From a virus: a DNA stretch of 33,155 nucleotides. The position numbers were made by a program, and so were the translations under genes. Location of the stretch: the IMG/VR virus record IMGVR_UViG_3300017605_000811, positions 1-33,155 of that record; one strand, given 5' to 3'. This document shows positions 1-33,155 of this stretch, piece by piece. The notes beneath the pieces were generated by a model. It was not told the DNA's origin and made no database searches. It was given only the letters and a program-made list of their open reading frames with translations. Positions within the stretch are counted from its first letter, which is position 1. Every line of letters starts with the position of its first letter.

Positions 1-339
1 TCCCTTCACATGCCGCCCGAGATGGCCTTCATACCGAAGCCCGACACCCCCGCGATCAATGACCGAATGCGCCGCATTATCGCTTTCTCCGAATCCCCAA
101 AGGCTGAACCCCTTCGTGATATGGCTCACGACGTTCGCACCAGCCCCGTAGCGCGCCGATCCGTTCAGACCGTTCCAGCCGACCGTCCCATACGGTTCGA
201 GCGTTGCATCGGCCAGCCAGGCTCGGGAATCGGCCTTTGGGAGATGGTCTGGGGTTTCTTTGACGGTTTCGGCGCAAATTGCGGTCAGGCAGGAGGCGCC
301 GGCCAATAAGAGAACGAGCAGTTTACTTTTCATTTTCAT
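1..339 (-). CDS. Secreted protein, 3' end beyond window, possibly beta-barrel
   Basis: The first 113 codons are visible from an ATG at 339 (a second in-frame ATG is at 333); the gene continues past the window edge. The N-terminus, MKMKSKLLVLLLAGASCL, is followed by TAICAE: basic start, hydrophobic core and an A-x-A cleavage site, a clear Sec signal peptide. The mature part alternates aromatic and glycine-rich stretches (YGTVGWNGLNGSARYGAG, then GGVGLRYEGHLG). This resembles strands of an outer-membrane beta-barrel, but that is only a composition argument. It overlaps the upstream membrane-protein gene by 17 bases and no Shine-Dalgarno is visible. It is the last member of the signal-peptide cassette. 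I do not recognise the family. The function could be surface modification after infection or part of lysis; both are guesses. Confidence 0.7.
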   Translation of the reverse strand, partial: MKMKSKLLVLLLAGASCLTAICAETVKETPDHLPKADSRAWLADATLEPYGTVGWNGLNGSARYGAGANVVSHITKGFSLWGFGESDNAAHSVIDRGGVGLRYEGHLGRHVKG

Positions 340-649
340 TTTTGGGTGGCAGCGCAGACGGGTCATTGGTTGTTCTGGTCTGCGTGATTATGGTTGTGTC
401 GGTGATTTCGATCGGCGGAATGGGAGACTGTTTCAGATATGTAGCCGCGACCTTCACGGCCGAGAGGGCTGCAAAAATTATGATTCCTTTCAGCGTGTGG
501 TGCAGCCCGGGACCATAATTGAAAACGTCCGAATCGATTGCGGGCAAGGCTAGGCCGCTCTCGACAGCTCCCCAAAACGCTCCAAAGACGCCGGCGCATA
601 ATCCCAGGAACCATGCTTTTGGATCTTTGAAACGGGTTCCCATACTCAT
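323..649 (-). CDS. Two-helix membrane protein, holin-like
   Basis: A 108-residue protein starting MSMGTRFKDPKAW. A longer reading to 715 exists, but the ATG at 649 forms an ATGA overlap with the upstream stop, which decides the start. Two hydrophobic segments are visible, about residues 12-33 (WFLGLCAGVFGAFWGAVESG) and 52-70 (GIIIFAALSAVKVAATYL), followed by a polar Thr/Pro-rich tail ending PPKNENEK. Size, helix count and charged tail fit small phage holins, and it sits next to another small membrane protein after the fibre genes, a usual place for lysis genes. No endolysin is seen in the window, so the lysis role rests on position and topology only. Confidence 0.65.
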   Translation of the reverse strand: MSMGTRFKDPKAWFLGLCAGVFGAFWGAVESGLALPAIDSDVFNYGPGLHHTLKGIIIFAALSAVKVAATYLKQSPIPPIEITDTTIITQTRTTNDPSALPPKNENEK

Positions 650-885
650 TCGTTTGAATTTGACGGCGGAAGATTCGCGCCTGGAATCCGCAGCCTGCAT
701 CCGACGATGCTGCAATTGTTATTCTCCAAATGGCTCACACGCTCCCAAAGCAGTTGACGATCCTTCTCACAGCGTTCGAGCCCGCGATCGATTCGCTTAT
801 AAAGAAAGATGACCGTCGTCGCTAATGCTGTAGTAGCCCCTAAAAGCGCCCCTTCGAGTGTCATAATTTCTGAAAGCATCGTCAT
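646..885 (-). CDS. Single-TM small protein with coiled-coil segment (lysis accessory-like)
   Basis: A 79-residue protein with ATGA overlaps at both ends (885-882 with the beta-helix gene, 649-646 with the holin-like gene). One hydrophobic helix lies at about residues 10-29 (GALLGATTALATTVIFLYKR), then a charged helix with heptad-like spacing (RIDRGLERCEKDRQLLWERV) and a polar tail containing two cysteines. Membrane-anchored proteins of this shape, with a Lys/Arg-Glu coil after one helix, are common beside phage holins and may act as spanin-like or holin-modulating factors. I infer this from topology; there is no diagnostic motif. A weak GGTGG lies about 8 bases before the start. Confidence 0.65.
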   Translation of the reverse strand: MTMLSEIMTLEGALLGATTALATTVIFLYKRIDRGLERCEKDRQLLWERVSHLENNNCSIVGCRLRIPGANLPPSNSNE

Positions 886-2978
886 GGAGGTCCACCGATT
901 GAGGAAGTCCTGCCGAGATGGCCGGGGTTCTGGCTGCTGGCGCCGACGGGGCCTTGGCCGCCTCCGGTTACGGCGAGGGCGTCGTGGCGAACTGGAAACG
1001 GATAAACCGGAACCAGAAGCGTCGGCGGAGGATTTGTATCATACGTAATCCCGCGGACCAGATAATCAAAATCGTTAAGCGTAGCCGCCGTGGTGCATAT
1101 CGTCGCCCCTATCCCGCATTCGGCAATGTCGCAGTTCGGACAGCCGGTTCCGGTGCCGCCAATAATGACATTGGTGGAAACTCCGTTCACGATATTACGG
1201 AAGTGATAACTGTTGGTGTGGATCCCTGTCCCGCTATTCTGGAAGTATTCAACCTCGTCCTGATTTGCGATGCGCATTTGATCGCATCGATTGGCATCGC
1301 TCGCGCTCAGCCCGGTGACGACATTCGAATAAGATAGTGCCGTTCCGCCGCGATGATCTACCAGCCAGCTCCAGGACGCGCCTCCGCTAAAGGCCCACTG
1401 GTTGCTGGCCATGATGATTCCGATAATTCCTCGCGTGCCAGTCGTATTTCCATGAGCGTCGGCAATCGGAGACATGCTAAGAGAGGCTCCTCCGGACTTC
1501 ACGAAATCGCCGCGGCAATGGCGGATCATCCAGAGAGCGCCCTGCTGCGAGCTAATAACGACTCGATCGGAATTCCCTGTCTGAGAATCGTTGTAGAACG
1601 TGCAATCCTCGATTCCCAGGAAATTGGTCGAGGAGCTTACAAACGGATAGAAGCTCGTATAATGCTGACCGCTAGATCCGGTGGCCTGCGCCCTGAAGCA
1701 GTAATACCCATTTGTGAATCCGCATTTATAGACCGCTCCAAACGGGTCAGTGACGAAGATCATCCCGTTGTTAAAGACGCAATCATGCACGCGGAACCAA
1801 TCCGCTCCGAAATTGAACTGGAGGATCCTATTCTGGGCCGTATCCGGCGAAGGTGCCACGAATCGGATATTGGAAAATTCCGTCCAGCTTGCGCTTGATG
1901 TCGTCGGACTGGAGGAACCCGTGCTGCTCAGATTAATCGTCGTTTGGCTTGAGCCTTGGCCGTCGAAGGTCAGAAGGGACTTCGTAATGCTGAGCCCTGT
2001 CGCCCAAGTCGAGCTTCCTGCTGGAATATGAACCGTCTCGCCGCCCGAGGCCGCAGCATTATAGGCGGCCGTGACATCGGTCAGCGAAGTCGAGTCAGCC
2101 ATCCAAACACTCCCAGGGAACATTGGGAAGTTAGCCCCGGTGTCATCAATGACGAGATTGTCTATCCAATGAAAGGAATTGGCCGGGGCTACTTGGTGGT
2201 TATCATAACGGCCGATCGCAATGTCTCGACAGCTGCCGCCAGCCTCTCCATTGCCGAGCAAGCGCGTCTGGGTGGCTCCTACCTGCGTCCAGGTGACCGG
2301 ATCGAAAATCATTTGGGAGGCTAAGCCATTCGCACCATTGGCTTGATCCCATTTGCCGGTAATCCAATAGACCTTGTTTTTTTGCAGCGTATAAGCCGTG
2401 CTCGTGCCGCCCGGTTGCTGCGTTTCAAGGGCGGCCTCGATGGTGGTCGATGTCTGATTGTAGAATTGAAATCCAGCGAATTGTCCGCCGCCGTTCTGCT
2501 CCGCGAAAATGAGATCGTAAGATTGACTGTCCGCCGTCCAGTTGTTCAGCTTGACGTAATAGCCCCATGTAACCTTTGCATGCGCCCCGCCCTGAAGCCA
2601 ATACCGCATGAACTCATATTGACCGGCGGCATCGTTGAATTTTATCGAGCGAGTCGAGCCGTAATCCGAAATGAGACCGCCGCTGGAAAGATGAGTTCTC
2701 CACATCTGCATTCCGAGGGTTGCATCAACCGTCATGCTTCCCACCGTATTCCCGTGAAGCTCGAAACCCCCGCGAACAGCGGAGCCAGTCTCTAGGAAAT
2801 TGTTCCAGACGTTCGTCGCCGCGTCCGACGCGCTGACATTATCGCCAATGTTATTCGTCTCAAACCGTAGGAGTTGGGAAATCCGGACGTTCGTGTTCAG
2901 CGCATAGCTCGGGATGATGAATAGCCATCCAATCGCGAATAGCAGCCGCCGTCCTGCGTTCATTTTCAAGCGGATCAT
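882..2978 (-). CDS. Secreted LamG-like plus right-handed beta-helix protein (candidate depolymerase or tailspike)
   Basis: A 698-residue protein. In-frame ATGs at 2978 and 2963 both leave a convincing signal peptide (RRLLFAIGWLFIIPSYA, cleavage near residue 27). Residues about 75-285 look like a concanavalin/LamG jelly roll: VTWGYYVKLNNW, VYWITGKWD and WIDNLVIDD are typical strands. From about residue 298 (DVTAAYNAAASGGETVHIPA) to about 640 the pattern is that of a pectate-lyase-type right-handed beta-helix, with repeated short Asn/Ser/Gly turns and strands. In tailspikes this fold often cleaves or binds surface polysaccharide. Catalytic residues cannot be assigned by eye. The C-terminus is Gly/Pro-rich and probably disordered. 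It lies 18 bases after the FN3 gene and overlaps the next gene by ATGA. The signal peptide is unexpected for a virion tailspike. Confidence 0.8.
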   Translation of the reverse strand: MIRLKMNAGRRLLFAIGWLFIIPSYALNTNVRISQLLRFETNNIGDNVSASDAATNVWNNFLETGSAVRGGFELHGNTVGSMTVDATLGMQMWRTHLSSGGLISDYGSTRSIKFNDAAGQYEFMRYWLQGGAHAKVTWGYYVKLNNWTADSQSYDLIFAEQNGGGQFAGFQFYNQTSTTIEAALETQQPGGTSTAYTLQKNKVYWITGKWDQANGANGLASQMIFDPVTWTQVGATQTRLLGNGEAGGSCRDIAIGRYDNHQVAPANSFHWIDNLVIDDTGANFPMFPGSVWMADSTSLTDVTAAYNAAASGGETVHIPAGSSTWATGLSITKSLLTFDGQGSSQTTINLSSTGSSSPTTSSASWTEFSNIRFVAPSPDTAQNRILQFNFGADWFRVHDCVFNNGMIFVTDPFGAVYKCGFTNGYYCFRAQATGSSGQHYTSFYPFVSSSTNFLGIEDCTFYNDSQTGNSDRVVISSQQGALWMIRHCRGDFVKSGGASLSMSPIADAHGNTTGTRGIIGIIMASNQWAFSGGASWSWLVDHRGGTALSYSNVVTGLSASDANRCDQMRIANQDEVEYFQNSGTGIHTNSYHFRNIVNGVSTNVIIGGTGTGCPNCDIAECGIGATICTTAATLNDFDYLVRGITYDTNPPPTLLVPVYPFPVRHDALAVTGGGQGPVGASSQNPGHLGRTSSIGGPP

Positions 2979-2996
2979 GGCTTGGGTAAAATGGGT

Positions 2997-3410
2997 CTAA
3001 CGGATCTGGACAATTCCGGAGCTTCGGAAGAACTGCCTTTCCAAGCTGGTCGGCACTTCCATGGTTATGTTTGTTTGGCTTGTCCAAGGGCCTGATGGAC
3101 TCGGCGCGGAATCCAGCGAGAAGTTCAGCCGGATGACCGGAGCGCCAGGAACGGCTACGACAAAGTTCGTTGAAGGGTCAGAGCGGACGCCTTGAGCCGA
3201 GATGCTGACGGCGCTGATCGTGTAGGTGATACCGTTGACCAGATTGGAAAAGGTATAAGCGGTCGAGGCAGTCGTGGCCTTGACGGTATTATTGCTCCAG
3301 GAAAGCGAGAGTTCATAGGTCGCCGCCGAAAGGGCCGGATCCCATGCGACCGGAATCAGGGCCGCGCGGCAGGCTGAAGCGAACAGAAAGAAGGGAAGCA
3401 GGTATTTCAT
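2997..3410 (-). CDS. Secreted FN3-domain protein
   Basis: A 137-residue protein with a strong signal peptide (MKYLLPFFLFASACRAA) and one fibronectin type III domain at about residues 20-90. The FN3 hallmarks are VAWDP near the start, YELSLSW, then YTFSNLVNGITYTISAVS with the usual L-x-x-G-x-x-Y pattern. The last 40 residues (SGPWTSQTNITMEVPT, then QFFRSS) resemble the C-terminal strand often seen in secreted Verrucomicrobia proteins; that comparison is from memory. The start overlaps the upstream LamG gene by ATGA at 3410-3407. It probably mediates carbohydrate or protein binding next to the other adhesin-like products. A virion role is not shown. Confidence 0.8.
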   Translation of the reverse strand: MKYLLPFFLFASACRAALIPVAWDPALSAATYELSLSWSNNTVKATTASTAYTFSNLVNGITYTISAVSISAQGVRSDPSTNFVVAVPGAPVIRLNFSLDSAPSPSGPWTSQTNITMEVPTSLERQFFRSSGIVQIR

Positions 3411-4132
3411 AACGGCGAATCCCCAATATCTCCAATGGAAGAAACTCGGAACTTATCAAACTTCACTGTGGCCGCCCCGAATTGCATTTGCGGCACGAAA
3501 CGATCCACGGTTCCATCAGTGGTCCCGCCAGTCGTCTTAGCATGCTTATTAGAGCCATCGGCCGGCCTTGTGTCGGTCGTATTGAATTTAATCTCGGCCG
3601 TATCATCGTTTGCGCCTGCACCCTTCAAATAATGGAACCAGAAATGATAGGTCGTATCAGCAGACAGACCATCCACACAGCTCGCATTTACGCTACCGCT
3701 TTGGACGCGCAGGAAGTTAATCGTCGTATCGACTTGGATAATCGGATTATCACCGTTATCGCGAAGATCCAGAATAAGCGTGCCATTGGGAACGCTGCTG
3801 ACGAATCGGAACTGGAAATACCCCCAGACTTCGGATTTATTCCCTAGACCTCCCTTGTAAACAGCTGCATTGGCAGTCCCGAGGCTGAGGCTCTGAGATC
3901 CCACGAGTGGACAAGGCGAGGCTGTGCAATCCCAATCCGCGCTTCCTACTTGCAGTGTCCATCCGCTTGGCAGTCCGGTTCCCTCGCAGTCTTCGCTTAC
4001 GAGGTCGGCTGAAGCTCCTCCTCCGCCAGGACCACTGCCATTGTTCCCGCCAGTATAATTGCTATTGCCGATCGGAATCGCCTCCCGGCAAAGGCAGGTC
4101 AGCAGAATGAGAATGGCGAGTGCGGATCTCAT
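3407..4132 (-). CDS. Secreted LamG/concanavalin-like protein with Gly/Asn-rich linker
   Basis: A 241-residue protein. The ATG at 4132 is chosen over an upstream one at 4165 because it makes an ATGA overlap with the preceding stop and puts the hydrophobic segment (MRSALAILILLTCLCREA) at the N-terminus as a signal peptide. A linker NSNYTGGNNGSGPGGGG follows and is nearly repeated in the upstream neighbour. Residues about 50-235 look like a jelly-roll glycan-binding or LamG-like domain (GWTLQVGSADW, VWGYFQFRFVSS, TYHFWFHYLKG, VKFDKFRVSS). Four cysteines in the first half of the domain could form disulfides, which fits an exported protein. Likely role: surface glycan recognition. Confidence 0.75.
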   Translation of the reverse strand: MRSALAILILLTCLCREAIPIGNSNYTGGNNGSGPGGGGASADLVSEDCEGTGLPSGWTLQVGSADWDCTASPCPLVGSQSLSLGTANAAVYKGGLGNKSEVWGYFQFRFVSSVPNGTLILDLRDNGDNPIIQVDTTINFLRVQSGSVNASCVDGLSADTTYHFWFHYLKGAGANDDTAEIKFNTTDTRPADGSNKHAKTTGGTTDGTVDRFVPQMQFGAATVKFDKFRVSSIGDIGDSPL

Positions 4133-4962
4133 CTTGCCAAAAGGTAAGTCTCCACCTGTCCGCATTCAGTCGAGTTCAAGTTCCGGTTATAGACCACGAC
4201 TTCCGAAACATATTCCCCGGTCCCGAGATTGTTTCCGCCATCCCATGCCGCACCGACAGTCAGGCCGTCCAGGGTCTCGCTGCCGGAATCCGACGAGTTG
4301 ATGGCCACCACGCCGTTGGTTCTGATGGTGTCATTGCCAGCCGCCACGAAGATAGCTGTCTGGACGTTGTAACTCGGATTGGCTGCCGTTCCGGTCGTCA
4401 CGAACGCATTGCCCGAATAGATCGCAAAAGCATCTCCTCCGCTGATGTAGACCATTTGCCTTTGCGCCGAATTGGTCGAATCGCACACCGCATGGCTGGA
4501 TCCCGAGGAGCCATTACGCCAGAGGGCGAAGATCGTGCAGCCGCTCACAGCCGTGAATCCGATGGTGAGCCGTGTGGTGGCGCTGAATTGAAGGCCACCG
4601 ATGGTCCTGCCCGTCGTCGCGGCGTTGCGCCAGGTCGGATTACTTGCCGCCGGCGTCAGCGTGCGATTGTTGCCGCTGGAATCTCCCCAGCCCTTGATGG
4701 TGTCACTGTCCGCCGGCGGAGTCGTGCCCGCATTGTTCGTGACCAAGGCATCGGCTTTATACCAGGCGAACAGCCCCGAAAGGTCCGAAGGCGAGAATCC
4801 GCCACCGCCGCCGGCGCCGTTGTTTCCGCCTTTGTAGTTGCTGTTGACGCCGCCGTTGAACTGGCCGCCCCCCAGGCCGCCTGGCGGAGGCGCGAAGCAG
4901 TTAGCGGCCGCCAATGCAAGAATCGCCAGAACGGCGAGTGTTTTACTTGCTGCCCGGTTCAT
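4129..4962 (-). CDS. Secreted LamG-like adhesin with Gly/Asn-rich linker
   Basis: A 277-residue protein. The signal peptide MNRAASKTLAVLAILALAAA runs to CFA before a Pro/Gly-rich stretch; residue -1 before the cysteine is Asn, so a lipobox is unlikely. The linker NSNYKGGNNGAGGGGG is shared with the downstream LamG protein. SGLFAWYKADA opens a concanavalin-type domain (residues about 60-277) of the kind found in bacterial and phage LamG proteins; GYIF-type strands and EVVVYNRNLNSTE near the end fit that fold. The gene overlaps the 3' end of the 1300-residue fibre gene by 20 bases, and AAGG lies a few bases before the ATG. Likely a glycan-binding surface or fibre-tip protein. Confidence 0.75.
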   Translation of the reverse strand: MNRAASKTLAVLAILALAAANCFAPPPGGLGGGQFNGGVNSNYKGGNNGAGGGGGFSPSDLSGLFAWYKADALVTNNAGTTPPADSDTIKGWGDSSGNNRTLTPAASNPTWRNAATTGRTIGGLQFSATTRLTIGFTAVSGCTIFALWRNGSSGSSHAVCDSTNSAQRQMVYISGGDAFAIYSGNAFVTTGTAANPSYNVQTAIFVAAGNDTIRTNGVVAINSSDSGSETLDGLTVGAAWDGGNNLGTGEYVSEVVVYNRNLNSTECGQVETYLLAR

Positions 4963-7900
4963 ATCTAACCTTAAAAAGCGTATTGGAAAGCGAGTTGACC
5001 CTATTCGCGTTTGGCTGCCCCACGATCAGGCTTATTGGCGTGTTGGTGCCCGTGTCGGTGGTTATCACGACTGCCGTGTTGGTATAGCTGACCGTCGACG
5101 CTTGGCTTGGAACCGTGACCCACGGAACTGCGTAAACGCTCGTTGCGCTCAGCCGTGTAATGGAAACCCCGCCGCGATAGACGCATGCAAGATTCGAAAG
5201 AGTCACCGAGATGGCATTAGTGGTGGCCCCGCTGTATCCAATGTTGATCGTGTTGGTTCCGTTTTGGGTTCCGCCCGTCCACTCCGCAATTAACTGATCC
5301 CCATTGTTCGTGAGGGTGTTCCCTGGAACCGTAAAGCTCGCGAGATTCGTAAACTGCGCTGTGTTGAAGTTCGTGACGGTCGCCGTTGAAATGTAAAGCG
5401 TGCCTCCGAGCGTGGCGTTGCTGGAGCTTGCCCCGGCCCGCACAACTGCATTGCTCGCGACGAGATTGCTGATGCCTGCCGTGAAGGCCGAGAACGTGAC
5501 GATGGAGAGAGGATTGTAGGGATCGTCCGTGCTGACCCAGGCATGCACGTTCGTGGCCCGGTCAGCGAACATCTGAAGCGTATAGGAATAACCGTTCCGG
5601 ACTAGGATGTCGTAATTGCCATTGGTGGCCCAGTTCATCCATTTGATATTCACCCCTGAGACCGCACCAACCGCGACCGTGTTGCTGTATCCAGAACTCA
5701 CAGTGCCAAGTCCGATGAACGCCGAATAAAGGGAGGCGGATTTGACCACGTTGCTAATCGTGAAGGTCAGATTAGTTCCTACGAAGTTAGTCAGCGGCTT
5801 GAAAGTATTTAGGGACATGTCCCAATTCGCCGCGAGAGCCGTTGCTGTGACCCCGTTCGATCCGTTGAAATCTTGATTGATGTAGATCAGCTGATTCGTC
5901 AGAATCTGAACTCCAGTCGCCTCCACCGGCTGATTGGTCGAGCCGACGATCGTAACATCGACCTTGTTTCCGCTAGTATTGTTGGTCGCGAATACCGAGC
6001 CATTGACCGCCCAGAAAGTCAGATTGGTCTGATTTCCAACGGTCGTATTATTCGTTCCGAATTGGACGATCCCTGCCCCGGTCGAGACCCAGGCCACACC
6101 GTTGGAAGAACCGCTGGATGCCTGAAGATATTGGCCATCGCTTCCGGCGAGCTGCCGCTGAAGATGCGTCCCGGACCAGACGAATAGATCGCCCTTCGTT
6201 AATCCGGTGATATTGGCCAAGTCGGTAAGCGCGATCGAGTCCGGGCCGCTCTGCCATCCATAAACCGTTCCGTTCTCCCGGTGGAATGTCATGTAGGTGA
6301 CCGCGTTCGCGCCGGAGGCTACCAGCGGAGCAGAGGATTGATTCGTCGAGTTGATCCAAACGATTCCGGAAGGCCAAGCATTGGTCCATCCGCCCGTTCC
6401 GTTCTGGGTAATCTTGACGCGAAGCCAACGGTCGTCGGCGAGATTCGAGAAAGTGAAAACGGTATCGGCGGTCAGCGTTTTCTTTCGGAAATTTGCGAGC
6501 GACCAATCGATGTCGGTGCTGACAATGTTTGAGGCAGTCGTCGCGAATGGACCGGTGAAAGTTTGCTGGAGAGTAAAAACGTTGTTCTCATCCTCATAGG
6601 GGACAGCGGTTGGAAGATTGACGCGCGGAATGACTCCTGAAATCGCATTGGCAGACGTAAGATCAAGCGCGCCGAAGCCGACCGTCGTGCCATTCCGGCG
6701 AACTACCTGGCCATCAGCAGCAGCGATCATATCAGCCACGCTGCCGGCGCTATTTGCAGATCGCCCCACCACCGAGAGGCCCGAAGAATCCCGGAACTTC
6801 GAATTGCTGACCGCCCCAGCATTGATTAGCCATTGAGATCCGGCTCCTCCAACGGTAATGTCGGTCTTATTTCCATCCGTTAGCGTTCCCGGAGTCACCC
6901 AAGAGACATCCGCGCCGGCGCCCCCGGTTTGCAGGAATTGGCCAGCCGTGCCAGGTGCAAGATTCGTCCAGTTGTTGCCGTCGCGGAAAAGGATACCGCC
7001 ACGGGTTGCATAGATCCAATCAAGGAGAGTTGTAATGCCGGCTTCCTGTGGGTCTCCAGAACCGGCCGAGGTTCGCGCCAGGACTCGCTGAGTCGAGGAG
7101 ATGTCCTGCATCTTGGCATAAGTCACGGTGTTGTTCGGAATCGTCACCGCGCCCGAGCCTGCGCTTGCGGTGGCGTCTCCGGTCAACGCGCTTCGCTGAA
7201 TGGCCCCTGCTCCAGTGAATTCGATTCCGCCTCCGACCCCGATAACCTCGGGAACCCCGGTGCCGGCCGTATCGCGACCGATCAGGCTATCCGTCGCTAT
7301 ATTCGCCATCTTCGCAAGCGTCACGCCACCGTCCGTCAGCTTGCTTGTCCCGATATTGGTCGCCGAGAATTGAATCGTATTGGCATTGCTGGAAATCAGG
7401 ATGCTGGAATCCGAGTTTGAGAGGCTGTTGAATTGAAGATTCACGCCAGACTTCCCAGCGAATAAGGCCAACGCTCCGCCAAGATTCGCTCCAGAATTAA
7501 CCTCGCCATTTCCACTTGCTGCACTGTTGGTGAAGGCCTGCATGCCGGAGTTATAGGCCAGGACCTGGCCGTCGCTAATCCCGACGAATGTCTGAGCAAG
7601 GCGAAGCGGCGTATTAGTCGCATTGCCGGCTGCATTCAGGGCGAGGACCTGATTTGGGGTAAGGGCTGGGAAGCTAACTCCGGCGCTGAAATTGACGTTG
7701 CTGCTAAACCAGCTTTGAACGAAGTTAGTCCAGTTGTAAGGACTCAAGCCCCAGACATCCCTGGCCGATGCTGAATTGTTTCCGGATCTGAAGATGGTCA
7801 GCGTTTCCGCCGTTGAATTTCCGAAATCATTCAGTGCGAACGGCCGGATCGAAAAGCCGCTCTTGTAGGTTGATCCTCCATATCCTAGGAATTCGATATT

Positions 7901-8845
7901 TCCAAGCTGATCCCCGGAGACGATCTTAGTCGGAGCTGCTTCTATGTCGTCGTTTTTCTGGAAAACTACTTGCGGATACAAATTGGAATAGGCCGTTATG
8001 AAGGCGATCGGATGATTGTTTGTCCCGCGCACGTCAATTATCCTGCGGACATAGAGATCGGCGTTATTCGTCGATGCGCCATTGACCGTTGCGGAATTCG
8101 TTACGATTAACCTTCCGCCTATTCCCACTCCGGCCGTGCCGAGAATCGAGGCCGTCTTTCCTTGGGCCACGGTGTTCACGTTCGTATCGCCAAGAACGAG
8201 CGGATCCAATGTATTGGCGACATTGCTCAGAATATTGTAGCCGGCAATGTTGTTGAGCCTATTCTCGAAAAACTGCCATGCCGCGGCATCGTTGAAATTT
8301 ATTTTCCAGCTTCCTGCGTTTCCGTCATTGAGGCCAAACATGACCGTTTCATGCCGCAGATAGTCCTTTGTTGGATCGGTTACTCCTCCATAATAAAGAA
8401 TCCTCTGCCCTCCATCTGTCCTCAGAGTGAATATGTTTATGTCGTTGCTATCGACAAGAGTTGGGCGGACTCCATGATTCGTCCAACGCGGCTGGATATA
8501 GGCCCCCTCGTAATGGATGAGGGACTTGTTCGTCGTATGGCCAATCAGCGTCGGATTCCCGAGGGACGTGTTTGTTCCGGTTCCGCTCACAATCGCAATC
8601 GCATTCGTCGCGCTTCCGGCATTGGTGCTGATCGGCCAGTTCGGAAGCCCGCTAAGGAAGGTAACCAGATTCGTGGCCTCAATTGCCCGCCCGCCGTTCG
8701 GCGTCGAGTTAGTCACGATATAGAACAGCGAGTTGTTGGGCCCGGTTACCGTCTTGGTAAGCCGCGAAAGCTTGGTGCCGGCCACGCACAAGATCAGCAC
8801 TGCGGCCAGGAAAGAGCCGATTAGAATTGGCCGTTTCGTATTCAT
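4943..8845 (-). CDS. Giant fibre-like protein (1300 aa) with N-terminal export signal or anchor
   Basis: The largest gene in the window. Residues 8-23 (ILIGSFLAAVLILCVAG) form a hydrophobic segment after a basic start, either a signal peptide or a membrane anchor. The rest is Asn/Thr/Ser/Gly-rich beta structure. Residues about 505-600 hold motifs I know from prophage tail fibres: TLAKMANIATDSLIGRDTAG, then a GDATASAGSGAVTIPNNTV unit and TYAKMQDISSTQRVLARTSA, i.e. two copies of the V/T-x-AKM-x-x-I repeat. QFLQTGGAGADVSW and QYLQASSGSSNGVAWVS are further repeated fibre units. The start overlaps the preceding gene by ATGA. A fibre this long normally lacks a signal peptide. No tail-fibre chaperone is seen next to it. 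Confidence 0.8.
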   Translation of the reverse strand: MNTKRPILIGSFLAAVLILCVAGTKLSRLTKTVTGPNNSLFYIVTNSTPNGGRAIEATNLVTFLSGLPNWPISTNAGSATNAIAIVSGTGTNTSLGNPTLIGHTTNKSLIHYEGAYIQPRWTNHGVRPTLVDSNDINIFTLRTDGGQRILYYGGVTDPTKDYLRHETVMFGLNDGNAGSWKINFNDAAAWQFFENRLNNIAGYNILSNVANTLDPLVLGDTNVNTVAQGKTASILGTAGVGIGGRLIVTNSATVNGASTNNADLYVRRIIDVRGTNNHPIAFITAYSNLYPQVVFQKNDDIEAAPTKIVSGDQLGNIEFLGYGGSTYKSGFSIRPFALNDFGNSTAETLTIFRSGNNSASARDVWGLSPYNWTNFVQSWFSSNVNFSAGVSFPALTPNQVLALNAAGNATNTPLRLAQTFVGISDGQVLAYNSGMQAFTNSAASGNGEVNSGANLGGALALFAGKSGVNLQFNSLSNSDSSILISSNANTIQFSATNIGTSKLTDGGVTLAKMANIATDSLIGRDTAGTGVPEVIGVGGGIEFTGAGAIQRSALTGDATASAGSGAVTIPNNTVTYAKMQDISSTQRVLARTSAGSGDPQEAGITTLLDWIYATRGGILFRDGNNWTNLAPGTAGQFLQTGGAGADVSWVTPGTLTDGNKTDITVGGAGSQWLINAGAVSNSKFRDSSGLSVVGRSANSAGSVADMIAAADGQVVRRNGTTVGFGALDLTSANAISGVIPRVNLPTAVPYEDENNVFTLQQTFTGPFATTASNIVSTDIDWSLANFRKKTLTADTVFTFSNLADDRWLRVKITQNGTGGWTNAWPSGIVWINSTNQSSAPLVASGANAVTYMTFHRENGTVYGWQSGPDSIALTDLANITGLTKGDLFVWSGTHLQRQLAGSDGQYLQASSGSSNGVAWVSTGAGIVQFGTNNTTVGNQTNLTFWAVNGSVFATNNTSGNKVDVTIVGSTNQPVEATGVQILTNQLIYINQDFNGSNGVTATALAANWDMSLNTFKPLTNFVGTNLTFTISNVVKSASLYSAFIGLGTVSSGYSNTVAVGAVSGVNIKWMNWATNGNYDILVRNGYSYTLQMFADRATNVHAWVSTDDPYNPLSIVTFSAFTAGISNLVASNAVVRAGASSSNATLGGTLYISTATVTNFNTAQFTNLASFTVPGNTLTNNGDQLIAEWTGGTQNGTNTINIGYSGATTNAISVTLSNLACVYRGGVSITRLSATSVYAVPWVTVPSQASTVSYTNTAVVITTDTGTNTPISLIVGQPNANRVNSLSNTLFKVRYEPGSK

Positions 8846-9234
8846 TCGAGATCCAGAGAAGTCCCATCCTCAAGGTCAATGGATGAGGAGTTGCCGCTAA
8901 TGAGGAGGTCTGATGCGTTCAGGGTTCCATTCGTATCAGGAACCAGCATGCGCCATTCGGTGTTCGCGAACGGTCCGATCAGCGTGCAGAGATAAACGCC
9001 GTCAACGACATTGGTAGCCGTAAAGGTTCCGTTCGTGCTGCTATAGAAGCTGCGCCTGTCTCGGCTGATAATGCTGGACGGCGAGAAGGCTTTTGGAGCG
9101 TTCTTGTTGACGAGTTGGACTTCTCGATTCGTGATCGAGGTCGTCGTGAAGTCGGCCAGATTGAAAGTCACATTCGCGCCGAATGAGCCAAGAACGAGCG
9201 CGAGACAAAGAGAGATGGAAAGAGCGATCTTCAT
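8842..9234 (-). CDS. Small secreted beta-rich protein
   Basis: A 130-residue protein with a clear signal peptide (MKIALSISLCLALVLGSFGA) and a mature part of about 110 residues predicted as beta strands: TFTATNVVDGVYLCTLIG, then NTEWRMLVPDTNGTLNAS. The middle resembles small beta-sandwich domains at the N-terminus of some tail fibres, but I do not recognise a family. ATGA overlaps on both sides place it between the YadA-repeat protein and the giant fibre, so the three are probably made together. It could be an adaptor or chaperone for the fibre, by position only. Confidence 0.7.
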   Translation of the reverse strand: MKIALSISLCLALVLGSFGANVTFNLADFTTTSITNREVQLVNKNAPKAFSPSSIISRDRRSFYSSTNGTFTATNVVDGVYLCTLIGPFANTEWRMLVPDTNGTLNASDLLISGNSSSIDLEDGTSLDLE

Positions 9235-10796
9235 CGGTTTAACCCCATGAGTTTCCAGCGGGAATCCGCTGCATTATAAATGACCTGGATGATCGTCGGA
9301 GAATTGGTGAAAGAGATATCGGCGCCGGTCCCGGTGACGATGCGATTTGCCGCGGTTGGATCGACGCCGCTCTGGTTAGCGATGGTATTTGTGATCGCCC
9401 CGGAGATTTCAACGATATGCCAAGAACCGTCCTGCTCGGCAGCGAAACCGCAGACGACGCCAATAGTGGTAGCACCGGAAAGACGGATATAGACGTTAGT
9501 CCCGAGAACCACCGCTGCATTATTGCCGTTCGCTAAGCCGGCATTTGCGCGGCTTGTAAAGTCCAGCCTGCCGTTGAGGACGTTTGTTCCCCGGAAGGTT
9601 GTGTTTGTCTGGGTTCCACTGATTGCAAGGAGCCCCGGCACTACCACCGTGTGAGAACTTGTCCCAGCCATGACCTGGTTGGTCGTCGTCGTCGCAGCCT
9701 GAGAGCCTATGGCCACTGAGTTGGAGAAAGTCGCCGCCGCTGTGTTGCCGATCGCAATCGAGCTATGAGCCGTAGCTACTGCCGTTGCGCCGATCGCGAT
9801 GGCGGCATATCCGCTCGCCAAGCTATCCTGTGTTCCGATCGCGACGGATGAATCCGCGGAAGCAGTTGGAAGACCTATTGCGACGGCCCCGTTCCCAGAA
9901 GCGATTGCTCCTTGTCCGATTGCCGTTGCATTGTTGGTCGTTGCTCGTGCGCCATTGCCGACCGCCATCGAGGATTGATTAGTGGCAACGGCCGCGATCC
10001 CGATGGCCATTGCGAGAGTTCCTGTCGCTATGGAGTTGTTCCCGATGGCAATGGTCTGGATCGATAGAGCTTGCGCGTTCGAGCCTATCTGGAACGAATT
10101 TCCGCCAGCGCCTTCGGAACGGATCGCGTTGCCGTAATTGATCAGATTCGTCGAAGCGGGATTGATCAGAGTCGGAGAGGTATAGGTGCCACCGATCAGC
10201 CCAGTGTTGGTGCCGCGAAAAGACCAGAGAACCATGGGAGACGCGACCGTCTGCGTTGGGCTCGCCCCTTTCGTGATATAGTTCGAAAGCCCTACCGAAT
10301 TCGTCCGGACGCTATTCGTCGCATAATTCCCAATCGCGTCGACGAGACCGCTCGCAATGTTCGTTCCGTTGGTAGGCGTCTCGACGCTTATTGGAATGCG
10401 GACCAAGAAGGTCGGCGACTGGACAGTGTTGGTGATATAACTGATCTCCGCCCATCCGCCCGCCACCGTCACGGTCATGACTTCTCCGACTCGCCCGCGG
10501 ATTGTCACGTTAGTCGTGGCCGTCTGTGATTCGTAATGGCCAGCATTGAATGGATACTGCGTGAGATGATTAAGCAGGACGCTGGCTGAGCTGGCCGGAG
10601 AATTGGTTACCGGAATGAGCGTCGAGGGAGATCCACTCGCGCTATTGGTCCATGTCCGAGTTGACCCATTAACGGTCAAGGTCTGAGCATTCGTCGTCGG
10701 CGTGTTCGTGATCGAAATCGTTGCGGTGACCAACTCGACCGCGCTCGCCGAGAGGCAGCAAACCAATAGAAAAACGATGGCCAGGAGCCTATTCAT
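9231..10796 (-). CDS. Secreted YadA-head-repeat adhesin / trimeric fibre
   Basis: A 521-residue protein. Signal peptide MNRLLAIVFLLVCCLSASA has a textbook A-x-A site. Residues about 236-377 contain about ten 14-residue left-handed beta-roll repeats of the YadA head type, seen as AIGNNSIATGTLAM, AIGIAAVATNQSSM, AVGNGARATTNNAT, AIGQGAIASGNGAV and so on. These form trimeric heads in bacterial autotransporter adhesins and also occur in phage fibres. No YadA membrane anchor is present: the C-terminus (QVIYNAADSRWKLMGLNR) looks like the end domain of a phage fibre instead. So this is an exported trimeric fibre without its own outer-membrane anchor. ATGA overlaps link it to the tail-tip-like gene upstream and the 130-aa gene downstream. 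Confidence 0.85.
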   Translation of the reverse strand: MNRLLAIVFLLVCCLSASAVELVTATISITNTPTTNAQTLTVNGSTRTWTNSASGSPSTLIPVTNSPASSASVLLNHLTQYPFNAGHYESQTATTNVTIRGRVGEVMTVTVAGGWAEISYITNTVQSPTFLVRIPISVETPTNGTNIASGLVDAIGNYATNSVRTNSVGLSNYITKGASPTQTVASPMVLWSFRGTNTGLIGGTYTSPTLINPASTNLINYGNAIRSEGAGGNSFQIGSNAQALSIQTIAIGNNSIATGTLAMAIGIAAVATNQSSMAVGNGARATTNNATAIGQGAIASGNGAVAIGLPTASADSSVAIGTQDSLASGYAAIAIGATAVATAHSSIAIGNTAAATFSNSVAIGSQAATTTTNQVMAGTSSHTVVVPGLLAISGTQTNTTFRGTNVLNGRLDFTSRANAGLANGNNAAVVLGTNVYIRLSGATTIGVVCGFAAEQDGSWHIVEISGAITNTIANQSGVDPTAANRIVTGTGADISFTNSPTIIQVIYNAADSRWKLMGLNR

Positions 10797-11404
10797 GAAA
10801 TCGGATCGGCAACGAGGGCCGGTATGGAATCCTCCGTGAGATGGACAAGGCAGCGAACTCCTGCCGAGTTCTTGAAGATTATCCCTGCGCCCGCAGGCAT
10901 CTCATATGGGACGTAGGTTCTTGAAGCGGCCAGAGCGCCGAGAGCCGTATCGCCTGGCACAGGCTGAATCGCCGCCCCCGTAAAAATGCTCTTCAGAATC
11001 CGGCAGATGGATTGCGCCCGATAGTAATTCGAGCCGTCGAAGAGCCGCATTTCAAAGCTTTGCTGGGTCTGATCCGCGAGAAGATTTACGGCGGCCGTGT
11101 TGAGTGCGAGAGTGCCCGTCAGAAGCGTGTTGTTGTCGCTGATCGAAAAGCTGCCGGAGCTAGCCCGAAGCGTCGGCGTTCCAGAGGCATCCACGCTCCC
11201 GATCCCGATCGAGAGATCATAACCCGAAAGGGTGATCCGCTGATAGAACGGCGCGACCGTCTCAGAGACCCTCCGCAGCGCCCGGAATTCAATGGTAAGC
11301 GTGTCCTCGGTGAAGAAGTCCGGGAGCTGGAATGGCCGCGGATTCGACTCGTTCAGGACAAGTCGCTTGGACGTAATGTCCAGATAAAGCTGCAGGAGCG
11401 CCAT
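10793..11404 (-). CDS. Probable tail-tip or baseplate protein
   Basis: A 203-residue protein with no signal peptide, the last non-exported product before the secreted cassette. It opens MALLQLYLDITSKRLVLNES and continues with alternating strands (FYQRITLSGYDLSIGIGSVD), giving a beta-sandwich impression like baseplate upper-type N-terminal domains that dock fibres. That likeness is weak and from memory. It follows the 28-base gap that contains a TTGACTT motif 15 bases before the ATG, and overlaps the YadA-repeat gene by ATGA. The position at the boundary between tail and fibre genes suggests it is the attachment platform. Confidence 0.65.
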   Translation of the reverse strand: MALLQLYLDITSKRLVLNESNPRPFQLPDFFTEDTLTIEFRALRRVSETVAPFYQRITLSGYDLSIGIGSVDASGTPTLRASSGSFSISDNNTLLTGTLALNTAAVNLLADQTQQSFEMRLFDGSNYYRAQSICRILKSIFTGAAIQPVPGDTALGALAASRTYVPYEMPAGAGIIFKNSAGVRCLVHLTEDSIPALVADPIS

Positions 11405-11419
11405 TCACCATAAGGCGCT

Positions 11420-11426
11420 AAGTCAA
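11420..11426 (-). promoter_or_regulatory. TTGACTT intergenic motif, copy 1
   Basis: TTGACTT on the minus strand, 15 bases before the ATG of the tail-tip-like gene, in one of the few gaps longer than 25 bases. Three other gaps carry the same core at similar distance. It matches a sigma-70 -35 hexamer, but I see no -10 hexamer 16-18 bases downstream, so its role is open. Confidence 0.4.
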
Positions 11427-11432
11427 CACGGT

Positions 11433-12293
11433 TTAATGAAGGTCACAGCAGGGCGGCGGGATGGCTATCAGATTGCGATAATGCTGAATCGCATCGATAT
11501 CTCCAGGCATCGGTTTCACCGAATAGAGGCGCTGAATCTGAACGATCTCCATCTGGGGATTGGATTGATTGGCGAAGAGAATTGGCTGAGCAACCGGGGG
11601 AAGCCATGTGATTCCGGTTTGAATTATCGCACGACCTGAAACGATCTGGGCCGGCGCTGGGATAATTCCATTCTCTCCGGGGTCATAGCACGCCTTTTGA
11701 TTGGTTTCGACAAGGCTGGATAGCGGGGTCGGCCGAATATATGTCGATGAGCTATCCCAGAGGCAAAGAGGCCTGCTGGAGGACGTGTTCAATCCCTCAT
11801 CCCGCGATCCGCCACCGGGAGCCGCGTCAACAATTACGCCCCAAACGTGCTGAACCTTTGAGACTCCAAGGAGACAAATAGTCGGATCCGGCTGGTCTTG
11901 ATACGGCTTGAAGACCGAAATCCTCGAGGTGTTTCCGAAAATGCCTGCGTTATAAATCGGAGGCAAAAACGGATTATTGACCTGCGGATCGCCCTCTAGC
12001 GTGCTGAAATTGATCCTGGGGTTAGGCGAGATTGCCCCTGTGGTTCCATTGCGCCTGTATGCCGCGCTAAGATGCCGGTCTCCGGTCGCGCTTGTCGGAA
12101 ATGGAATGTCAAGAATAGCGGCCCTGAGCCTGGAGAAAATCTTGTCCCATTCGTCGTCTTGGGCGGCTAATTGATCGAGCCAAACTTCGTGGAACTCCGC
12201 GAAAAGTTTCCCGGAAACCGTTAGCCTTTCCTTGCCCGGAGACTGCTGAAGCTCCAAGCCATCATTGGAGGTCACTGGAGCATCGGCGCTCAT
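11433..12293 (-). CDS. Tail protein of unknown function
   Basis: A 286-residue protein starting MSADAPVTSNDG. The ATG at 12293 is preferred to an upstream start at 12305 because it makes an ATGA overlap. No family recognised. Residues about 30-60 (LFAEFHEVWLDQLAAQDDEW) look helical; the rest is Pro/Asn-rich with few predicted helices, and the end reads IAIPPPCCDLH. Its place between tape measure and fibre genes, together with the two genes before it, suggests a distal tail or tail-tip component. A 28-base gap with the TTGACTT motif follows. Confidence 0.7.
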   Translation of the reverse strand: MSADAPVTSNDGLELQQSPGKERLTVSGKLFAEFHEVWLDQLAAQDDEWDKIFSRLRAAILDIPFPTSATGDRHLSAAYRRNGTTGAISPNPRINFSTLEGDPQVNNPFLPPIYNAGIFGNTSRISVFKPYQDQPDPTICLLGVSKVQHVWGVIVDAAPGGGSRDEGLNTSSSRPLCLWDSSSTYIRPTPLSSLVETNQKACYDPGENGIIPAPAQIVSGRAIIQTGITWLPPVAQPILFANQSNPQMEIVQIQRLYSVKPMPGDIDAIQHYRNLIAIPPPCCDLH

Positions 12294-12841
12294 TGCTTCG
12301 CCCAAGCCCTGGCATCCACGTTCAGATCGACAAGAGTGATTGCCCCGCCATTGGGATCCAGAAGCCCAGTCGATTGGGAGACAGAGCTTGCATAGATGAT
12401 ATCGAAATCGATCTTGAAGCGAGGGATCACGATTTGCGTTTCGGGAGTTCCACTTATCGTGGCCGTCCTCTTCGTTGATGAAATATAGACATATGCGGCC
12501 GTGAAGCTCTCCCCATCGTTCGTATAGGTAATGGACTTGCCGTCAAAAAGCGTTTGTCTGAGCCTCGGCGGCTTGGCGACGTAGATATCAGTCGAGCCCT
12601 CGGTCGCTCCATCAAGCGTTCGGCACCTGAGAATGTCTGCGCGGATTTCCTTCAGGCGATATTGAGAAATCTTAGAGCCGGATGATCCGAATGAAGTTAA
12701 TTCAAGGCTGGCTCCGCGGAAAGCTTGGGTAACACGGATCTCTGGACTATCGACAATCTCGGAGGCTCGGCATTTGCGTAGCAGTTTGTTCAGCCAAACT
12801 GCCCACCGTTCCGAGCTTCGGATCTCCTCCGGCCAGTTCAT
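12290..12841 (-). CDS. Tail protein of unknown function
   Basis: A 183-residue protein bounded by ATGA overlaps at 12841-12838 and 12293-12290. The N-terminal 30 residues (WPEEIRSSERWAVWLNKLLR) are helical and basic; the remainder reads as beta strands (RFKIDFDIIYASSVSQS, AAYVYISSTKRTATIS). I do not recognise a family. Its order, second after the tape measure, is where distal-tail and hub proteins usually lie, but nothing in the sequence confirms one. Confidence 0.7.
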   Translation of the reverse strand: MNWPEEIRSSERWAVWLNKLLRKCRASEIVDSPEIRVTQAFRGASLELTSFGSSGSKISQYRLKEIRADILRCRTLDGATEGSTDIYVAKPPRLRQTLFDGKSITYTNDGESFTAAYVYISSTKRTATISGTPETQIVIPRFKIDFDIIYASSVSQSTGLLDPNGGAITLVDLNVDARAWAKQ

Positions 12842-13590
12842 ACCTGTGAATACAATCCAATTGGCCAGAGACCGAATTCGTATTGCTGAGTCATCTGGCT
12901 TCGGTTGTCCCCGACAGTCGTGATGTCAGGAGGGGATTTCAACCACCCATAAACAAACCCTGCGGGATTCGCGAAGACCGGAAGGTTACTAATCCATGCC
13001 GCAGAAAGCGCGGCATCGGCGATCATGTCTTCAGTCGCAAAAATCATCCCGTAACCTGCGAAATTAGGGGTGAATGGATAAGCCGCACTAGCGGTCTGGG
13101 TGACGACAATATTCGGTTGCTCTATGATGATCGAATCGACCCCAGCGGCTGCCAAATCAAACAATTCCCTGCGATGCGCGATATAGGCAGGCCCAAGCGG
13201 AGGAATGACGGCATCAAAGAATTCCTGCGGGAAATCCTCCCCGGCCTCCACGGTTCGCTTGAGGAGCCCCTTTTCCACCGAGTTCACATCCGAATAATTC
13301 GGCGCATTCCAAATGCTCTTGGTAGCCCGATTCCAATGAAGCCTTTCCTCCCTGAGCGGGGTTTCTTGGCCTCCTTCGGTGGTGATCGTGTTGTATCTGG
13401 CGGTAAGCGACCATCTCGGGCCTTTCTGATCGGTCCTGTAGTTTGCAACCGTTCCGATGAACGGTATTTGACCCAGGATGGCATCTTGAGTTCCCTCCCA
13501 TGTCAGCTCTGTGAAGTTACCTGTTTGCGCGTCGAAACCGAATACGCGCTTTGCTAAGACCGCGCCAGTATTTCCTTGAACGCTGCTCAT
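12838..13590 (-). CDS. Tail protein of unknown function, first after the tape measure
   Basis: A 250-residue protein beginning MSSVQGNTGAVLAKRVFGFD. Overlaps the tape-measure gene (13590-13587) and the next tail gene (12841-12838) by ATGA. Mixed alpha/beta with aromatic-rich C-terminus (YEFGLWPIGLYSQV). Being directly after the tape measure, it could be the distal tail protein. I cannot confirm this from any motif. Confidence 0.7.
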   Translation of the reverse strand: MSSVQGNTGAVLAKRVFGFDAQTGNFTELTWEGTQDAILGQIPFIGTVANYRTDQKGPRWSLTARYNTITTEGGQETPLREERLHWNRATKSIWNAPNYSDVNSVEKGLLKRTVEAGEDFPQEFFDAVIPPLGPAYIAHRRELFDLAAAGVDSIIIEQPNIVVTQTASAAYPFTPNFAGYGMIFATEDMIADAALSAAWISNLPVFANPAGFVYGWLKSPPDITTVGDNRSQMTQQYEFGLWPIGLYSQV

Positions 13591-14753
13591 TGCGGGAACG
13601 GGTTTCCTCCTGGTCCGTTTTTATCGAGCTTGCTGTCGATAGAGCGCAAGACCTTCTCAATCACGCCAAGCTCATTCAGGGTTTTGGAATTCGGATCCAC
13701 CCCCAGGAAGTTGCCAATGCTGGTCAGGCTATCGGATTGCTGTTTGAAGGCTCCATAGTCGAACTGCTTTGTCGGGGTGAATTGAAAATCTCGCTTTATC
13801 CTTGGATTAAGTTCTCTCTTAACCTTGGCATTCGCCTGAGCGTCTTTTGCGTCCTGTTCATTCTTCAGAACATCGTCAAGATTATCCATGAAGCCAGCCG
13901 CGAATTGAGTTCGAAGATCCTTCGCCCTTTTGCCGAAGGTCAGCGGATTTAGCAGCGCATTGATCGTCTCGAACATTCCAAGTTTTCCGCCGCCGGCCGC
14001 TTCGGAGGATCTTCCAAGGCCTCCGCCAATGCCGCCGACCAGGATCTTTAAACCTCGAACCGCAGCATTGACCACGTCCACCAGATAAGTAAATGCCTGC
14101 GCGAGCGGACCACGGGTCATGGCATGCAATCGCTCTAATGAGTCCCCGAACTCATCCAGTTGATGAATTGTCTCGGGACTTAATGCAATGTTCAGTTCCT
14201 GAAATGCCTGCGTCGCCTCGTCCAGCCCTTCGACAAACATAGGCATCAAGGTTGTAGCCCCGCGGCCGAGAAGCTTCTCCACCATGGCCTCCGCAGCCGG
14301 GCCAAAATCGGTATTCTTAATCGCCGCCGCGATGCCCTCAAATGTCTGCTGTTGGCTTCCAGCTGGTGATACCTTCAGTGCGTTAAAGACCTGCGCTTCC
14401 TCTCCAAGCGGGTTCTGGACCGCTGCTAGCTTCGACTTGGACAAATGCCGGAAAGCTCCTTCCAGGTCTTGCAGAGAGGCTCCGGTCTGTTTGGCCGCAT
14501 ACTCATAAGCCTGCAAGGCGTCCGTGCCGATGCCGAGAGCCTCAGAAGCATCGTTTATGGCCGATGCATATTTGACCAAATCTCGGAAGGCTGCCGCTAT
14601 GGCACCAGCGCCGAGAACATTTCCAAGCTCATTCTTGAGAGAGGCGGACATCTCGCCGGCCGCAGTCTTGACCGAATTCTTGACCCCCTTCATGCCCTGC
14701 TCGAAGGCAGAAGAATTCAGCGAGATCCTGGCGATGAAGTTTAGAAGTCCCAT
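13587..14753 (-). CDS. Tail tape-measure protein, short
   Basis: A 388-residue protein with the usual tape-measure look: MGLLNFIARISLNSSAFEQG at the N-terminus, then the typical SASLKNELGNVLGAGAIAAA, long alanine-rich helices to about residue 200, a hydrophobic glycine-rich stretch near 245 (GLKILVGGIGGGLG), and a charged C-terminal half. It follows a tail-tube gene and a chaperone-like gene, as expected. Most siphovirus tape measures are 600-1500 residues. At about 1.5 angstrom per residue this one would set a tail of roughly 58 nm. The start overlaps the preceding gene by 13 bases. Confidence 0.8.
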   Translation of the reverse strand: MGLLNFIARISLNSSAFEQGMKGVKNSVKTAAGEMSASLKNELGNVLGAGAIAAAFRDLVKYASAINDASEALGIGTDALQAYEYAAKQTGASLQDLEGAFRHLSKSKLAAVQNPLGEEAQVFNALKVSPAGSQQQTFEGIAAAIKNTDFGPAAEAMVEKLLGRGATTLMPMFVEGLDEATQAFQELNIALSPETIHQLDEFGDSLERLHAMTRGPLAQAFTYLVDVVNAAVRGLKILVGGIGGGLGRSSEAAGGGKLGMFETINALLNPLTFGKRAKDLRTQFAAGFMDNLDDVLKNEQDAKDAQANAKVKRELNPRIKRDFQFTPTKQFDYGAFKQQSDSLTSIGNFLGVDPNSKTLNELGVIEKVLRSIDSKLDKNGPGGNPFPQ

Positions 14754-15334
14754 GGATTCCCCCCGGCCGCAGCCAGATCTTCAAGCTTCTTCAGATGATC
14801 TAGGATCGTAATTTCTCCATCTCCTACCAAATCGATCTCGCCGGCCCTATCTCCGATCGCTCCGTAATACGCGCATGCGCGCGCGATCGGGAAATTGATG
14901 GCTTCCGATTCGGAAAGGCCGAGATTCGAGCAGAGGAATGGAATAAGCCGGAACGCTCTGGGAGCTTTCAGTTGCCGAACGTCATCCTTACCGATCGGCT
15001 GGTTAACTTCCGGCGTCCACATCCCCGCATGCAGATAGCCGCTGAACTTTGCGGCTTCGATCCGGAGGTCATATTTTCGGCTAAGCAGCTTCCACCATCG
15101 GACCATCCAGCGGATCTTTTTCGGCTTGCGAAGAACCTTCTGGCCGTCTTCAAAGCTCTGCGAGCAGATGAGAACCGCCATGAAGATGTCCAGCCAGTCC
15201 GAAGGCTTCCCGGTGACGACAGGGGACTCTATGCGGTGGAGAAGAAGCTCATGCCCGGAGCAGTAAGGGCGAAGACGAATCGAAAGAACTGTATATTCGT
15301 CAGGAAAGGCCGCGGCAGCCCAGATGGCGTCCAT
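14741..15334 (-). CDS. Probable tail assembly chaperone
   Basis: A 197-residue mostly helical protein between tail tube and tape measure, the position of lambda gpG/gpGT-type chaperones. Trp-rich basic centre (KKIRWMVRWWKLLSRKYDL) and an acidic C-terminus (GDRAGEIDLVGDGEITILDH). Unlike lambda, a single frame is evident and I did not find an obvious slippery GGGAAAG site. It starts six bases after the tail-tube stop. Assignment rests mainly on order. Confidence 0.6.
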   Translation of the reverse strand: MDAIWAAAAFPDEYTVLSIRLRPYCSGHELLLHRIESPVVTGKPSDWLDIFMAVLICSQSFEDGQKVLRKPKKIRWMVRWWKLLSRKYDLRIEAAKFSGYLHAGMWTPEVNQPIGKDDVRQLKAPRAFRLIPFLCSNLGLSESEAINFPIARACAYYGAIGDRAGEIDLVGDGEITILDHLKKLEDLAAAGGNPWDF

Positions 15335-15340
15335 GCTGGC

Positions 15341-15814
15341 TCATCCCGAGATAACGCCGGACTGAAGCTGGCCAGCCCCGGTGCCGGAGTTCGTAATGTG
15401 ATGAATGAGCTTCATCGTCATGATGGCCGTTCCGTCCCTGGTCATGCGGATCGTAGTCCCCGGCATCACATTCCAATTCTGATTGAAGACGCCAATGGAA
15501 AAGCCGGAAGTGACGACCTTGGTAATCGGGGCCGCCAGCATATTGACGGCGCTCGTGGCAGCCTGCGATCGGCTATTGGCACCGCCGCTTCCACCGCCGG
15601 CCGGCGCGAACTGCATGTTGACGGCATAACGCTGATTGCTCGCGATTATGGTTTCAACGTCGCCGTTCTGGCCCTTGATCTCCTCGTTGTCATGCTGGTC
15701 CTCGAAATCCGCGCTTTCCAGGGTAATAAACGCTGCGCCAACGAGAGTGACTACCGTTGCGCCATCAAGGCCGAAGATACGAGCCTTCCCAACTTGGGTT
15801 TCCGTCGCTGCCAT
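15341..15814 (-). CDS. Probable major tail tube protein
   Basis: A 157-residue protein, compact and beta-rich, starting MAATETQVGKARIFGLDGAT. The size and beta-rich pattern (VVTLVGAAFITLESADFED), the Gly/Ser loop in the middle (APAGGGSGGANSRSQ) and the location before chaperone and tape measure fit a siphovirus tube protein. A TTGACTT motif lies 18 bases before the ATG in the 26-base gap, the only larger gap inside the tail operon, which suits a gene needed in high copy. The family is inferred from context more than from motifs. Confidence 0.65.
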   Translation of the reverse strand: MAATETQVGKARIFGLDGATVVTLVGAAFITLESADFEDQHDNEEIKGQNGDVETIIASNQRYAVNMQFAPAGGGSGGANSRSQAATSAVNMLAAPITKVVTSGFSIGVFNQNWNVMPGTTIRMTRDGTAIMTMKLIHHITNSGTGAGQLQSGVISG

Positions 15815-15832
15815 AGTTCAAAAGGCAGCGGG

Positions 15833-15839
15833 AAGTCAA
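15833..15839 (-). promoter_or_regulatory. TTGACTT intergenic motif, copy 2
   Basis: GGTTGACTTC on the minus strand directly after the TAG of the upstream gene and 18 bases before the ATG of the tail-tube gene. The ten bases are identical to those before the scaffold gene (copy 3). No clear -10 element follows. Confidence 0.45.
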
Positions 15840-15840
15840 C

Positions 15841-16287
15841 CTAGCTTATATCAATGTCGGAGCCGCAGCATTCCACTTGAAGAATAAGGAAGGAGATCCA
15901 GGAATCGTCTTTCGGCTCCCATCCCTGCTCGGTCGGCAGGACAAATTGAGCCGTGAAGCCGTCAAGAGCGTTGGTTAAATCCTGATTCAATGTCGAACTC
16001 ATGAAGCGGCTGAAAAGCTCGCCTGCGTTCGCATGGTGGTCGGTCAGGCTTGTATCGGAGGCATTACTCTGAAGTTCCACCCGCAGCGTCGCAGACCAAT
16101 TGCCTTCGAACGGAACAGCCGCAATCGCCCTTTGGCAGGAACAGGTCACCTGCGGGAGAAGCGTTTCATCTGGGGAAATGCCAGTTCCAATCTGGCTTTC
16201 CTCATCAGTGAGAAAGGACAACTCCTGCAGCTTTACGAAATTGGCCGCGGCCAGCTCGACCAGTTGAGTGATATTGCTGGCGCTCAT
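15841..16287 (-). CDS. Probable tail terminator-like protein
   Basis: A 148-residue alpha/beta protein with ATGA overlap to the gp10-like gene upstream. MSASNITQLVELAAANFVKL opens a helix, and a strand-rich middle follows (NWSATLRVELQSNAS). The order connector, gp10-like, this gene, tail tube is the standard position for a gpU/tail-terminator protein, and the length fits. It contains four cysteines in pairs (CSC and CC). No diagnostic motif seen. Confidence 0.55.
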   Translation of the reverse strand: MSASNITQLVELAAANFVKLQELSFLTDEESQIGTGISPDETLLPQVTCSCQRAIAAVPFEGNWSATLRVELQSNASDTSLTDHHANAGELFSRFMSSTLNQDLTNALDGFTAQFVLPTEQGWEPKDDSWISFLILQVECCGSDIDIS

Positions 16288-16985
16288 CCGTTGACCTTGT
16301 CGGCTTCCTTCTGAAGGCGCTCCTCCATATGCCTTCGAATTTCAGCGGTTTCGCTGTCGAAGGCTTTTTGAAGCGCATTGCCAACTAGGGTGCTCGCCTG
16401 GCCGGAACTCGGCCCAAGCCCCCAGCTCACATTGAAAACCCCTTCGGGATTCAGGCCGGTCTTGGCCGGATCCACCTTCCCATGGCCCCGCGAGCCCGGC
16501 CAAACGCTGATTCTCCCCCAGCGGGTATTGACCTTTCGGTATTTGACGATGCCGATGAGCCCCTTGATCACTGGAATGAAGGGCGACTTCAGGAAGCCAA
16601 CACCGACCTGCGCCCGGATTTTGAATGAAGTCGAGGCCCGCCGCATAGCCTGGCCGTAAAGCCCCTTTTGCCCGGCCTTGGCCCGGCGAGCCTGAACGAT
16701 TAAATTGACGCGGGTTAATTGGTCCGATTTGCGGCCCTTACGCTTGAACTTTCCACCTTTGGTTCTACCGAGCCTTGTCGTGATAGCCTGCGTCAAATAG
16801 GCTTTGATCTTAGATCTGGTTTTCTGTTCATCGCCCGGCGCTGGCGGGAGTCCGTCCATCGTTCTGGCCGCGACATTGAAAAGCCGCTGGTTGATGATTT
16901 CAGGAAGCGCCTTTTCGCTGGCTCGGTAATAATCCTTCAGCGCGGCATCGAAATCGCGAGTGTCGATGTCAATGGCCGCGCTCAT
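16284..16985 (-). CDS. HK97 gp10-like / minor tail gpZ-like protein
   Basis: A 233-residue protein, strongly basic in the middle (TTRLGRTKGGKFKRKGRKSD). The N-terminal helix (DTRDFDAALKDYYRASEKAL) followed by PEIINQRLFNVAARTMDGLP resembles gp10/gpZ proteins that join tail to head. ATGA overlaps on both sides put it between the head-tail adaptor and the terminator-like gene, the expected site. The basic central loop is longer than I recall for the family. Confidence 0.6.
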   Translation of the reverse strand: MSAAIDIDTRDFDAALKDYYRASEKALPEIINQRLFNVAARTMDGLPPAPGDEQKTRSKIKAYLTQAITTRLGRTKGGKFKRKGRKSDQLTRVNLIVQARRAKAGQKGLYGQAMRRASTSFKIRAQVGVGFLKSPFIPVIKGLIGIVKYRKVNTRWGRISVWPGSRGHGKVDPAKTGLNPEGVFNVSWGLGPSSGQASTLVGNALQKAFDSETAEIRRHMEERLQKEADKVNG

Positions 16986-17323
16986 CGGTTCACGTCCATC
17001 AAATGGATCTGGAGGATTGTCTCGTGGCCATTATCCACGGCTGCAATGCGGTAATCGATTCCGCCGTAAGTCACGCGCTGGCCATGCTTAGGCATGCTCT
17101 GCGGCTGGAAGGCCCAAGTCCCGCCGTCCCATTTGCCGGAGACGCGAACTCGGAGCGTAATCCGGATTTCGACCTCTCGGCCGCCGACGACCAGAGTTGT
17201 ATTCCTGGCGACCAGCGAAGGCGCGACTGGGTATTCATCGCCGTTCCAGACCATGGTCTTTTCGCCAAGGTCGGTCTCTGCCTCCAGGCAATCGTCGCTA
17301 ACCTCGTCAAGGAATTCGCTCAT
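16982..17323 (-). CDS. Head-tail adaptor (gpFII/stopper-like)
   Basis: A 113-residue beta-rich protein. The C-terminal half, VTYGGIDYRIAAVDNGHE followed by ILQIHLMDVNR, is the pattern of small head-tail joining proteins (an OB-like or gpFII-type fold ending in a strand with the L-x-L-x-D motif). ATGA overlaps with both neighbours. It lies after the glycosyltransferase fusion, so that enzyme gene interrupts the head-to-connector order. Confidence 0.6.
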   Translation of the reverse strand: MSEFLDEVSDDCLEAETDLGEKTMVWNGDEYPVAPSLVARNTTLVVGGREVEIRITLRVRVSGKWDGGTWAFQPQSMPKHGQRVTYGGIDYRIAAVDNGHETILQIHLMDVNR

Positions 17324-18636
17324 GCGGTCGCCGGGATCTCGGGAAAGGCCCTATCGGACTGTTCCGGTGATGCCGCCTCTCTCGGATGAGTGATTTCAGG
17401 AATCTGCGTATCCAACGGGAAAATGCATGGTCCGATGTGCTTCAGAATCACCTTCGTGTCGCCGAAAATCTCTCCGCCAAGGTCCATCCACCGCTGGCAG
17501 AAATACCAGTCTTCGGAGAGATACCGGCGATGGCCGCTCGGATAGGTATAAACGCCCATCGGCCAGAGATCGTGCTCCTTCTGGCGTTTGCCGTAGTCGG
17601 CATCGAACTCTAGGCCAGGGATCTCAGCAATCATGCGCTCGAACACATGCCTGCGGATCCGCATGAACCCGGTCCCGATATAAGCCACTTTCTGCAGGCC
17701 GTCATCGCGCTTCAAGGTCGGCTCGCCAAAGCCATTGATCACCCATTCCAGCGCCCCCTGCTGCTTCTTTGGATAGAACCCTCCGACTATATCCGCGTCA
17801 TGGGAAATCATGCGCTCCACGTGATCGGGCCCGAAGAGGAGATCGCAATCCATGAACAGAAGGTCAGTGCAATCCGATTTCAGGAATGCAGCGGTGAGTT
17901 GATTCCTGGAACGCGCAACTCCATCCCCCTGGCACATATGCATCTCTATCTCGCATGGCCGATTGGCCTGCAGCGCCAGCAAACACTGAACGAATTGGCA
18001 GGGCACCTGCGCATAAATCGGAAGCCCAACGAAGAGCTTCACCTTGCGCTTTTCCTGGTTGGCTTCGCGTTGAAACTTGAGCACTCCGTTATCTTTGCTT
18101 TCCATTTTTTCGGATATTAGTTTGAGGCCTTGTCGCTGGCAAATCTCTATTATCTTGGGCCGATCTTGTTCCATGTGGAACTCACAGACGATTGCCTTCG
18201 CCTTAGATAGGTTCATAGCGCCAAGGATTTCGACTTCGCAGCCTTCCGTATCGATCTTGATCAAGTCGGCCGCAGGAAGCTCCGAGGCGGCCAGGCAATC
18301 GGTCATCCTGTATTCGAAGAATTGATCGCCAAGCTGACGGAAGCCGCAACGGACTCGATTCTTGCAGGCCCCAATGGTTCCCCCGCCCGTGAAACTCCGA
18401 ATGGCCATCTGATGCAGTTCTACGTTCCCCAGAGCCCCGCAGTGCTGCCGGAATAGTTCGGCGCTCTCTCGCATGGGTTCATAGGCAATAATGCGCGCAT
18501 GGGGCCAGCGGTGAGCGCAGCGAAGCGTATAGGCGCCGATGCAGGCGCCGATGTCCAGGATCGTGGAAGGCGGAATGGCCATTTCGAGGTCATACTCCGA
18601 GACCTCGCCGACCATCCATTCAGGGATTCCGGCCAT
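17320..18636 (-). CDS. FkbM-type methyltransferase fused to a glycosyltransferase
   Basis: A 438-residue, two-domain enzyme. Residues about 20-180 are an FkbM-family SAM methyltransferase: ILDIGACIGAYTLRC (SAM-binding glycine motif), IIAYEPMRESAELFRQHC and ADLIKIDTEGCEVEILGAM. Residues about 198-420 look like a GT-A glycosyltransferase: FVGLPIYAQVP, SRNQLTAAFL, the DxD-type FMDCDLLFGP (D263, D265), ADIVGGFYPK and SEDWYFCQRW. The ATG at 18636 is chosen because the upstream alternative at 18690 would translate through an intrinsic terminator hairpin. It sits between cement and adaptor genes and overlaps the adaptor by ATGA, so it is expressed with virion proteins. Possible roles: glycosylation and methylation of capsid or fibre, or of host glycans. 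The substrate is unknown. Confidence 0.85.
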   Translation of the reverse strand: MAGIPEWMVGEVSEYDLEMAIPPSTILDIGACIGAYTLRCAHRWPHARIIAYEPMRESAELFRQHCGALGNVELHQMAIRSFTGGGTIGACKNRVRCGFRQLGDQFFEYRMTDCLAASELPAADLIKIDTEGCEVEILGAMNLSKAKAIVCEFHMEQDRPKIIEICQRQGLKLISEKMESKDNGVLKFQREANQEKRKVKLFVGLPIYAQVPCQFVQCLLALQANRPCEIEMHMCQGDGVARSRNQLTAAFLKSDCTDLLFMDCDLLFGPDHVERMISHDADIVGGFYPKKQQGALEWVINGFGEPTLKRDDGLQKVAYIGTGFMRIRRHVFERMIAEIPGLEFDADYGKRQKEHDLWPMGVYTYPSGHRRYLSEDWYFCQRWMDLGGEIFGDTKVILKHIGPCIFPLDTQIPEITHPREAASPEQSDRAFPEIPATA

Positions 18637-18675
18637 AAAACAAAACGGGCGGCCCTGCGTAGGAGACCGCCCGTT
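18637..18675 (-). terminator. Intrinsic terminator after the cement gene
   Basis: On the minus strand AACGGGCGG (18675-18667) pairs perfectly with CCGCCCGTT (18652-18644), nine base pairs, with AGG/CCT able to extend the stem inside the loop. The 3' arm runs straight into TTTTGTTTT, then the ATG of the glycosyltransferase fusion. This is a standard rho-independent terminator oriented with the operon. It sits right after the major capsid and cement genes, so it would lower expression of the enzyme and tail genes relative to capsid. Confidence 0.8.
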
Positions 18676-18696
18676 CCGTGAGCACTGCAAATCTGT

Positions 18697-19119
18697 TCAG
18701 AACAGGACTTTCAAGGTGTAGGTGCCATCATTGGCGGCGCCGCCACTGGCCTCGGTGTTGGCCTTCAGCCGGAGGAACTGCTTCGTGTCTGGAGGAAGCG
18801 AAATGTTCCAGGTCGTGGCAATGTAATTGCCGTTCGTTTCCCCGATGATTCCGACGATGCCCACCGCGGCAGCGTTGACGTTCACGAAATTAGCCGCCGT
18901 ATTCACATTGCTGTGCTGCAGGGCAATGTTGACGTTCTTGTTGTTGGCGCCGGTTGCAATCGTCGTCGAAATCTGGACCGTGAGCTTTTCATTGACCGGA
19001 AAGGCGAGTGCCTGACCAAGATCAACCGCGTTCGTGCTCGTAGTTGCCCCGGCGACGTTGTAGTTCGCCGTAACGCTGAATGAAGCATCCGGGACGGCTC
19101 GTGTGGATTGGAGAGGCAT
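18697..19119 (-). CDS. Probable capsid decoration (cement) protein
   Basis: A 140-residue beta-rich protein beginning MPLQSTRAVPDASFSVTANY. The pattern VDLGQALAFPVNEKLTVQIS followed by ALQHSNVNTAANF and a strand-rich end (FLRLKANTEAS, TYTLKVLF) reminds me of Bordetella phage Bbp16-like cement proteins, from memory. It starts four bases after the capsid stop, consistent with re-initiation and similar copy number, and is followed by the strong terminator. Cement proteins normally bind capsid surfaces in stoichiometric amounts. Confidence 0.6.
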   Translation of the reverse strand: MPLQSTRAVPDASFSVTANYNVAGATTSTNAVDLGQALAFPVNEKLTVQISTTIATGANNKNVNIALQHSNVNTAANFVNVNAAAVGIVGIIGETNGNYIATTWNISLPPDTKQFLRLKANTEASGGAANDGTYTLKVLF

Positions 19120-19123
19120 AGGA

Positions 19124-20098
19124 TTAACTGACCACGGCTTCGGTATTCGTGATGCTGTTGGTGATGACGATCGGAATGCCGCACATGTCGCGCGGCGTCG
19201 GCGTGAAGGCCAGCGGCAGATTGCTTGTGATGGCCGTGCCGGCGCTTCGGGAGAATTGCAACTGATAGGCTGCCTGTTGATTCATGAACCAAGTCAGCCC
19301 GCCCGAGTTCTGAATCTGGATCGGGATGTATTGGAGCAATTTCGCACCCATGGCGTCCGTCAATCGCTTGTTGGTGGCATCCTCGCAATTCGCGATTCGG
19401 CCGATGGACTTCGTATGGTTCACGGCCAAGCCGATCCATGCCTGTAGATTGCTGACATAGGCAGTCAGCGGCTTGCTATTATTTCCGAGGACTTGTTGAG
19501 TCCGGAAATCGCCCATCTGGAATCCAGCATTGTTGCCCCAGACAAAATGACAGCCCTTAATGTTGTTCCAGACGAGATAAACCGAGGTCTGGACACTCGA
19601 AGTCGTTCCGCCGGCGCTGACTACCGGCGCACCGGTCGCGGTCACATTGAGTGCCGAGGTAAGCGAGCGGAGGCCGTTAAAGCCCTTTGCGTCGGCGCCA
19701 GTGCCGTAGTAGAACTGAGCGCCAACGGTAATCGTTGCCGCGGCCATGACAGCTTGAGCCTCATCCATCAGCAGATCCCCGACGCTGACATGGATTCCAG
19801 AGCGGGCTTCGGCATCCGCAACCGCCTTGTCCACCTGGATCTGGCCGTCGATGATGAAGCATTCCGCGAGCAGTTGGCTATAAACCGACTTGATCGTATC
19901 CGAGCCGTCATTCGCATTACGGAAGGCGACGGTCGGAAGCGTTCGGCTCGTGGCCCGATATAGCGTCCCGGAAATCGGCCGGCCCATCAGCGTCGTCAAT
20001 TCTGGCGCATAGGTCGTTGTTTCCTCCAGCAAGCCGATCGCGGGATCGCTGCCGGACCGCTTGGTAATGTCGAGGAGGGAAAGAAGGGCGTTTGCCAT
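19124..20098 (-). CDS. Major capsid protein (HK97 fold)
   Basis: A 324-residue protein after protease and scaffold genes. LLDITKRSGSDPAIGLLEET opens the N-terminal arm; the middle contains the E-loop-like and P-domain-like pattern (VDKAVADAEARSGIHVSVGD, LLMDEAQAVMAAATITVG); GNNAGFQMGDFRTQQVLG and GLAVNHTKSIGRIANCED are typical A-domain strands; IPIVITNSITNTE near the end matches capsid proteins of the Bbp17 type. The ATG is three bases after the scaffold stop. No cleavage site is obvious, but the S49 protease upstream suggests head maturation by proteolysis. Confidence 0.85.
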   Translation of the reverse strand: MANALLSLLDITKRSGSDPAIGLLEETTTYAPELTTLMGRPISGTLYRATSRTLPTVAFRNANDGSDTIKSVYSQLLAECFIIDGQIQVDKAVADAEARSGIHVSVGDLLMDEAQAVMAAATITVGAQFYYGTGADAKGFNGLRSLTSALNVTATGAPVVSAGGTTSSVQTSVYLVWNNIKGCHFVWGNNAGFQMGDFRTQQVLGNNSKPLTAYVSNLQAWIGLAVNHTKSIGRIANCEDATNKRLTDAMGAKLLQYIPIQIQNSGGLTWFMNQQAAYQLQFSRSAGTAITSNLPLAFTPTPRDMCGIPIVITNSITNTEAVVS

Positions 20099-20101
20099 AA
20101 G

Positions 20102-20512
20102 TTACGAGATTTTCACGGTGGCCAGGAAGCGGTCTCGGCCCTTGAGTTCGGGTTGCGGAGCGGGATTATTGGCCAGCGGAGGATGACCTTGAGCGGCGAC
20201 GATTTCAGCGGCCCGGGCAGCGGCTTTGGCCTCAACCTTCTTGTCGAAGTCGGCGATCTTGGCGATTGCTTCGTCGCGCTCCTTGGCCGCCGTCGCCATG
20301 GCCGCCTTCAGCGCGATATTGTCGGCCTTGGCCGCGGTCAGCTGGCAATCGAGTTCCGCGTTGGCGGCCGCCAGCTCCTCGGCATCCTTCACGGCCTCAG
20401 CGTTGGCCGGCGCAGCTTCCTTCAGCTTGGCCAACTCGGCGTTAGCCGCGGATAGGTCGGAGGTAAGTTTCTCAACTTGAGAATTCAGTTTGCCGAGGCT
20501 GAAGATCTTCAT
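20102..20512 (-). CDS. Capsid scaffold-like coiled-coil protein
   Basis: A 136-residue protein, mostly one long coiled coil (LNSQVEKLTSDLSAANAELA, then heptads to about residue 100) with a Pro-rich end (GHPPLANNPAPQ) and a basic C-terminal patch (LKGRDRFLATVKIS). Location between protease and capsid, Ala/Lys/Glu composition and a short basic C-terminus that could bind capsid protein all fit a scaffold. In lambda the scaffold Nu3 is made from inside gene C; here it is a separate gene. TTGACTT lies 19 bases before its ATG. Confidence 0.7.
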   Translation of the reverse strand: MKIFSLGKLNSQVEKLTSDLSAANAELAKLKEAAPANAEAVKDAEELAAANAELDCQLTAAKADNIALKAAMATAAKERDEAIAKIADFDKKVEAKAAARAAEIVAAQGHPPLANNPAPQPELKGRDRFLATVKIS

Positions 20513-20531
20513 GCTTCTAAGCCTCAGAGAG

Positions 20532-20538
20532 AAGTCAA
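20532..20538 (-). promoter_or_regulatory. TTGACTT intergenic motif, copy 3
   Basis: GGTTGACTTC on the minus strand, three bases after the protease TAG and 19 bases before the scaffold ATG. It is the same ten bases as before the tail-tube gene. The 30-base gap contains GAGGCT closer to the start but no good -10 element. Confidence 0.45.
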
Positions 20539-20542
20539 CCTG

Positions 20543-21370
20543 CTAGCCCATGATTATATCGAAGAGATCCATTAGGTCGGAAGGATTTCCATCGACCAGA
20601 CCATTATCTATCGCGTCCTGACCTCGAAAGCACTGGCCTTGCATTGCATCTGGAACAATGCTCTGACGCACCGAGGTGACAGCTTCGCGGAATTGCGCTC
20701 CTGTCGAATCCACCCAGGCCTGCAGCATGGCCTTCTCCTCGTCGGTCATAGAGCGATAAGGATCTCCCATGGTCTTATACTTCCCCGATGAAAAGGCATT
20801 GACGACGATCCCCTGATTGGCTAATGCTCGGCTCTCATCCACGGTATAGGCCTTCACCCCGATACTTCCAACAATTGCCGAAGGAGCCGCATAAACGCCG
20901 GCTTCGCATTGCGAAGCGAGCCAGTAGCCAGCTGAGCAGCACATCGAATCCGTCCAGGCATAACAGGGCTTGGATTGTGCCAGTTCTGCAATCTCGGAAG
21001 CGGCCTCCGGAAGACCTGTCACTGTCCCCCCTGGCGTTCTGAAATCGAAGACGACGCTTTGTATTGAATCGTCGCTTGCGGCGAGATCAACCGCTTCACA
21101 GAGCTGGTCCAGGTCGTATCCACCGCAGAGGGTTTCGATCATCGAGAGATGTTTCCCGATAATCCCATGAACCGGAATGATTGCGCAGCCTGGAGGCGTC
21201 ATCTCTCCAGGATCGGCCATCTCTTCCGGAGGCATCATCATATCGAAGGAATCCGCCTTAAGCGTGCCATCCAACTTCTTAGCCAACGTCTCCCGGATCG
21301 CCCGGTGCGCGTCCTCCGTTATGGCCCATGGCTCGGAATAAACCTTGGCGATAATGCGGGGAATGTTCAT
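20543..21370 (-). CDS. S49-family head maturation protease (lambda gpC / SppA-like)
   Basis: A 275-residue serine protease. GCAIIPVHGIIGKHLSMIET is the conserved entry strand; SVVFDFRTPGGTVTG is the substrate-groove motif; DSMCCSAGYWLASQC carries the probable nucleophile Ser146; and NAFSSGKYKTMGDPYR carries the general-base lysine (197 or 199, about 50 residues after the serine as in single-domain SppA). It probably cleaves scaffold and capsid N-termini inside the prohead. Overlaps the portal gene by ATGA. No scaffold domain is fused at the C-terminus. Confidence 0.9.
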   Translation of the reverse strand: MNIPRIIAKVYSEPWAITEDAHRAIRETLAKKLDGTLKADSFDMMMPPEEMADPGEMTPPGCAIIPVHGIIGKHLSMIETLCGGYDLDQLCEAVDLAASDDSIQSVVFDFRTPGGTVTGLPEAASEIAELAQSKPCYAWTDSMCCSAGYWLASQCEAGVYAAPSAIVGSIGVKAYTVDESRALANQGIVVNAFSSGKYKTMGDPYRSMTDEEKAMLQAWVDSTGAQFREAVTSVRQSIVPDAMQGQCFRGQDAIDNGLVDGNPSDLMDLFDIIMG

Positions 21371-22911
21371 GGGAAGGCTTGGCTCTGGGCAGGTTCAGGC
21401 TCGGCGGCAAGCGGCGCCGGCGCACTATCCATCTTCTCCAGGATAGAGATTGCGGCATCAATGGTAATCGAGAACTTCTTCGACAGCTCGGTCGCGCGCG
21501 TAAGCAGATCATCCGCTTCAACCTGCCGCTGCTGCCTAATATCCCGCCAATAGCTCCCGGATTCGGCGGTCGATTCCGCCAGCGTCTTGTTTCCGCTCCT
21601 TCGCTCCTGAAGATTGACATCCGAGTTGTATTTCGCGTCAGCGGTCAGAACGGCCGGCCCATGATAGGACCAGCGCCACCAATCCGGATTAAACGGGAAT
21701 AGGACGGTTCCTTTGCTCCTGCCGGGACTGTCCATGACCTTCGCCACCCGATAGCCATCAATGCGCGATTGAGTTGGGATGACCGCCTTCGTTCTGAGCG
21801 AATCGAGCTTGCGATTGAGCCGGTCCACAATGACGCGCATGGGCGCCCCGCCGACCTTCGTCGGATTCAGGCTGTAATCGACGCTCCATCCCATCCCATG
21901 GATCGCTTCCCGGATTACATCGTCGCGGAAGGCAGCTTGGTTCGCCGTGGGATTGTCATGCCGATGCGATTCCAGTTTCGACCCGGAGCCGGATCGGAAG
22001 TAGCGGACGGATATGCCATCGATGGTCTCGGTGGCCGTCGTCGCAAGTGATCCATCGCTGTTGAAATTCGCGCTGCTTCGATTGATGAGCTTTTTGCTCC
22101 TGTCCGCTTCTCCGGCCTCATTGGTTTCAATAAGCGCGATTGAGGAGGCGAGTTTATCGGACAGGAGCTTAAATCGTCGGGCGTCAGCGGCATCTTGCCA
22201 ATCAAAGCAGGAAGCGCCGAGAAGGCTTACCCCGCGGAGCTGGTCTGGCCATTCCGGAAGATAGGAAAGGAACATGTCCCTGGCGGGAACCTCGTCATAT
22301 TCGAAGTAGTTGTATGCTGCCTGCTCTTTCAGGACCCGATAAGCGACGACTCTGCCGAAGTCATTCGAGATTATCCCGTCCGTAATCCGCATTCCATTGT
22401 AGGGACCGCCTTCGACGAGCATTGTTCCGAACTGAGAGCCGATCCGATGCGACGGGAAGACCTGCAGCATCGGATATTCCTCCGGCGTCTGCGTCAAAAG
22501 TGTCGCCTGATCGCCATCAACCAGGATGGTGCGCACCAAATTCTCGCGAAACGTCCCCATCGTGAACGGCCAGCCGCGAACGTCGCAAATCTTGTCATGT
22601 TCGATCATCCATCCGCCGACTTGCTGGCCCCAGGCTTGGTCCGCTCCGTCGAATTGCGGCATGAATTGCTGCACGCAAAGCTCGGCCATTTCGTTTATGC
22701 AGCCACGGACGGCAGAAACGTTCCAATAGAGCCAACGGCCAAGGGTAAGAAGCGTTCGGCGACCTTGCGGAGTGATGGAGCGATGGAAATCGCGGTCGAG
22801 ATTCTGAATGTAGCGGCGATCTGAACTCTGAACTGCACCGTCGAGCAGATTATTGTTCCCAACGCCAGAAGCCCACTGGCGCTCAAGATAGGTTAGCGGG
22901 GGCGAGGCCAT
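21367..22911 (-). CDS. Portal protein, lambda gpB type
   Basis: A 514-residue protein. LERQWASGVGNNNLLDGA and LTLGRWLYWNVSAVRGCINE at the N-terminus, ILVDGDQATLLTQTP and FPSHRIGSQFG in the middle, and the hallmark PDQLRGVSLLGA with an acidic/Asn-rich region after it are typical of the lambda portal family. It forms the dodecameric DNA channel and docks terminase. The ATG shares one base with the stop of the gpW-like gene (TGATG) and the end overlaps the protease by ATGA. Length fits the family. Confidence 0.9.
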   Translation of the reverse strand: MASPPLTYLERQWASGVGNNNLLDGAVQSSDRRYIQNLDRDFHRSITPQGRRTLLTLGRWLYWNVSAVRGCINEMAELCVQQFMPQFDGADQAWGQQVGGWMIEHDKICDVRGWPFTMGTFRENLVRTILVDGDQATLLTQTPEEYPMLQVFPSHRIGSQFGTMLVEGGPYNGMRITDGIISNDFGRVVAYRVLKEQAAYNYFEYDEVPARDMFLSYLPEWPDQLRGVSLLGASCFDWQDAADARRFKLLSDKLASSIALIETNEAGEADRSKKLINRSSANFNSDGSLATTATETIDGISVRYFRSGSGSKLESHRHDNPTANQAAFRDDVIREAIHGMGWSVDYSLNPTKVGGAPMRVIVDRLNRKLDSLRTKAVIPTQSRIDGYRVAKVMDSPGRSKGTVLFPFNPDWWRWSYHGPAVLTADAKYNSDVNLQERRSGNKTLAESTAESGSYWRDIRQQRQVEADDLLTRATELSKKFSITIDAAISILEKMDSAPAPLAAEPEPAQSQAFP

Positions 22912-23204
22912 CAGTTGTTGGAATTGCAGCTAACCGTGGAGAAGATTGGCCGCGTCTGGCTGATTCGCTGGATGGAATCCGGGGGATATTTGGTCGGATT
23001 CTTAATGCTTAACGCCTCGCCGATGATAAGGCTGCGTTCCTTTGGGGGAAGGGAGAGCCAGAGTTGCTTGGTGGCTGAAGATTCGCCGACCGCCCATTGG
23101 ACCACACTTTTGCCGCCGAGAAGCTCGGAGAGGGTGGCCTTTAAGAACTTTTCGAGTTCTTCTTCTGAGTAGGCAATTGCGAGTAAATTAGCATCGGTCG
23201 CCAT
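22911..23204 (-). CDS. gpW-like head completion / connector protein
   Basis: A 97-residue protein directly before the portal, as in lambda. The ATG at 23204 is chosen over a TTG at 23225, which falls inside the TTGACTA motif. EEELEKFLKATLSELLGGKS followed by VVQWAVGESSATKQLWLSLP matches the gpW plan of two helices around a beta hairpin. A helical segment (KERSLIIGEALSIKN) and polar tail extend it beyond lambda gpW (68 residues). Gap of 33 bases to the HNH gene. Confidence 0.65.
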   Translation of the reverse strand: MATDANLLAIAYSEEELEKFLKATLSELLGGKSVVQWAVGESSATKQLWLSLPPKERSLIIGEALSIKNPTKYPPDSIQRISQTRPIFSTVSCNSNN

Positions 23205-23218
23205 CGAAAGATGGCGGG

Positions 23219-23225
23219 TAGTCAA
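23219..23225 (-). promoter_or_regulatory. TTGACTA intergenic motif, copy 4
   Basis: TTGACTACCCGCC on the minus strand, 14 bases before the ATG of the gpW-like gene. Differs from the other three copies at the last core base, and the following CCCGC also occurs after copy 2. No -10 element is visible. Confidence 0.35.
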
Positions 23226-23237
23226 GGGGTTCCGGTT

Positions 23238-23900
23238 TTAAACAGCGATCCCGACGAGTACCGATTTTGGATTGCCTATAAAATCCTTCCTTACCGTTTT
23301 CTTAATATAGCCTTTAAGTTGGGCATCCTCGATAACTCTCACGGCTCCCACCGAGCAGATCGTCAGATGATTCTTGAAGCACAGATCGATGACATAATTT
23401 CTGGCCTCATGTAGAGAATGGCCAAAACCCTGAAAGAAAAAATCCTGAAACATTTTTAATGGAATAGCTTCCCAAAATCCGTCGATGCTTATTATCCGCT
23501 TCCATCCATTATCAAGCTCGAATTCCCATTCCATTGGTTTTGACTCAATCCCATGAATGACCCTTCCGTGGCAATCTTTGCATAGAGCTATCAAAGACCC
23601 ATCCGGATATTCCCATGCGTCTAATCCATCTCTATAATAACTATGATGAACCTGAAGCAAAGCATCTTCACCGCAGGTTTGGCAGCGATGATCTGCATAA
23701 TTAAGGATTTTGTCCCGCTTCCGAATCCAACGCGGATCTTTTAATTGCTCGATCGGATAGCTTCTTCTTAAGACTCTTTTCCGTCCCTCTTCGAGCGGTC
23801 TGCATTTCTGGGTAGCCTCCTGCGCCGCTATTTCAGACAGATGGGCTATCAAATTTTCAGACATGGGAACCCCCTGCTCTCGATCGTCATTCTTGTTCAT
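23238..23900 (-). CDS. HNH endonuclease between terminase and portal module
   Basis: A 220-residue protein. The HNH core is clear: RCQTCGEDALLQVHHSYYRD (CxxC and HH), then GSLIALCKDCHGRVIHG (second CxxC followed by H). About 90 further residues contain no motif I know (FGHSLHEARNYVIDLCFKNH). HNH proteins beside terminases can take part in DNA packaging, and others are free-standing homing nucleases. Hand counts of two 60-base lines inside the gene give 23 and 27 G+C, against 32 in a line of the large terminase, so it looks AT-richer than its neighbours and perhaps recently acquired. ATGA overlap with the terminase; an alternative ATG at 23864 follows AGGGGG. Confidence 0.85.
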   Translation of the reverse strand: MNKNDDREQGVPMSENLIAHLSEIAAQEATQKCRPLEEGRKRVLRRSYPIEQLKDPRWIRKRDKILNYADHRCQTCGEDALLQVHHSYYRDGLDAWEYPDGSLIALCKDCHGRVIHGIESKPMEWEFELDNGWKRIISIDGFWEAIPLKMFQDFFFQGFGHSLHEARNYVIDLCFKNHLTICSVGAVRVIEDAQLKGYIKKTVRKDFIGNPKSVLVGIAV

Positions 23901-25702
23901 GCCGCCTCCTCCATCTCATCCGGCAAAATGTCAAACAGCGTCGCCGCTAAGACCTGCATCTTCGCGCAGTCATAAGCGTGGTTGTTCTTGCTCGGACAAA
24001 CGCGCACCATCCGTTCTTTCTTCAACTGGCCGATGACGATCCGCTTCTTAAACTCGGCGGTCATCTGTTTCCGATATTGAATCTCCAAAGGCTCATGCTC
24101 GCCAACTACTGGCTCATGCCAGAGACCTTGATCGATCAGTCCATCCACCCGATCCGCATAAGTCGGCGCTGAGAAGTCTATCCGCTCGACCTCGCGCTGG
24201 CCCTGCTCGCCAGTCCCGATCTCCGGGTCGCAAAGGATAGGTTCCGAATAAGTCCGCATCACCCGGCCATGCTTCGTTTGATGCCAGAAGAAACGCTCCT
24301 CGCCGTTCTCCTGCGCGGAACCTTTTACCGGAATCCAGCCGTAGCGAATGCAAATCGAATAAACGCCGTGATCCCCTTTCGGACGAAAGCCGGAATCGAT
24401 CAGCGTATGGGACGGCTCAACCTTGTTCTGCGCCCGTAGCTCCTCCAGCTCAGTCGCGCCAAACGCCTTACCGAATGCGATACGCCGGCTCCGGCCATCC
24501 TTGGCCCAGCCGCGAACGACCCACCAATAAACGTCCTCGTCCTGGCGGTCGATTGTCATGAAGCGGACGAATTCGTCTGGCCATTCCGAGTTCACTTCAT
24601 AGGTGGCGCGAACTCCGAAGCTCATCTCTTCGATCAGAGAGTTCTCGGACTTCATCTCGGCTGTGCGCTTTTGGAAGAATTGGATCAGCGGCAAGGGATT
24701 GCCAAGCCGCCAGGCGTTCACGGCATGCAGATAAGTCTCAACCTCGGCCGCCCATGGGGAATCGATAATGCAGGTCCAGTGAAAGGTTCGCCTGCGTGGC
24801 GATTTATCGGTCTGCTCAGCTCGATAGCGGCCAGTGCGATTCCATTCCGACTTGGTTCGGGCGCCGTCAAGATGCGGATGGCCGCAATGCTCGCATTCAA
24901 AGCGAACGGAAGGAAGAGTCTTGGGGATATCCCAGAGCCCCGAGTCGAGCTTATGCTTATCCCAGCGCATTCCCCAGCGGGACCCATCCGGACGCTTCAG
25001 GGTCCACCGCAGCGGGACCATCGGCTTGCGGCAGGAGAAGCATTCGATCTCCCATTCGTGCCAGACTCCGCGCTGACATTGGTTGTCCCAATCGCTTTCA
25101 ACGTCGCCGCCTTGAGAAAGAACCAAGAGCTTGTCCGTCCCCATCTTGGCGTAATCCCCAAGGCGCGCACGGATTTCCTCCATGCGACCCGGCTTATAGA
25201 GCCAAGCCTCGTCGGCGATCATATTCTGATAACCGCGGGACTGAAGTTGGCCGAGAGCGGGACCGCCAATATGAAGCGGCATGCCGGGGAAGATGATTTC
25301 TTGCGTTCGGTTCCGGTGCCGGTCGGCCGGCAGCATGGCGGACATCCATTCGTTGGCTTCGATAGTCGGCCAGATGCGCAGCTCGGCCTCGTCCTTGGCG
25401 GCCTTGTCGTCTTGGAAGATCCAGCGAGTGGGGCCGGGAGTGCGGCCAATGATGGAATAGAGGGCGAGTTCGGCGATCAGGGTTTTGCCGCCGCGGGTGG
25501 GGGCCAGGACGTTGACCTCGCGGCAGTGATCATCGTCCATGGATTCTAGCGGGCCGATAAGGTGGCGGGAAATTGAGGCATTGAAGAGGCCGGTGCGGGT
25601 CAGCGGGGGAACCAGGAAGACTTTATGGCCGGCCCATTCCCAGGTTTGGCGGCGGTCTCGTTCGGAGGTTTTGACCTCCATGCATGCCAGGTCTGGATTC
25701 AT
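23897..25702 (-). CDS. terL: Terminase large subunit, GpA family
   Basis: A 601-residue packaging motor. Walker A at residues 67-74 (APTRGGKT), Walker B near 159-165 (QNMIADEAW, D164/E165). A zinc site of the GpA family is formed by CFSC (221-224) and CEHCGH (270-275). The nuclease part has the expected acidic residues: FMTIDRQ (D385), LIDSGFR (D436) and HAYDCAKM (D578). It cuts concatemeric DNA and pumps it through the portal. The ATG at 25702 overlaps the stop of the 27-aa microprotein by ATGA. Full length for the family, no frameshift seen. Confidence 0.95.
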   Translation of the reverse strand: MNPDLACMEVKTSERDRRQTWEWAGHKVFLVPPLTRTGLFNASISRHLIGPLESMDDDHCREVNVLAPTRGGKTLIAELALYSIIGRTPGPTRWIFQDDKAAKDEAELRIWPTIEANEWMSAMLPADRHRNRTQEIIFPGMPLHIGGPALGQLQSRGYQNMIADEAWLYKPGRMEEIRARLGDYAKMGTDKLLVLSQGGDVESDWDNQCQRGVWHEWEIECFSCRKPMVPLRWTLKRPDGSRWGMRWDKHKLDSGLWDIPKTLPSVRFECEHCGHPHLDGARTKSEWNRTGRYRAEQTDKSPRRRTFHWTCIIDSPWAAEVETYLHAVNAWRLGNPLPLIQFFQKRTAEMKSENSLIEEMSFGVRATYEVNSEWPDEFVRFMTIDRQDEDVYWWVVRGWAKDGRSRRIAFGKAFGATELEELRAQNKVEPSHTLIDSGFRPKGDHGVYSICIRYGWIPVKGSAQENGEERFFWHQTKHGRVMRTYSEPILCDPEIGTGEQGQREVERIDFSAPTYADRVDGLIDQGLWHEPVVGEHEPLEIQYRKQMTAEFKKRIVIGQLKKERMVRVCPSKNNHAYDCAKMQVLAATLFDILPDEMEEAA

Positions 25703-25782
25703 TTAATCAGGGACATAAGCCACCAGCCCAGACAGAAAGCGGCGACGTTCATGGCAATCCAGAAAAGTGTAGATGGTTTCAT
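25699..25782 (-). CDS. 27-residue membrane microprotein between terminase subunits
   Basis: An unlisted short gene visible on the minus strand. ATG at 25782 forms ATGA with the stop of the 76-aa gene and its own TGA forms ATGA with the large-terminase start, so both ends are translationally coupled. The peptide begins MKPSTLFWIAMNVAAFCLGW and ends in a short hydrophobic stretch plus LIK: nearly the whole chain is one predicted transmembrane helix with positive ends. Two perfectly placed overlaps make chance unlikely. Function unknown; it may only carry ribosomes to the terminase gene, or may be a membrane peptide in its own right. Confidence 0.6.
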   Translation of the reverse strand: MKPSTLFWIAMNVAAFCLGWWLMSLIK

Positions 25783-26009
25783 TGTGCCATCCTCTCTTCG
25801 TCCTCGGGCGTCGGAATCCAGCGCCCGACCGGCTTCGGCATCTCCTCGACATGAGCAGCCCCGCAGTTCTCATGGCAATCCCAGATCACCTGCGCAATCT
25901 CGTTGCGGGTCGCTTCGGGATCGCTGTCGCCTCCGGCGCCTTCAGTCCGATGCCATAAATGATGGATTATCGAGGCGGCCCTGAAAGCCCATGACTGCGG
26001 ATAGCTCAT
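25779..26009 (-). CDS. Small unknown protein between terminase subunits
   Basis: A 76-residue protein beginning MSYPQSWAFRAASIIHHLWH, with ATGA overlaps to the small terminase (26009-26006) and to the microprotein (25782-25779). Trp/His-rich N-terminal helix, a CHENC pair in the middle and an acidic end (PTPEDEERMAQ). Two cysteines and several histidines could bind a metal, but no known finger is formed. Location suggests a packaging accessory. Confidence 0.7.
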   Translation of the reverse strand: MSYPQSWAFRAASIIHHLWHRTEGAGGDSDPEATRNEIAQVIWDCHENCGAAHVEEMPKPVGRWIPTPEDEERMAQ

Positions 26010-26518
26010 GCGCAGAGACGCCGCGAAACCTCGTTCAGCAGCCGGCGAACATCGTCGCCGAGACGCTTGCCATAGACACGGGCCTGCGCCACGTCCAGGC
26101 CGGCGACGGCGCTGGGGTATTCGTTGGCCAGCTTCTGCTCGAGGAGTTGGTCCACCTCGGATGCAAACTTGGCATGGAAGTCGGCGACCAGACGCTTTGG
26201 GATTAGGGCGCCGGAGTCGCGGTCGTTTCGAATGCGGAGCTTGCGGATTTCTTCGGAGAGCTTCTGCTCGCGAAGTGGAGCGTGCTCGGTCGCGGCTGGA
26301 ATGCGCTCACCATGCTCGGCAAACCAGGCGCGCCAGGAGGTTTCATCGATGCGACCGCCTGAGCGGAAGGCTGGACAGCCTTGACCCTTTGACCATTTCA
26401 GGACTTCGATTGTGGTTTTCATGGCCGAAGCTGCCTGCGCCATGCTCTCGAAAATCTGACTCGGATTCTTAGTCCGACCTAACTTTCTTGCGGGTGCCAA
26501 GCTTTTTTTGGGTCTCAT
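26006..26518 (-). CDS. terS: Terminase small subunit (Nu1-like)
   Basis: A 170-residue DNA-binding protein. After a basic N-terminus (MRPKKSLAPARKLGRTKNPS) a winged-helix pattern appears: MAQAASAMKTTIEVLKWSKG, then GCPAFRSGGRIDETSWRAWF, which matches the lambda Nu1 and excisionase-like motif G-C-P-x-F-x-x-G-R-I. The C-terminal half is a helical oligomerisation region (REQKLSEEIRKLRIRNDRDS). It should recognise the packaging start site, often located just upstream of its gene. Confidence 0.8.
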   Translation of the reverse strand: MRPKKSLAPARKLGRTKNPSQIFESMAQAASAMKTTIEVLKWSKGQGCPAFRSGGRIDETSWRAWFAEHGERIPAATEHAPLREQKLSEEIRKLRIRNDRDSGALIPKRLVADFHAKFASEVDQLLEQKLANEYPSAVAGLDVAQARVYGKRLGDDVRRLLNEVSRRLCA

Positions 26519-26682
26519 GGAAAAATGGGTCGGTCTTTCGGTAACCTGTTCCCCCGCCTTCCAAAAAGATTCCTTACCCCGGCCGGTCCTAATAGCGTCC
26601 CAGGCTCATATCTGTATGCGCCCAGGCTGCTAATATAATGGCTGCGTGGGCCTCTATTCGTATGCATGGAGGCGCATATCAT
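26515..26682 (-). other. 166-base spacer upstream of terS with a 55-codon open frame; possible pac/cos region
   Basis: This is the longest stretch without a firm gene. One minus frame is open for 55 codons: ATG two bases after the TAG of the 65-aa gene, TGA overlapping the terS ATG. The fit suggests a gene, but codons such as ATA, AGA, AGG, CTA and TTA are unlike the neighbours and the peptide (MICASMHTNRGPRSHYISSL at its start) has no recognisable domain. The stretch also contains a repeated CCCAGGCT (26599-26606 and 26621-26628) and an inverted repeat TATGCGCC / GGCGCATA (26615-26622, 26671-26678). A packaging or regulatory site is equally possible. Confidence 0.35.
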
Positions 26683-26684
26683 AG

Positions 26685-26882
26685 CTATTTCAGATAGGCC
26701 TCAATATAGGCCTCTATACTGGCACCCTCTTCTTCCAATGCACCAACGCAGTTCTCAATTGCACGCTGATAGCTTAAGGCTTCAATTGTTCCTGGAGGAT
26801 CAGTCAGTGATTGGTTGAGGCACAATTCGGCCGCTCGCCTTAGTCCATTTATGATTGCCATAGAACGCTCGGCTTCACTCAT
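26685..26882 (-). CDS. Small helical protein of unknown function
   Basis: A 65-residue protein, MSEAERSMAIINGLRRAAEL at the start and EEEGASIEAYIEAYLK at the end, nearly all helix, acidic C-terminus. ATGA overlap with the gene before it. No family recognised; position before the packaging region suggests an early-late boundary gene. Confidence 0.65.
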   Translation of the reverse strand: MSEAERSMAIINGLRRAAELCLNQSLTDPPGTIEALSYQRAIENCVGALEEEGASIEAYIEAYLK

Positions 26883-27412
26883 GTCGCCTTTGCCTTCCTC
26901 TGTTTATAGCTATGCCGCATCGCTCTCCTCCCCACATCGCTGCGACTAACCCTGGTCTTCCTCAATCCCAGCGCCTTCCTTATCTGATCAACTCCCTGCT
27001 GCATCGCCTGTTTACTAATCCGGAATTGCTTCCCCCATTCCTGCAGCGACCTATCAATCACGCTCGTAAACCCAGAAGCTAATCCGATCTGTATCGCCTT
27101 CAGCCTTGGATTGCGCGCTTGCATCATCTCGGAAAGCCACCACTCGCAGATGTCTCGCCGTTCTTCGTGCATGCGCTCCTGGACTATTTTAGCGATTAGC
27201 TTGCCTGCTTCGCCATTCGAAGTAAGAGCTTCGCGGACTCTCGATTCAATACTGTCCAATTCGCTCGGATCCCATCCGTAAGCCGGAATTTGCCGATGCT
27301 CCGCACTGCCTTCGAGATATTCGCTTCCATGCTGGATCGGATTGCTCAATTGCTTTTCCTTAGCCTCCAATACCTCTCCGCTCCCCAAGCACCAGCCGCT
27401 CGCAGCGGGCAC
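26879..27412 (-). CDS. Helix-turn-helix-like protein of unknown function
   Basis: Up to 177 residues if read from a GTG at 27412; a TTG at 27349, preceded by AAGGA at good spacing, may be the true start (156 residues). The C-terminal part (SLQEWGKQFRISKQAMQQGV followed by DQIRKALGLRKTRVSR) has the look of a helix-turn-helix of sigma or regulator type, ending in a very basic tail (RRAMRHSYKQRKAKAT). Could be a transcription regulator of late genes; this is inferred from the helix pattern and its place directly before the packaging operon. ATGA overlap with the 65-aa gene. Confidence 0.6.
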   Translation of the reverse strand: MPAASGWCLGSGEVLEAKEKQLSNPIQHGSEYLEGSAEHRQIPAYGWDPSELDSIESRVREALTSNGEAGKLIAKIVQERMHEERRDICEWWLSEMMQARNPRLKAIQIGLASGFTSVIDRSLQEWGKQFRISKQAMQQGVDQIRKALGLRKTRVSRSDVGRRAMRHSYKQRKAKAT

Positions 27413-27437
27413 GCAGGGTGTCGGGTTTGGGGGTCAT
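27360..27437 (-). CDS. Possible 25-residue leader ORF
   Basis: ATG at 27437 overlaps the upstream zinc-ribbon stop by ATGA, and the frame ends in TAA at 27360, 11 bases before the TTG start candidate of the next gene. The peptide starts MTPKPDTLRARCERLVLGER and is basic. If real, it would keep ribosomes moving to the TTG start; if not, the GTG at 27412 in another frame is used. Weak evidence, based on spacing only. Confidence 0.3.
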   Translation of the reverse strand: MTPKPDTLRARCERLVLGERRGIGG

Positions 27438-27616
27438 GGGTTCGCCTCTCCCGTGTTCTGGCATTGAATGCAAATCATCATGCCATTAACATAAGCTGTG
27501 TCTGTGATTTGGATCGTTTGGCCGCAGCAATCACAGACTTCCTCGACAGCTTCTGGCGGAATGCCGATCAGTGGAACTTTGTAGCCATCCCGATTAACCA
27601 TTGCATGCTCGCTCAT
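27434..27616 (-). CDS. Small zinc-ribbon protein
   Basis: A 60-residue protein with two knuckles: EEVCDCCGQTIQ and MMICIQCQNTGE, i.e. CxxC about 20 residues apart, typical of a zinc ribbon. The start MSEHAMVNRDGYKVPLIGIP is polar. ATGA overlap with the preceding gene. Likely nucleic-acid or protein binding; no specific family recognised. Confidence 0.7.
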   Translation of the reverse strand: MSEHAMVNRDGYKVPLIGIPPEAVEEVCDCCGQTIQITDTAYVNGMMICIQCQNTGEANP

Positions 27617-27942
27617 CCAACCTCCTCCCTCATTTTCGCGAAGCGTTGGGCGAGAGCTTGGCCGCGGTAGATGGCGGGCGGGGTTTTGAAAGAAGTTTGA
27701 GCAGGCAAGGCCAGAGGTTTGCCGGCAACTGCGGCTCGATCTTCGCTACAGGCACCGACCTGAAGGCTATTCGTTGCCGCAGTTTCGCGTCGAGCGTCCC
27801 CGCCCAAACAAAATCGCACCGCCTCGTCCGCATCCCTGCGCGCCATGGCACAGGCTTCATCGTTAGCCTCGCCAGTGCCGACCAGAGACCCGAGGCGTTC
27901 GTGGTAGGTGTAGGACCAGAGGGTGGCTTGGTCGGTGGTCAT
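27613..27942 (-). CDS. Unknown early protein
   Basis: A 109-residue protein from an ATG at 27942 that overlaps the replication-gene stop by ATGA; a longer reading to 28080 is rejected. MTTDQATLWSYTYHERLGSL opens it, an Ala/Arg-rich middle follows (AMARRDADEAVRFC), and AIYRGQALAQRFAKMREEVG ends it. No domain recognised. By position it could assist the replication initiator upstream. Confidence 0.6.
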   Translation of the reverse strand: MTTDQATLWSYTYHERLGSLVGTGEANDEACAMARRDADEAVRFCLGGDARRETAATNSLQVGACSEDRAAVAGKPLALPAQTSFKTPPAIYRGQALAQRFAKMREEVG

Positions 27943-28634
27943 TTGAAGCGTTTCCACAGGTCCATGGCGAAGGCGCCGAGGTTGGTTTTGATGGTCGCTG
28001 GCCGGTCGCGCTTGACTGTCTCGACCTCGGCAATCACGCGCTCGGCCTTCTTCGAATTTTGGCGGTAAAGCGTTCGCCAAATGCCGCCATGCTCGGCCAT
28101 TTGCGCCTTTCCCAGAACGCCGCGGCAGCGAAGAATGAAGCCGTTTTCGGCGGCCTTTTCCCCGTTTTCACCGGCGCTTCCAGCGCATTTACCTAAACGT
28201 TTAAATGCGCTATCGCTATCGGAGTCGGGATCGTAATCGTTAATCGGGACATTTGTTTGCGTCTGCTTACATCCGTTTGCATCTGCATGCAGACGTTCGC
28301 AGATTTCCGGCGGCGGATCCGGATACTTACTTGTGAGCGCCCGGCCCTTCTCGCACTTATGAATTGCCAGGTATTGCTTGCTGTCCCCGGCCATGTAGGT
28401 GCTTACGAGTCCCGCATGCTCACACTCAAGGAGCAGCTTGGCTACGTCCGCGCCAGAGACTATGGACAGTTGCAAAGGGAAAATCGCGGCTCGCAAGAGA
28501 TCCGCGTGGGCCGTATATCGGCCAAAATCATCAACCCGGTTCAGCAGGCGCCGATAGAAGACCTCGGCTTGCCAGGAGAGGGCGTTTACGCGCTCACTCT
28601 CGATTGCTGACTCTCGGATGTAGCGGTTAGGCAT
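27939..28634 (-). CDS. Probable phage replication initiator (replisome-organizer-like)
   Basis: A 231-residue protein beginning MPNRYIRESAIESERVNALS. The N-terminal 100 residues (WQAEVFYRRLLNRVDDFGRY, ADLLRAAIFPLQL, LLLECEHAGLVSTYM) match the winged-helix start of many phage replication proteins of the DnaD/replisome-organizer type. A low-complexity acidic linker (DYDPDSDSDSAF) precedes a helical C-terminal domain. The ATG at 28634 is chosen; a TTG at 28661 is possible, and GAGGAG lies too far upstream (about 18 bases) to serve it well. Probably binds the origin and loads helicase, by family knowledge. Confidence 0.65.
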   Translation of the reverse strand: MPNRYIRESAIESERVNALSWQAEVFYRRLLNRVDDFGRYTAHADLLRAAIFPLQLSIVSGADVAKLLLECEHAGLVSTYMAGDSKQYLAIHKCEKGRALTSKYPDPPPEICERLHADANGCKQTQTNVPINDYDPDSDSDSAFKRLGKCAGSAGENGEKAAENGFILRCRGVLGKAQMAEHGGIWRTLYRQNSKKAERVIAEVETVKRDRPATIKTNLGAFAMDLWKRFK

Positions 28635-28664
28635 GGGACGCAGCGCGTGCTCGCTCCTCAAGAA

Positions 28665-28865
28665 TCAACACTTGTTTCGCTTCCTGCCGCGCGCCAAGGC
28701 CACGAGCACGATCGCGGCTTGTCGGCGGTATTCTAAGCGCAATTGGCCGTCGAGATACTCGGAAAGCTCGCGCCTGTTCGCGAAGAAAGACTCGCAAGTA
28801 TTGCAGAGCATTGTATCGGTCGGCTTCTTGTCCCCGCAGGGGCAAATTGTGTTTTCGTAGCTCAC
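28665..28865 (-). CDS. Small zinc-finger protein, GTG start
   Basis: A 66-residue protein. Start GTG at 28865 forms a GTGA overlap with the resolvase stop, which decides between frames. TICPCGDKKP and MLCNTCESFF give a C-x-C and C-x-x-C metal site; the rest is a basic helix (LRLEYRRQAAIVLVALARGR). A competing minus frame over 28627-28935 has no such motif. Likely nucleic-acid binding, function unknown. Confidence 0.65.
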   Translation of the reverse strand: MSYENTICPCGDKKPTDTMLCNTCESFFANRRELSEYLDGQLRLEYRRQAAIVLVALARGRKRNKC

Positions 28866-29368
28866 ACTCCCAAAACCTCCTGCCCATGCTGCATCGCTCC
28901 ATTGAACAGTTCCGCGCAAGCCGCATGCTTCGCAAGCGGACTCGCCACCGAAACCTTCACATGCACCCCAGGCTTTGCCCCATATCGCTTGTAGAGATGC
29001 TCGTCCACAATCTGCGAGTCGTCCCGCCAGATGATGCCAGTAAGCGCGTCCTCGACCGCCCTGGCCAACTTGAGTGCATCAGGCTTGGTGATCGGGAACT
29101 CCGGTGCCGATGCGCGAATGCCCTTTTTGGCGAGATGGCCGGCCGGCCTTAGGCGCACGAAGATCAAGGACAGTTCGATCGGCCCCATGAGCAGATCGCC
29201 CTTGTAGGCTGCCGATGCGGCCTGACTCACATCGGTCTTCCAGTCTCGCGATTTAGGATTATCGTCAACAACGATCGCGCGCTTCCAGCCCTTCGGAATA
29301 AAGGCGCGCTTGCTGCCGGCCGTTTTCGGCTCGCCGCTGACCCAGAATTCGATTGATTGAGCCTGCAT
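28862..29368 (-). CDS. rusA: RusA-type Holliday junction resolvase, one catalytic Asp replaced
   Basis: A 168-residue protein from the ATG at 29368. EFWVSGEPKTAGSKRAFIPK is the RusA entry strand with the positive loop; ITKPDALKLARAVEDALTG and IIWRDDSQIVDEHLYKRYG are family hallmarks (D97, D107, D116, D117, K127). In most members the first motif reads K-P-D-x-D; here the second Asp is Leu99, confirmed as CTC in the DNA. E. coli RusA needs both, so activity may be altered or lost. Resolves recombination branches before packaging, in line with the RecT gene upstream. Confidence 0.85.
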   Translation of the reverse strand: MQAQSIEFWVSGEPKTAGSKRAFIPKGWKRAIVVDDNPKSRDWKTDVSQAASAAYKGDLLMGPIELSLIFVRLRPAGHLAKKGIRASAPEFPITKPDALKLARAVEDALTGIIWRDDSQIVDEHLYKRYGAKPGVHVKVSVASPLAKHAACAELFNGAMQHGQEVLGV

Positions 29369-29370
29369 GG

Positions 29371-29703
29371 CTATAGCCCCCGGCCCTCCAGCCAATCCGC
29401 AATCGCTTCGCGGGTCCATTCGTGATCGTCGTTGAGGTGCGCCACGACATCGCAAATGGAACCGGCCACTGGCTTTTCATCACAGACGGGGCACCGCTCT
29501 TGGCCGCGCATCGCCAGTCCAAACCTTTCTGCCAACGCGGACTCGCCTAAATGAGACTCGCTTACATCGCCCTTGATGGCCTCGACCGCTGCGCCCAGGG
29601 CGCATGTCCTGCCATGCGAATCAAGCAACGTCCCCCGGCACTGCGGCCGAAACGTCGCCCCCAGCCGAATGGCTTGGCTCAAGGTTTTGAGTTTGTCGCT
29701 CAT
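29371..29703 (-). CDS. Unknown phage protein with metal-binding C-terminus
   Basis: A 110-residue protein. The first half (LSQAIRLGATFRPQCRG, CALGAAVEAIKGD) is helical. The second half has CPVCDEKPVAGSICDVVAHL then NDDHEWTREAIADWLE, giving CxxC, H and H that could bind zinc. I recall this HLND-H-WTRE ending from many phage genomes, with no known function. ATGA overlap with the coiled-coil gene, two bases before the resolvase ATG. Confidence 0.7.
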   Translation of the reverse strand: MSDKLKTLSQAIRLGATFRPQCRGTLLDSHGRTCALGAAVEAIKGDVSESHLGESALAERFGLAMRGQERCPVCDEKPVAGSICDVVAHLNDDHEWTREAIADWLEGRGL

Positions 29704-30563
29704 GCCGCACCCCCTAACGTAATCGCCTCCCTCGCCGGCAGCCGTCTCACCGTCGATTGCACCTCCTTATGCCAAGTCACCCCCGGCACCTTGACCCCGT
29801 TGGCCAAGTCGCGCTTGAGCCCCACCAAGTCGAACTCCACTTTGCGCACCAAATCCGGCCTGGCTTTCACCAACTCGAACTCGCGGATCTGATCGATGAC
29901 CACGATTTCAGCCACGGACTGGCCTTTGGCGCGCACCGGCTCCGCAACGGTCGGCAGGCAAGCCTGCTCACGGTTGAATCGTTCCTGAATCTGCTCCATC
30001 TGTTGCAGGCTATTAGCCTCGGCCAGTTCGCGTTGCCGCTTCACCTCGGCTTCCAGCTTCACGGCTTCCTCGGCGCTGGCCTTGCGCCGGGCCTCCGCTG
30101 CTGCCGCCTCCAGCTTCGAGACTCGCTCCGCCTCTTCGCGCGCCACGCGGGCAATCTCGGCGTTACGCTCGGCCTCCAGGCGTTGCTGTTCGAGTACCCG
30201 GGCGGCTTCCTCGGCTTTGCGCTTGGCTTCGACTTGCTGTTGGTAGTTGCCGACCTCGCGGGCGACGCGCATCAGTTCGGCCTCGATCGGCGCAATGAAT
30301 GTCCTGGCCGCGTTGTCGATGGTCCGGCCGAACTCCAGCACGGGATCTTTCATCACCTTGCGAGCCTTCTCAGTGTCGGACTTCAGGGCGGCGGCTGCCG
30401 CTTGGGCCGCAACGGCGCGTTCGTTCTCTTCTGGGGTTGAGACGCGGCCGACCATGGCCAGGCCATCGAGGGCTTCTTCGCGGCGCTGGACGGCGGCTGG
30501 AGTCCATTGGACGGTCATGGCGCCGTCGTCGCGGATGGCGAGGGCTTTAGAATGTTCGGTCAT
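29700..30563 (-). CDS. Coiled-coil protein next to RecT
   Basis: A 287-residue protein. The second ATG of an ATGATG pair, at 30563, lies six bases after a perfect AGGAGG and is chosen; an ATG at 30584 overlaps the previous stop by ATGA. Residues about 100-200 are a long charged coiled coil (NYQQQVEAKRKAEEAARVLE and similar heptads). The C-terminal domain (IVVIDQIREFELVKARPDLV, DLVGLKRDLANGVKVPGVTW) is globular alpha/beta. Proteins of this plan occur beside phage recombinases; the role is not known to me. It is one of the few genes with a full Shine-Dalgarno, which suggests high expression. Confidence 0.7.
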   Translation of the reverse strand: MTEHSKALAIRDDGAMTVQWTPAAVQRREEALDGLAMVGRVSTPEENERAVAAQAAAAALKSDTEKARKVMKDPVLEFGRTIDNAARTFIAPIEAELMRVAREVGNYQQQVEAKRKAEEAARVLEQQRLEAERNAEIARVAREEAERVSKLEAAAAEARRKASAEEAVKLEAEVKRQRELAEANSLQQMEQIQERFNREQACLPTVAEPVRAKGQSVAEIVVIDQIREFELVKARPDLVRKVEFDLVGLKRDLANGVKVPGVTWHKEVQSTVRRLPAREAITLGGAA

Positions 30564-30580
30564 CATCGTCCTCCTCTCCG

Positions 30581-30916
30581 TCATTGGAAAGGCACATCTC
30601 CACCGTCTGAAACGCTTGCTAGCCGTTTGGGCTCCTGCGGCAGTTCGTAGCGGCTCACTGGGACCGCTCGAATCGAGTTTGCCATTCCCCTCGCAATCTG
30701 CTCTGTCGTCGGATTGATGCTATAGATCGCGCCATGGCCGAAGAAGCGAGTATAAGCGGCCTGCGCCGGCTCGTCTTCGATGGCCGGGACATCGATGCGA
30801 AGCATGGCCGTTCCCGCGATCGTTTGCTCGGTCACCTTCCCGGCGATCTTCTGGTGGCCGAACAACTCCACGATTGCCCAGCAGTCCAAGTTCGCAGTTT
30901 TGGGTTCTTCGTTCAC
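30581..30916 (-). CDS. Unknown RecT-linked protein
   Basis: A 111-residue protein with the sequence CWAIVELFGHQKIAGKVTEQ and GAIYSINPTTEQIARGMANS. I recall this small family from early regions of other phages, without a function. It is mainly beta strands in the first half and ends in a polar segment. ATGA overlaps on both sides bind it to recT and the coiled-coil gene. No membrane or metal motif. Confidence 0.7.
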   Translation of the reverse strand: MNEEPKTANLDCWAIVELFGHQKIAGKVTEQTIAGTAMLRIDVPAIEDEPAQAAYTRFFGHGAIYSINPTTEQIARGMANSIRAVPVSRYELPQEPKRLASVSDGGDVPFQ

Positions 30917-31941
30917 TTCGCACCCCCTTTCACCATCTCAAACTGCTGAAGCATGACCGGCCTCGTCTTTGCCCCCCGCAGCAGCCGAATCAATCGCTCA
31001 GCATCGGCCTTGGGCACAGCATCCCAATCCGGCAGGCTGTCGGCATCCTTCAGCATCCCGCCTTCGCTCATCACGCGGATGAAGGTGGCGAAGTCGTAGC
31101 CCGCGGTTTCCACGATTTCCTTGAGCTGTTGGGTTTCGCTGAGGGCGGCGGGCTTTTCGCGTTCGGCGGGCGGCTCTGGGGCAAGGCCGGCTTGGGCTTC
31201 TGCGGGTTCGTCAGCGGCCGGCACCTCGAACGTGTTCATGACCGCTACAAGCGATTCAGCCGGCGCAGCCACCGGCTTGGGCGGCAGTTCGTCATCCGCC
31301 TCCACCGCATCCCGAAGTTCCGGCGAGAGCGGCAGCCATTTCGAGAGCCTGCGAAAGGCAGTCTTCTTGGCCATCTCGTTCCAATCCGTCACCCACGGGC
31401 CAGCATTGGCCGCCTTCGAGCGTTTTCGCACAGCCTCGACTTCCTCCATGCCCAGCACCTCAGCCTTCTCTGTGCCATCCTTCAGCGTTGCCAGGGCATA
31501 GGCGGCATAAACCGGCCCGCGGGGCTTCCTGAAGTTGATCGTGTGGCGTTTGATTTCCCCGCGGTCGTAGTCGAACTCGTCTTGCTCGCAGACAACATCA
31601 GCGTGGAGCTTTGAGACGGTGCCAGAGCGGAAGATCAGCTCGACTAGGCCCTTATAGTCGATGATGAGCTGACACTGATTGCCGAAGGGGATCAGGTGTG
31701 CGCGTCGGCCGTCCGGTTCAAGCCCGAGTTGCGAGAGCGAGAGGAGCGCGTTGAAGAAGCTGGCTTGATCGCAATTGGCCAGCTTCGGCGTCTTCATCAG
31801 GGTCGTGCAGGCGACGCGGATGAAGCGATCCGGGGTCAGGTGACGGGGCAGCGCCTTGGCCACGGCTTCTTTGAAGGCGGGGCTCTCCAGATGCGTGCGG
31901 ACGGTTGGCCCACCGTTGGGGCGAGGGAGGGCAGTGCTCAC
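30913..31941 (-). CDS. recT: RecT-family single-strand annealing protein
   Basis: A 342-residue recombinase. The hallmark block LSQLGLEPDGRRAHLIPFGN (residues about 70-88) followed by CQLIIDYKGLVELIFRSGTV is diagnostic for RecT; VYAAYALATLKDGTEKAEVL and KKTAFRRLSKWLPLSPEL close the core. The C-terminal 110 residues carry a Pro/Ala-rich linker and a small helical domain (SETQQLKEIVETAGYDFATF) not typical of the minimal family. It anneals complementary strands in phage replication and repair. No RecE-like exonuclease is seen in the window; it may lie upstream. ATGA overlaps on both ends. Confidence 0.92.
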   Translation of the reverse strand: MSTALPRPNGGPTVRTHLESPAFKEAVAKALPRHLTPDRFIRVACTTLMKTPKLANCDQASFFNALLSLSQLGLEPDGRRAHLIPFGNQCQLIIDYKGLVELIFRSGTVSKLHADVVCEQDEFDYDRGEIKRHTINFRKPRGPVYAAYALATLKDGTEKAEVLGMEEVEAVRKRSKAANAGPWVTDWNEMAKKTAFRRLSKWLPLSPELRDAVEADDELPPKPVAAPAESLVAVMNTFEVPAADEPAEAQAGLAPEPPAEREKPAALSETQQLKEIVETAGYDFATFIRVMSEGGMLKDADSLPDWDAVPKADAERLIRLLRGAKTRPVMLQQFEMVKGGAK

Positions 31942-32330
31942 TTGCGGCCTCCTTTCGCCCCAAGAACGCGGTTAATCTCCGCAAGATTGGCTTCCTCGGC
32001 TTTTTCGAAATCCGTCAACTCCGGCTGATTCGGGTCCGGAATCGCCCGATCAATCGTCCGCGAATGCCGAATGCTGAAGGAGAGCTTGGTCTCCATCTTA
32101 TCTTTCTCCAGGTCCAGGCTCACGCCAAAGCTCAGCGCGAACTTCGCATTGGTCTCATTCAACTGCGCTTCCTCTTCGGCCTGCTGCCATGCTTTGAGGA
32201 TCTCACTCTCGGCGTCATGGATTAACTGCGGCACATCCAGGGCGAACGCGGTCGCAATGGCGCGCAGCTTCGGGTTCTCCGGAAGAGTCGCGCTTGACTC
32301 CCCCTCGCTTTCAGGTTTAGTTTTCATCAT
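31938..32330 (-). CDS. Unknown early protein
   Basis: A 130-residue acidic protein starting at ATGATG (32330 or 32327). KLRAIATAFALDVPQLIHDA then a helix-rich segment (ILKAWQQAEEEAQLNETNAK) and a strand pair (FALSFGVSLDLEKDKMETKL). It ends DFEKAEEANLAEINRVLGAK. No family recognised. The position before recT suggests a recombination accessory. ATGA overlap to recT. Confidence 0.65.
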   Translation of the reverse strand: MMKTKPESEGESSATLPENPKLRAIATAFALDVPQLIHDAESEILKAWQQAEEEAQLNETNAKFALSFGVSLDLEKDKMETKLSFSIRHSRTIDRAIPDPNQPELTDFEKAEEANLAEINRVLGAKGGRK

Positions 32331-32344
32331 TAGTTCAGTTTGCG

Positions 32345-32375
32345 CCCCGGTTTCATACGCCGGGGTTTTTGTTTT
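32345..32375. promoter_or_regulatory. GC hairpin in the leader before the recT operon
   Basis: CCCCGG (32345-32350) and CCGGGG (32360-32365) form a perfect six-pair stem with a nine-base loop. On the plus strand it is followed by TTTTTGTTTT, the layout of an intrinsic terminator facing against all genes. On the minus strand the loop contains an ATG (32356) that opens an eight-codon frame ending in TAA at 32330, where the next gene's ATG begins. It could block antisense transcripts, or control translation of the downstream genes. Confidence 0.5.
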
Positions 32376-32568
32376 AATGCTCCTCGCTCAGTGCATTGTT
32401 CACGGCTCTGCGCAACTTCCGTTGCATCTCCTTCGCCAGCTTCACCCAGCCTTCTTGTTCCGCCACGTTAAGGCAGAAGAATTCCGTCATGCCGTCATCT
32501 GCTCGGCCCTTTCGATACCCGTGGACGAGGCTGAACATGCGGATTGCGATTGTAAGCGCGTCGCTCAT
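32374..32568 (-). CDS. Small unknown protein
   Basis: A 64-residue protein, MSDALTIAIRMFSLVHGYRK then a helical basic C-terminal half (WVKLAKEMQRKLRRAVNNAL). ATGA overlap with the upstream membrane protein; its stop lies at the T tract of the GC hairpin. No recognised family; composition is consistent with a small DNA-binding or regulatory protein. Confidence 0.65.
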   Translation of the reverse strand: MSDALTIAIRMFSLVHGYRKGRADDGMTEFFCLNVAEQEGWVKLAKEMQRKLRRAVNNALSEEH

Positions 32569-32765
32569 TTCAAAAGAACGGCGAGCCGACCGCGAGAAGA
32601 GGAGGAAATCTCGCTGCTGGGGGTTGTCGGCCCGCCGAAAAGCGGGGTGCGGATGCGCGGCTCGTTAATCGGAAACCGCCGCCAGCGTTTGGCGGATGGC
32701 CGGAGGGCGCAGAGGAGGAGAAGCGCGGGGGCGAGGCTGAGGGAGAGGAGAGGGAAAAGGCTCAT
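32565..32765 (-). CDS. Small protein with N-terminal membrane segment
   Basis: A 66-residue protein starting MSLFPLLSLSLAPALLLLCA, one hydrophobic helix, then a basic and Ser/Pro-rich tail (RPSAKRWRRFPINE). ATGA overlaps on both sides make it a real member of the operon despite low complexity. Orientation and role unknown. Confidence 0.6.
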   Translation of the reverse strand: MSLFPLLSLSLAPALLLLCALRPSAKRWRRFPINEPRIRTPLFGGPTTPSSEISSSSRGRLAVLLK

Positions 32766-32998
32766 GCTTTTACCCCCTCCGGAGCCGTGGGTTTCGCCGC
32801 AGTGAAAAGCTTAACGCACTTCGGACAAAGCCAAAGTGGATGCCGATTCTCAGTATCAGCGAACTTGCTTCCCCATCCGAGTTTGCGCGCCTCGACGAAG
32901 TTGGCGCCTGCGGTGATCCAAAAGCGTTGCGAGGGATCGCCGGTGATGGAAGCACCGCAGCCGCCGTCGCAGAAGAGGGTTGCTGAGTAGAGGGTCAT
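32762..32998 (-). CDS. Small zinc-ribbon protein, tandem copy
   Basis: A 78-residue protein starting MTLYSATLFCDGGCGASITG at 32998 (an upstream start at 33019 is rejected because of ATGA with the preceding gene). CDGGC and LWLCPKCVKLF form a CxxxC/CxxC ribbon about 45 residues apart, with ARKLGWG between. It resembles the upstream partial gene in spacing, so the two may be a duplicated pair. Likely nucleic-acid or protein contact; no function known. Confidence 0.7.
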   Translation of the reverse strand: MTLYSATLFCDGGCGASITGDPSQRFWITAGANFVEARKLGWGSKFADTENRHPLWLCPKCVKLFTAAKPTAPEGVKA

Positions 32999-33155
32999 AG
33001 GCCTTGCTCCCCCAGACATTTCTCGCAGAGGACGACCCGACCGTCATCAACTTGCCAGCCGCGAAAGCGTGCATGCGCCTTTGCGCTCATTTGAGCGAAG
33101 ATGGCCTCTGTTTCGGTTTCACCGCTAACCGTCCCATCGCATTTCGAGCACAGAA
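32995..33155 (-). CDS. Zinc-ribbon protein, 5' end beyond window
   Basis: Only the last 52 residues are present. LCSKCDGTVSGE and VVLCEKCLGEQGL give two CxxC knuckles separated by a helix with ARFRGWQ, the same plan as the next gene. The TGA overlaps the next ATG (ATGA). The start is outside the window. Confidence 0.6.
   Translation of the reverse strand, partial: LCSKCDGTVSGETETEAIFAQMSAKAHARFRGWQVDDGRVVLCEKCLGEQGL

Follow-up and report, generated by a model that had tools for sequence, protein, structure and literature searches.

The window, a virus record of 33,155 bases from IMG/VR, ends its structural operon in a fibre-like cassette whose eight products all begin with a predicted Sec-type signal peptide. 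Export of the cassette products is well supported by these N-termini; the destination of the fibres has been inferred, and our preferred, though tentative, reading is that the cassette supplies the fibre or receptor-binding complement of the phage as Sec precursors, which would join virions outside the inner membrane. Relatives of the window phage infect Verrucomicrobiota.

Gene content of the window

On the minus strand the terminase (25702) and the tape measure (14753-13587) bound a series of head, connector and tail genes; four more genes, the last ending at 10793, lead into the cassette (Table 1), where successive genes mostly overlap. The positions and starts given in the first-pass annotation of this DNA were as claimed. 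The cassette genes extend the structural operon with 4-base overlaps and are followed by holin-like genes, two small membrane genes (885 and about 640) lying between the gene at 2978 and that at 339. No clear Shine-Dalgarno sequence was seen just upstream of any of the eight cassette starts, from 10796 to 339, and translation of the cassette may be coupled through the gene overlaps. No integrase was recognised in the window, and neither the window nor its relative, contig G001, contains a recognisable signal-less fibre gene or other candidate receptor-binding protein. Among the head and connector genes, 17320-18690 codes for a protein in which a weak glycosyltransferase-like part comes after an FkbM-type methyltransferase domain (Pfam E 7e-8).

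Table 1. Features of the cassette and its surroundings in the window
Position	Strand	Product	N-terminus	Signal score and remarks
10793..11404	-	203-aa signal-less protein		Closes the tail genes; overlaps the first fibre gene by 4 bases
9231..10796	-	521-aa fibre, YadA-head repeats	Signal MNRLLAIVFLLVCCLSASA	12.1; Pfam YadA_head E 6e-14
8842..9234	-	130-aa protein	Signal MKIALSISLCLALVLGSFG (site uncertain)	11.1
4943..8845	-	1300-aa fibre-like protein	Hydrophobic N-terminus MNTKRPILIGSFLAAVLILCVAG	7.9
4129..4962	-	277-aa LamG-like protein	Signal MNRAASKTLAVLAILALAAANCFA	14.7; LamG-like as read in the first-pass annotation
3407..4132	-	241-aa LamG-like protein	Hydrophobic N-terminus MRSALAILILLTCLC	2.4, hydrophobicity 3.1; weakest of the set
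2997..3410	-	137-aa FN3 protein	Signal MKYLLPFFLFASACRA (site by eye)	5.8
882..2978	-	698-aa beta-helix-like protein	Signal MIRLKMNAGRRLLFAIGWLFIIPSYA	4.8
646..885	-	79-aa small membrane protein		Fails signal rule
323..640	-	Holin-like membrane protein		Holin reading by eye
1..339	-	Gene start, interrupted by contig end	Signal MKMKSKLLVLLLAGASCLTAICA	15.1

Domain families were matched for two of the window proteins, the 521-aa fibre (YadA_head) and the FN3 protein (Pfam fn3, E 9e-6; phrog_31, lambda J, E 4e-8), and most others had no family match: Pfam returned nothing for either LamG-like protein, and the 698-aa beta-helix-like protein matched no family. The 521-aa fibre shares a signal peptide and YadA-head repeats with the trimeric autotransporter adhesins (YadA), but it lies in a phage operon and lacks their C-terminal membrane anchor; Pfam finds YadA_head only, with no C-terminal anchor barrel, and NCBIfam matches cover the head region alone, far below cut-offs. 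For the 130-aa protein the AlphaFold model was poor (pLDDT 47). The model of the signal-less 203-aa protein encoded just before the cassette was likewise poor (pLDDT 48), its best PDB match, a tentative lead, being to T5/DT57C tail-tip chains; we regard this protein as a candidate virion anchor for the fibres. A proposed homology between it and the N-terminus of gp22 of the Verrucomicrobia phage P8625 failed (hhalign E 0.16).

The partial gene at 339 had been listed alongside the seven fibre-like products. Its signal scores highest in the cassette, and the product is probably an outer-membrane barrel rather than a fibre, as the positional counterpart in G001 (L006:3770-4261) gave a weak OMP_b-brl match (E 2e-4, below the Pfam cut-off). 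A parallel is offered by lambda Lom, which is encoded between J and the side fibre genes (PMC12309495) and, as in the cassette, is a signal-bearing surface protein among tail-fibre genes. Lom is an outer-membrane barrel and not a fibre, however, and is comparable only with the gene at 339, where the signal is present and the putative barrel comes from the weak match of the G001 counterpart, the window gene being partial. The cassette as a whole might encode adhesins or surface proteins of this kind, which would benefit the lysogen; adhesins contain YadA-head, LamG and FN3 domains, and a barrel-like gene closes the cassette. We consider such lysogenic conversion improbable, given that the genes extend the structural operon ahead of the holin-like genes, that searches of the cassette proteins revealed neither a membrane or YadA anchor nor a sorting signal, and that the window has no recognised integrase.

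Signal-peptide scoring

Every window gene was scored with a home-made signal-peptide model of the n/h/c type, which combines n-region, hydrophobic core and cleavage-site matrix and was trained on 46 signal peptides (45 from E. coli and PelB of Erwinia). In leave-one-out trials the model, which is cruder than SignalP, placed the cleavage site correctly for 43 of 46. An N-terminus passed with a score of at least 2 and a hydrophobicity (best 11-residue Kyte-Doolittle mean) of at least 2.0. All eight cassette N-termini (10796, 9234, 8845, 4962, 4132, 3410, 2978 and the partial 339) passed, with scores of 2.4-15.1 and hydrophobicities of 2.1-3.4, as against one of the 34 remaining window genes, the holin-like gene at 640 (Fisher p = 7.6e-8), and 50 of 2400 internal random segments of the same proteins (2.1%). 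The first-pass annotation had described the eight products as starting with Sec-type N-termini and the upstream head and tail genes as devoid of them, and both descriptions are borne out, the first with three weak calls. It had further stated that most carry small-x-small cleavage sites; such sites are predicted in the set, together with the other features of Sec export and signal peptidase I cleavage (positive n-region, hydrophobic core), but are uncertain for the weakly called 4132, 3410 and 2978. The signal of the 241-aa protein hinges on the ATG at 4132, the score being -4.6 when the protein is started at 4165. By eye, none of the eight N-termini contains a canonical lipobox ([LVI][ASTVI][GAS]C). 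Export for the sake of disulphide folding is unsupported, the mature cassette proteins being poorer in cysteine (0.65%) than the products of the head and tail genes (1.36%).

In a 48-kb E. coli control, exported proteins mostly passed and cytoplasmic proteins failed, HtrE and FhuD narrowly missing on hydrophobicity. Lambda Lom passed, and the structural proteins of lambda, P2, Mu and BPP-1 failed, with the exception of Mu protein I, which was borderline (5.7/2.0); the general statement that phage fibres lack signal peptides is thus correct for the fibres of lambda, P2, Mu and BPP-1 examined here, although not for fibres at large. The model is unable to tell signals from membrane anchors, since some inner-membrane proteins, such as FhuB, also score high. 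The hydrophobic N-termini could accordingly be uncleaved anchors that tether the fibres to the inner membrane, and 8845, 4132 and 2978 have weak cleavage sites; we nevertheless hold this to be very improbable in view of the comparisons of cleavage sites given below.

The cassette in relatives

Contig G001 encodes a terminase 75% identical to that of the window and is alike in architecture. The signals are retained across its readable cassette, the comparison with a homologous cassette that had been suggested as a check. Its homologue of the 203-aa protein (46-50% identical) is likewise signal-less, and the genes after it start MNFLRTILILIVVSVCLPGRA, MKPAPFNLHLATLALLLTAFATPAA and MNSRKITALLIIAFSLLLIAG, the last of these (at 16451) aligning with the N-terminus of the 1300-aa protein. 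There follow a frame reading PLLLIGCLIFASTNPSRA, the start of which is not fixed, a protein for which a TTG start was taken and in which pectate-lyase-type repeats were seen by eye, then an FN3-like protein that begins MRLAIIIVSGCMLKVAGWSQPMPRA and, past two small membrane proteins, a gene starting MKTLRTICLVLVTLAVIKVTTRA. The homologue of the 521-aa fibre (44% identical) has its own signal, and that of the 130-aa protein (58% identical) has a diverged one; between the window and G001 the signal sequences are unlike and their hydrophobicity is kept.

Tail, head and terminase proteins, used in single-protein and two-row scans of IMG/VR and GTDB, returned almost nothing besides L003 and G001, and alignment A7 found no IMG/VR relatives. 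A 16S signature and a profile of the terminase then gave access to Verrucomicrobiota genomes, the profile matching in 28 of 388. Signal-bearing fibre-region proteins were found in prophages of four Verrucomicrobiota lineages: in G334 and G223, directly behind a signal-less 273-aa gene in the former; in G138, directly behind a signal-less 412-aa gene; in G373, behind a signal-less 269-aa gene and with further tail genes next; and in G343, upstream of the tape measure. The G373 protein (L177:2116-3879) contains a phrog_2889 domain (E 1e-87) related to the antireceptors of Vibrio phage VHML and Pseudoalteromonas phage ACA1, both of which are signal-less; its neighbour is a phrog_6034 protein, other readable Verrucomicrobiota members of which (L207, L210) have no signal. 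The receptor-binding domain of this fibre is one varied by diversity-generating retroelements in other phages. The G334 fibre ends in a phrog_11393 tail-fibre C-terminus, and compared with its G223 counterpart is 53% identical in the signal and 89% in the mature part, the switch falling at the AxA site. After the fibre gene, L159:15814-17306 and the G223 region 19714-21206 (L158, L175) encode, in both prophages, two signal-bearing proteins (296 and 201 aa) not fibre-like in appearance. G223 has two more signal-bearing genes (200 and 440 aa) between its head gene and its tail genes (L158:5914-7878), and G334 has none at that place.

With a simple gene caller, and several regions being incomplete, signal-bearing fibre genes were unseen in G235, G135, G171, G076, G192, G132, G238, G089 and P8625. 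The last of these resembles the window in terminase (23% identity) and gene order and, as in the window, its tail genes are followed by YadA-head-like and LamG proteins (gp22-gp24), but these are without signal peptides, and the gp22 N-terminus is not detectably related to the 203-aa protein.

Signal-bearing fibres beyond Verrucomicrobiota

Clear signals were seen on two proteins reached through the C-terminal domain of the G334 fibre: gp19 of Burkholderia phage BcepC6B, named 'tail fiber protein', and orf035 of Xanthomonas phage PBR31, named 'putative structural protein'. A scan of IMG/VR with these two proteins gave at least 435 relatives. Among the best 80, 77 ORFs were readable and 32 were signal-bearing, a further five being so with an alternative start; the other 40 failed the rule, of which at least one (L213) has a clear signal barely below the cut-off. 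One tail-fibre C-terminal domain may thus stand behind a signal or behind another N-terminus, since 32-37 of the 77 pass and most others do not, a proportion that is not an unbiased frequency because one scan pattern, MKKLIA, is part of a signal and reading was restricted to the best 80. In L282 such a gene has the major head protein on one side and virion structural genes on the other. The match of PHROG 33320, annotated as a tail fiber protein, to L266 begins at residue 4, within the L266 signal. The fibre genes that bear a signal vary among the related phages L240:4755-8161, L266:4260-8476 and L261:4158-7849: both do so in L240, and the first alone in L261.

Within these relatives the signal behaves as an optional prefix. 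In family A (SP|ATLNPVQLLNPAGSTSGQ) the predicted cleavage site falls exactly four residues before the motif in all 14 signal-bearing members, and the two signal-less homologues start MTTKSPIKLIDPTGSTSGQ and MTTLVPAALVSPAGSTSGQ, with in-frame stops four to five codons upstream. One homologue in family C (SP|QTFPVNNLQVNG) starts MSTFPVNNLTVSG. In BLAST alignments residue 2-3 of the signal-less proteins pairs with residue 19-23 of the signal-bearing ones. In both families, therefore, signal-less proteins begin no more than about one residue from where cleavage is predicted in their signal-bearing homologues, from which we conclude that the signal is an optional prefix, the predicted removal of which leaves an ordinary fibre protein such as other phages make without one. 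The coincidence of these starts with the cleavage sites, the fixed distance from motif to site in family A and the sharp change of identity at the AxA site between G334 and G223 all argue against uncleaved anchors. Families A and C show no recognisable homology to the window proteins, so for the window the junction evidence is an analogy. A presumed 'canonical fibre N-terminus' behind the signal was not confirmed by tblastn, which gave insignificant matches for the gene at 8845, the best lying away from an N-terminus, and zero matches for the G373 fibre.

An ordinary signal-less fibre or tailspike is also encoded by BcepC6B (gp18), PBR31 (tailspike), L211, L216, G394 and G396, and in several of these the signal-bearing gene adjoins lysis genes. 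In these phages the exported protein need therefore not be the virion fibre. A serious rival on this account, in our judgement less likely than virion fibres, is that the exported fibre-like proteins are secreted receptor binders apart from the virion, which would either cover the receptors of the infected cell or of its debris, and so block superinfection or keep progeny off cell remains, or degrade surface glycans; the exported 296-aa and 201-aa proteins of G334, which do not resemble fibres, agree with such a role. The case for secreted binders is stronger for phages with an ordinary fibre or tailspike than for the window phage, as the window and G001 show no alternative candidate receptor-binding protein. 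Blocking might also predict that a phage carries the same receptor-binding domain on two fibres, one with a signal and the other lacking it, and no such case was found, few loci being sufficiently long.

Discussion

Of the two readings that had been put forward, fibres joining virions outside the inner membrane and surface adhesins or depolymerases, the evidence tentatively favours ordinary fibre proteins with a removable export signal. Virion fibres are favoured for the window phage because no signal-less fibre gene was recognised and the virion needs a receptor-binding protein. The signals are confined, but for the holin-like gene, to the cassette and recur in G001; elsewhere they stand on proteins with known receptor-binding or tail-fibre domains (phrog_2889, phrog_11393), diverge faster than the mature part (G334/G223) and belong to genes in structural or lysis modules. 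Set against this are P8625, a Verrucomicrobia phage of similar gene order, and the related prophages G235, G135, G171, G076, G192 and G132, all without signals; moreover, signal-less homologues of the window proteins themselves are not in hand, the junctions coming from other fibre families. Our working model for virion fibres is that signal peptidase I would cleave the fibre signals, and that the mature fibres would collect, folded, in the periplasm during the cytoplasmic assembly of heads and tails. Fibres and particles would then meet once the holin opens the inner membrane at lysis, the 203-aa protein being a candidate attachment point on the virion.

The first-pass annotation knew of no described system of this kind. 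A limited search of the open-access literature likewise found no description of exported tail fibres, the matches including several on SAR endolysins or eCIS cargo signals, and the PBR31 paper mentions a signal peptide on an esterase only (PMC10975493). The window is not unique, however: the prophages described above, BcepC6B gp19, PBR31 orf035 and PHROG 33320 likewise combine a fibre-type protein with an N-terminal signal peptide, and such proteins are thus already in databases, their export unremarked as far as we found. Both gp19 and orf035 are encoded beside tail fibre or tailspike and lysis genes. They differ from the window in that each phage has one such protein together with an ordinary fibre or tailspike, where the window has a whole cassette, and we detected no relationship in sequence between them and the window proteins.

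Tail fibres are regarded as cytoplasmic proteins, and phage engineering, the prediction of receptor-binding proteins and recombinant expression presume an intact N-terminus. The sequences suggest that some phages send fibres through the host protein-export channel before use. It is conceivable, with somewhat greater reserve than for the window phage itself, that a recurring class of tailed phages finishes its virions outside the cytoplasm, Sec-exported and periplasm-processed fibres being added only when the inner membrane opens; the search gave no account of such a maturation route in tailed phages. If such a class of fibres is exported and trimmed, virion assembly would include a periplasmic step, the predicted N-termini of those proteins would be wrong, and the sequence of fibre addition relative to lysis would be open to testing. 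If they are instead secreted blockers, they would represent a recurring superinfection or debris-decoy device that has, as far as we found, gone unremarked.
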